Positions 1-64,000 of a DNA stretch of 64,000 nucleotides are shown piece by piece; position 1 is the stretch's first letter; every line of letters starts with the position of its first letter. The position numbers and the translations under genes are program-made. The notes below the pieces were generated by a model. It ran no database searches. It saw nothing but the letters and a program-made list of their open reading frames with translations, and had not been told where the DNA came from. The DNA comes from Tetrahymena thermophila SB210 (taxonomy: Eukaryota > Ciliophora > Oligohymenophorea > Hymenostomatida > Tetrahymenidae). The DNA lies in the NCBI RefSeq assembly GCF_000189635.1, contig NW_002475959.1, positions 62,001-126,000 of the forward strand. The letters run 5' to 3'.

Positions 1-214
1 CATTAGTAGCTATTGCATAAGAGAATCCATTGTAAAATGTCATTAGCCCTTCTTTTTTGTAGACTTCAAAGGCTAATCTAAGAAATTTTCCTTAATTTTC
101 CGATTGCTGTCTAATCTTCACAACTTAAAATGGATGAGTAACTAAAGATGAGCTAATACTACACAAAGTAGATGAGATTGCTGCTATTGTTTTACTTTCT
201 TTCCTTGAAGTCAT
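1..214 (-). CDS. Mitochondrial carrier family protein, N-terminal part
   Basis: The minus strand opens with ATG at 214-212 and stays open to the window edge, so only about the first 71 residues are visible. They contain the first-repeat signature of SLC25 carriers: HPFQVVKIRQQ (a variant of Px[DE]xx[KR] with Gln at the acidic position), followed about 25 residues on by KKEGLMTFYNGF, matching the EGxxxFYKG element after helix 1. Carriers of this family exchange metabolites across the inner mitochondrial membrane. The substrate cannot be told from this stretch. TAA and TAG must be read as Gln. The gene is divergent from the UBR-box gene at 952. The family assignment is fairly secure; completeness cannot be judged. 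Confidence 0.8.
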
Positions 215-951
215 TATTTCCTTTTTGATTTTTGCTTTCTTTTTAGGCTTTACTTGCTGGCTAAAAAACTAACTTTAATCAAAACTCTCCTTTCACTTTT
301 TATCAAAATTTATTTATTATTTACTTATCTAAAAATTATGCAATCACATTCAATTATTGTTTGTTTTATTCTTTGTTATAACCTCATTTCCATTTCAATA
401 TTCCAAAAACTACTTTCTATTTGTCTGTCTGTCCGTCTCTGATATTTTATTGCCATAAGATAAAATTTTGTAGTTTTTAAAAAAATTTACTCCAAATTAA
501 ACCCTTTTATGCGCTATTTAGATGATTAATAGCTTTTCTTTTCGATTTTTAACTGATAGCTTTCTATTATTCTGTTATTAGCAATATAACTTACTGATTT
601 TTTAATTTTATAATGAACTTAAAATTTAAATTTATTTTCTTTAAAATATAAAATATTTTTACTTTTATATTTAAATTTAAAATCAATTTCATAACCCTTA
701 GTTTTAAAATTATGATAAAAAATTTAATTAAATTATGAAAAAATAAAAGAGATTTAAAAAATATATAATTTATAATTGATTTATCTATGTGTGTTAATTT
801 GAAAATATTTTATTTACAATTTATGTGATGATTTAAATATTTAAATCTTTTTTTTTTTTACATAGTATTTAAACAAATTGATTAGATAAATTAAAATTTA
901 TAATTTAATTACTTTTTTTCTATATCCTATATCTTTAAGGTTTGTTATAAT
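215..951. other. Divergent intergenic region
   Basis: AT-rich spacer between the divergent carrier and UBR-box genes. It should hold both promoters. A CT-rich stretch with TGTCTGTC repeats lies near 420-440. I see no coding composition or RNA gene. Confidence 0.5.
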
Positions 952-3804
952 ATGAAAAAAAGTAGCAAATTAGTCTTATCAGGTTTAGCAGGAGCTGCAT
1001 TATTATCAGCTGCTGCTTTATATTTCTATCAGAAACGCTAAAATACCAAAAATATCTTTTAAAAACTTTAAAAAGCTGTGTTTATAAATGATAAAAGATC
1101 ACTATTTTAAGTAAAAAAGAAAATAGATTAATGTTTCAACTTTTATTTAGTGAGATATATACTTAAAAATGATCAAGAGTAAATTGATTCAAGTGAATTA
1201 AGTAAAAGATTCTGTCAAAATGTTATATAAAGTGGATAATATTTCTATGAGTGCTTAGATTGTTCAAAAATCACCAAAAATTGCACTTATGATTAGTAAG
1301 AAATTGAGAGTAAATCATAATATTCTCATAGAATATGCGAAGATTGCTTTGAACATGAAAAGCATATTGGACATAAGTATAAATTTATTCAATAGATCTC
1401 TGGTTAACATTTATGCGATTGTGGTTTTTCTTATTTCTTTAATTAAGAGAGTTTTTGTAAGTCTCATGTAGGGTTTAAAGATATTAAATAAAAGTATTTA
1501 TTTAATAACAATTAAGAAATTGAAAGTAGAACAATCAAATATTTTAAAGAATTATTTAATGTTTTAATTGATGGATAATTAAAATTGATAAAGAAAAAGT
1601 TTAATTATAATAAGGCTTGTCGATATCACTCTTCTTTGCTTTTAGATTCGAGTCTTTTTAGTAATTATAATTTATTGATGGAATTAATTTTAAATTAAAT
1701 TAATGAAGTAATTGATCTTTAAAATTATTTAATATTTGCCATTGCTTAAATTTTTAAAGAAAACTCAGATTTATAATTTGAAAATTAAATATAATTTGTA
1801 TTTTTTGATGAAGAGATAACTATTAATCAGAATATTTTTGAATGGATTCTATTATTTTAAACTTCTCTCAACTATTAAAATTAAATTTTATTAAATAAGC
1901 TTCTATTGACAATTAGCTAAGCTGACGAAACTTTTTTAGAATTTATTTCTTAAAAATTTATGAGGTTTATTTATTGTTCTGTGATAAAAGAAAGTAATTA
2001 AAAAGGTTAAATAAACTTTGGAATTACACCTCTATTTAATTTATGCTAACGAACAATATGTAACTAAAAATTCACTGAAATAATCTGCATATAAAACTAA
2101 GAATAAGTCTTAAATACTCTGGTTCTATTTTTAAAAATATTATAATAAATTAATATCATAAATGAAGAAAATATTAACACATCAGCAAATATTTTTTTTT
2201 ATGTAAGTCATTTTTTTCCATCTGTGAACTCTATAGAATCATTTTAATAAATAGACAAATTCATAGAAATTCTTTTAGATGTTTTGTTTCATTGTTTTGA
2301 AAATTCATTTCTCGATACAACACCTAATACAATGACTATTCTATAAAATTTACATTAAAACCTCAATAAACTTTAATTCTATATTTAAATCCAAAGTGGA
2401 TTGATGAATATTTTGAGTGAAATAACATCCTTTAGCTAAAGAGGACTCTCTGATTACTAAAAAAAAACTATTCTAAGAGTTTTATGTTTAAAATACAAAT
2501 AATTTATTGAGTAAACTTCCAGTTAAATAGAATTTAATAAGATTTAAAAAAATAAAGAAGATAAAATATATTTAGGCCTTTCAATAAGCTCATTAATTAT
2601 TTTTATTGTAATACTTTCAGAAGGGACTGAAGTGACAACATCAAATATCATAAATGCTATTAAAAGAAATTTTTAATTTTAGGATGAAGAATAATACAAT
2701 TAATTCTTAAATAAAATAGCTGAAATAATTTAATGTAATATCATATTTTGTACTGACCATAAAAATGGGGATTTATTGAATTCTTTATCAATTTAGGATT
2801 AACAAGAAGTAGATTTTAAATCATATTTGGATCAATTTTTTGCATGCTTGCTTCGTTCTGATTTTTGTATTTATGATTTCAACATATTTGCTTACTAACT
2901 TATAGCTTTAATTCAAATAAACAAAGATAAACCTACTTTTAAGTTTGTTAGTTAATTTTAGATAGAATATTTGCATAACAGATCATACGAAAACATTTTT
3001 ATATTTAAAAACAAATATTTAATAAATAATTATTTTCTGTTAGATTAAACTCCTTTAATTAACATAGATAGAAAATTAAGATATATTTTATCTTAAGGAA
3101 AATCTGATATACAAGAATAGATTAATTATGCTACTTAATAAGTTATCGATGGTATCATATAATGGTATCCTAATATAACTAATAGTTTTAATTTGTTTAC
3201 TGATAAAGTATCCTATTGTATTTCAGATGTATAATTAATCAAGAGAAATCTTCAGTAATTCGGAATTTTTAAAGAAAATGAAGATATCCTTAACATTTAA
3301 TCATAAAAGAATTTAGAAACAAGTAAAATCAATTTAGCTAGATTTTTGAATAATTTAAACGATCAAAGTCTTTAAAATGAAAATATAACTTATAAAAATA
3401 TTGCTTTAGAAAATGATTTTATTGAGCATTTCTACAAATATTAAGTTGATTTACTCATTAATTGCTTTTTTAATGTTGATCTTTTGAACGGCTTTAAGGA
3501 TATTTACTCAAAGTTATTTATTAATGATATTTTAAAACTATTTTCTGCCTTTGATATATTCTTCTTTTATTGGGCTAAAATTATAGATATTGTTGAAAAT
3601 AATCTATAATTAATAAATTAATCTTAATTAACCAAAATAAATGATTTTAAAAACAATTTAATCAATAAAGAAAATTATGAAATATTTTACCCAAAACTAA
3701 ATCACATTCAAAAATATCTATTTAATTAAAATAGATAGGATTAAAAACTTCTTTGCTTATCCATGATCAAATTATTTGATAAATACAAAAATGACTTAAA
3801 ATGA
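952..3804 (+). CDS. UBR-box zinc finger protein with N-terminal membrane anchor
   Basis: Single-exon ciliate-code frame of 950 residues from ATG 952 to TGA 3802. Residues 7-26 form a hydrophobic helix (LVLSGLAGAALLSAAALYFY) flanked by Lys/Arg, a likely signal anchor. Residues about 95-170 match a UBR box: paired Cys (YECLDCSK), then RICEDCFEHEKHIGHKYK, then CDCGFSYF, then a late Cys/His. UBR boxes bind N-terminal degrons in N-recognin ubiquitin ligases. The remaining ~780 residues are Ile/Leu/Asn/Gln-rich and helical-looking; I see no RING finger or ClpS-like domain. UBR1 ligases are near 1,900 residues, so this is a short family member. The zinc ligands look intact. A role as a membrane-tethered degron receptor or scaffold is inference. 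Confidence 0.82.
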
Positions 3805-4183
3805 TTTAGTTTAAAAAATAATATCATTTCAATTTAAAGAATTTACTCTCATAAATTCAATAGCTTAATTATTGTTGATACAAAAATTAAAGCAGTTTAT
3901 GTATAACAAACAAACTTAAAAATGCAAATATTTAAATAATTCAGAAAATAATTTATATTACAAATAGCCTTTTCAATTTAAGTATTATTTTTCTTATTAT
4001 TTTTGTTTGTTCATAATTTAGCTTATGTTAACTTTATAATTATTAAAACAAATAAAATTTAAAACAAAAAGAGAAATATTTAGAAATATATAAAAATAAA
4101 TTATGAAAAAAAACTCTTAGAAAAAATAAAAAATATTTTTCTTTAATATTACATAAAGAATAAAAATTTAATGAAATTATTAC
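3805..4183. other. AT-rich spacer after the UBR-box gene
   Basis: No convincing feature. It may hold the UBR-box 3' UTR and the end of the minus-strand LRR relic next door. Confidence 0.4.
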
Positions 4184-4482
4184 TAAATTTTAAGTTACAA
4201 GGATTAGAGTTTGCAACTTGTCAGAACAGTAACGAAAGCATTTATTCCTTACCAACCCAATTCATTGAAACTTTTATCATAAATACATTAATAATATATT
4301 AATTTATATAAATCAAGAAATTATTAATAAAGTAATTAATAAATCTTTGATAAAAATATAATATTTCAAATAAAAAATTACCTAAGATCCAATGTCAAAG
4401 CTGAAAGATGAATACAATTTATAAATACAGAACTCAAAACTGAAATACCATCATCCTTAATGAGAAAATCACTTTTTAATAA
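4184..4482 (-). pseudogene. Leucine-rich repeat exons (fragment or relic)
   Basis: Two minus-strand islands read as ciliate-type leucine-rich repeats. The upper one (about 4382-4482) contains DDGISVLSSVFINC and LSALTLDL and runs into a GTAATT donor. The lower one (4184-4270) starts after an AAAAG acceptor and continues in register with FNELGWQGINAF and KLQSLQLKI, ending at GTAATA. Joined across that ordinary intron they give the repeat pattern of the ribonuclease-inhibitor-like LRR proteins common in ciliates. I cannot find a confident start, an end, or further repeats. It is either part of an intron-rich gene reaching toward 6 kb or a decaying remnant. Confidence 0.45.
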
Positions 4483-5059
4483 AGATTAGCAAAAAAAGTT
4501 TAAAAAATTTTAATACAAACTTTTTTCAAAATTTATCATAAATAAAAATGAATTAAAAAAAAAATGGCTAAGAACTAACATTTTCAAATATATTTTAATT
4601 TAATTTTAAACTCATTAATACCTAAACCACTATATTTTAATTAGAAGTTTGGCTATAATATAAATATATTTTATTTACTTTCAATAAAAATTTTACGAAA
4701 AATAAAGGATATATAGAATATGTAATATATTAAAATGTGTTTGTTGTATATTATTTATTTCGTTATTAAAAGGTATATTTGTAATATTTAATTTAATATA
4801 TTAATCATATTTCAATTATTTATATTAATATTATGAAAAAATCTTGTATAGTAGCAAATAAATGATATCAATTTTCTAAAAGCTTAATAATAAAATAACA
4901 TTTTTGTTTGGAATAATAATTTTTTTAAAAATAAATAAAATGATATTTAGAGGCAAACATTTTATAAAGAGAAATTTATAATAAAACAAAATAAATATTT
5001 ATAAAAAGGAAAATGAGTACAAAAAATATTAATAATTTCATAAATAAATTATCAATTCT

Positions 5060-5690
5060 AATCTTAAAATGAAGAAAGAGATCTAAATTTATTGTATTTA
5101 GGGGGAGTTTAGATCTAAGTGTCCTTTATACTTACTAGGATTCATTTATTGCCAACAAATTTAGAGAATTTGAGCATGCATACCTAACTAACTGCAGATG
5201 GAGTTTTAGTGCTCTATTCCAATTGGAATATATGAAGCAAAGTTTGGAAACTAGGACGTTAAGGTCACTCTTAAATTACTTGTGTATTGGAGTGTTATTA
5301 TTTTGCAAATCTTGATGTAGAATATCATTTTTGATAATAGTCATTTGAGTAGGTGAAGCATCATCTTTATTAGTTTAAAAAGTTTTTCTTTATTTTCTAA
5401 AATATGAATTAAAGTACCTTTTGTCTTTTAGCTGAAAATAAAGAAGCCATTAATTCTTATTAACTATATCTTTTATTAGGGCTCTTTTCTTGGGGTTTTC
5501 AACTGAATCGACATTTTCATCTTGGATCTTGTAAAATTTAGCTCAAATTTTCTAATTTTCATTCAAAACTATGCTAGAAAAATTATGACTATATTGAGAG
5601 TTAATTTAAATTTTTTAATTCGTTTTTTAGGCAAGCTTGTTATTCATGAAGCATTTAAATTTCCTATATATCATTCGCAAAAACCTATAA
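5060..5690 (-). pseudogene. Coding-like island of unknown family
   Basis: This stretch is less AT-rich than its surroundings and reads on the minus strand as charged, protein-like sequence (for example ENPKKRALIKDIVNKNQWLL and KQFKSDLNVLVSKLCFIYSN). A possible start lies near 5668. One in-frame TGA falls at about 5550, so as one exon the frame is interrupted; a missed intron could explain it. I recognise no domain. It could belong with the leucine-rich islands at 4.2-4.5 kb. Confidence 0.35.
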
Positions 5691-6600
5691 AAATTGTAAA
5701 ATAAATAATATTTTGAGAAAATATATGTAAATATTCAGTGAATCTCAAAGCAAAATATTTCTATGTTGACTGTCTTTTTAATGAAAAAAATTAATCATCT
5801 TAAACTTAATAATATTTAAAACTATTTGGTATAAAAGGTAGCATTGAAGATGTTAGCATAGCAGCAAAGAGAAGCTATTTAAGATTATATATGTTAGCAT
5901 TATCCATTGCTAATATATTATGAAAGATACAAAAGTATTTAAATATTAGGCTAGAAAATATATTAAAAAATATAAAATTAGGAGTAAAAGGAGATAAATG
6001 AATATAAATAAAAATGATTATTTTAAGAATTGGTAGAAGGAATATTAAGATATATAACACTATTTAAGAGTGCAAAAAAAAAAAAAAAACAGAAAACAGT
6101 TAAAAATTTTAATTATTATTCTTCTTAAAAAATTGATCAAGAAATTGCTTTCACTTTTCCCAAAAACAAGTAAAATAAACTTAGTTAAAGAAAAAGAAAA
6201 AACAAAAGTAAATTTATATTGTTTCTCAAATAAATTTTAGTATTATTAAGAAAAAATAAAACAACATTTAAATTTTTATTTGATCTATTTATTCCTCACC
6301 TAAACAAAATTTGAATGTATAGTAAGTAACACTTTTTTTAGATGGGTAAATTATACTTATTAAATTTAGAAACACTTTTATGAGGTATTAACACAAATAG
6401 ATTATAAACTTTTTATTTATTATAGTGGAGTAAAAAAATAAGAAAGTAAACCAATTTTTAAAAAAAATCTATTTAATAGATGAACTACTTATATTATAGA
6501 ATACTTACATCATATTTTATAATATATAATTTTTAATAGCTTCTAGCTTTATTTTTGGAAAAAACTATTTACAAATGGTATTTTTAATTAATTTTTAAAA
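5690..6600. other. AT-rich region with a faint coding-like patch
   Basis: Around 5830-5990 both strands show short protein-like stretches (plus: KGSIEDVSIAAKRSYLRL; minus: a frame starting MDNANIYNLKQLLFAAML at about 5914), each soon ending in TGA. They may be leftovers of the same locus as 5.1-5.7 kb. A 17-base A run lies near 6074. Nothing else is supported. Confidence 0.3.
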
Positions 6601-7930
6601 TAAGCTAATTTTTTATTTTTTTAAATTTTCTTTGATAATAAATTCTGACAAATTGAATTAAAAAAAAAATTAATTATAGTTTTATCAGTTTTAGTTTTTT
6701 TTAATAATTCGATTTTTGTTAGTTTGCTTTGTTAAACAATAAGCTAAAAAAATAAAATATTTTGAAAATAGGTTTTTAAATTCATAAGACTAACAAATAG
6801 GATTTAAATAATATTTTTTTTTTTCACTAAATTGATATTATTTCCAAAAAAATATTACAAATTTATCCTCAAAAATAAACTTATAGAAAAAAGAACTCAC
6901 TTTTTAAATTTTCAGTATGCAATTAAAATTGATTAATATTTCATCATTCAATAAAAATTTATTAATTGATTATAAAAGTTAACGTTCTATTTATTAAAGT
7001 CTTCTTTGATAATAAATTTTTTTAAATATATTGATTTTTGTTAGTTTACTTTCTTAAACTTTCTTAAATAATAAACAAAAAAAATAAAATATTTTGATAA
7101 TAGGTATATAAATAAATTCATAAAACAAACAAATAAGATTTAACTACTATAATTTTTTCTCACTTTATTAATATTATTTGTAAAAAAAACATTAAAAATT
7201 TATCCTTACACTTTTTAAATTTATAGTATGCAATTAAAATTGATTAATATTTCATCATTCAATAAAAATTGATTAATTGATTATAAAAGTTAATGTTCTA
7301 TTTATTAAAGTCTTCTTTGATAATAAATTTTTTTTAATATATTGATTTTGTTAGTTTACTTTCTTAAATAATAAACAAAAAAATAAAATATTTTGATAAT
7401 AAGTATATAAATTCATAAAATAAACAAATAAGATTAAATACTATAATTATTTCTCACTAAACTAATATATTTTGCAAAAAAGAATTAAAAATTTATCCTC
7501 AAAAAAATCTTCTAGATAAAAAGAACACACTTTTTAAATTTTCAGTATGCAATTAAATAAAATTGATTAATATTTCATCATTCAATAAAAATTGATTAAT
7601 TTTTAATAAAAGTTAACTTTCTATTTATTAAAACCTTATTTGATAACAAATTATGACAAATTTACTATTAAATAGATTAATTATTGTTCTATCAGTATTA
7701 GTTTTTTAAAATATATTGATTTTTAATAGTTTGTTATCTATCTATCTATCTTAAATAATAAACTAAAAAAATCAAATATTTTGATAATAAGTAAATTGAT
7801 AAAACAAACAAATAGGATTCATCTACTACTAATTTTATCTCTAAATTAATTTTATTTGCAAAATATAAAATTTATCTACAAAAATAAAAAAAATTTTATT
7901 CAGTATTTTGATAGATTGCTTACAATTTTT
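6600..7930. repeat. Tandem array, ~315-bp unit, about four copies
   Basis: The block AGTATGCAATTAAA followed by GATTAATATTTCATCATTC recurs at 6914, 7225 and 7544, giving periods of 311 and 319 bp. Other landmarks (CTTTGATAATAAATT; AATAATAAACAAAAAAA) recur with the same spacing. The first and last units are more diverged. No coding sense in any frame. Confidence 0.8.
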
Positions 7931-8478
7931 TACATATAAACATGCATTAAAAATTGATTGATTTTTGAAACATAAATTAGCTTTTTAATTAATTTTATTT
8001 GAGAGATTTAACGTATTTTATCGTTTTAGCGATGATCAATATACTATTTAAATTTATCAAGCGCAAATGGCTTAAGATTCTATTACAAATAAAATTTTCT
8101 GTTTTATTTCATAAAAATAAAAATATTTTTTTAAGTTTGATTTCCTTAAATTTATTTCTTTTATTAAACATATTTAAATACATTTTTACAATTTTTATAT
8201 TTAAATAATTATTAATTTGAATGTGTCTTTAAACTTATTATCGATTAATGCGTATTAATAACTCTAATTTACTCCAGTAAGTTGAAACATATTAATAACT
8301 CTAATTTATTCCAGTAAATTGACAATTTAATGAATAGAAGTTGATAAAAATAAAATTTAAATGGCTTAATTATAGTTTTTATTGTCATGAATTGAATTTA
8401 AATTAGAAAACTTTTGCTAGTTAGTTAGTTTTAATTAATAATAAACTAAAAAAATTCAAAAAATTCAAAAAAAAAAAA

Positions 8479-8895
8479 ATGAGATTGGTTGCTCTGTTAA
8501 TATTAATTTCAATAATTGGAATTGAAGCATAAAGTTCTGCATCGGCTCCTACTACTGTACCAAATTGGGCTAGCTCATAAGGATTCACAGACTTTGGCAA
8601 CTGTTCAAAAGCAGCTATAAATAATGATCCTTGCCAATCTGTAGCATCAGGAAGTTAGACTTAATGTCAAACAAATGGCGGTAATTATCTTATTTGTTAT
8701 ACAGCATGCTTAAACTAAGCAAGTTATTCCAGTTTTAGAACTTGCACAAATGCTTGTGATAGCACTTTAAAAACTGCAGATTCGACAACTTTTTCTGGCT
8801 TTATTACAACAATGGATACATGCTTTAGTAAGTTAAGTAGCAAATTATTGACTTTATATGTTTTGGTATTTGCTATTTTTGGCTTACTTATTTGA
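8479..8895 (+). CDS. Small secreted, probably GPI-anchored Cys-rich protein
   Basis: 138 residues from ATG 8479 to TGA 8893. Residues 1-18 (MRLVALLILISIIGIEA) are a signal peptide. The middle is Ser/Thr/Ala-rich with regularly spaced Cys (NCSK, PCQS, TQCQ, LICYTACL, RTCTNACD). The C-terminus is a hydrophobic tail (LLTLYVLVFAIFGLLI) ending directly at the stop, as in GPI-attachment signals. It is probably exported to the cell surface; no family is recognised. The segment encoding the tail is duplicated downstream, and a GTAAGT donor at 8828 with a TTTCATCAG acceptor ending at 8964 would swap in the second copy in frame, ending at TGA 9045-9047. So either 8895 or 9047 may be the true end. Confidence 0.72.
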
Positions 8896-9116
8896 ACAAA
8901 AAACTAATCTACTAACTATATTATTGCATAATATTAAATAGTTTTAGTATTTTTATTTCATCAGTAGATGCATGCTTGAGTATGTCAAGTAGCAAATTAT
9001 TGACATTATATGTTTTGGTATTTGCTATTTTTGGCTTACTTATTTGAACAAAAAACTAATCTACTAACTATATATATTATATCATAATATTAAATAGTTT
9101 TAGTATTTTTTTATTT
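8813..9116 (+). repeat. 152-bp tandem duplication of a 3' exon
   Basis: Two copies, about 8813-8964 and 8965-9116, carry the coding sequence for the hydrophobic C-terminus plus the downstream ACAAAAAACTAATCTACTAAC. They differ at only a few positions. The second copy remains open in the right frame and ends at its own TGA. Confidence 0.85.
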
Positions 9117-9862
9117 TATTTGAGGTATGTATCCTTTTAAATTTAGCTCTACAATAATACATTTTTAAGATAAAATTAATGCAAAATTGTATTTTACAAC
9201 TTATTTCAATAACATATATTTTAATACATAAGTAAATTCCTAAATTTGTTTCCTTCTTAATTATTTTATTGAATAAATTTAAATACTCAAAATCTCAATT
9301 TAGACTGTCTCTGTCACGAGCTATAAAACATGTAAAATAATCTAAATTTTTATATTATTTACTACAAATTTAGAGTTTGCAGTCAATCCTTCAATTCTTT
9401 AGAAAAGTTGAAAAATTTTAAATTATTAGTGAGAAAAAAATTTTTTAGAGTAAAAATTAGAGTAACAAAATTAAGTCTATACCCATATTTATATTTTTAA
9501 TTTAGATAGTTTAAAATAAGCATATTTTTAAATTATTGAATTGATTAATTTACTGCTATTATTTTACCCTGCTTTTTATGTTCTATGGTAAAACTTGAAT
9601 AAGACAAAAAGATTTTTTGTTTTATTTATTTATTTTATACAAATTAAAAAAATTCAAAAGCTACTCTTTAGTTATATTTTTATGTATGAAAATTTTTTTT
9701 AATTTCAATCAAAGATTATAGTTTTAAATGTAGTTATTTTAATAAAAATTTGTTTAATAAATCAAAAGAAATTAAAATTATAAAAAAATCTACTATTATA
9801 TTTGTATATATTTACTTATATATTTATTTATTAAATTTAAATATATTTTAGAACATTCATTT
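9117..9862. other. Convergent 3' spacer
   Basis: AT-rich spacer between the convergent Cys-rich and aspartic-protease-like genes. I see no coding composition. Confidence 0.45.
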
Positions 9863-10894
9863 TCAATATGAAACAACATTATCTTCAGCCTTTTCTGCGA
9901 TTAAAACTGTTTTAGCAATTACATCAAATCCTAAATAGTAAGGTTAAAGAATTGTATATCCAAGAGCAATAACATTGGTATAAAAGGTTGGCTAAATGAG
10001 TAATTCGTATTATCCGTTTTCTAATTGTCTTGTATAATGTTCAGGTTTCACAGTTAAAGTAAAAATAGAATTATCTTCTTTAACTAAATCTATTGAGATG
10101 TTTTAGAGTTTATCAATAGATTCCAATACAACTTAATAGTTTTCGTCAGGCAAATAAGTGTACTTGATACCTTGTACGCTAAATGCTTACAAGAGAGACT
10201 CGAATCCAAAATTAGATATACATAAAAAGGGGTTACCTAAGCTTACAAGTGCTGAAGTGCCACCAAATAATTATAGGTTTCCATAACTTAAATTTCTGTT
10301 TGAGTACAAATAATAATCTGTGCTGTACTCACCTTAATTAGATAATAAAGAAACAAAGTTTGATCCTTTTTTAATCAAAGATTTGTTTGGAGCACCTAAT
10401 TCGATACTACCGACCACTTTGTCTAAAGATTTTATGTCCTTTATGTTAACATAAAACTTTTGATCTTATATGACTCTTTAAGAAAAGAGTTCAACAATTA
10501 TATTATCTTAAATGCTGATTACAAATTCACCAAAACAAAGATTTTCTTCCCCAAAAAATGCTGAGTCAGTATTGGGAATAGTAAAACTTAAATTTGTTTC
10601 AACTTATCCAAGCTAAAATTTAGCTGAGTATTAACTTCCACCCACAAACAAATTTTCTCCAATAAGTTTAGCTCCACACTCTAAAGCTTTGATTGGTGAA
10701 ATTTACAGAGAGTTTGAGCAGTAACCCAAATTGGGAATTACATTTATTTCACATTATCCATATTTAGTAGTTATATATAATTGCTAATACTCACCTAACT
10801 TCAAGTCCAAGCTTATAAGATCCTTGCAAGAAGCAAAGCAAAAAATTATTTGCAAAGCTAGAACTGCTGAGATAATTTTTTTATTAAAAGTCAT
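9863..10894 (-). CDS. Secreted pepsin-like (A1) protein without catalytic Asp residues
   Basis: 343 residues, ATG 10894 to TGA 9863, one exon. Residues 1-22 form a signal peptide (IISAVLALQIIFCFA). The C-terminus (VIALGYTILQPYYLGFDV then KTVLIAEKA) matches the end of pepsin-family aspartic proteases (LGxxFLxxYYxxFD...IGxA). The N-lobe start (FVGGSQYSAKFQLG) resembles the YYGxIxIGTP strand. Where the first active-site DTGS is expected I read NTDSAF, and around FLCISNFGFESLLQ no second DTG is present. The protein therefore looks like a non-catalytic homologue exported to a vesicle or the surface. Family placement rests mainly on the C-terminal motif and is moderate. Confidence 0.7.
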
Positions 10895-10939
10895 TTTAAG
10901 TTTTTTTTAAGATTTTAATTTAATAAATTATTGAATTTT
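10895..10939 (-). promoter_or_regulatory. Upstream region of the aspartic-protease-like gene
   Basis: AT-rich leader just before ATG 10894; the start is chosen because it directly precedes the signal peptide and no earlier in-frame ATG is seen. No specific motif is recognised. Confidence 0.3.
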
Positions 10940-11880
10940 TCCATAAAATAAATTGAGAATTTAAAAGATTCATAAATAAAATCATAGAAAAGACAGTAAA
11001 AGGCATAAATCAAATCTAGACAAATTTAATTTTTATTTCTTTTATTTGTTAAATCAAGATAAAAATCAGTTATGTATTTTCTATATTTTTTTATACTTTT
11101 AAAAATTAAAATAATAAATTAATAGATTCCATTTTCAAAAAATATTAAAAATTTCTCTTGCCATTTAAAGAAAAAATAAAATAAATTACAAACTTTATAA
11201 TGATACTTTCTATAAAATTTTGAGAAGCAAGCAAGAAAGAGAATTAAAAATTAAAATAAATTATGAGAATTTAAAAGATAGATCACTCAAATCATAGAAA
11301 AGAAAATAACAAGCATTTGTAAGAATTTAATTTTGTTTCTTTTATTGCTTCCTTTGTTTTTTCTATATTTTTTTATACTTTATAAAATTAAAATATTGAT
11401 AAAACTCTCAGCTTTTATAAATACACTCACTCACTCACCTTTCACAAAAAATTAAAGGTTGTTTCTATTATTTTATGACAAATTTAAGTTAAAAAAATAC
11501 AAATCATATAACAATATTCTCTATTATTATTTTTAACTAAACAAACAAGAAGAAAATTTTAAAATTAAAATAAATTCTGACCATAAAAAATAAAAAAAAT
11601 ATTTAGATAAATCAAATCTGAAAGAATTCACTTTTTATTTTTTGCCTCAATTGTGTATTTTTTTTATATTTATTGATACCTTGTAAATTAAAATAGTAAT
11701 ATAATTCTCATTTTAAAAAGTACATTCCTTACATCAAAAAAGCGAATAATCTTTATTATTAGTTTATGACAAATTTAAATTATTAAAGTAGAAATTCTTA
11801 TATATTATAATTTATAAATTAATTTTCAAGAAACAAGAAGGATATTTAAAAAATAAAAATAAATAATAAACGAAAAGATG
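10940..11880. repeat. Tandem array, ~310-bp unit, about three copies
   Basis: GAGAATTTAAAAGAT recurs at 10955 and 11265 (310 bp), followed in both by ATCATAGAAAAG and TTTTTCTATATTTTTTTATAC. A third, more diverged unit begins near 11575 (ATTTATTGATACCTTGTAAATTAAAATA). TATGACAAATTTAA recurs about 310 bp apart. The unit length is close to that of the 6.6-7.9 kb array, though sequence similarity is slight. Confidence 0.7.
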
Positions 11881-12836
11881 TTGCCTGTGTTAAAGCATAT
11901 AATCTTTTATAATTAATTTTAAAAACTTTTAATTTCACAAAAAACTAATTAATTTTTAGTTCAATACATGAGTTTAGTTACAAAATCTGATAAAAATTTA
12001 TGATTTTAATTTTGATTTATTTGTTTTTATGGTTATCAATAAAAGAATTGAATAAATTTGTTTTTTTTGTTAAATAAATATCTGTATAAAAGAAATATTT
12101 TAATATCTTAATAAACTATTTTAACTTTTTTAGTTATTATAAAATTAATTTTAAAAATTAGTTAAATAAACTACAATAAAAAATGTAAGTTAATTTTATT
12201 TTATAAACTCATGCAAATTAATTTTCTAAAAACCTATTTGTAAATTTGAGAAATTAATAACATAATGTTTTATAAGTTAAATAATTAAAAAATAAGTTTA
12301 TTAAATAATAATTTAATTACCTTAACTCCCTAAATATATAAGTCTCGGTGTCGCAAAAAACCTTTTATTTTCCATTATTTTTCATTTTTAAAAAATCTCT
12401 TATGCGGTTTTGCCTTTAGCTAAAAAAATGAGAAATAAATTTTTGCAGTATATAATTCTGATGTGATAAAATAAAATTTAAATGAAAAAACTAAAATCTA
12501 AATTACTTACTAATCCAAATTTTAAGCTAAAGAGTTTATCATTTATAGTTAAAGAAATTATAAACAAATTTAAATAATTATTTAAAATCCTACAAAATAA
12601 TTGAAAAATAAAATCAAATAAATTATATTAATAATTTCTTCATTTTTCACTTACTTTGTGGGATTGTTTTTAGTTAAATATTTTTTTACTTTTTAAATTA
12701 ATAAATTAAACAAAATAATATAGAATTTTGATCATAATATTAAAATATTTATATAAATAGAATAAATGCTCAATTAAAGTATAAAATTATGAGTACATTT
12801 TCATAAAAATATAAACTAGCATTATATATTTTAATT
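11881..12836. other. AT-rich spacer
   Basis: No coding composition or RNA gene seen. It includes the downstream region of the lectin gene. Confidence 0.45.
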
Positions 12837-13538
12837 TCAAGAAAATACAATGTAAAGGGAATCCAAAAATTATCTTGTTGATCCTCCAAAATTGTTTATT
12901 GTAACAAAACCTCTCTCTTTTAAGATATTTTTAAAAGGTTATCCTCCTTATCCTCCAACTTCTAATTTTCTTTAACTTGTTTTAATTTCTAATCTATCAA
13001 TAGAATCACCTGAGCGCCCAGAGATGCTCTCGATGTGTTCACCAAATTAAAGCTCAATGGTAGATGCATTAACATACCCTTGATAAGTACCTCTACTACA
13101 AACAGTAACAGTATCGAAACCAACTTTATAAGTGCATTATATACCTACAATCATACTATCAGTATGATAAATAGTAATGCTTTTAAGTTCACAACGACTA
13201 ACGTCATAGAATTTTTTATCTATATTAGATTACTCATAGTGATCAAAAAAATTAGAGTAAAAATGAGAATCCCTACCTACCATTTCACTATACTTTGATC
13301 TCATAGATAGTTTAGTTTTATTATAGAAAGAATTTTGAGAATGGGTATTGTTAAATTCAGGCTAGAACTAAGGAGGAGGTGGATATTAACCTTGGTTGCA
13401 CATACAAGATTATTAGCATTTGTTGCATTTATGGCATAGGTGCTATTATTGAGCAATGTTTTAATTTTACTAAGATCTTACAAACTCTTCATTTTTTTCA
13501 TTTATTTTATGAAAAAAGTTACCAATAGCTTTAAACAT
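12837..13538 (-). CDS. Jacalin-like lectin domain protein with Cys-rich N-terminus
   Basis: 233 residues, ATG 13538 to TGA 12837. Residues about 28-44 hold a Cys cluster (CHKCNKCQQSCMC), followed by a Pro/Gln linker (QYPPPPQFQPEF). From about residue 90 the sequence has beta-sandwich character, and its end carries the jacalin signature GEHIESISGRSGDSIDRLEI, followed by GGQGGQPF. Jacalin-like domains bind carbohydrates, often mannose-type glycans. No signal peptide is evident, so it may be cytosolic or exported by another route. The Cys cluster could bind metal or lipid-anchor the protein. A domain assignment to the lectin family is strong; function is not. Confidence 0.8.
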
Positions 13539-15299
13539 TTCTTTTAAGTTTAAATATTTGATTTTATATTTTATTTTCTTATAAATTATAAAATATTTAA
13601 AGATTATTTAGTTGTATTTAAATATAAATTTTGTACTGCTTTCGATTATGGATGTATGGTTTCATTTCTAATTAGGTAGGCACTGATCAGTTAATCTTAT
13701 TAGAAAAATTTGAATTACTTAATTTAATAAGCATAAGTCTTCTTTAATAATCTTGATTTTATCTAATTTAATAAGGAAATAACCCTTTATTAAAATAAGT
13801 AACAAGCAAATTTAAATAAAAATAATAAAAATCAAATATCGAAGTAGATATATTAAAAATCTTTAAAAATATATTAATTGATTGAATGAATAATTAAAAT
13901 GTAAAGAATTTTATTTATTTACTTTAGCTAGCATATTTCATCCACCTTTATTTAATATTCATAATAATGATTTTTATTGGATTTTTTTAAAAAGTGTTAT
14001 TATTTAAAGTCTATAGTAATTGACTAGATTAATTTGGGGAAACTTATATAATTTAGAAGAAAAAAATAAAATATTTTTCAAAATAAATTTTATATTTTGT
14101 AAATAAAATATATTTTATAATAAGACATTAATGGTCTTCAATTTTCTATTTTCAGCATTAAAAATTTTATTTATTTTTGCTAATTGCTGATTTTTTTTTT
14201 TGAAATTGGTATTATCAAGCTTGATTTTAACAAGAATGAATAATCAATTTGCAGACTACTAAATTTTTGATGAATAAAAATCATGATGAATTAAAATTCT
14301 TTTATAAAATGTTAATGATGAATTAAAATTCTTTAATAAAATTTTAATGTTGATTTTTTTAAAGGAAATATCCCTTAATTAAAATAAGTAACAAGCAAAT
14401 TTAAATAAAAATAATAAAAATAAAATATCGAAGTAGATAGATATATTAAAAATCTTTAAAAATATTTTATTTGAATGAAAAATTAAAATCTAAAGAACTT
14501 TATTTTTATTTTAACAAGCAGATTTCATCCATCAAAATAAATTTTATATTTTGTAAATAAAATATCATTTATAATAAGACATTGATGTTCTTAAATTTTC
14601 TATTTTCATCATTAAAATTTTTATTTATTATTGCTAATTGCTGATTTTTTTTTTGTAATTGGTATTATGACAGGAATGAATAACCAATATGCAAATTACT
14701 AAATTTTGAGAATAAAAATCATCATGGAATTAATATATAATTGTTTTGCAAATAGCTCAGTCAAATCTAAAAAACTATTAAAAAGTTAAATTTTTTATCT
14801 TAATAAAATATCGATTCTATATAAAATAAAATGTTATGGAATTAAAAATATTTAATTCACAAAATATTGGCTAAATTTTTTTAACTATATTACTCTTATT
14901 ATTATATAATTGAAACATCCCTTTATTTAATTGAAGCTTAAAATTGTGTTAAGAAAATTCTTAATTTTTGTCAAAAATTATGTAAAATAATATTATAAAA
15001 TAAGATGCTAATTCTATTTTATGTTTCAGGAAATTCTTTTTATATTTATATAAATCTATTTATTTCAAACAAAATTATGGAAATTAAAATTATTTTCCTG
15101 ACTATTAAAAGTCCTTTATCAATCACTACAAACTCAAAAATAATAGCTAAATATTTTGAAAATTTTCTAAATTTTAGTGTTAATTTATGAGTTTTACTGT
15201 ATAGGTATGTATGTACTTAATACAGATATAAACCACTTACGCAAATTAATATATTATTAATTAATTTATTTATTTGTTTATTTATTTTATATATTTTGT
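13539..15299. other. AT-rich region with a duplicated segment
   Basis: Apart from the direct repeat listed separately I see no gene. An open stretch at 15005-15190 has no coding composition. Confidence 0.45.
13773..14710. repeat. Dispersed direct repeat, two copies ~589 bp apart
   Basis: The first copy (about 13773-14265) and second (about 14362-14710) share AAGGAAATA, AAAATAAGTAACAAGCAAAT, ATCGAAGTAGATA and, near the ends, GCTAATTGCTGATTTTTTTTT. The first copy has about 100-140 bp in its middle that the second lacks. Confidence 0.75.
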
Positions 15300-17480
15300 T
15301 ATATATTCATCTTCTGTTAGAGTCATTTTCGTTTGTCATGATTTGAAATTTTTCATGTATTTAATAGTCTCTTCATAAAATTTTAGAAAATTTGTTTGAA
15401 ATAACATTTTGTCATCATGGTTTTAGGATCTGGACTGATGAATGTAATTGACCTATTATTCGAATAAAAATCATTAAATTTTATCTATATAGTAAAAGAA
15501 TTCATGATAATCATCAATAAGTCTATTAGTAATAGTTGAAAAAGTCCAATGAGATCCTTCATCTTGATTTCACCTATAGGAAGCATTTCTTTAATGCTAT
15601 TTTATCTGATAAAATTAAATGATTGATTCATAAGGTGTGGATTGCTTTTATAAAAATTAACATGTTTTTTATGCTTGTATTAATTGAGCATATGGCTAAA
15701 AAATTAATTTTAAGCATAAAAAGTACCAACAATCAATATGTTATCTATTGTTATCTCTATTTATATTTTTTAATTTGAATCTATGATTTGATTTGATACT
15801 AAAAGACTGACATTGCGTAATTTAATGCTTTAACTAATTTTTAAAAATCAGTTAGCTTTGTAGGAAATTCTATGTTACAAACTCTTTTTTGTTTGTTGAT
15901 CTATTGCTTTTTTAAAGGAGATGATATTGAGATTACCATCTTTGATTTAATAACTATGATTTTAAGTTCTATCTGGATTTTTAAATTTTAATCCTTTTTC
16001 AAAATATAAAAATAATAAGTATTAGATAGAATAGATCACAATCATAAAATTATCCCAGAAAAAAATTACATCGATCTTCTTGCTGGCAAATACGAAACTG
16101 AAGAATCAATCAACTATCACAGCATGAATATCAAAAATTTAGCAAGCTTATGTAAAATAAAAAACTCATGTAAAGTAGTAATACCCTGCAAAAACTGTCT
16201 GAATTATTTTTATTATGAATAAATTGATTAATCAAATTCATGATTGTTACTAAAAAGAATAAGCATCAAATGATGTTTGTATGCATGTACTTAAAACAAA
16301 TAATTTCCATTTTTGCAAAAAAGATGTTAAATATTAATATATATTTCCATCATTATTATAAATTGTTTAATCCATTCAAAATAATTCTAATTTTTAATTA
16401 TTCATTTGAATCTCTTAATATTCTTTTTATATTCGTGATAGTCTCTCTCCATTAGACATAAAAGAGGTTCTTTGCTAATATTATTAATTCATATAAAGAT
16501 ATGATATGTTTAGAATAATTTATCTATCAAATAATTAATTTCCCAAAAAAGAAACATTGTCTAATTTAAAAATTATAAAAATAGATAACTAAACCCTATC
16601 TTGATATTCATTTATTTTGAATCAACTTTTGAACCCCAAAAAATTGAATAATTAACTGAATAATAAACTTATGATAATATCACTAATGAAACTAAAGCTT
16701 AAACTAAAGATTAGCAAAAATAAAATAGAACCTTTCTACATCAGTCTATAATGGTTATAATATTTTTGAGTAGTATGAATGCAATCTATTTACAAACCAT
16801 CGATTAAGTAAATAGAGTAAAAGAAATTTACAATAGCATCAATATTCTTTTTAACATGACTGATGATTCAAGAGATAAAAAGATGATACTCAATTCTGTT
16901 ATTTATGTGAATAACTATTCACTGAAAAAGATTATCTAGCCATTGACCATAATCACTCAGAGGAATTGCAAAAAATTCTTTTAATCCTCATTACCATCTT
17001 CAAAAATAAAAAATCCCTTTTTGTCTTACTCAATCTTAGAGGTTATGATTATCATCTTATCATCATAGAGATTTCAAAATACTTGACAGATAAAGTATCA
17101 CAACAATCAATACCATTTCTAATAACAAACAAAAACCCATATCTTTCTTTTTCAATAACATAAAATTCATTGATAGATTTTAATTCATGCCTTCTTCTCT
17201 TTAACAATTAAGTATAATTTTTCAACTGATTAAAAATTTTACACAATTAATTATCTACAAAAATTTTCTGTAACATACTTTTTTATATTGCAAAAACAAA
17301 AATCAATAAATCAAGAATGAGAGATTTCTATGATGACCTCAATTCAATGACATACTTGTCAACAGAGATGAATATTACTTACTAATCCAAAGCTCTTTTT
17401 TATATAGATTTTCTGATTTCAAGATTAATTAAATATTATTTTTTATTCAAAGATAAAAAATTTATTAAAAATTTCAAAGT
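15300..17480 (+). mobile_element. Polinton/Maverick (Tlr-like) fossil, DNA polymerase B region
   Basis: A worn virus-like element. The best part (about 16900-17400, plus strand) shows several hallmarks of protein-primed family-B polymerases of Polintons: a Cys-pair/Asp-His-Asn-His patch, then NLRGYDYHLI (family: HNLxxYDSH), then a KFIDxFxFMPSSL-like patch, then a region resembling the family's FYxSLxDExIS segment. The flanking sequence from about 15300 has scattered protein-like stretches that probably belong to the same element. It is broken, with several interruptions, and only the polymerase region is recognisable; I found no capsid, integrase or terminal repeats. Tetrahymena Tlr elements are of this class and germline-limited. 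Age: old enough to be broken but still readable. Confidence 0.7.
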
Positions 17481-18161
17481 AAAATGAAAAAAAATAATTT
17501 TTTATTTTTGATATAGTATATTCAAGTAAATAGATTTCTTATTCTCAAATTTTACTTACAAATAACAATAACAAATAATTTTTATTATTTTAGAAGTAAA
17601 AGATCAAATAGCAAGTAGCTATTTATAACTTTTAATTAAAACTCAAGTCTTGATAATAAAAACTAAATAAGAAATCAACCGAGTTTATTAAATGAATTTA
17701 TTAATTTAGCAAAAAGAATTAGCCATTCAAAATTTAATTTTAGGTTTAAAATAATGACCTGAAAATAGATAGATCTGAATCAAATTTTCATTATAAACTA
17801 TAATAAGCAAGAATATTACAAGAAAAGAAAAATTAATTTCATAAAAAGTATAAAAATGCTATTAATAGAAATGGAATTAGCTTGAGATAAATTGTAATTA
17901 AGAATCAATTCTAATTAAAGTTTATAAATAAATAAATTAATAAATTTATTTTTATTTTTGTTTGTTACGAAATACTTTAAGAAAATTTACTTTTTAAAGA
18001 TAAAATTTACTTTAAAATTTATTAAAGTAATAGAATTAAACTACCATTATAGAAAAATAATTTTAAATAATTAAAAATAGCTATTTATTTTATTGTTTGA
18101 AGTGTGCTTAATATTACATAGAATTTAGTTACAGTTCTTTAATTTTAAACTTGTAGTTGGT
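17481..18161. other. AT-rich spacer
   Basis: No gene, RNA or repeat recognised. It probably includes the 3' UTR of the minus-strand gene that follows. Confidence 0.4.
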
Positions 18162-19682
18162 TCAAGAATTAGATATCTTATTTTAATTTGATTGTTATTT
18201 AGGTGGTGATTTACTTCGAGACAAGTTAGAAACATTAAAATTCTTCCAAATTACTCTTCTTTCTTGATTCACTTGCAAATCATAAATTATTTATTATTTT
18301 CTTTTTTAGCTTTCTGCTTTATTTTTATCAAATTCTTTCATATAGGTTTTAAACTCTATTTGTTCTCTACTAGGAGGTCTAGCAACCTCTCTTTATTTTT
18401 CTATTTTTTCTTCTAATTTAATCTTTATATTTTCATTTAATTTTTATATCTTTTATTAGTTTTAGATGTGCATTCCTTTGATTTTCTAAATATGTTTAGC
18501 ACTCATTATTAATTTATTGACAAATGCTGTGTTAACAATGTCAGGTTTTTCCAAGCAGTATTATTCTTTTTCTTATTTTTTAAGCTCTACTTGATGCTAT
18601 TTTAGGTTTTTTGAGAAAATTAAAAATCTTGGTTGAAGAGGATCATTTAATTTAGTCTTAAATTGTTAATTTTCATGATTGGGTTAAAGTTAGTTTTAAC
18701 TATTTTTGTTTTATTCTTCTTAAGCATCTTCTTAATCCATTTCTATAACAGCATTTGACTGATTTATTTATGTTATCATTATCTCATTTCCTATGCTATT
18801 ATTTATATTGTCTTAATTTTTTTTTTAATTAAAGGTAAAGGAAGGTAGAATTTTTGCATTTTGATAAGATTTATTTTATAATTGATTTAGTGAATTGCTA
18901 CTATCATTTGTTTGATAATTTTAAGCTATTAGAGCATGATCTTGGGACTACTCGTTAAAGTGACTTGTAATCATTCTAATAAGATTTTTTGAGTTGTAGT
19001 GTTTTGTAGTAAATTCACTCTATTTATCTTCGTTTTTTTAGCATGGAACTATCACCGCATATTTATGAAAATTTTTACTATTTTAAGGCGATTCTTGAAT
19101 AGCATTTTGCTTTGTTAGCCAAGCATATTGTCTTGGAGTTATTTTATCTAGTAAGCTCTGTTTTTATTTCATTTATGAGAATTAATTTATTAGTTTTCTT
19201 CCATTTTCTTTAACCATTTTATCTATATAATTTGGTGTTGAGCAATTTTTGGGTGATTGAGATGTAGGAAAATTAAAACTTGTATTATTTTTTTGGTTTT
19301 CAGGTTCATAAGATGATGCTCTAGGTCTTAAGAAATTGCATATCTCTTAAATCTCTACTTTTTTTGGAATTTATTCTGAATATGGTAAAGGAAACTATTT
19401 AATTAATTTGTTTCTTTGCTACTGTTTGATTTCATCAATAGAAGAATTATGTTATTGATTGTTATCTTTCGATTGAAATACAACTTTCTTTACTTTTTGA
19501 CACCCAAAGCTGCTTTCTTCGATGCATTTCTTTGAAGGAGAAAGAGATTCGCATAGTGCAAGAGCAGATTAGCTATTTGCTTTTAATAGACTTACAGTAG
19601 AAGTAGAAACTGATTGGTAAACCTAATTTTCTTTAATCAATTAATCACAAAATTTTAATCCTTCCTTAGTCTTTTTTATCAT
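18162..19682 (-). CDS. Coiled-coil protein of unknown function
   Basis: 506 residues, ATG 19682 to TGA 18162, one exon in ciliate code. The N-terminal half is Ser/Gln/Asn-rich and looks disordered, with short conserved-looking patches (LLDKITPRQYAWLTKQ; NFHKYAVIVPC). From about residue 355 onward the sequence is highly charged and probably helical: VELKKQEKEQYCLEKPD, then LNENIKIKLEEKIEKQREV, then REQIEFKTYMKEFDKNKAES. It ends in a basic Ser/Pro tail (SRSKSPPKQQ). I recognise no named domain. The composition suits a cytoskeletal or ciliary coiled-coil protein, but that is a guess. Confidence 0.75.
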
Positions 19683-21750
19683 AATTGTTCAAAAAGAATA
19701 TAGAAAGAGAATACCAATAAATTATTAAGAAAATTTGAATTAGGTTTTTTTTATAAAATAAATTCAACGAAAAAGGAGGATTGAATTACACATTTTCTAA
19801 TATAATTATACTTACAATATTTTTAATAACTTTGCTTGTTTTATATTTTGTGATAAAATCTATTTTTCAAGCTTAAATTTCAATGGATGAGAAGCTATGA
19901 TTAATTTTGTTAATGTTAATAGTTAATAAAAAAATAAAGTCTATTAAATTAATAATAAATAAAATCAAATTATTGCTTACAAGTGCAAAAAAGGTTATTA
20001 AAAGTTTAGCATATTAATTAACAAAAATATTTACTTTTATTAGAAACATAATTTTTTTGGCTAAATTAAACATTCTTTATTATCAAAAAAAACCAAGTAA
20101 CTTTGAAATTAATTAAAGGTAAAAGATTATTTAACCATTAAACATAATATCTATCCTTAATAATTTATAAAGGACCAAACAAAATTTTCCATTCATTAAA
20201 ACGTACAAAATATCAATTTAAAAAGCTTACATTTTATCTTCTCATGAAATACATAATTGAAGATTTATTTTTAGACATTTTAAAAATTGTAATTAACTTT
20301 TAAAAAAATGTTTGTTTATAAAAATTCAGAGACTATTTAAAAAATGAAAAAAACCATTAAAAAATTTATAAATTCATAAAAGGTTAATCTATTTACAAAT
20401 AAATTGTAGATTCTTTGTAATTTTTTATATCAAAAAATTAATTGCTTTATTAAAAAAACTTCGTTATTTAATCTATAAAAATGTGAGTAAATATCAAAAA
20501 TTAAATAAATTTATATCAAATATTAAAATATCCTTGTTATTATATCAAAGCCAGTCAATATTTAATTTTTTTGATTGATTTAGATTTCAAAAATTTCTAA
20601 TGAATATTTTAGTAATGGAAATATTAATTTTGAGATTTTTACAAGAGATGCCTTTCGAGCACTGAAATACCAATTTACATTTTTAATTATTTTTGAGGAA
20701 AAAGGCTTAGTTTGAAAGGAATTTAAAAATGTAAAGAGACTTTACTTTATTATATATTCGTATGGAGAAAATAAAATTTTTAAAAATATCAGAAATTTAG
20801 TAGTGGGCAGAGCATTGGCTATTAATATTTATTTAATTTAAAAATCCAACATAAAGAAAGCAAATTAGATTGAATGTGCCCCCACTTGTCAATAAATTTA
20901 TTTGCCTTTTAGCTTGCGGGTTGAGAAAATATTAATATTAAAAACAAGATTTTTAGTTTACTTTTTGAAATTTTAGTAAATTCAACTTTTTTATGTAAGA
21001 TAAAAATGTATTTGTTAGGTGGATATTTTTTAAAAATGCTTGTTTGATAAAAGAATAATACTTGGGTAAAATTAATTCAAAAACTAGACTTTATTCAGTA
21101 GTTTTATACTAAAAAATAAAGCTTTGCAACGAAATCTAAATTGTGACTAATTGAATTAAAATTTAACTCTTCACTTAGATATCCCTGAAATCAAAAAAAT
21201 TCTGGCTTAAAAAGAACTGAGGCTATATTATATAGACCTTCTAATTAGATTTAGTTTATTTGAAGAAGCATTTATTTTTTCTCAATCTAAATTAAATTTG
21301 ATTAATGTAATCTCATTGAAAGATATATTTCCCTTTAAGTATACGCTTAAAATAGAAACTCAAATTACTTGATGTATCTGAATGCTGCTCAGTTTTTATG
21401 AGTAAACCAATTTAAAAATCTTAAGCAAAGGAAATTTATTATTTATAATTAATATTTGAGTAAAAATATCTATAAATTAATATATCATAGAAGAATCTTT
21501 ACACCTATCTATTTCCAAATAGATAATTAAAAATTAATATCATCCTCACTTATTCATTCATTCATAGGCTCACTTAATCATTCATTCATTCACTCTTAAG
21601 TTCCATAGTGATATTTAATTTAGAAGATATTCTTCTCTTAACCAGTTTCTAATCATTAATAAAAAAAATTTATAATAAAAACAAATTTTAAATTATCACT
21701 TTTCAAGAATATCAAATATTCATTCTATAACTAAAAACTAAGTAACTTAA
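19683..21750. other. Long AT-rich intergenic region
   Basis: Divergent spacer between the genes at 18162-19682 and 21751-23874. The part 20520-21420 is somewhat less AT-rich, and its minus strand is almost free of TGA, but the implied protein is of the Phe/Ile/Leu/Asn/Lys type expected by chance, so I do not call a gene. ATTC repeats lie near 21546-21592. GTGGGCAGAG (20815) and GTGCCCCCACTTG (20876) are the only GC-rich patches. Confidence 0.4.
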
Positions 21751-23874
21751 ATGAGCTTGTGTGCTTTTTCTCAACAATTCCGAAGCGACAGAATGAAAAA
21801 ATCACTTCATTTCTCCTCTAGTAAAACTTAAACATAAGATGATGAATTAAATAAAAGTCAATACTAAAATGAATACATAAATAAATTTATTCAATATATA
21901 TCTAAATCCCCACTAAAATAATAAAAGAAACATGAGGATTCTCAACCTTCTGTGATATTATTAAAGAATATCAACCTTAAACAAAAGAATTTAGCTGAAG
22001 AATAATAATCATAAAATTTACAAGACCAATCTCAAAAAAAATAAAAAGAAAGCAGCATCATTCAAGACTATATTGAAATGAAAAAGAGACAATAAATTCT
22101 TCAAATTTATATGAATGAATAAACAATTATGGACTCTGTTTAATAAAAAATAATTAATCCAACTTCCAAGTAAAAAAATTATGAAGAAACTCAAAAATCT
22201 TTTAGTGATTGCAAATAAAATTCAAAAAATCAGAATATTTTTTAAAAAACACACAACAACAGCAGTTAGAATATTCAACTTGATAATGTTGATTTTTACT
22301 CCAGTTGTCGCCCAGTTTTAACAGAGTAAAGTAGCGAGAGTTTTCGTTATGGTAATTAACCTAATAAATGTCTCAGAAGTATTTAAAAATATTTGCATTA
22401 GAGTTAATAATAGGTTATACCTCAAGATATTGAATTAGAAATCCAAAAATTAAATTAGAAGAGGAACAATTAAGAAAACAGTAAAAATAAATTAGTAGAT
22501 ACTTCTATTTTATTTAATAATTAAGCTTTGAATCATTTAATATAGCCTAAATCTGCAGTGTAAAGTAATACCAAAGAAGTTAAACATTTCAATTAATTGC
22601 TCACAACATCTACTGCAGCTGCACCCAAGTTTACCTTCCTTGAAAAGTAGTCTACTAACCCTAATTTATTTAAGCAGAAAGATAATTCATAGAGAAATCT
22701 CTTCGACATTCGTTAAACTTAAGTGTTAAAGGACAAATAAATAATCAATGATTTACAAATTAGCTCCTCTTCTTAGCTGAACCCTACTGAAATGTACAGC
22801 ACCCAGATAAATTAATCTTTCAAAACATCTTTCACAAGAAGAAACATTAGGTCCTACTCTTAGAAAACCGAAGAAATACCATGCAAAAACTAAACTATGT
22901 ATTTGCGTCCACCTTATAGAAGATACAATGCTGATTAAGAAGAAAGTCTTCATGATTCGCCTTTAAATGAAAGCAGTATTTAAAATACTAAGAACACTGT
23001 TTAATAAACTCGCAAACAAACAATAAATAAATTAGTGAAATACTTCAATACAATAGCTGATTTCAAATAGGAATCTCTTAAGCAAATTAAAATGAACAGA
23101 ATTGAATCTAGAAATTTTGTTTTTTCTTAAAATAACGATGATGTTATTCAAAGTTATGCATAAATAATAAGTAAAAAGTAACTTAACAGCTCTGAATCTG
23201 AAGAACTAAATAGCATAGATACAACTTCATTAAATCAAAACGAGTAGACTTTTAAGACTCATCGTCACAACTTAGATTATAGCACTGAACTTAGTCCTAT
23301 TATCACTGATTTTTCAATTGATAAAATAGATTTTAAATCAAATGTTTTAGAGAATATGATTGATTCCACTGAATTAATAGAATCTAATTCTACATTTACA
23401 TCTTGCACTGTTTCTCCTAAAATACGTCCAAGGTATTCTATTAAAAATATAGAAAATGAGGAAAAAGAAGAAGAAGAAATTATGAAGAAATAATAAAGAA
23501 GTTCAAAGAAGACAATAAAAACAGAAGACAGTGCAAACAAAAGAAGAAAATTACTAATCTCTTCATCCTTAGCTGCCAAGGATACTCAAAAACAAATAAA
23601 AGCAGAGCAATTAATAAATTCATAAATTTTTATAAATAAGTCTTTCTTATAATCAAAAGTACCAAAGAGAAAGCAAAAGAAGACTAATATTATAAACCAA
23701 AGCCTTGAAGTAGCAGCAGATTAAACAAAAAAAGTAGTTCTAAAGAAAAAAGATAACAAAATTAAATTAAATCCAATCGAATAAAAATAAAATAGTTATA
23801 TCATAATGCCTTCTCAACAAAATAATAATTAAAATATCAGCAGCGTCCTTCAAATTCTCAAAACAATATCATGA
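21751..23874 (+). CDS. Large Gln/Asn/Ser-rich basic protein, unknown function
   Basis: 707 residues, ATG 21751 to TGA 23872, a single exon with dozens of in-frame TAA/TAG codons and no internal TGA. It is low-complexity and strongly Gln/Asn/Ser/Lys-rich, with short motifs such as TMYLRPPYRRYN and SCTVSPKIRPRYS. An acidic Glu run (EEKEEEEIMKK) precedes basic clusters KKTIKTEDSANKRRK and VPKRKQKKTN that look like nuclear localisation signals. No folded domain is recognised. A nuclear, disordered protein is the simplest reading; a role in chromatin or transcription would be speculation. The gene is divergent from the coiled-coil gene at 18162-19682. Confidence 0.75.
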
Positions 23875-25460
23875 TATATATATATATTCGTAAGCAACTA
23901 ACAAAATACAGACATCTCTCTTAAATCCTTTTCTCAAAAAAATAAAAGAAAATAACCAACTAACTAACTAACTAACTAATTAACAAATAAATCAATAAAA
24001 ATTATATTAACAAAACATTTCTCAAAAAATTAAAAATAATATAAAAATCTCTCTAAAAAAATCAAGCAAAAAAATATCTCATTTATTAATTTAAAATATA
24101 AAAATATTTATCAAAAAGTAAATTAAAGTATTTATCAAATATTCAATGTAAATTTTTATCCATATCAAATTTTTATTCTTAGTAACAAAATAAATTCTTT
24201 CACTCATAAATACCTAGTTTTTAATTTATTTATTTACAACTTTAATACGTATTAATTATTAACATAAGTCCAGTATGATCTTTAAATTTCCTTCTTCTTC
24301 TATTCTTACATTTCAAGTTTCTAATTAAATTTATCCTTTCCTATAAATTTTAAGATTATTCATAAATAATTTTAAATCTGATAAAGACACTTTATTAATT
24401 TTATTATTTCTTTCTATACTTTTCCTTTTTATTTTTTTAAATAAGATTAGTAGGTAAGCAAAAAATAATTTTATTCTCACCATAATCAAAGATTTTAATA
24501 AAAAAGAATGAATAATGTAGTTTTTATTGACGATTAGAGAGATATAAATTTCATTTATTTTTATTTACTAAATTATTCGGATTGTTACTAATATGATAAA
24601 TAGGTGCTAATTTTGGAAATTTTAATCAGATCTTACTTCTTTTCTATTGTATTTATTAATCTAAATAGGCAAAACTCAAGCTCAAAAAATAATTAAAATT
24701 GATAAAAATCCTATTGATGCTTTTTATTCAATTTATAATTTCACTAAACAATATAAAATAATACTGATTTTAAAGTGAAAAATAAAATTTTTCTATAGTA
24801 AATATATAAAACAAATTGACAACATTTTTATTTCATATTGTGTCAATTTTAAAAATTAATATTCAAATGATTAATGGATTAAATGTAATTATTTGTAAAC
24901 TTACTTGAGAATAAAATTTTATAATGTTAATGAGATTTGAACAAGTTTTTTATTTATTGAAGTAATTCAAAATTAATCTATTTAACTATTTTAACTCTAG
25001 ACACATTAAATTAGCTTTATAAAGCTAATCTGATAAAAGCATTTAAACTCAAATTTAAAAATATGAAATACAGTTTGTATACAAAAAGTAGGCTATTGCT
25101 GATATCATCTGCAAAAGTTTAATTTTACAAAATAAGAATTAATTATCTCATTTGTTAAATTTAGAGTTATACCATATCACCTCTATTTTTTTAACTTGCA
25201 AGGTAAGAATAATATTCAAAATATTTATATTTACCATTTATACAAACTTTTATATTTATAAAATAATGCTATCAAAAAATAATAAATCACATCTAACTAT
25301 TCATTAAGTTAAATATATTATGTATTCATATAATTGATATTTTTATCAGCGTTTAAAATTGAAAAAAATCATCAAAAACAATAGACATGACATGATTCAA
25401 ATAAAATTTTTAATAAATTTTTACTAGTTTCTAGAAAAATAAATTATATTAAAAATAAAA
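23875..25460. other. Convergent AT-rich spacer
   Basis: Holds an ACTA microsatellite (about 23957-23980) just after the upstream stop and otherwise nothing recognisable. Confidence 0.45.
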
Positions 25461-26987
25461 TCATTCTATAACGATGCAATTACTAATTTCCTCTTCATGA
25501 TATTTATGTTAGCGGTCAGGATTTTTTAAAAGAAATATTTTCAATTATAATTTAGCTTCTTAAATACTTTTCAAACGTAATTAATATTCACTATCTATTA
25601 ATTGACTTTTAAGTAATATATTTTCTTGATCAAGCTTTTATATTTATTTTTAGTAGACTTAATCTTAGCTTACAATAATTGGCTTAGTAAAAGGTTTTTC
25701 ATTTTAAATTATTACTTTTTAATTTATTTTAACAGGATTTATGAACTATTAATCCTTATTTTTTTCTTCAATATCCTCTTCTTCTAATAGAGTTAAGTCT
25801 ATTAATTATTTGTTATTGCTTTATTTAACACATTATTTTTCATTTTTTTGAAACAGCTAATTTTAAGGAGAATATATATATTGTTATGGATTTGAAGTAT
25901 TGACTTATTTGTTTTGCTTTAAAATACTTTCATTACTTTAAACCTATTTTTATTCTAGTTATTATTAGTAACTATTTTAAAGTTCCTCTATATCCATAAG
26001 CATTTTCTCAATACCTTGTTGAATATGAAATGAATTATATGTCTAATTAATAGGTATATTCTATTTTTGTCTTTATTCATTTTTTGAATGAACTTACTCG
26101 ATTTAATCTAGTATGTCCTCTAATACTTTATTATGTTGTATTTAAATTTAATCGTTTTATTAACTTTTATTCTAAATTTAATATTGACTTTCTTTGCTTT
26201 GATTCATATTGTTTTTAGAATATTATAAATCACCTAAACTATTATTATTGTTATTATAAACCTTTTGCTAACTTTAATTAATTGAGATATTACTTAAATT
26301 CTATTATTTTTCAATCTATACATTTTTTTTATCTTATAATTTTTCTTCAAAAAAGAATAAATTCTAAACTTCAAAGGAATCTATATCTATTTATAATTTT
26401 TTATTCTAGTTTGTCTACATATCTTCTCTTGTAATTATCTAACAACTTTATGAATTACCTTCGTTTTACGAGTCAATCTAATATATATTTTGTTACTTTT
26501 TAAGCTCATCAATTGATAGGAAGTGCATAAGTATAAAAGGTCCATATCGTTATCTTTGATCCCCAATTTATGATTTTAATCTTACGAGTCTTAATTAGAA
26601 GTTTTAAAGTTCAGAGTTTTCTTAGAGTAATTATTTTTTAGCATTTGCTTAGTTAAAAATAATATCATCTAAATATTTATTAGCTATATTCAGCACATAT
26701 CCAGAATACTAAAATACTATTCTGAATTTCCAATTAAAATTTTAACTAATTAGTAAGCAAGTATTATGCTTAATTTATTTGAAATCCAACTCTATTTCTT
26801 CTAATAAATCATAATTATCAATATTTTTTTAAATTTATTCAAATTCCTATTTATAAAATTAATTTATTTCATGTAATTTTTATTCATCTAGCTCTCCAAT
26901 TTAACTTAAGTTATCTGTATCATATTTTGTCAATTTGTAATCAATTTAAAAGTACTTTATCTTCTTTTTTTGTAGTAATTCTGTCAT
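25461..26987 (-). CDS. Tandem family member A (divergent, longest)
   Basis: 508 residues, ATG 26987 to TGA 25461, one exon. It is the most diverged member of a six-gene array. The N-terminal domain is recognisable by HEINQFYKQEFEQIQKNID, IKHNTCLLI, NWKFRIVFQYSGY, FQLRLVRL and RYGPFILMHFL, each aligning with the same block in members B-D. A long Gln/Asn-rich linker follows (about residues 165-410), then a helical segment (YQKQIQKLDQENILLKSQL) and the family C-terminal motif, here LLKNPDRQHKYHEEE. No catalytic motif, signal peptide or membrane segment is visible. It lies 3' of member B with about 670 bp between them. Confidence 0.82.
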
Positions 26988-27652
26988 TTTCTAAATAAAT
27001 ACAATATTTTGTCCAATGTTTATTTACCTAAAGATTTATATTTAATTAAAAAGCTTGTTTACCAAAAATTTATAAAAAAGCAAGTTAAAAAATAAATTTT
27101 TTTGATAATAAAATCTGATTCTATCAACAAAAGTTTTAATAAATTAAATATGAAAAATTTTTGAGGTAAATAATAATAAAATTAATGTCATTTATATTAA
27201 GTAAGCAAGTTGCTGCATATGATTTTAGAATATTTTGTTAATTGATATCAATTTTACTAAAAATTAAAATTTGCTAAGCAAATATCACCATTAAAAGTCA
27301 TTTTCAAAATAAAACCATTCAAAAATTTGCTATTTTTATTTGTATTTAACAAAATATAATAGCTAAAAAGATAAAATAGTTTTTACAATATCTTTATAAT
27401 TAGTATTTTATAAAAAAATGTGTTTATATTTTTTCCTTTTATTTGATCTCTCAATTCTGATTAAATAAATACTTATTAAAAATGTGTAAAATTGGTGTTA
27501 AATTTAAAAAATAAAATAATAATTAATTGAAAAGACTGAATTATTTGACATAAAATATAGATATAAAATAATATTATCTTATAATTTACTACACTTATAT
27601 TTACAATTTAATTATTTAATATATTTTTATATAGACTTACTAAGAATTTCAA
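26988..27652. other. Spacer between family members A and B
   Basis: AT-rich. The upstream flank of A (about 27100-27350) is also found beside the relic at 30.3-30.55 kb, and the 3' flank of B (AAAAATGTGTAAAATTG..., GACATAAAATA) is found before members C and D. Confidence 0.6.
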
Positions 27653-28984
27653 TCAATCAATCTCTATTGTTTCACTTTTTACATCATCTCTTTTAAACTT
27701 TTTATATGGCTCATAGTCAGGGTGTTTTAAATAAAACATTCTCATGCTTTCTTTAGCACTTTTTAATTTTTCTCTGTTTAATTCAAATTCAAGATCTTTT
27801 ACTTTATTTTCTAAATAACTGATGTACTTATCTTTTTGACTCTCTGATTATTAGTCATGTTCTTATTTGCAATAAAAATTTCCTCCGTTTGAGGCTCTAT
27901 GACTTTAATTGCTATGAATATTTTAGTAACTATTTGATTATGGTTTCTCATAATTAAAAGACAACTCTTAATTCGGTTTAACTTAGCCTATGTTTAATTA
28001 AGGAACTTCATTTATACCTATTTTTTCACTAATTGAGCTACTTTGAAGATTAAATTACATTGAGTTTTACTGTTTGTTAATTGTATTCAAATTTATTCGT
28101 TCGTTTTAGGAAGTTTATTAGTCTTATTCTTATAAATTAATAGTCATGCTATTTTAATCGTCTTAAATTAATTCGTTGTTATCATCTCTAAACCTTTACT
28201 AATCATTATTGATGAATTTTTTTTCATTTTTAATTGGATTTTTAAAAAGCAGATTTTCTTATTCTTATTAATTAATTGGTGTTGAATGCTATTGGTATTC
28301 TTCCTTAGGTTTTTATATGAATTATATTGTATTAGAGTTATTAGAATAATCTTCAATTTATTTTTCTTAGTCAGTTTTCTATTTTTAGTTGGCAGAGGTT
28401 TTATTTTCATCTATTTTACCTAAGTTATCAGCTTTGTTTTAACTAATTTAAATATTTTAGGCTTGTTTAAATTATTTTGAGCAATTTTTAAGCTAATTTC
28501 TACATAAAAAGTGACATATCATGAAATCACCATATTTTGTAGAAGCACTTCGATGTTCAGGATCTATTTACTTCACTATTCTAAGTTCAAATTTACTAAG
28601 ATTTGAGTTTTATCTCTCAACTTTTTTTAGTTAACTTGCTTAACAGTATCTAAATTCTTTTAATTCTATAGATTTATTTCTACTCTCATAACCGTATTTT
28701 TAAAAAATAAGACTAAAATTCCATGTATTGTTGGTTCCAATTAAAGCACATGTATTATGTTTGATTTATTCAGGATCAATTTCATCAAAATTTTAAAATA
28801 AATGATATTATTCTAGCTTTTCTTAAATCTCTTCAAACTAATTTTTGTAAAACTCATTTACCTCTTCCATAAAATTTTCATCATGCTTTGGGTCTTAACC
28901 TCTTTTGAAATTAATAATGTCACTTAGCTATAATTTATATTGGATACTAAAATATTATATTTTTTCTTGTCTTTAAACTTACAT
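27653..28984 (-). CDS. Tandem family member B
   Basis: 443 residues, ATG 28984 to TGA 27653, one exon. Family blocks in order: EEVNEFYKNQFEEIQEKLE (near residue 45), QIKHNTCALIG, TWNFSLIFQKYGYESRNKS, RYCQASQLKK, ELRIVKQIDPE and KYGDFMICHFLCRNQLK (ending near 170). A Gln/Asn-rich linker follows, then a coiled-coil-like helix (YISYLENKVKDLEFELNREK), MFYLKHPDYEPYKKFKRDD and a terminal EIEID-like tail. It is closest to members C and D. The conserved Cys and His in HNTC and CHFLC are suggestive but do not match a known metal site. Function unknown; recent paralogy is clear because whole blocks and flanks align. Confidence 0.87.
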
Positions 28985-30039
28985 TTATTTTGGTACAAAT
29001 TATTTTCTTTTTGTTATTTTCTTAATTAAAATATATGATTAATCAATTAATCAATCACCTTTCAAATATTGATAGCACTTAATGCTTTTTTTCTGCTTAT
29101 TATATCAAATACAAGCAAAAATCTTTTTTCGTATAAAATCTCTTTGTTTTTCTCAAAAAAAGTTTAAAATTTGAGAGAAAATATTTTTATTTCAAAGACA
29201 AAATTTAAAGTAGAACGAAAATTGCAAACTAATATTTGCTTATTAAAAAAATAAATATAATATCACTTAAATTTTAGAAGATTCATTTAATTAATTATTA
29301 TTATTACTATCTTTATTCTTATCTATCCTCAAAATATTCAAAATAATATTTATTTATCAAAATAATGAAGCTTTTATAAAATTCAAATAATTAAAAACTA
29401 AAAAAATAAAATGATTATTAAATTAATTCTTTAGAAAAAATATGCTGCTCAATAATAAAAATATAATTGTATATTATTTATTATTTCTAATTTAATATTT
29501 TATTCTAAAATTTACATCATAATAATATTTCAAGATTAAATACCTACTTACCTACCTACCTATCTTTCTCTTTAAATCACTGAGTAAGAAATATAATTAT
29601 TTCTTTGATTTTATAAATTCGATAAATTAAAATATTGAAATTCTCTCAATAATTAATTTAGTTTTTTTATTTATTTTATTATATGTTAAATAAATTTATT
29701 ATTCTTTTTTAAATTTAGTTAAAATACCTTATTATATTTTTTGCAAAATTTTATTTAGTTAATATATAATTTATTTAATAAAATTATATAGAAGTAGGTC
29801 AAATCTTCTTTTGATTAGGATCATTTTTAGAAAATTTTAATGTCAAGCCAAAATTATCATAAAATTTGAAAAAAAGTTGATTGTTAATTAAGAAGAAATA
29901 CAGCATTTTGATTGGTATTTATTTATAGCTTTAAATTTATTATAAATTTTATATTTTTAAATGATTCAAACTATAGAAATAATTCAAATAAAATTTATTA
30001 CAATTGTTTGCCTTAGATTAAAAATAAAACTATTTTATT
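28985..30039. other. Upstream flank of member B
   Basis: The first ~650 bp matches the regions upstream of C and D (GTTATTTTCTTAATTAAAAT..., GATTAATCAA..., AAATCACTGAGTAAGAA), so promoter and 5' UTR were duplicated with the genes. A CCTA microsatellite lies near 29545-29560. Confidence 0.6.
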
Positions 30040-30550
30040 ACAAAATAATTACTATCTTGATTTTTGTGTTAGTTAGTAATCAGGATTTTCTAAATAAAAT
30101 ATTTTCAATGATAATTTAGCTTCCTAAATATTTTTCAAACATAATTAATATTAAGTATGTTTTAATAATTTATTTTTGAGTAATATATTTTGTAGATCAA
30201 GTTCTTATATTTATTTTTGGTTCACTTTATCTTAACTTATAATGATTAGCTATGCAGATGGTTTTCATTTTAAATTAGTTCTTTTTAATTTACTTTTAAT
30301 TATGAAAAATGTTTGAGATATTGTAAATAATAATAAAAGAGATATCAGAGAAAATATATAAAATATCAGTGGAACTAATATCATTACATTAAATGAGTTA
30401 GTTGCTATAGTTGATATTAGAATATTTTATTAATTGATGCCAAGATTACTAAAGATTAAAATTTGCTAAGGAAATATGATTAATAAATAAATAGTCGTTT
30501 TCAAAATCACAGCTTTCATAAATTCTAACAAAGTTTTGCATTTTAATTTG
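30040..30550 (-). pseudogene. Internally deleted copy of family member A
   Basis: 30060-30300 closely matches the last ~240 bp of member A (TTTTCTAAATAAAATATTTTC..., AGTAATATATTTT..., GGTTTTCATTTTAAATTA). It then passes directly into sequence matching the region upstream of A (ATGAAAAATGTTTGAG..., AGAATATTTTATTAATTGATG). The central ~1.2-1.4 kb of the gene is absent. This is a dead gene copy lying where A would lie relative to member C. Confidence 0.75.
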
Positions 30551-30796
30551 TATTTAATAAAATATTATGTAATATTGATATGATAAATTTTACATTTTAT
30601 ATTCTTTACTTTTCGTTTATTTCTCAATTCTGGCAGAAAATATATATAATAAAAATGTGTAAAATTGATGTTAAAAAATTAAAAAAATTAAAGTAATTAA
30701 AGTAATTAATAGAAAAGAATTATTTACTTGACATAAAATATATATAAAATAATTTTACAATTTAATTATTTAATTTATTTTATTTAAGAATTTCAA
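30551..30796. other. 3' flank of member C
   Basis: Aligns with the 3' flanks of members B and D (AAAATGTGTAAAATTGATGTTA; TTACTTGACATAAAATA). No gene. Confidence 0.5.
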
Positions 30797-32095
30797 TCAA
30801 TCAATGTTTATTGTCTCATTTTTTATATTATCTTACTTAATCTTTTTTTATGGCTCATAGTGAGGGTTATTTTAACGAAACATTCTCATTATTTCTTTAG
30901 CATGATCTAATTTTTCTTTTATTAATTCATATTCAAGATCTTTTACTCTGTTTTGTAATTATTAAATGCGGTTCTCTGATTATTAGTCATATTCTTATTT
31001 GCAATGAAAATCTACCCCGTTTGAGGCTCTATGATTTTAATTACTATGAATATTTGGTTAACTACTTGATTATGGTATCTCTTATTTTATCAATAGCTAT
31101 TAATTCTGCTCAACTTAGCCTATGTTTTATTAAGTAACTTCATTTATACCTTATATTTAACTAATTGAGCTGCTTTGAATATTATGTGACATTGAGTTTT
31201 GCTGGTTGTTAATATTCAAATTTATTTGATTGCTTTAGGAAGTTTATTAGCTTTATTCTTATAAATTAATTGCCATTCTATTTTAATCATTTTAAAATAA
31301 TTCATTATTATTATCTCTTAACCTTTACTAGTCACTATCAATGAATTAGTTTTCATTTTGGTTTTGACGAAGTAGTTCTTACTAATTAATTTGCGATGAA
31401 TGCTATTGGTATTCTTCCTCAGGTTTTTATATGAATTCTATTGTATAAGAGTTATTAGAATAATCTTATTGATTTAAGTCTCTATTCTATTATTATTTCG
31501 CAGAGGTATTATTTTCATCTACTTCTCTCAACCCATTAGCTTTTTTTTGACTGATTTAAGGTTATTAGGTTGATTTAAATTATTTTGAACAACTTTTAAG
31601 CTAATCTCGACATAAAAAGTGACATAACATGAAATCACCATATTTCTAAGAAGTATTTGTTGGATTATCAGGATCTATTTACTTCACTAGTCTGAGCTCA
31701 AATTTTTAAAAATTTGAATTTTACTTCTCATTTTTTTTTAGTTAACTTGCTTGGCAGTATCTTCCTTCTTTTAATACTACAGATTTATTTCTACTCTCAT
31801 AACCAGAGTTTGAAAAAATTGTACTGAAATCCCATGTGTTTTTGGTTCCAATTAAAGCACATGTATTGTGTTTGATCTTTTTATGATCAATTTCCTTAAA
31901 ATCTTAAAATAGATGATATTATTATAGTTATCCTTAAATCTCTTCAAACTAATTTTTGTAGAAGTCATTTACCTCTTCCAGAAAATTTTCATCATATTTC
32001 TGGACTGTACCTCTTTTGAAGTTAACAATGTCACTTAGCTGTAATTTATATTGGATATTAAAATATTATATTTTTTCTTGTCTTTATTCTTACAT
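30797..32095 (-). CDS. Tandem family member C
   Basis: 432 residues, ATG 32095 to TGA 30797, one exon. It shares with B the blocks EEVNDFYKNQFEEIQ, KIKHNTCALIGTKNTWDFS, GYESRNKSVVLKEGRYCQAS, ELRLVKQIDPD and KYGDFMLCHFLCRDQLKS. The Gln/Asn-rich linker keeps many of the same short words (KPEEEYQQHSS; RASNGVDFHCKQEYDQQSE). The helix IQQLQNRVKDLEYELIKEKL and the end MFRQNNPHYEPQKKIKQDN close the protein. It is B's nearest relative and sits in the same position relative to the A-like relic, so A'-C is a copy of A-B. Confidence 0.87.
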
Positions 32096-33007
32096 TTATT
32101 TTGGAGTGAGTTTTTTTCTTTTTATTATTTTCTTAATTATAATTAATATATGATTAATCAATCAATCTCCTCTCAAATATTAATAGCAAACACTGCATAC
32201 TTTTTTTTTTTCATTATCTAAAGTAGAAAAAAACTCTTTTAAAAAAAATCTCTATGTTTAATCAAAACAAACTTAAAATTTGAGATAAAATAGTTTTATA
32301 TCAATAACAAAATTTAAAGTAGAATGAAAATTGCAAACTAATTTAAAAAATAAATATAATAATTTAAAAGATCTATTTATTTGTTTATTTATTTAATTAT
32401 TATGTTATGCTTGCTTAACTATCCTCAAAATATTTCAAAATAACATATTTAATAATATTAAAAGGTTTTATAAAATTATAAATACTTAAAACTAAAAAAA
32501 TAAAATATTTATTTCATTATTTCTTTTTAAGAAAATACGCTCAATATTATACAATTTCATATTATTTATTATTCCGAATTTAATAATCTATTCTAAAATT
32601 TACAAAACAATAATACTTCAAGATTAAATATAAATATATATCTTTTTCTTTAAATCACTGAGTAAGAATTATAACATTTTATTTGATTTTATAAAATTGA
32701 TAATAATTTAACGTTTTATTCTAAAATTTAAATAAAAAAATAATACTTCGAGATTAAATATATATCTTTCTCTTTAAATCACTGAGTAAGAATTATAATA
32801 TTTTCTTTGATTTTTTTAAATTTCTAAATTAAAATATTGAAATTCTCTCAATTATTTTAGTTTTCTTATTTATGTAAAAGTTGTTTTACGAACTCATAAA
32901 AAAGGTATTGAATCTGATTAATAAAACAAACAAAGAAATACTTATAAAATCCATAAAAAACTACAAATTATAATATGTCCTCAAAAAAAATATTTAGATT
33001 TAATGCT
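32096..33007. other. Spacer between members C and E, with a ~130-bp tandem duplication
   Basis: The part next to C repeats the B and D upstream flanks. Near 32605-32820 a block (TCAAGATTAAATATA..., TCTTTAAATCACTGAGTAAGAATTATAA) occurs twice, about 130 bp apart. Confidence 0.6.
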
Positions 33008-34069
33008 TCAATCTACTTAAATAGGATCATTTTCTAGTAAGCCTTACGGATTAAAATTTGGGTTTTATTAGAAGAGCTTATCTTCCTTCATTTTCAAAAT
33101 TATTTTTTAATATTGAATTTCCTTATATTAGTTGTTTTATTCTTTTTACTATTGTAGTGAAATTTATTATGATAGCTATGACTATAGTAGCTCTACTTTT
33201 TCTTTATCAGAAAGTTGTACATATTCTTCCTTTACAAAATTCACTTTTTAGAGTTAAGGTTTTATTATATTGTTATTATTTTATATGGTTCCTTCTTTAT
33301 ATAGAAGATTTTGATTTTGACTCTCTTCAACCTTCGTTTTTATTTTAGGTTGTAGACTTTCGTTTATATTATTATTAGATTATAGTTCTTAAGACCTATC
33401 ATTAGATTTTTAAGCGCCGATACATTCTTTATTAACAATTTACTGCTAGTTTGTTGCTAAAATTTAATTCATTTGTTATTAATTTTTCTCATTAAATTTT
33501 TAATCATATTTATGCAAATTTGTTTACCTTTTATCATGCTTTTTTTAATAAGCATATTCCTAAGTAAAATCCTACTCATGGCTTGCCTTTTATTTTTCTA
33601 TGTTTTATTTGCTACTCTGATTAATGCTGTTAGGTTAAAGTTAATTTTTATCAAAAAAATGTAGAATTATATACTCTCCAATTTTACTAGATTTATTATC
33701 TACATTTTCATCATGACGCTTTACTATTCTTAATGTTAAATTAACTTATTTTGAAAAACTTTAATTCCATTTTATTTAGTCTTATACAAAAAATTTATTT
33801 GAAATTTAAAGGCACTTTAGCTTTTAGAAAAGATTTTTAAAATCCCATGTAACATTTTTATCTGCAATAAAGAATGAGTTATGTACAATTTTGTATTCTA
33901 CATATAGTTTATCTATTTAATGACTTATGTTTTAGTATTATTTAGTATCATTAAATATTGACATGTAAAAATTGTTGAGCTTCTTTCTGTATTCTTACAA
34001 TTTCAACTCTTTATTTTCTGATTGATCTATTTAATTTGGTTCTTTGATGTCAAATTCTTTTGAAAACAT
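33008..34069 (-). CDS. Tandem family member E (second subfamily)
   Basis: 353 residues, ATG 34069 to TGA 33008, one exon. It forms a subfamily with F but shares the family layout: KKLNNFYMSIFNDTKQYQ, YKIVHNSFFIADKNVTWDFK, LTLRIVKRHD, KIGEYIILHFFDKNQLQ, a Gln/Asn-rich linker, a Gln-rich helix (LSDKEKVELLQSQLSQQISL) and the end KLFQQNPNFNPQGLLEND. The HN, TWDF, LRIV and HF positions match members B-D. It is interleaved between C and D, so the array alternates the two subfamilies. Plus-strand open frames inside this gene are shadows. Confidence 0.85.
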
Positions 34070-34749
34070 TTTTAAGCCTACGATTATGCTACCTCTTCTT
34101 AGTATTGCTTTTTAGTTGGTCTAATTTTTTTTTAATTCTTTTATCTATAAAAAACTATGAAAATCAAATAATAGTTCAAGCAAATCATATAAATTAAAAT
34201 TCTAAATGATTATTAGAATTAAATAATTATAATATTTTCCCAATTAATAATTAAATTATTTATATTTTGGCGCATATAATCTTTATATTTTAGAATCAAC
34301 TTTCAAATATTTTAACTAAATTATATAAATTAATTCATTATTTTAAAGAAATTCTCTACCTATAATTTATTGTAATTAAACTAAAAATGTTTATCACCAA
34401 AATATATTTTTATTATATTTTATAGTTGAATTTATTCTATTAAGTCTGTTTTTCTAACTCAAGAAATAATTTTCTATATAATAAATTTTACATTTTATTT
34501 ATTAATAAATAGTATTTTGTAAAATGATATTCTAAATTTTAAATTAAACATTCTTTCCTTATTATTTCTCAATTAAGGAAGAAAATGTATTAAAAATGTG
34601 TAAAATTGATGTTAAAATTAAAAAAATAAAAACAATAATTAATTGAAAAGAATGATTTACTTGACATAAAATAGGTATAAAGTAATATTATCTTATAATA
34701 TTATACTTATTTTTACAATTAATTATTTTATTTATTTTTACTAAGAATT
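34070..34749. other. Spacer between members E and D
   Basis: The first half matches the region upstream of F (37762-38150) and the second half matches the 3' flanks of B and C. No gene. Confidence 0.55.
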
Positions 34750-35922
34750 TCAATCAATGTCTATTGATTTTGTATCATCTTTTTTAAGCTTTTTATATGG
34801 CTAATAGCCAGGGTTACTTAAAAGAAAAATTTTCTTTTCTTATTTAGCACTTTATATTTTTTCAACTGTTAATTGATACTCAAGATCTTTTACTTAAACC
34901 TCAAGAGCTTATACTTTATTTTCTAACTTTTTAATGTACTAATCTTTTTGGATCTCTGATTATTAGTCATATTCTTATTTGCAATTAAAATCTCCTCTGT
35001 TTGAGACTCTATGACTTAAATTACTATGAATATTTTGAGAATTATTTGATTATGGTATCTCTTAATTAATAGGTAACTATTAATTATACTCAACTTAGTC
35101 TATTTTTTATTAAGGAACTACATTTATACCTTCTGCTTAACCAATTGAGCTGCTTTGAATATTAAGCTACATTTCGTTTTAGTTAATTATATTCAAATTT
35201 ATTTGCTCGTTTTAAGAAGTTTATTAGTTTTATTCTTATTAATTAATTGCCATGCTATTTTAATTATTAATATCTCTTAACCTTTATTAGTCATTATTGA
35301 TTTCTTCCGTAGGTTATTATATGAACTATGCTTAATTAGAGTTATTAGAATAATCTTAATTTTAGTTACTTGAGTTATTATTTTATTATTGTTATTGAGA
35401 GGTATTATTTTCATCTACAAAACTTTTCAGCTGACCTTGACATAAAAAGTGACATAATATGAAATTACCATATTTAGAAGAAGAATTTGGATGTTAAGTA
35501 TCTATTTACTTCACTATTCTAAGTTAAAATTTACTGATATTTGAATTTTACTCATGACTTTATTTTAGTAAACTTGACTGGCAGTATCTAAATTCTTTTA
35601 ATTTTATAGATTTATTTTTACTGTCATAACCATTATTCATAAAAATATGACTTAAGTTCCATGTGTTTTCTTTTCCAATTAAAGCGCATGTATTGTGTTT
35701 GATTTTTTCAGTATCAATTTCTTTAAGTTCTTAAAATAAATGATATTATTGCAGTTTTCCTTTAATATCTTCAAACTATTTTTTGTAGAAGTCATTTACC
35801 TCTTCCAGTAAATTTTCATTATACATTTGATCTTAACCTCTTGAGAAGTTCATAATATCATTTAGTTATAATTTATAAGGGATACTAAAATATTATATCT
35901 TTTGTTCACTTTAGTCTTACAT
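34750..35922 (-). CDS. Tandem family member D
   Basis: 390 residues, ATG 35922 to TGA 34750, one exon. Closest to B and C: EEVNDFYKKQFEDIKGKLQ, KIKHNTCALIGKENTWNLS, NGYDSKNKSIKLKEFRYCQS, QLRIVKQID and KYGNFILCHFLCQGQLKS. The linker is about 45-60 residues shorter than in B and C, with deletions that keep the frame, which suggests the linker tolerates length change while the ends are constrained. The C-terminus is IFLLSNPGYQPYKKLKKDD followed by SIDID. No function can be assigned. Confidence 0.86.
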
Positions 35923-36714
35923 TTATTTTGGAGTGAATTTTTTTCTTTTTCTTATTTTCTTAATTAAAATAAATTATTAATCAACCAATATCCTCTCAAC
36001 TATTTAAAGCAAGCACTAAATATTTTTTTTCTGTTTATTATCTAAAATAGGAAATAAATCTTTTCTTCAATTAAGTCTCTTTTTTTTCTCAAAACAAGTT
36101 TAAAATTTGAGATAAAATAGTTTTATTCCAAAAAAAATTATAATAGATTGAAAATATCAAATTAATTTAAAAAATGAATATAAAACCGCTAAAAATATAG
36201 AATATTCATTGAATTAATTCATTATAATTATTATTATATGTTTATTTTTATCAATCCTCAAAATATTCAAAATAATATTTATTAATCAAAATAAAAAAGC
36301 TATTATAAAATTCAAAGTACTAAAAAGCTAAAAAAATAAAATGATTATTAAATAAATTATTTTGGGGAAATATATATGGTCGATAATAAATATATAATTG
36401 TATATTATTATTATTAATAATTATATATATATAGTACCCTAAGGTACTGCCTTTTTCTAGGCTACATACACGAATAGTAATAAGATTTATATTCAGAATA
36501 AAAATATTTTCTTTGATTTTATAAATTTGATAAATTAAAATATTGAAATTTTGTCAATTAATTTAGTTTGCATATTTATGTAATATCTATTTTACGAATT
36601 TATAAAAAAGGAATTGAATTTGAAAAATAAAACACTTAAAGAGATACATAAAATCCATAAAAAGCTACAAATTATATATAATATGTCCTAAAAAAAAAAT
36701 GTAGAGTTAATACT
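35923..36714. other. Spacer between members D and F
   Basis: It matches the C-E spacer up to about 36420 and after 36490. Between these is unrelated, less AT-rich sequence with a small hairpin (AGTACC 36433-36438, GGTACT 36443-36448). No gene. Confidence 0.55.
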
Positions 36715-37761
36715 TCAATCTAATTAAATAGGATTACTTTCGATTAAGCCTTGTGGTTTAAAATTTGGGTTTAATTAGAAGAGCTTCTCTTCCTATATTT
36801 TCAACATTTGTTTTTTTTATTGAATTAGCTTATATTAGTAGATTGATTCTTTTTATTATTGCAGTAAAATTTATTATTACAGTTATTGCTCTAGTAGCTC
36901 AACTTTTTCTTTATCAGAAAGCTGTACATATTCTTCCTTAACAAAATTCACTTTTTAGAGTTAAGGCTTTATTATATTGTTATTATTCTTTATGGCTCCT
37001 TCTTTATAAAGAAGATTCTGTAATGGACTATTTTCAACCTTAGTTTGGCTTTCGTTTATATTATTATTAGATTATAATTTTTAAGGCATATCATTAGAGA
37101 TTTAAGTGCTGGTATTTCCTTTATTAACACTTTACTGCTAGTTTGTAGCTAAAATTTAATTCATTTGTTATTAATTTTTCTGATTAATTTTTTAATCATA
37201 TTTATCTAAATTTGTTTACCTTTTATCATGCTTTTTTTAATAAGCATATTCCTAAGTAAAATCCTACTAATGGATTGTTATTTATTTTTCTATGTTTTAT
37301 TCGCTATTCTGATTAATGCTGCCAGATTAAAGTTGTTTTTCATCAAAAAAATGTAGAATTATATACTCTCCAATTTTACTAGATGCAGATTTTACAGTTT
37401 TATCATGAAGCTTTACTATTCTTAATGTTAAATTAACTTATTTTGAAAAACTTTAATTCCATTTTATTTAGTCTTATACAAAAAAATTATAACTTGAACT
37501 ACTGCATTTTAGCTTTTAGAAAAGAATTTTAAAATTCCATGTAACATTTTTATCAGCAATAAAGAATGAGTTATGAACAATTTTGTATTCCTCATATAGT
37601 TTATCTATTTAATGACTTATGTTTTAGTATTATTTAGTATCATTAAATATTGAGATGTAAAAATTGTTGAGCTTTTTTCTGTATTATAACAATTTCAACT
37701 ATTTATTTTCTGCTAGATCTTTTTCACTTGGTTCTTTAATGTCAAATTCTTTTGAAACCAT
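36715..37761 (-). CDS. Tandem family member F (second subfamily)
   Basis: 348 residues, ATG 37761 to TGA 36715, one exon. It is a near copy of E: KKLNNFYISIFNDTKQYQN, YKIVHNSFFIADKNVTWNFK, LTLRIVKLHDKTV and KIGEYIILHFFDEKQLQ, then a linker full of the same words (QEYAYQKKHDKRQTNLDKYD) and the end KLFQLNPNFKPQGLIE. Differences from E are substitutions plus small in-frame gaps, so the reading frame has been kept. D-F thus repeats C-E as a block. Confidence 0.85.
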
Positions 37762-38523
37762 TATTAATCTACTTAAAATTATATTACCTCTTCTTAGAAT
37801 TGATTTTTAGTTAGTCTAATTTTTTTGCTCTTATATTTTGTTTACTTAAAAATTTTTAATTTCTTTTATCAAAAAAAAAAAACTTTGAAAATCTAATAAT
37901 AGATTAAGCAAATCAATAAAAAGAAATTACTAAATGATTAATATAAATAATAAAAATATTTTACTAATTAATAATTAAATTTTTTATATTTGACTCATAT
38001 AATCTTTATACTTAAGAATCATATATAAATTAATTATTTTTAATTAAATTCTATTCAAACTTTTCTCTTTATACTAAAAATATGTTCACCAAAACATATT
38101 TTTAAGATATTTTATAGTTGAAATTTATTTTATTTTGTAAATATTTAGAAAAAATTGCAATAAAACATGTAAAATTTGGTAAAAAAGCAAAATTTTGAAA
38201 AAAGCATTAACTAAAATATTAAAAGAGCAGAAGTAAGTACCTTTTTATTTTATTCACAATATTTAAATAAAATTAAAATTTTTGGATTAAATAATTTTTT
38301 TAAATTTCGTTTTATTCAAGTAAGATATAGGATTAAAAAAAATTATTTAGAAGTTAGTTTATTCATTAAATTAGAATTTATTACTAAAATTAAAATCGAA
38401 ATATAAAAATATTGTTTATTAATTCAGTTAATTATAGAAATAATAAAATACATATTTATTTATGATATTAATAAATTCATTTAAGTAAAAATTTTAATTA
38501 CGTTTATTTATAAAATGCAAAAA
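37762..38523. other. AT-rich divergent spacer
   Basis: The first ~370 bp resembles the region upstream of E. The rest is AT-rich without features; it separates the array from the plus-strand gene at 38.5 kb. Confidence 0.45.
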
Positions 38524-41110
38524 ATGACTCTTACCAATGTGGTTGATTAAAAAGAATTGAGTATTAGGAAATGTGTTAAAAACAAATAATGCACAAGAGA
38601 TCATCAGTTATCAAAAAATATTTAGCATTTACCATATGTCAAGTATTATTAAACTAATAAGTGATTACTTAATTAATTATTAGTCACTAAATTAGAGGAA
38701 CCAACAAAAATTAAAAACTAACTAAATAAGTATTTGGAATTAATTAAATTCAAGATAATTTTAATCAAATTAAGATAGAACTTTGACTTTGAGATTGTAT
38801 ATGAACTCGCTTCTTAATAGACCATAGACCTAAAAAACATAAATAGAGCAGTTTAGCAATTTTTAAGAAGGAATAAATGCATTGTTTACTTCCACTTCCT
38901 CTTTGGATTCTAGCCGTATCTCAAATAACTTTGACAAGGACTATTGGATAAACTATTATACTCAATAAAAAATTAAAGTGAAAGAGGAAAAACAAAAAAT
39001 ACAATTCTTATCAGATAAAAAATAGCCTACTAACATCTTAAATGGCAAGCGATAGTTAATATTTTCTAGACCATACAAATCCAAAGTTATAAATAAGAAG
39101 TAGGTTAACATGAAATTAGATTCTTCTTAATTAGATTTAGGCGAGAGAGTATTAGATTGCTTAAAATAGCAAGAAAATAGCTAAGTAGTACAATAAGAAG
39201 CAGAATAACTTGAAAATATCTAGGCTAATGAAAGCTAAAATAATTAGGTTGGTAAGGGAGAACAATTAATTAGTCCTTGCTTGTCTTAAAACAATTTACA
39301 AAGTATGATTTCTTAAAAAAATGATTAAGAGTTTTCAAAATAACAACAGCAACAACAATAATAATTAATTTAACTTTAATTATAGCAAATACAATAATAT
39401 AACATGCTTTTGTAAAATTCAACACAATTTCAGACTCCTTAATCTTCAGGATAAACAAGTCCTATTTAGAGTGTTAGTACTTTAGCATACAAATAAAGTC
39501 AGAATAAGCTGTAATAAAAGTAATTAGAGTGCATTGGAATAAGTTCATAACGTTAGATATCGAGCAATACTAACAATAGTTTTCAATCAATGGTATAAAT
39601 AAATAATGTGCAACCTTTTTAATCTGTAAATGATATTAATTAGAGAAAGAGCTCTATTTTTAGAGACGATTCTAATCAAAATTCTAATTAGCCTTCCAAA
39701 AACTAACTAGAATTGCAATGTATTCATGTTAAAAAGTTAAAAGGAATAGGTGAAAAAATAGAAAAAGAAATAGCAAAGAACTTGTTTTCAAATAATCATC
39801 TAATTTTAGCTACCTCTCCAACTAATCAGCAGCATATGTCACAGACGCAGAATTAGTTTACTAAAACTGCAACACAAAAAGTTTATCAGTCATAAAATTC
39901 TTAAGCTTTAATAAATAATTTTAGTATTATGTAGAATAATAAAGTTCTTGAAAAATCAATAATTAATTTTTAGAAACAAAAAGCACTAAGCACTATTAAA
40001 TACAATTCTTTTTTGTAGGACTTAAACTCTGGAAGCCTCAAATCAAGTATTCATCAATCAGGAGAATAGAATAAACAATTACTAGGAGTATAATCCCAAT
40101 AAGAACTTTAGTATTGCAAATTAAAGACAGAATCTGCTTTATTTAATGGAAGAGGGAGTATGACTCCTACTACTATGAAGCAAGATCCTAATGAAATTAT
40201 ATTTACAAGTTAAAATAACTATCAAGATTCTTTTTTGGAGAACAAAGATTAGTCTCAAAAATTGTTTTTGCTTGAAGGTTATAGCTAAACAACTAACTAA
40301 GCATAAAAAATATAATAATTTCCTTAAAATAATTCAGAAGATATTCAAGTTTAACTATAGCAATCCTCTTTGTAATATCAATAAGCTATGTAGCCTTTAT
40401 AGTAGTTTTAATAACTACAATAATAGTACTTGTTTCCTAAAAGTTAAGCAGGAAATTAAGCATAATTTTTTCAAGAACTCAATAAATAAAGAATTCTTAG
40501 TAGCAATAATAATAACGTAGTATAAAATTTATCTAATATAAGCTCAGTACTTATAAATAATTAACAATAACAAAATGCAACATCCAAAAAGCGATTAGCT
40601 TCTGCTAATTAATATAATAGAAAATTGATGTCTAATTATAAAAAACAAGAGCTTTTAGTAACAACAATAAAACCAGAATTTATAAATTCATAACTAGAAG
40701 AATAGAGTAATATTAAAAATAGTATCCATATCAAAACTCAAATTTCAAATAACAGCATGATTAATTCTAAAAACAATAAAAACAAAAATATAACAATAAA
40801 TAACACTAATAATGAAATTAACCAAAATCAATAACTAAACTAATCAAAAAAAATACCAGGATTTAACGTCCTCGAGGGCATTCAATAGTTAAGCATAAAA
40901 TAATAGCTCCAAGGCTCTTAATCAACTACAAATGCAACTTCTACTTCTTCTTAAATAAATAACAATATTACTAACAAGCAATTCAAACTAACAAATTTTA
41001 CTAGCCCTAAAACTCAAAAAAGCTTTTAGGTTTTATATAAAATATGTAATAAAAATATACTAAATACTGGTCTAAAAGAACAGAAATCAACATTTATTAA
41101 ACTAATATGA
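38524..41110 (+). CDS. Gln/Asn-rich protein, 5' exons unresolved
   Basis: A ciliate-code frame is open from 38528 to TGA 41108. ATGs lie at 38636 and 38801; from 38801 the product has 769 residues. It is dominated by Gln, Asn and Ser, including a poly-Gln run near 39345-39400 spelled with mixed CAA, CAG, TAA and TAG. Less biased patches include SSLDSSRISNNFDKDYW, QCIHVKKLKGIGEKIEKEIA and PTTMKQDPNEIIFTSQ. In a different frame, ATG 38524 begins a clearly protein-like piece (KELSIRKCVKNKQCTRDH), and frame 0 around 38690-38880 is also coding-like. A short intron probably joins these to the long frame, but I could not fix its ends. Function unknown; similar proteins often bind RNA or form condensates. 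Confidence 0.62.
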
Positions 41111-43505
41111 AATATTTTAAATATATTAATACTAATTCTGAAACATTTAAGAATAACTCTCCTTCTTTACATATAAAAATTTATTTAAACTATTATCATT
41201 TATGTTTATTTATTTTAAAATTTATAAAAAAATAAATATTTTAAAGATTTATCAAAAAATAATTTGTAAAAACAAAATTTACAATGAATTCATTATGTTT
41301 TTTTATCAATTTATTCAATTAGAATTTGCTAATATAACTAGCTTACTTTAATCAGTATCTCAATGAATTTTGTAAAATTATAATGATTTAAAACAATGAA
41401 AATGAGGTTATTCTTATAAATCAGTAGTAAGAATCAATTTAAATATATAATATAATTTATACCAGACAAGATTAATCTGTATTATAAACTAATAAATAGC
41501 AAATTTGCTAAATTCTAAAATAGTCTTATACAAATTTTTTTAAATTTAAATAATATTACAAAAATTAATTCATTATTAAATCTTTCTAAATTATTTTTAA
41601 TAAAACGATAAAAAAATATAATTTTTCTTAACAAGATAATTTAAGGAAGTGAAAACTATTTACTAAAATCTGTAATAATAAAATATGAATGATGTTTAAA
41701 TTAAAAACGAATAAGTTAAATGCCACATATTTTTTATTACTTCAATTTAAAAATATTAAAACTAAATTTCGAATTCTAAATTTAAAGATGATATTTGTTT
41801 AGATGGATTAATTTTTTTTTTTGAGTTAGAATTTTTGAGTGTAAGTAAATATATTGGATTATACATTAAATCTTATTTGAATTTGAGAAATAAATATGTT
41901 ATTCACTTAAAATTAATAACAAAGTAATTATTAATTGTAAATCAATAACTAAGTATATTTTTTTAAGATTTCTAATCGTAATTTAACAATACACATTTAT
42001 TGTTACAATGCATTACAGAAATTAAATTATTTCTCTGTATAATCTAAATAATTTATAATACAATACTCAGAAAATCATTATCTTTCAATTTTTGATTATT
42101 CTATTTAGTTAAAATCTAATGACATATTTAGCTATTTGCTAGTTTATGAAAATTAAAAATTTTAAATGATCTTATTTTCATATAATCTCTTTTAACAGAG
42201 TAAAAAATTGAGTTTGGTTATGTTTTTTTAGGTCAATTTTTAACTGAATAAATCAAGATAATTAATTTAACAATGTAAACACCTCTGATTTGTAATTAAT
42301 AAAAGAAAGAAAGAAAAAAAGTAAATTATAAATTTGTATTATAATTTGATTTGCTTAGAGCTTTAATAACAATCATTCAAAACATAATTTCTAAATATAA
42401 TATAACATATAACCCTATTTACATTATAACTTTTTAATCAGATTTTTACTGTGTAATTTCTGATAAAAAGATATACCAATCAATCAATCAGACAAACAAA
42501 TACTACATATTACATCATCATAACAATAATTACCTAATAATAACAATATTATTTACTAAACAATAAAGTTCAGAAACAGGTTAAAATTTTAATAGTACAA
42601 TAAAGTTTACACATAACCAAAGGTTTTCTATTATCAAATAAAATATTAATTTAAATATTTTTATAATTAAATGTTTCAAACAAACATTTCCATAAAAAAT
42701 AAAATTGAAAATTTTTATGAGGCACTTACTTAAATTTTAAATACTCATAAAAAAAATTACTTTTATGTCAAATGTGTATTGGTGCTATTCTCTATTAAAC
42801 AAAAACAGAAAGAACAAAAAAATAACTTTGTCAATTTCATTTATATATAATAAGTAATATTTTAAAAGTGAATTAACTAACATAAATTAATTAACTATTT
42901 ATTTATTTATTTATTTATTTATTTATTAGAAATAGCTAGCTTGATTTATGAAAAAAGATATTTATTTGCTTTAAAAATTAAAATATTTGCTTGGTAGGTT
43001 TTGGATGTAAAATATAAAATAAATACTTATAAATAGAAATTATATGATGAATATAATACATGAATTAGTTTTAGTATTTTTTTGCTTTTTGAACAGAGAT
43101 TTTTAAATAATAATAATTAAGTATTAAAGAAGTAGAAGTAAATTATTTTTTATTAATAAGTAAAAGACTTTTTTAGCGATTTAGTTTAATAAGTCATATT
43201 TTAAGAAGAGGCTTATATTAGTTGATTTTTTTAAATGGCTTTTATTTTTGATAAAACATTTAATTTGTATTTCTTATGTTTACATGATTATTTTTCTATT
43301 GATTTGCTTGTAATTTAGTTTTAAATTTTTAAAAAAATAAGCAGATGAACCTTTCTTATCTTCATTCTTTATTAAAAGGATATTTACAGCTATAATAAAT
43401 CAATTAAATCTTTTTTTGGTTGAAAATGTAAATTTATGAGTGTATATTTATTTTCTTTTCTTTTTGTATCACATTAATTTATGTTATTGACTATGTTATT
43501 TGCTC
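41111..43505. other. Long convergent AT-rich spacer
   Basis: No gene or RNA recognised. It contains a TTTA microsatellite (about 42896-42928). The short plus-strand patch near 43140-43250 has no coding composition. Confidence 0.45.
42896..42928. repeat. (TTTA)n microsatellite
   Basis: About eight consecutive ATTT/TTTA units. Confidence 0.9.
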
Positions 43506-45404
43506 TCATGCTTCTTCTTTCTTAGAGAAATTTTAAATTAACTATTAATTTATTTATTGAGGTTTTATCATAGAGTAAGATGAGCTCATTTTTTATGAAT
43601 AAACATTGCTATTTTGGTTGTAATCGTATTCTTCAATTTTGCTTTAGAAGAAATTTTATTCTGGATTCTATTTTATCACTTGTGCAGCTTCTTATTTTTA
43701 TGTGAAAAGTGCTGCTATACTAGGATCAGTATATGAATGATTTGATATATCTGTTAGATTTTCCTACTTAAGGGAATTTATTAGAGAGTTTTACTGTTAG
43801 AATTAGTTCAAGGTCATTTAGCCAAGCTAATTTTACTGATAGTTGCTTCCAATATTTTTAGATGTTTAGGAAGAGGCATTTTAAATCTGGTCATGATGTG
43901 CAAGAGAGAAGGATTGATTTAATTATTTATTATTTAATGGTAAATATTAATTAGATGTAATATCGAAATTGAATAGATTTTAATTATTAATCTTCTAATT
44001 TAAATCCTTATATTTATCCATGTTCATTATCTATACATTCACATCAGGGAGAGACATATTTTAGTTTATGTTGAGAAGAAAGTTTTGCATGTTAACATTT
44101 TACTGTAGCTAGAAGGGAATCTATGCAGAATTATTTCTCTACATGAGCTTTTATTATTCTAGCTGGTTTTATTAGACTAACATTTTTTAATTTTAAAGTT
44201 ATTGTAGGACTGAATCTTAGGAGAATGTGGGATTTTGGTATATTTATGCTTTATTCTTCTATAAAATTTAATCGAGATTATGCATACCCAAATTTATCTA
44301 AGTTTATTGAGGGAAATTTTTGAAGTAATCATGATTATTATAATTATTTTAAATGTTAACTTGTTATTATTAGGTATTATGTTGAAACTGTTAGTGTAAG
44401 TTCATTTATTGATTTTAAGGAACTGTTATTTGTGTATTCTAAATAAGATTTGGGAAATTTTACTGTTAAATTTATTGTCCTAAAAGCTGATTATATAAGC
44501 ACTATTGGTTTTGTTGTAGATCGTTAATATTTTACAAAGATATAGAAGAACCTATATGATTGAAAGAGGGTAGAGATGGGAAAGAAGGCTATTTCTATGA
44601 ATTAAGTTAAGCATTCTACTGAATTTATGGAGTAAATTAGATATTTGCTTAATTCGATATCTATTATTGCAAGGCTGTCTGAGGTGAAAGAGAATTTTCT
44701 TGAATTAAACTGTAACTTGGGATTGTCAATTAAGAGAACTAATTAGGAGAGTGTAAAGTCTTGGTTGTTTGATTATCTTAGCAAGAATATTAATTTTGCG
44801 ATAATGCATCACTTTAAGTGATGGAGTTTTCTCTGTTCTTTTGGATGTTTGATTCAGCTTACATCTACTATTTACTAATCTAAGCTATCATTTCATCATG
44901 AGACTTTAAAGGGTTCATTTCATTTATGCTATTAAATGCAATTTAAGCTGTTTGATTACCTTAATTATTTAAAAATTTAGTCACCCATTCCTCGCTTTTG
45001 ATTTAATCTTATTGCTATAAATTATTAGGATAGCAAGTCTAATTATTTGTTATTGAAGTAATTTTCTTAATATTGTCTAGACTTTATTAATTGCTATCGC
45101 TGCCAAAAGCTTCATATAAAGTGCGCTTGTGATGTAACGTTGATTAGAAATGAGTACCTTCTATTTTTTCATCTGCATGTCCATTCAAAGAGTGGTGGGT
45201 GGGGTTTATTTAATATAATTAGTGATTGATATTTTATGTAAGCTCAAATTATTTGCTCGGTTAAGGACTTTATTGGTTTCCGCTCAAATTGCTTACTAAA
45301 TTCAAATTGCTCTAGTTTTCGCTAGAAGGATTGTAAAGCAGCTCCTGGAATTATTACTGGTAGAGGAAATTGGCGTGATGACTGTTAGCTCTCTAGGACT
45401 GCAT
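43506..45404 (-). CDS. Gln/Asn-rich protein of unknown function
   Basis: 632 residues, ATG 45404 to TGA 43506, one visible exon. Composition is extreme in Gln and Asn with scattered Ser, Pro and hydrophobics, prion-like in character. Less biased patches are HHKRTLYEAFGSDSN and SEEWVTKFLNNQG (N-terminal third) and SYTDPSIAALFTQKQEAAQV near the C-terminus, which are the best candidates for binding motifs. The sequence just before the ATG (CTTTAATTTTAG) looks like a splice acceptor, so an upstream exon is possible. No folded domain or signal peptide is seen. The opposite strand reads superficially well only if TGA is taken as Trp, which is a mirror effect of the Gln codons. Confidence 0.75.
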
Positions 45405-45597
45405 CTAAAATTAAAGACTGCTGATTTGATTGTAACTCTTAGTGTAGATATTTTTAAGCTAATCCTATTTATTCCAAAAGAAGAAAATTAAATTCAAAAA
45501 GCATGTAAATAGAAAAATAAACAATGAATATTTGATTTATCTATTCCGTGTTTTGTATTTTCCTAATTACTTGTAAATAGTAAAAAATAAAGCCAAA

Positions 45598-47281
45598 TCA
45601 CTAAATAAATAAATTAGATTCTTTTTTAATCAAACACTCATACGAGACCTAGAACATTTATTTTAGAGTTAATAGAATTCCACTAAACTAAATGGGAAAG
45701 TTACTCATAAATTTAATCAGTAAAAATACAAAAATTAATTTTTAGGTATGCCATAAATATGAAGTTGCTACATATTTATTATTCGATTAAGTATTTAAAA
45801 TACCTTTCAAAATAAATATTTGGGTTCTATGATTTTTAATTAATAAATGACAATACTTTCATATTATTTTCTTAAATTTCAAAATAAATGTTTTTGATTG
45901 AATTTCGCTTGACTAATAAGCAAATGAATTAAGTAAGAATACATTTTTTTAAAAGCTTGAATGTTTATTGATATTAAAGTAAGAAATATAAGTTAGCTTT
46001 AATATTATTATTATTGTTTTTATAATTTTTATTTTTTTGTCATGTAATTTGAATCTTTTAAAATCTATTTATTTTAATAATAATTATAACAATAACTTAC
46101 GCTGTATACAATTTCAGTGTATTCTTCAGGAATCTAAAAAGGGTAATCAGATGATTCCAAGTAGCTTAAAGCAGTACTTTCTATGTTAGAGAGAAATTTA
46201 TCAATCTATTTATTTTTTATAATAATATTTATTAATATGGATTTCATTTTATTTGCATATTTCATAAAAATTCATTCAAATAAAAATAATTTTTATGATA
46301 ATATAGCATTACCTTTTAGATGTCCTTAGGCCAGTCCTATTTTTTTGGTTTCCTCAAGCACATAAAAAGGAGAGGATCATCAGAAGAATCACAAGAAGTA
46401 CTAAAGAGGTTGTTAAATATTTCTTTCTAGGTATCATAAAAGAATTTTTCATCCTATTAAATTAGAAAAAAACTCATTTATTGTTTGTTTTAAAAAAAAC
46501 CATAATAAATTAAGGTTGCTTGCTGCTATTCTTTTTTTTAGTAAGCAATTCTTTAAAAAAAATTAGCAAAAATTTTTAAAATTAATATTTGAAGAGTAAA
46601 CAAGTACCTGCTGATTTGTTTTGATCATGCGAGTATTATAGTAAAGCCTTATGGCTTTGTTGAACTTGAGAAGCATAAAAAAAGGATGGTAAATCTATTA
46701 TAATTATATAAGATTTAGCTTTGAGAAAAGAGAATATTTTATTAAATAATTTAGCGAAATGTAAGAAATTAGAGTGATGATAATTATGAATATTTTTAAA
46801 ATAAACTCAAAGATAATAAGCTAATTATTTGTTTTTTATTCTTAGTATTAGAATAGCTATATATTTTGATAATAAGTAATCTTACACTTTTTTCTTTTCA
46901 CTCCTAAAGTATTCATAAAATCAAATAATATTATTTGCTACCTTATGGCGAATTGTGGCTGTCGTAAAATATGTGTAAAGGTCATCTATTGTATTTTGAA
47001 TGATAGATTACCCCTTACCCTTTGAGTAGTGCTTAGTTATCATCTCAGGTTAAAATGGTTCGTAAAATTTTATTTTGTTTTGCTAAGAATTAAAAAGATG
47101 TAAGAAATAAAAATATAAATTAAATTTGAATGTGAAGTTCATAATTGAAAGGGAATTGTTATTTTACTCTTTCTTGGTAAGACTTCTTGCGGGATTCCAC
47201 ATATATTGGAGGGCTTATTTTAATGCTAAGTAGTTTCTGGTTGTGAAGCTTCATTATTCTTTTAATATTTTCATTTTCCAT
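45598..47281 (-). CDS. Six-exon gene of unknown function, all introns phase 0
   Basis: Reconstructed from splice signals and coding composition. Exons: 47168-47281, 46942-47082, 46608-46694, 46313-46453, 46101-46205 and, less surely, 45598-45687 ending in TGA. Donors read GTAAAA, GTAGCA, GTACTT, GTAATG and GTAAGT; acceptors end in TTCTTAG, AATAATAG, TTAATAG, AAATAG and CATTTAG. Every exon is a whole number of codons, giving about 225 residues: MENENIKRIMKLHNQKLLS..., EPFQPEMITKHYSKGKG, FFMLLKFNKAIRLYYNTRM, LLFMCLRKPKKQDWPKDIQK, YPFQIPEEYTEIVYS. I recognise no family. The start could lie further upstream, since coding-like acidic sequence precedes the chosen ATG. Confidence 0.62.
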
Positions 47282-49597
47282 TTGTTCTTGTACTTCGTCA
47301 CTATGATTAGACTCATTAACAGTTTCAAAGAATGCAATTACAAGTATAAATTTCTATCCCTAATTTTTTATTTAAACAAGAATAAATTTTTAAAGCTCGT
47401 AAAGCTCAGTAATTTAAATGTAACATGGTTTTCGCTTCATTTATTCATTTAAGCGAAAATAACAAATAGGTTTGAATATTTTTAAAAGCAATTAAAAAAA
47501 TAAGAAGAAGAGGAAGTATTTAGGTGTATTTTTTAATAAACCACCAAGCAGTGGCATAAAAAAAGGGATTTTCTATTTTAATATTATTGGAAGAAAGTAG
47601 TAATAATAAGAAAATTAGGTTTTTATAAGGCCTGCTGATAAAGATTAGTGTTAAATTTTTTTAAAAATAGTTAAGGTGTAAGGCGGGGGAAGAAATTTTG
47701 AAAGTGTGGAGAGAAAAAGAAAATTGAAGAATAATATTGGAAATCAATATTTTTAAATCTGAAAGTAGAAAAGGTTAATTTTAAATTATAGATCAAGCTA
47801 CTTATTTATTTATCACACACAAACAATCAGCAAAAGAAACTTAGTTAGTTAGTTAGTTAGATAGATAGAGGATCCAAATTAATAAAAAAATCTAATCAAA
47901 AAAATAGGAAATGAAGTTTTGGAGAGGGAAATTATTTATTTATTTATAAAAGCAATTTTGGAACAAAATTAAATATAATTTCTTATTAATTCTATTAAGA
48001 GAAAGATTAAAATATTGAATTACAAATTTTTGTGTGAGCAGTTCAGCTATTTTGAAAAATTTTACTTAAAAATATTGTTTCAGGCTAGAGTTGAAATTAA
48101 ATTTTGTATGAAAAATTGTATTTTTAAAAGACGAATACCAGCCAGCCAGTTTTTAATCAACTATATGTTAAATGTTAAAAGTAAGCTGAAAAAAACTATA
48201 CTCATTCATTTTTATTATAAAACAAATGTAATTCGCTACTCTTAATTAAAAATTGAAATTTAATACTTTTCTCTTTCTCTATCTCTATCTATCTATCCTT
48301 TATAATGTAATTAATTATCTAAGGCTAGAACGAATTAAATTCATTCTTTTTTTTTCTCTATCAACTTTATCAAGAATCTCTCTCATTAAATTTAATCTGA
48401 TATAATTCTTATCAAAAATTTTCTTAAGCCGATAAAAAAGTTTTTATTTTTGGGCTATGCAGTGTAAATGATTTAAGATGCTATTAAAAGTAAGGCTAAA
48501 AATGGATAGCAATTTTATTTATTTTTGCTGGCATCTTTCAAATAAATCATATAAAGAAGAAAAAATGAAAATTATTAGAGCAAATTTCAGATTTGATTTT
48601 GTTTGTGAAACTTAAAAATGAAAGTTAACTATTTATTCTTCAAATAAATCTTTTGGAATTTTAAAATCTGTTCAGATTTCTTAAAGCGTATTTGGATTTT
48701 GAAAATAAATTACTCAAGATTCAATCAAATTTTAACCAATTTGTTTTTCTTTTTCTTTTCAATAAAAAAATTACTGTAATCTTATCGTTTTAACCTTATG
48801 GCAATTTATCTTCTTAATCAGAAAAAGATATGATTTTTAAATTTATTTCTATACAATTTCTTTTATATGGCAAAAGTTTTGTTACTTATATTGATTAAAT
48901 TTTTATGAGTCTTTTTACAGTCAAGTTTTAGCTTCTTTTGCTTCTTTGTTTGTTTATTGTTTGTAAAAATAGAAGAAAAATGTAATTAATAAAGTAAAAG
49001 GGAAGTATAATGTCACTATTTCTAGTTAAAATGTGTATTACACTATCTCCAAATTAATAAATATTCAAAAAATTTGACTTTCATTTAAAAAAAGCAGATC
49101 TCTCTTTTGTTTTTTTTTTTGGTGCTATAAAATAAACACTATCATCCTTTTATTAATTAATAATCTCAGAAATAGTCTAATTAAGCATGTAACAACTATC
49201 TTAAACTTACATTTTAATATGTGGTATTTTTTTTGCTAAATTTGCGCATTGAAACTATGAAAAATTAGCAATTTTTGAGAAAACCTACATAAAGGTGAAT
49301 TGCTAAATATAAAATTCAATTAAAAAATCAAATCTCTCTATTCAATAAAAATCTAATTTTTTTTTTTTGATAGAATCATTCATTCATTAGTTATAATTTA
49401 TATCATTCAGATGATTACATTTCTTTATTTTTTATTAAATCAGATATTTTTTTTCTGAAAAGTATCTTATTTATTTTTCTAAAAACTCAAAAATTGATTG
49501 ATTGTGAGTGACCTTTAGTAAAATTAGGTACAATTATTCTTTAATTAATAAATAAATTATTTTTAGATTCCAGACTTCTCTTACTGAGTAATATATA
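47282..49597. other. Long AT-rich region
   Basis: No confident gene. 47520-47740 is less AT-rich (contains GGCGGGGGAAG) and may be upstream sequence of the minus-strand gene. A GTTA/GATA microsatellite lies at about 47841-47868 and CTAT repeats near 48275-48298. The open stretch 48015-48245 lacks coding composition. Confidence 0.4.
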
Positions 49598-50086
49598 TCA
49601 ACCTGCCTGCCTGTCTGCATGCAAAATAAAAATTTTTTGATTTTAATAAAAGATAACCTTGTAATTGTAACTGGTGTCGCTAAACCTTAGTGAGTTTAGC
49701 TATGTGACTGATGAAGCAGAACTGAACTGAGAACTCATAGCTCCTTTCAAAATTACTTCTGACCACTGCTTTTCACTTTTGCGGATAGCAAAAATCTACA
49801 CATTCAAATCTCGGGAAGAACGGAGAAATGAAGAATGCTTAAATTTTAATGTCGGAATATTTAAGTTTTTGTACCAAAGCCAGCCGTGCTGTCTATCGTC
49901 AAAGAAAGACTTTTTATCTATCATTTCAATATCGAAAGTATCCTTGGAAGTATAGGTTATCGTTTACCACTCGAAGCATTTAGTTTTGCCTCCTTCTGGC
50001 GCTTCTTCTGGCTGCACTTAATTACCATTTTAAATCTTGTTTTCTAATTCAGCCGAAAAGAGTGGAATCAAATCTTAGACGTTCAT
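49598..50086 (-). CDS. Small protein of unknown function
   Basis: 162 residues, ATG 50086 to TGA 49598. The interval is clearly richer in G+C than its flanks and has balanced, Trp-containing protein composition: MNVQDLIPLFSAELENKIQ, KCFEWQTITYTSKDTFDIE, RQHGWLWYKNLNIPTLKFK, RSEKQ-like KSEKQWSEVILKGAMSSQ. No signal peptide or membrane segment. The last ~19 residues, after YNYKV, are read from AT-rich sequence and a GCAG simple repeat; an intron may begin there at AAG|GTTATC, so the true C-terminus is uncertain. No family recognised. Confidence 0.62.
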
Positions 50087-50444
50087 GATTTCTTACTGTG
50101 AAAATTGATGTCTAACTTTTATAAAGAGTTTTAGTTGTGTTTGTCTGTTTAATTTATTGATGGTAGACTTATTTATTTTTTTAAGGTGAAAAAAGGGGGA
50201 AAAAAGTATATTTGTTGTATGGAATTAGGATTTTATATCTGATAATTAATCTTTTATTTTTTTGTATTGTTTGTTGAAATTAAATGTTTATCTCTATTTT
50301 AAGAATGCCTCGCTCGACATTGTAAAAAGGGAAGAGAGTGACAAATTAAATAAAGATAAAGAAAATAAGGGATTTTGTAATTTAAAAAAAAAAGTTAATT
50401 TAATAGAAAATTAAAAGGGGATTTTACTTAATTTGCTATTAAAA
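50087..50444. other. Divergent spacer with an A5G5 motif
   Basis: Intergenic between the genes at 50086 (minus) and 50445 (plus). It contains AAAAAGGGGG at 50190-50199 inside a longer polypurine run. In Tetrahymena this exact decamer is the known flanking cis-signal for excision of the M element; here it may be chance. Confidence 0.4.
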
Positions 50445-51302
50445 ATGAGTACAATTAGAAAATATTTCGATGATGTCTCAAAGTGGGAAAGATAATAAAT
50501 ATTTTTTGCTATTCGTTCTTCTGTAATTAATTGGTGATAATATTTTTGTAGAAATTTTATTAATTATCTTTTGATTATTATCCAAATTTAGATTCCTATT
50601 CTTTCTAAATCTCTCTCTGAGCTGCTAAAATATCTTTTAGGTGAATTTCAATTTTTCTTTGTATATAAATTATTATTAATGTTTCAATTTAGAAAAATGT
50701 GTAATTTATTAACTTCAAAAAAATTTTGATGAGCCTGATCAACTCTTATTTCTTTTATAGCCTTAATTTAAAAATCAATATTAGACTTTATTATTATCCT
50801 CACCCTTTCAAGTTGATTCGAAATAATCAAAAATGCTTTTGATTTCTTTATTATTTAATTAATCATGCTGCTTACAGATCTCGTTTTAAAATTTATTAAT
50901 TATGTTTGGCTATCTCTTCATTGTAAAAATTTAATTACCTCTTAACAGAAAACATCGAAACAAAAATTGTTTTCGATTCTCACTACATACATTTACCATT
51001 CCGATTTAAAAATAAAGTCATTAAAGCCAATACTGACTGAACAGTCTCCAAACCATTTTTAGGTAAGTAAAAGTAGATATTCATAAATTGCACATGAAAA
51101 TTAAGTTCAAATATTTATTTCAATTTGTTTATTAAACATTTCTCGAATTTAATAGAAACTTAGGTAATCTGTAAGCCACTAGCAAGCTTCCTCTATTTAG
51201 GTCTTTTAGATTATTACAAAATGTTTAAAATGCAATAAATAAACAAATCAAACTATTTCTATGTATGTATGTTCGTTTTTTTTCAGTGCTTATTCTTTAT
51301 GA
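50445..51302 (+). CDS. Small intron-containing gene, unknown function
   Basis: Exon 1, 50445-50522 (MSTIRKYFDDVSKWERQQIF...), ends at GTAATT. Exon 2, 50592-50640 (IPILSKSLSELLKYLL), follows AAATTTAG and ends in phase 1 at GTGAAT. Exon 3 starts at 50693 (KCVIYQLQKNFDEPDQLLFL...). Exon 4, 50949-51062 (KTSKQKLFSILTTYIYHSDL...), follows CTTAACAG and ends at GTAAGT. Exon 5, 51156-51302, ends in TGA. All junction phases agree. Exon 3 ends either at 50922, leaving a 26-nt intron, or at 50811 before GTTGAT, leaving 137 nt. The product is about 170-205 residues, Leu-rich and probably helical; no family recognised. Confidence 0.55.
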
Positions 51303-53521
51303 TAAACTAAATTAAATTACTTAAGTAAGCAAAACCTTTCTCAAATAAATAAAGTAAAATACATTTTAATAGGAAAAAAAAGACTATTATTAATAAGGCT
51401 TAGTAATTTTTTTCTTGAAAACGTCATAAATACAGATAAATATATTTTTTGTAAAATTACTCTTTGATTATAAAAAATTAAATTTAAATTCATTAAAACT
51501 TACTTAAATTTATATGAAAATAATTAGGGTAGTTAGAATCTGAAAAAACATGAAAATAATTGGCTAAACAAGGAAATAACAGGTTCTGATAAATAAACCC
51601 AGTATCAGATCAAAAAGAAAGATAGTAAATTTAAAAAATATAAATATTTATTAATCATTATCCTAATTCTCTCTAACTTGTAATCTCTGTAAATTTGCAA
51701 TTTTTTGTATACTTTTAAGTAAAACAGACTCTGATTTGCATAAAAGCAGTTATTTTTTTAAGTTGCAAATAATTTTTATTTAATTAAATTCATTTTTTAT
51801 TTTTGACAATTATTTTTAAGCGAATTTAAAATCTGCTTTATTATTTTTTACATTAAAAAAGAATAAATTTATTATCTTGAAATAATAAATTAATAGAAAC
51901 TTTTGCTTAAAAAAGTAGCTTAATTTTAATACAGATTCAACCATCAAACATGAATATCATTTTGTTCCTTCATAAAAAATTTTTTTGGCTTTTAACAAAT
52001 TTAATGATGAAATTCTGGTGTTAAAATTAGAATTTTTATCATATTATTTAAGCATATTTAAAAAAAAAAAAATCTTTTTTGTTTGAGTTTACCCAAAAAA
52101 TTTTTGATCAGTTTAGTATTCTTTTATAATTTATTTAATTTTAAGTAATAATACATAGAAAGTGTATTCATTTGTTTGTTTTACGGGATTTTTTAAATAC
52201 AGAAAGATAGAATTTATTGAGTTAAATTGATTATTTTACATTATTGAAAATTGGGATATTCTCTTTGTCAATTTTAATCCATACTATAAACATGACTGTT
52301 ATTTTTTATTTAATAAGTAATCAATAAATGTTTTTATCAAAAAAATTATAATCCTATAATTATCTTATGTAGTTTATTAATGAGGATACATCAATGATTT
52401 AAAATTTGTTCATATATTTTTTTTTATTTTCTGTATAACTAATTGATAATATTAAATAAAAATGTATAGAAAGAAGAACTTAAAAGTTAAGCATAAGAAG
52501 GTATCTTGATTTGAATTAGAAGGCTATTTTCAGAGAATTTTTATTTGATAAATATTTTGATTTTTACTTTAAGGTAAAAATAGAAAGAAACTATAGTTGT
52601 TTAAAAATAAACAAGAATTAACATAAAAGAAAAGTATTTAACAATTAGAAAACAATTTCATGCTTTTAAGAATCTATCAAACAATATATTTTAAGAGTAT
52701 CACTCTTTGTTTAGATTTCTAGATATATTTTGTTACTTAATAACGTTATGAATGCAAAAATCATGCTATTATTTTATATCTTTGAAAATGTGTAAGCAAA
52801 TTCACAATTATTGAATCAAGTAAAATACCTAGCGTGTATTCAATAATCTTTATAATGAAATAAAATTGCATTTTTTTAATTAACAAGTTTCTGAAAACTA
52901 TTAAATACATTTTGTAAATATTTATATAAATAAATCTATTAGAGGTATCCGAATAGTAAAACTTGATAATATTTGAAGCGTTAGCTTGAAAAATAACTTA
53001 AACATTACAATCTTATAAAACTAATCAAAAGGATAGACAGAAAAAAGAAAAACATAATTAATGAACCGATTTATTTGTTTTATGAAAAGATGATGAAAGA
53101 AAGAAAGAAAGTAATTTAGAAGGCAGATTTAGTGAAGAACCAATGCAAAATATAATTTATAAGCAGAAAAAAACTGAATTTATTATGGCAAAAAGATAAG
53201 CAATAAAAGTAAAATTTAATATAATTATTGTTAATTTCTGATTAATGAGTAAAATGTGATTCCTTAAATAAATTTTAGTCTTTTTCAAATAAACTTTTTA
53301 CCTTACCCCAATAATGTTTGTAAAAAACATTCATTCCTCTCTCTCTTAAATTGTTATTTGTAATTTTTATTTGATTCATCTGAAATTCATAATTACATGA
53401 ATACTCGTGTAATGCTATAACAAAAAATAAGTGATTTCATTCATTTATCCAATTATTAGATTTTTTAGTGTTTATTTGTTACTCCCACAGAGTATCATGC
53501 GGAGACTCATTTTTTGTGATT
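51303..53521. other. AT-rich spacer
   Basis: No coding composition, RNA gene or repeat recognised in this convergent interval. Confidence 0.45.
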
Positions 53522-54115
53522 TCAAAATTTTGATGTAATTAAAAAGCAATTGTTGACGTAGCTGATCTTCACCTTAAAACTACCTTATCTCTCCATGAAC
53601 CGGAATTTATTTAAATACTATTTGTCATCATCATTTTAAATATTTCTATGTTACAATTTTTCCATTATGTAATCCAAATCACGCATTCTTCTTGACTCAT
53701 AAAACTTGTTAACATCAAAAATACCAAACTTGTTTTTTTAGACTAATTTTCATACATATACTCTCTGTTTAATCTTTGTTATAAAAATATCTTCTTTAAA
53801 TTGACTGTTACAAAATTAGTTTTTTTTAATAAATTAAAATTTAAATTAGAATTTAATAATGAATGAATGAGTCAAATAAACATATGCATTATTCGCTAGC
53901 CTTTATAATAAAATTAATAAATCTCAAATCAAAATAAATTCTGTTATCTATATTAATAATTACTAATTTATTTTATAAATACACCAACAGCGCCAAATCA
54001 GTTGCTTTCTTTGTGCATATTAAAAAAATTCGTTAAAAAGTTGTAGAATATAATTTTTACTAAAAAGGGAATCATTGTACTAATAAAAATATAGCTTTTA
54101 CTCTCTTTTGATCAT
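53522..54115 (-). CDS. Small two-exon gene, unknown function
   Basis: Exon 1, 53983-54115, reads MIKREQKLYFYQYNDSLFSK, then LQLFNEFFQYAQRKQLIWRC, and ends in phase 1 at a GTATTT donor. Exon 2, 53522-53742, follows an AAAATTAG acceptor and continues in register: KFGIFDVNKFYESRRMRDLD, then YIMEKLQHRN, ending VKISYVNNCFLITSKF before TGA. The 117-residue product is rich in charged and aromatic residues, unlike chance translation of AT-rich DNA, which gives the call its support. Size and basic character would suit a small organellar or ribosome-associated subunit, but I recognise no family. Confidence 0.58.
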
Positions 54116-56529
54116 TGTAGCAGTCAGATTAATTATGTTCTTTTAAATTATTTTACATATTTTTCATATTCATTTTTTAAAATAAGCACCTCTATTTCAA
54201 ACTTTTTTAATTAGTTTTGTAAAATTTTGAGAATATAAAAAAATGCTTTTAAAGTAATATATATTAAACAAACAACAATTATTTGATTGGATGTTTGGCA
54301 TCTAAGAAAGTGCTTTCAAAGTTATTTTTATTGTTAATTTTCTCTATATTAATACTATTCTATAGTGGTATTAAAGATAATATTTTTTGAAAAAAGTTCC
54401 CTCCTTGCCTCTTTTTTACAATTTTTTATTAAAATACAAGAATATTTTATTAGCATTTCCAAAAAAAAGCAAAAACAAACTTTTTTTTTCTTTTTAATTT
54501 TGGAATTGAAATTAGTAATAACAAACTAGTTTTCAAGGTATATTTTTCCAAAAAAGAACTCATATTAATTGCATTTATTTTGAGAAGTTCAATTGAAAGA
54601 AGAAGAAAGTATATTTTATCCAAAATCAAAACGTAGCAAAATATTTCTTTATAAAGACTTTAGAAATGATGATTTTGAGGAAATTACAAAGTAAAATCAA
54701 TTACATAATATTTATTATACCTATTCCTATTCTTTGTTTGGCTAGGAGATTTAAAGTATAATTTATAGATTTTATTAATACTTTTGATAATAAATTAATC
54801 ATCGTTGATTATTTTATTCTTTTATTAGATAGTAAACATAATAAGAAATCAATGATTTCTTAAAGATTACATATTTAAATTATTAATTACTTTCAAGTGT
54901 ATTAGATTTAATCATTTTTACTCTTTAAAACTAAAAAATTAAAATATCTTTTCACTTGCTAAATATAAAGTAAATTAACCATTGTCTAAATATGCGTTAT
55001 ATCATCTAAAATACTTCGAAATATCTAAAAAAACAAAAAATTTCCTTGATTTGATTTGATTTTTTGAATGAAAATCTTTAGAAAGTTAACTAATTACTAT
55101 TAATTTGTACTTTTAATTTAGATTTGATATATTTCTAGTGATTTTCATTCATTTTTTTTTTTGCTGAAAGTCTAAATGCTAAAATATTTGTTGATGATTT
55201 TTATTTAATTTTTATCTAAAAAGAACTAAAAAAATAATTTATTTGAACAAACGAAGCATAGATTCTAAAACCAATAAGCAAAAAATTTAATTTTTATTTT
55301 TTTGTAGTAATCTCAAAAATGTTAATTATTTATTAAAAAGAGCAATACAATTTTTCTCTTTTGTTGCGTTTGTAGAAAAATTTAGTTACTTCTTTATCAA
55401 AAATAAATAAAAATTAATTTTTGAGATTACTGCTTCCTAATATTCTAAATATTTCCATTAAACATAGTTACTTTATTTTGTGCCATATTAATATATTTAA
55501 AATTTTTTATCAATATATAAATTAATATCACATTATCTTTTAAATATTAATTCAAAATATATCTATGAATACCCAATAAAAGTAGCTTTAAGTAAATTCA
55601 AAAAGCTTTAATACTGTAAACAAATTGTTAAATAAAGGTCGAATTGTAAAATATACAAATATTTTTTTAACTATTTTAGAAACTAGATCAAATATTTTGA
55701 GAATTTTTATATATTTAAAAAATAAGAATTTTTAGATGGTAACGAAAAAACAGATTTAAAATCCGTATTTTTTGTCAAATTAGTAATAAATAGCTAATTT
55801 GGTCATATGTCTATAATAATTACAACAAAAAACTCAATTGAAGTAGCTTAGAGATTACAAAGTATAATCTATTAAATCAAATTGAGTTTTATAAATTACA
55901 TTAATCAATTTTTTTATTTATTATAAAATAATTAAAAACTTTCCTCCTACCCGTCATTAACATATTATAAATTTGTATTTGGATTTATTATAAAAACTAC
56001 TTATAATTCTGTAAGTAAATTAGTTTAATTATAGATGATTACATATTAAAATTTTTTGTTTAGACTCAAAAAAAAAAAGAGATATTATATATAAATCAAA
56101 AGAATCACTCGCCTCGACTAATATTTTTATATATTAAATGAACTGTTCAAAACTGTTTCCTAAACTCAATAAGCTGATAAATAGTTTCTGCTTCTAAATT
56201 TAATTTAAAAAGATTAACTAAATTTAACCATGACAAAAGATTTCATCAATTATTTACAACATGCAATAAACAGATTTACTTTTTTGCAATAAAAATATAT
56301 TTTTTTTATTATAAAAACTATTAATTTTTTTAATTTCAGCTGCTATGCATTGCGAATTAAGCTGTTCACCATCGACAAGTTTTTAAGAAATATAAAAATA
56401 AGCTAACATTATCTAAATAACTTACTCTTTATCTATCTAAATAAGAGCTAGCTAGGATTAGTTCTAGCTCACTGTTTAGAATTGAATTTGTGAATGTAAA
56501 ATTAATTTTATTTGAATTTTAGATTAGTC
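54116..56529. other. AT-rich region with unexplained less AT-rich patches
   Basis: 54560-54760 (plus) and 56330-56470 are somewhat more complex than the rest and have short protein-like readings, but neither gives a coherent gene. No RNA gene recognised. Confidence 0.4.
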
Positions 56530-59500
56530 TCAATTAGGAATTCTAGCAAAATGTTCAGCCATGCTAGAAATAATATATTATTTATCCATTAAAGCCTACC
56601 AGCTATTTTAAATTTTATTTCTAATTTATTCAATTACTTCTTTGTATTGAGTATCTCTCATCAACTCGTCACCAGAAATCTATTAAAGAAATAAATATTA
56701 ATATCAAAGAATTATTATGGTTCAATTAATATGAATAAAAATATATTGCAGACTTTTCATGTTAAATTTATAATTTGATTTAATTAAAAAATATTTCTAC
56801 TTTCAAATTAATTTATAAAATTTCATTTAGTCCTTCGATAAAAATTTCTTTTATTTATTTAATTTTATTTAGTGATTTAAATCCAATCAATCATTTTTTC
56901 TTTTTTAGAATTTTTTTCATTAAGGAAAAAACAGATACAAATATCTCTGAATTTGAGAGCTTACAATAAATAAAGGCTAAGTCTAAAAAATTTTTAGTTG
57001 AATCATTATAAAATGAACAATAATTCATTTCAAGTGAATAATTTTGGGTTTTAAATTAAAATGAGAATTAACTATTGCATTAAAATTAATGGATATTAGA
57101 TATCATATTCAATAAATTGATTGATTGATCAAATTGTGAAGAAATAAATAGAAAATAATCAAGTAAATATTTTAATTACCTTTATAACACGAGAGAAATA
57201 TGCATTTTTAAGATCAAGCTCATCTGTAGAATCAAAGAGATGATTGAAGAAAGTCAATACTCTCATGATAGAATTATCAGTGTTTCCAAATAAAACTTGT
57301 CTCAATTCATAGTCTGCCTGACTGGGAGTAAGGGATTTTAATTCATCAAAGAATTTGTTGTAATTTTTTTCTTTGAAATCGAAGACTAACTTTTAAATTG
57401 TGCTTCCCAATTCATTCATATATTTTTCCTTCTTATCCTTAATAATTTTTGATTGTTCAGATACCTTTTATTGGTATTCTTTCTTTAATTAATCTCTAAC
57501 TTCATCCTTTTTAGAAAAATCTAAGAAGAAAGGCATTTTGAAGTCAATTTCTTCGTTGTTCTCTAATCTATTTCTTTCCTTTATTTCATCAAGGTGGATT
57601 AAAGGCAACCATTTACCATCTTCAAGTTGAGTGAATCTAATGATATTTAAGCTGTTATTAACTGGGTCAATCTTGTAATCAACCTTGCCTTCCAACAACA
57701 TCTGTTCTTCTAATTCATCTTCCTCTTACTATTTATTTTTATATAATAAAATGTCAGCAGTTGAACCAAAAATAATAATAAATCTAAATATCAAATTCAA
57801 TAAATAGTTTAATAAGCATATCTTTTTGGTTTTTTTTTTCATGCTTTCTGTCATTATTAATTAATTAGTATCTTCTTTACATTATTTCATCCTTTCTTTG
57901 TTGGGGAAATTTTTCTAATAGAAAAACTCTTAAAATATTTATAGACGAATAGTATTTTTTTAATTGTATCTTTTGGTTATTTATAAATATATTTATTACC
58001 TTGATTGAGTTATTAAGATAATAACGCTTTCTGTCTTCGATATCTGTGTGTTTTATGGGAGATACGAATTTTACTGTCTTTTTCAAGGGTGAAGCCCAAG
58101 GTAATATTTCTACAAGATTGTGCCAGATATTGATTTCTCTTGAGTTAGCGAATACTGTAATTAAAAACTCACCACTGGGAGAATTATCAAGAGAAATTAT
58201 TGGGCGCTCAACTTCAAGATTTGCAATAATGTCATTTTAAGCAATATCATAAACTTTTAAGGTGCTATCTAATGAAGAAGAAAATATGTACTTATTATTA
58301 TGAGAAAAGCATGCATCTAAAATTTTTTATGTATGTCCACCGAATTTTCTACCTCTTTTCAAGCTAAGCATATCCCACATTTCTATAGTGTTATCAGTCA
58401 AAGCAACTAAAAAGTGATGAGAGTAGTTAGACCCTCTAATAAATACAATCTTCTCATTCTCATATTGTTTTTCAGACAGCTTAGTACCTGCAAAGAAATC
58501 CCAAATAACCATTTTACCATTATTGTCTGCAGTGATCAAGTATTTATTATAGTTGTTTACAAAAATGCTAGTTATAGAACCTTCGTGCTCATCTGCAAAG
58601 GCTCTCTAAAAAGCACCTGATTGCATATTTATCTTTATCACTCTACCATTATCTAGCCCAAGAACACCGAAGTTACCACATTTGGTCACGTAAACAGTTG
58701 TAATCTAGAAATTTTATTCTAATAAAATTAAAATTATTTAAAATATTTAATAATTCCTGCTTTTAAAAAATTCTATTTTGAACCAATTAATTTTAAATCC
58801 TCTCTAGACAAATAAATCAATCAATCAATCAGCAAATAAGATTTTAAGTCAAACAATTTAATTTGATTTCTATGATAATCAATAATAGCTTATATCAAAA
58901 TTTATTGCAAAAATAAAAGTAAATAATCTTATTATTAAATGTATAAATGCTTGCTAAGCTTTGATATTGGTTTGTCTATTGTAAAATATTGTAAAAAATT
59001 TTTTGTTATAAAATTTTTGGTTCTTTTTTTAGTTTTTATAAATAATGTTTGAATATATTTAAGAATATCAAACAAGATTGTTATTTGTTACCTTTGCTCT
59101 TTGAGTTCTCATATAAAACTAAATCTTTTTTAATAATTGAGTGATCTTCGCTTGACCAAATGCAAGGCTTATCACTTTCCTTATGACAAGTAAGGACGTT
59201 AGCCCAATCATTAGCTCTGTTCATCGAGAAAGAAAACTCAAGTATTTCATTTATTGTTGAAGCAGCATTTTACTCTGTGTAAATATGCTTTCTCTTAAGT
59301 TTAGTTTTGCTTTAGTCTTTAGAAGAGAATGTTACACTCATACACTCATTGATCATAGAGAAATCCCTAATTTCAGATTCTTAATTGCTAGTGCAGCCAA
59401 AGATATGTAAATCGTTAGCAAATCTAACTTATTTTAATGAGTCAATAACACCTTCACGTCTTCTTAAAACTGCAAACTTATTTTCTTCATATTCTTCATA

Positions 59501-60716
59501 TCTAAACTATTTTTAAAATGAAATTTAAACTTAATTTACATATTAAATGAGCCAATTTATATAAAAAATCAAATATTTTTCTTCAAATTTAAAAATAGTT
59601 TGAAAATCATTTAAAAAAAACAAAATTCTTTGTGGATTAAATCAAAAAATAATATCTTGAAATGATTTTATCATTAATTGTTTTCTTTTTAATTTAAAAT
59701 TGGATTCATTTTAATTTTGTATGTTTATCAAATCTAATTTCTACTTATTTACTTTTAGTATTTTTATACTAAGTAAAAACCAAATAAATATCTTTGAAAA
59801 TATTCCTTTTGAAATTGATTACCTGTAAAACTGCATTGTCTCTACCTGAAGCAGCAATAAAAACTTACTCGTTTGGCATGAAGTTTATAGATGTAACAGA
59901 TCCCTAAAATACAGATTTTAATGAAGCAAATATCTTTTTTTCATTAAGATCCCAAATTACTATAGATCCTTTTTCATCTCCTATTGCTAATAATGGCTAG
60001 TCTACTTTTGAAAAGGAAAGAGATAGAGGCTTATGATTAATTTTGAAGGAAACAACGGTCTTATCTTTTTTAATATCGTGTAAGACTATTTTTCCATTTG
60101 AAAAAGCGAAGGCAATAACATTCAATACTGGAGAAGGCTCTGCTACTGTAAGAATTGTATTATCATCACAATAATTTTTTATCAAAACATTCTAATAATC
60201 ATAAATTTTTTTCATGCTATTTATATTCCATAATTCAACATTATTCTCTCCAATAATTAAAATCTTGTTCAGATATGTAGGAGGATGAATAATGCTTTAA
60301 ACATTGAAATCAAACTAAGCTGTAGCTACACAAATTTTGCTATGATGATTAAAAATCTTTAATGTATTGTTCTAGTCAACTATAGCAATCTGGTCAGCCA
60401 TAAGAAGCATTGTTGTAATTTTAGCATCCATCTTCATTTCTCCTAAAATATGATAATGTCTCATCTTGTAAACAACATTTTTAACTGCTACAAAAAGAAA
60501 TTCATTAAAACCCTAAATAGCACGCAATTTTCCTTCAAAGTGAGGACCAAATAAAGATATTTTCATCTCAGGAATTGTATAAGTCTTAAATGAGTGACCG
60601 CATGTAGAAGCCAAATAAAGCTTATTACCTGCATTGTACAAAAATTACTAATTGCTATCGCAAAACACACCTAATGATTTATAAGGTCTTAATACTAATT
60701 TATCTGTTAAATCCAT
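56530..60716 (-). CDS. UTP21: UTP21/WDR36, WD40 subunit of the U3 snoRNP (SSU processome)
   Basis: Five exons: 59823-60716, 59092-59506, 58000-58718, 57180-57728, 56530-56679; total 908 residues, the usual size. Phases agree at every junction (donors GTAATC, GTAACA, GTAATA, GTAATT). The N-terminal propeller shows YKSLGVFCDS, HPPTYLNKILIIGENNVELW and GSIVIWDLNEKKIFASL. The second propeller shows VTKCGNFGVLGLDNGRVIKI, DNNGKMVIWDF and SPSGEFLITVFANSREINIW. The C-terminal Utp21 domain is distinctive: LPLIHLDEIKERNRLENN, PFFLDFSKK and FFDELKSLTPSQADYELR. UTP21 sits in the UTP-B complex and is needed for 18S rRNA maturation in the nucleolus. I assign the family with high confidence; the last exon is short but fits. 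Confidence 0.93.
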
Positions 60717-62276
60717 TTATTTATTTATCTATTTTTTTAAGCTAAAAACAGTATTTATCTTTTTTCAAAATTGTTATGCTTTTAATTACTAATTAATAAT
60801 ACTACTTTCTTAACTAATCACTAAATAAATTTGATATTTCTGATTAATTTTAATTTATTGCCTTTATTATAATAAGTAAAAAAAGCAAATATATCTTCAT
60901 ACTATTTCAATAGCAAAATAATTTACTTGTAATTTAAAAGACTTAATGTCATTCATTCTACTTGCTCATAATCCATTGATATATTTCTTATTTATATCTT
61001 TACTTAAATAATTTGTATGAATGATATCTTCTTTTATCTTTATTAATTTTGAACTTAATACATTCTTAATCATATTCATTATTACTAATTTCACTTCTTT
61101 TAACGTTTTTAATTGCTACTTGTTACTTTTATAATGAAATGAAATGCACTCAAATATTATTAAACTAATTAGTTTTTTATTCATAAAAACAATTTTTTAG
61201 TTAAATAATTTTATTCAACAATTGAATAAAAAATCCAAAATTTTAATTTATTTTCTAATAATTTTTTAATTAAATTAATTAAAATTATATAATGAAAGAT
61301 TGAATTGTTTTTACACTATTTTAACTATTTTAAAGATTTAATTTTAATTTTTTACTTATCATATAAATTGCCTCATTTTAATGTTAAATATTTTGCATGT
61401 TTCAAATTAAAATATTACTAAAATATTAAAAATTCTAAAATAAACATAAAAGAAATCAAATTTTATTTATTTACTAAAAAATCATAAAATATAAAATTAT
61501 GATATGATTTAACAAAACATTAAGATTTTTTTATGAATTATAAATCTTCTGTTTAAGAAAAAATAATAAATTTAAAATTATGGTGTTAGATTGTTTTTAC
61601 TTGAGTAGAATTAATTTTTTTGAAAATGTAAATTGTTTTTTTTGTAAATAACATGCATTCTTGATATAATAATATCAATTAACAAAATATAAAATTTGTA
61701 TTTTTTGTCAAAACTTATTATAATTTTTGCTTCTAAATATTTTTATCAAACAAAAGATTCTTTCTTAAAGTATTTAAAAATTTAATCTGATATTTTATTA
61801 AAATCGAATCGAAATAAATCTTCATTCAGTTTTTATCAAAATTTAATATCTAATCCTAATTAACATTTAAACTTATCTATTCTATCATTAATTCAAAGTT
61901 TTAATTTGTTAGCTATTTATTTTTTCTGGATTTCTTCTTTTTTTAGATTATATATAACCATTTGATAAGTTAATTGTAAGAAATAAAAATTTATTTCTAT
62001 TAATCCTCAAAATTAAACATTCTTTTTTCTTAAAGAAATCTCCCATAACAAATTTTCAGGATTATTGAATATTTTTTAATTAATTCATAATAAGTAAAAG
62101 TTAGTTACTGATAGTAAAAGTAATAAGTTCTAATTTTGATCTCAAATTTTGATATTCCATTTTCTAAAAGAAGTTTTAATCATACTTTATATCTATCTAT
62201 TCAAATCTAATTATCAAATAACTATACAATAAATAATTTTAAATAATTAAAAATAATATCAGATATCAAAGTAAAA
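60717..62276. promoter_or_regulatory. Divergent intergenic region, UTP21 and reductase
   Basis: Very AT-rich; should contain both promoters. No TATA-like or operator element can be singled out in this base composition, and I see no gene. Confidence 0.4.
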
Positions 62277-63636
62277 ATGTTAAACAATCAAATTAGAGAT
62301 AACAGTTAAATAAGAGTTCTTTTAACTGGCGCTTCAGGGTATCTAGCAGGACATGTGCTTAATACTTTATTAGAAAGAGGATACAAAGTGAGAGGAACAG
62401 TTAGATCTTTGAAAAATCCAAAGAAAGTTGATCATTTATATAAAATTAATCCTTCAAAGAGAAATAATTTAGAATTAGTTGAAGCCGATCTTTCTAATAC
62501 AAACTCATGGGATATAGTAATGAAGGATGTTGATTATGTTGTACATACAGCCTCTCCTTTTCCTTAAACAGTTCCCAAAAACGAAGATGAACTCATAATA
62601 CCTGCTGTACAGGGTACAGAAGCAATCTTTGAAGCTGCTTTAAAACATGGAGTCAAAAAGATTGTTATGACTTCATCAATAGCTTCTGTTTTTACAGGAA
62701 ATACTCATAAAAACTTCTTTACATCTAATGATTGGTCTAATTTAGTAATTATAATTCATTAAAATATTAAAAATTTTATATCACTCCTCCCTCGCCCATA
62801 TTTTATGAGTTCCTGAAAAAATCTTCTAATAAAAAATAAAAGAGAAGGGTGGATGGATATACATACATTAATAAAATAATTTCTAGGAAAACTAATCAAA
62901 ATTATAAACTTAAAAATTAGGCTTAATCTCCTCCATATGAGAAGTCTAAAACATTAGCAGAAAAAAAGGCTTGGGAAATATATGAAAAAAACAAATCTAA
63001 AATAAAGATGACAATAATATTACCAGGTTATATTCAAGTAACATAATATTTAATCAATAAAACTTACTATAAAATAGTATCATAAACCAATTATAATAAA
63101 TTTCTTAAATAATTTTAAAGGGACCTTCATTCCACTCAAATGATTGTGTTAGTGCTGACTTTGTCTTAAAAGTTATGAAAAATGAGCTTCCTGGTATTCC
63201 AAAAGTAAGTTTTGCAACTATCGATGTCAGAGATTGCGCTTTGGCTCATGTAATTCCCCTTGATGAAGACAAGTTTGAATTAACTAATGGAAAGAGATAC
63301 CTACTAACTGAAGGTACATACTGGATGTATGATTTAATTTAAATTTTGAAAGAGGAATTCTAATAGTATAAATATAAATTTCCTTCATTCACAGTAGAAA
63401 GCAAAACACTACTCAATATAGCAGGATGTATGGATAAATAGATAGAACTTATAAAACCTTATTTCTAAAGAAGAATTATTTATGATAATACTCCTACTAT
63501 GGATGACATGAACATTCGTTTCAGGCATCATAGAACTACAATTCTAGAATTCGCTTATGATTTAATTAAAAAAGGAATTATCCCAAACAAATTACCTAAA
63601 GAAGTATAAATATGCCCTGAGATAATTAAAAGTTGA
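62277..63636 (+). CDS. NAD(P)-dependent dihydroflavonol-4-reductase-like (extended SDR) enzyme
   Basis: Three exons: 62277-62744, 62921-63037, 63121-63636; 366 residues. Exon 1 opens with the Rossmann dinucleotide site VLLTGASGYLAGHVLNTLLE, then VRGTVRSL, VEADLSN and the strand-4 motif DYVVHTASPFP, then KKIVMTSSIASV. Exon 2 carries the active site YEKSKTLAEKKAW (YxxxK), with the upstream Ser in TSSIAS. Exon 3 continues after PGYIQ with GPS, then TIDVRDCALAHV. This is the DFR/methylglyoxal-reductase (GRE2-like) group of extended SDRs, which reduce aldehydes or ketones with NADPH. The TGxxGYLA variant is normal for the group. Substrate cannot be inferred. Exon 2 uses an acceptor in AAAAATTAG; a nearer-looking TTTCTAG site at 62886 breaks the frame. 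Confidence 0.88.
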
Positions 63637-64000
63637 AAAAAAATTAATATAAAATAAATTGTATATTATATGTTTGAATTTAAATTTTAAATAATTTAAT
63701 ATAAAAATGTTTAAACACATTATTAAAAATTTTTAAATTGCTTGATTAAATTATTTTAAAAATATAATTTGATAAATAGTATTAACCAAAACAAAAAAAT
63801 TCTGTAAATTCATAAACAATGCAAAAATAAAATGTTTTTATAAAAGAAAATTAATGTGTATTTTTAATTTTTAAATATTTTATTTCTTATTTTTTACAAA
63901 ATTAACATTTATCAAAAAGTAAAACTTTTTTAGTAAATTTTTAAATAAATTTAAAATTCTTATTCATTTAAGCTCAAGCTTTTCTCATATTTATTCTGGA
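63637..64000. other. AT-rich downstream region
   Basis: No feature recognised to the window edge. Confidence 0.4.

Follow-up and report, generated by a model that had tools for sequence, protein, structure and literature searches.

A tandemly amplified family of at least 14 Tetrahymena thermophila genes encoding proteins with two conserved modules

The window analyzed here, a stretch of 64,000 nucleotides from Tetrahymena thermophila SB210, holds six consecutive genes on its minus strand, named A to F (Table 1). When translated with NCBI code 6, all of them keep open frames that finish in a TGA stop codon, with the positions and lengths previously described. The starts of genes D and F are uncertain, because the frame upstream of each ATG is still open and similar (F-like in the case of gene D). 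By sequence identity and in the subfamily tree, genes B, C, and E form one close group (66-76% identity to B), D and F form another (79%), and A stands apart. Gene A matches the N-domain HMM with an E of 2.1e-53 (it is among the sequences used to build that HMM). This corrects the close groups of the preliminary description, since it is genes 2, 3, and 5, and genes 4 and 6, that belong together in the order of the array, with gene 1 apart. A relic of an A-type gene, absent from that description, shows 79% DNA identity to positions 25444-25732 and matches the C-terminal HMM with an E of 1.4e-14.

Table 1. Position of the genes, relic, domain example, and duplicated blocks in the window
Feature	Position	Strand	Description	Basis
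Gene A	25461..26987	-	508 aa, own subfamily	ORF and translation
Gene B	27653..28984	-	443 aa, subfamily B/C/E	ORF and translation
Gene C	30797..32095	-	432 aa, subfamily B/C/E	ORF and translation
Gene D	33008..34069	-	353 aa, subfamily D/F	ORF and translation
Gene E	34750..35922	-	390 aa, subfamily B/C/E	ORF and translation
Gene F	36715..37761	-	348 aa, subfamily D/F	ORF and translation
Relic of A-type gene	30013..30299	-	between C and B; C-terminal part only, original stop gone	
N-terminal domain (gene B as example)	28489..28984	-	approximately the first 143-166 residues in A-F	AlphaFold2 (prediction)
Duplicated block B	27180..29625	-	gene and both flanks; 77% identity to 30373-32703 (block C)	blastn self-comparison
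Duplicated block D	32789..34441	-	83% identity to 36495-38134 (block F)	blastn self-comparison

The family had been regarded as the six genes of the window, but it comprises at least 14 intact genes, which are strict tandem paralogs distributed in three arrays of the genome: six on the contig of the window (C428), five on C176 (G1 to G5), and three on C248 (the H group). Two C-terminal relics exist besides these genes, the A-type relic in the window and an X-type relic on C176. In the direction of transcription, the order in the window is F-E-D-C-relic A-B-A, so that the subfamilies are interleaved, while on C176 it is X-Y-X-relic X-Y-X, where X stands for G1, G3, and G5, and Y for G2 and G4. 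The arrays have expanded by duplication of blocks that span the spacer DNA too, as revealed by blastn self-comparison, in which parts of block B also show 75-78% identity to block E (34476-36594). The DNA divergence between duplicated blocks is 12-25%, and in this respect the recent expansion proposed in the preliminary description agrees with the data; however, the six subfamilies are old, with cross-subfamily identities to protein B of 22-39%. CCCCAA repeats lie at the start of C428 and C248, as expected of macronuclear chromosomes, and none was found within the first 400 bases of C176.

Some other loci were considered as relatives and rejected. Loci with brief DNA similarity on C398 and C308, and one on C209 whose protein similarity is marginal (E 0.25), score no higher than 6.8 bits with the N-domain HMM and have therefore been left out of the member count. 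An ORF with two repeats (C248:22708-24138), which by eye resembled a distant relative, retrieved itself alone in the genome search, and its frame has no match to the N-domain HMM up to an E of 10. In viral contigs searched with protein B, none of three candidate stretches was confirmed as a relative.

The N-terminal motifs claimed for these proteins are indeed shared. Motif scans found [KV]HN[TS], LR[IL]V, [YI]Gx[FY][IM]xxHF, and N-x-F-Y in each of the six window proteins, and TW[DN][FL] in five of them, with NWKF in its place in gene A. The linker is rich in Gln and Asn as described, with a Q/N fraction of 0.31-0.43 in A to F versus 0.15-0.20 in the N-terminal domain; yet this richness is ordinary at this locus, where nine neighboring coding segments show fractions of 0.13-0.35. 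All 11 complete proteins hold a C-terminal motif of the NP type, [NYH]P[DNGH][YFR], with an invariant proline. Several tails finish in short acidic-hydrophobic sequences, and KKxK stretches are found close to the tail in B, C, and E. The peak hydropathy mean over 19 residues is 0.12-0.88, so that no membrane span is seen in the 11 complete proteins or in the three N-terminal parts of the H group. A coiled coil in the C-terminal segments was also considered, but heptad periodicity was significant in none of the 11 (p 0.11-0.96), which weakens this reading.

An alpha+beta topology is predicted for the N-terminal domain. The AlphaFold2 model of this domain in gene B, built with the six window sequences only, shows helices at residues 32-55 and 90-96 (the latter short) and strands at 78-83, 99-107, 111-118, 132-139, and 154-161; the best model has a mean pLDDT of 74.5 and a pTM of 0.75, and the five models span 55.9-74.5. 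The full-length model of gene F is poor (pLDDT 46.2, pTM 0.34) and lacks two strands of the gene B model, presenting a low-confidence middle followed by a helix at 283-330. The helical C-terminus of the preliminary description thus holds as an AlphaFold prediction only (pLDDT 56-71).

That these are real proteins is supported by the indels. In six paralog pairs, 30 of 33 coding indels are multiples of three, versus 28 of 100 in the flanking DNA (Fisher p 1e-10), and when four non-overlapping pairs are taken the proportions are 16/18 and 16/61 (p 2.5e-6), well beyond chance and as the preliminary description had suggested. Purifying selection on the family is weak. Values of dN/dS are below 1 in eight of nine close pairs, but they are high (0.60-0.78), H1/H2 reaches 1.09, and simulation rejects neutrality at 5% in four of the nine pairs only. 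The earlier proposal of proteins under selection holds to the extent of some purifying selection. The N-terminal domain has lower dN/dS than the linker in six pairs (0.44-0.60 in the B/C/E pairs, 0.36-0.39 in A/B, A/G2, and G1/G3), higher in D/F and G3/G5, and approximately equal in G2/G4. High dN/dS, the five pairs in which neutrality was not rejected, and the existence of two relics would also agree with the genes being decaying, mostly functionless duplicates whose frames persist because they are recent. We consider this unlikely, because the coding indels keep the frame, the motifs are retained across subfamilies at 22-39% identity, and 69-98% of the neutral simulation runs acquire a TGA; no such stop interrupts the real frames, although they were chosen as open frames.

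The statement that no known domain is recognizable has held in the libraries searched (Pfam, NCBIfam, PDB sequences, and Foldseek). The Pfam scan, which for the C176 and C248 genes covered the N-terminal domains, gave for the 14 N-domains best matches that were restricted to single members, with an E of 0.0065 or weaker. Foldseek searches with the gene B N-domain model yielded a best E of 0.33 against the PDB (TM up to 0.36 among the best 50 matches) and of 0.15 against viral structures, with no match at E ≤ 0.001 in either. In the literature, no title naming the family was found, although a title search cannot find a family by sequence.

One lead to a described family is a weak resemblance to histone H2B. 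A 14-member N-domain profile retrieved H2B from the PDB as the top sequence family (E 0.12, and 0.014 for a fused double H2B), a shorter profile improved these values to 0.06 and 0.0044, and the reversed profile gave nothing better than 1.4. With hhalign, the score against H2B was 23.9; 100 column shuffles did not exceed 14.4, and the reversed profile and histone H3 gave 11.1 and 11.3, respectively. The similarity is colinear (N-x-F-(4)-F-E-x-I ... EI ... LL) over about 75 columns, and the invariant N43, F50, and I74, together with the near-invariant F45, fall inside the matched stretch; weak as it is, it beats the shuffled and reversed controls. According to these data, the proteins could be chromatin proteins that derive from or mimic H2B, docking on nucleosomes or pairing with H2A, in which alpha2-L2-alpha3 would be copied by the long helix together with the segment after it, with a beta domain and a disordered tail added; the KKxK stretches of B, C, and E would fit such a role. 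However, the hhalign probability is just 9.9%, the unrelated TRACeR-I matches the same helix with an E of 0.061, and two H2B sequences of the same genome plus two others obtain no more than 10.2-11.7 bits, equivalent to an E of 2-6 at PDB size. When the profile is restricted to B/C/E, to A, or to D/F, these H2Bs rank between 22nd and 805th of 2004, amid shuffled sequences; when the H group is left out, the best H2B falls to 7.1 bits, and among 2713 ORFs of the genome H2B obtains 8.4 bits, below an unrelated ORF. None of the 14 N-domains was listed for the Pfam Histone family (PF00125) at E ≤ 10, although HMMER filters hide most weak matches, and the 14 matches of the whole-genome Histone search include none in the array genes. 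Nor is a three-helix histone fold predicted, as both AlphaFold models, which for this question rely on six sequences only, place a strand where alpha3 is expected (78-83 in B, 65-70 with low confidence in F). The added strands, linker, and C-terminal helix also distinguish these proteins from H2B, and the window subfamilies alone carry a weak signal or none. A reading of this kind seems quite improbable, and even more doubtful is its fuller version, in which a remodeled H2B-type fold joined to a beta sheet would give multicopy, fast-evolving, histone-derived nuclear adaptors, amplified in tandem in an organism whose nuclei, as in ciliates, are of two types.

Strand-like motifs and putative SUMO-interacting motifs (SIMs) in the tails suggested SUMO-pathway readers akin to PIAS, with a diverged PINIT-like domain and SIMs but no SP-RING, which we regard as very improbable. 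Gene A does hold one SIM-like stretch (LIDLTLLEEEDIEE, residues 395-408), a possible likeness to PIAS/Siz ligases (PINIT plus SP-RING), and the acidic-hydrophobic ends of several tails point the same way; nevertheless, shuffled versions of A contain the loose pattern 0.5 times on average, and it also occurs in D, F, and G1 but not in B, C, and E. The seven genome matches of zf-MIZ (SP-RING, PF02891) include none in the arrays. The order of elements in PINIT differs from the predicted long helix followed by strands, which is another difference from these ligases; the search with PINIT (PF14324) gave no match and is uninformative, because its control matched nowhere either. The reading is thus unsupported. 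Association with PCNA through a PIP-box-like motif directly after the N-terminal domain of the C176 group (a strict match, QIMLTRYF, in G1, with KLTNYF in G3 and G5 and TIYNYL or TIDNYL in G2 and G4 at the same place) has the slightest chance of all and cannot account for the family, since no window protein holds a strict PIP box, 0.15 are expected by chance in G1, and the other strict matches (a second one in G1 and one in G3) lie inside the C-terminal motif.

The best reading, to which we give a probability of roughly 40%, is that of a lineage family of at least 14 genes evolving by block birth and death and encoding soluble intracellular adaptor proteins. Block duplication spreads the family and the decay of copies removes members, in what looks like the usual turnover of lineage genes by birth and death. 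The family is probably lineage-specific and may be restricted to ciliates, as the preliminary description proposed; the searches for relatives covered its own genome, viral contigs, the PDB, and the HMM libraries. The proteins are most likely soluble adaptors, which would oligomerize. In each of them, the folded N-terminal domain would recognize a partner, the floppy Q/N-rich tether, variable in length, would provide reach, and the terminal helix with the [NYH]P[DNGH][YFR] motif and the short tail would anchor the protein to its paralogs or to a second partner. If mixed assemblies form, interleaving of the subfamilies would keep partner types together, although block duplication alone would yield this order too. 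The family adds an unrecognized domain family with two conserved modules to the fast-evolving genes of the Tetrahymena type, with a clear record of block duplication and motifs on which ortholog searches and further tests can be based. No long-standing question is opened unless the resemblance to H2B proves real.

Lineage genes that lie in tandem and evolve rapidly have been documented in Tetrahymena (Xiong et al. 2019, PMC6564038). Such young genes are present in one or a few species only and have low expression in axenic culture. The family shares with those species-specific genes the strict tandem order, growth by local duplication, and a raised Ka/Ks, which stays below 1 in all close pairs except H1/H2. 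The top domains reported for them are LRR, TPR, WD40, kinase, CNBD, GFR, and P-loop NTPase, and, unlike the genes described there, the family holds no credible example of any of them. Its dN/dS (0.60-0.78 in eight of nine pairs) also exceeds the Ka/Ks medians reported in that study for the youngest genes (0.25-0.30) and for LRR genes (about 0.4), although the methods differ.

The six reading frames of the window (genes A to F, named from low to high coordinate) lie exactly where the preliminary description had placed them, according to ORF calls and translations, and they can be aligned over their whole length, from end to end. Four of the five motifs said to be shared are present in all six proteins, while the fifth is found in only five of them. 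N-domain identity to B is 76% for C, 67% for E, 36% for A, and 25% for both D and F. The frame is open from start to end in these genes and in those of a second array on contig C176. Since an open, similar frame (NQTNQK-ILRRG) continues 5' of the ATG of both D and F (34070-34147 and 37762-37866, minus strand), translation of both may truly start at a more 5' position or in a preceding exon. Gene A (25461-26987, minus strand) holds a SIM-like LIDLTLLEEEDIEE at protein residues 395-408.

At least 14 genes of this family are encoded in the genome searched (101 Mb, 445 contigs): six in the window (C428:62001-126000, in a contig of 367,094 bases), five on C176 (G1-G5), and three on C248 (H1-H3). 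These lower bounds come from pooled searches with the single N-domains of B, F, A, H3, and G3. A 58-residue C-terminal query matched only B, C, and E, so this module alone is too short to reveal more members. A marginal protein match on C209 and two short stretches of DNA similarity (C398 and C308) were discarded, as they lack the N-domain and reach at most 6.8 bits with the HMM. The C176 members exhibit a PIP-box-like motif after the N-domain. The H genes, located about 26 kb from a telomere, probably contain introns, because their coding segments resume after frame breaks. Contig C248 also encodes an ORF with two internal repeats (C248:22708-24138, L033:2708-4138, minus strand; 69% identical at the DNA level over roughly 600 bases), which has no Pfam match and occurs in only one place in the genome; its similarity to the family is not supported, and it was rejected as a relative.

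Family arrays, relics (C-terminal remnants of family genes), and neighbouring ORFs of the window
Feature	Location	Strand	Evidence
G1-G5, five genes, alternating subfamilies	C176:12231-23998 (G000 loci L031, L032)	+	N-domain searches
H1-H3, three genes	C248:26454-35830 (G000 loci L033, L034); N-domains within 26454-34944	+	
Relic of A-type gene, between C and B	window 30013-30299	-	C-terminal HMM, E 1.4e-14
Relic of X type	C176:19141-19515		C-terminal HMM, E 1.5e-7
ORF, UBR box	window 1165-3747	+	Pfam match
ORF, jacalin-like lectin domain	window 12909-13550	-	Pfam match
ORF, Utp21	window 57342-57902	-	Pfam match

CCCCAA repeats are found at the start of C428 and C248, and none within the first 400 bases of C176. 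Taken together with the GC content (15-27% across the window) and the TAA/TAG codons within the reading frames (40-71 per gene in A to F), these contig starts fit a macronuclear genome from Tetrahymena or a closely related ciliate. Neighbouring ORFs show that the window array, some 87-100 kb away from the telomeric beginning of C428, is surrounded by ordinary genes: one matches the UBR box, one a jacalin-like lectin domain, and one Utp21, and four further long ones gave no match at E ≤ 0.01.

Self-comparison revealed that the duplicated units take in spacer DNA, with 77% identity between blocks B and C over 2.5 kb, 83% between blocks D and F over 1.7 kb, 76% between C176:13506-16947 and 18925-22376, and 82% between C248:25322-27988 and 30108-32815. 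In the direction of transcription, the genes of the window follow each other as F, E, D, C, A-type relic, B, A; one possible interpretation is a unit of F-type, B-type, and A-type genes repeated three times, with losses. The order on C176 is X (G1, G3, G5), Y (G2, G4), X, relic of X, Y, X. Both relics are C-terminal fragments only, the one in the window being assigned to its subfamily from DNA identity and the one on C176 by eye. A tree recovers the same subfamilies (A, B/C/E, D/F, X, Y, and the H group), with long D/F and H branches whose placement may be false.

The frame-preserving gaps of the preliminary description are borne out by six pairwise gene-plus-flank alignments, in which 30 of 33 coding gaps are multiples of three, versus 28 of 100 outside (Fisher p 1e-10). 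As the three B/C/E pairs have a common history, the count was repeated for B/C, D/F, G2/G4, and G3/G5 only, giving 16/18 versus 16/61 (p 2.5e-6); for G2/G4, the coding part of G2 was taken to begin 75 bases before the ATG assumed in the other analyses. Five of six pairs are more similar in their coding parts than in their flanks; in the remaining pair, G3/G5, the flanks provided only 54 columns. The proposed selection stood in part. dN/dS (Nei-Gojobori) is 0.60-0.78 in eight of nine close pairs, but 1.09 in H1/H2, the H genes contributing only about 200 codons. Neutrality, simulated 400 times per pair with the spacer substitution spectrum, was rejected (one-sided 5%) in only four pairs (B/C, B/E, G2/G4, and H1/H3); the remaining five pairs showed no significant departure from it. 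According to these data, selection on the family is real but weak. Constraint is stronger in the N-domain than in the linker in six of nine comparable pairs, about equal in G2/G4, and weaker in D/F and G3/G5.

No known domain was recognised in the searches performed, as had been claimed. The six full-length window proteins gave nothing better than E 2 in Pfam, PDB sequences did not match B at E ≤ 10, and Foldseek with the B N-domain model found nothing at E ≤ 0.001 in the PDB and viral models. The 14 N-domains matched 16 mutually unrelated Pfam families (one or two members each, best E 0.0065-0.6) and five NCBIfam families (one member each, best E 0.036), a scatter treated as chance. AlphaFold2, with the six window N-domains as input, predicts a long helix (residues 32-55) followed by five strands, with a short helix between the first and the second (pLDDT 74.5, pTM 0.75; five models spanning 55.9-74.5). 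In the poor model of full-length F (46.2), the long helix, first strand, short helix, and last two strands recur and the two middle strands are absent; residues 145-281 fall under pLDDT 50, followed by a predicted long C-terminal helix (283-330). All 11 complete proteins share a C-terminal motif whose proline is invariant. None of them shows significant heptad periodicity, and no membrane-like stretch was seen in these or in the three H N-terminal parts.

The boldest reading still open is that the N-domain is related to histone H2B, which we regard as quite improbable. H2B ranks first in the PDB with the 14-member profile (E 0.12 for single and 0.014 for fused double H2B). A shorter profile gave 0.06 and 0.0044, respectively, but with it the unrelated TRACeR-I reaches almost the same E as single H2B on the same helix. 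The best E of the reversed control was 1.4. The hhalign score for H2B (a profile of two sequences from the same genome and two other H2B sequences) was 23.9, above shuffled (maximum 14.4), reversed (11.1), and histone H3 (11.3) comparisons, yet with a probability of only 9.9%. No such signal is given by a profile built only from B/C/E, A, or D/F, and the best value is 7.1 bits once the H group is left out; the four available H2B sequences scored only 10.2-11.7 bits, and among 2713 ORFs of the same genome its H2B (8.4 bits) fell below an unrelated one. Moreover, none of the 14 members matches Pfam Histone, and both AlphaFold models (B N-domain and full-length F) predict a strand where alpha3 would be expected.

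Elsewhere in the genome, locus L043 holds a PIAS-like gene with an SP-RING (zf-MIZ) and, by eye, a PINIT-like stretch. Xiong et al. (2019; PMC6564038) describe species-specific Tetrahymena genes as genes that frequently lie in tandem, evolve fast, and are expressed at low levels; the tandem layout and the fast evolution are common to those genes and to the present family. Tandem, fast-evolving Tetrahymena genes were therefore already known, and what is new here is the unrecognised domain.
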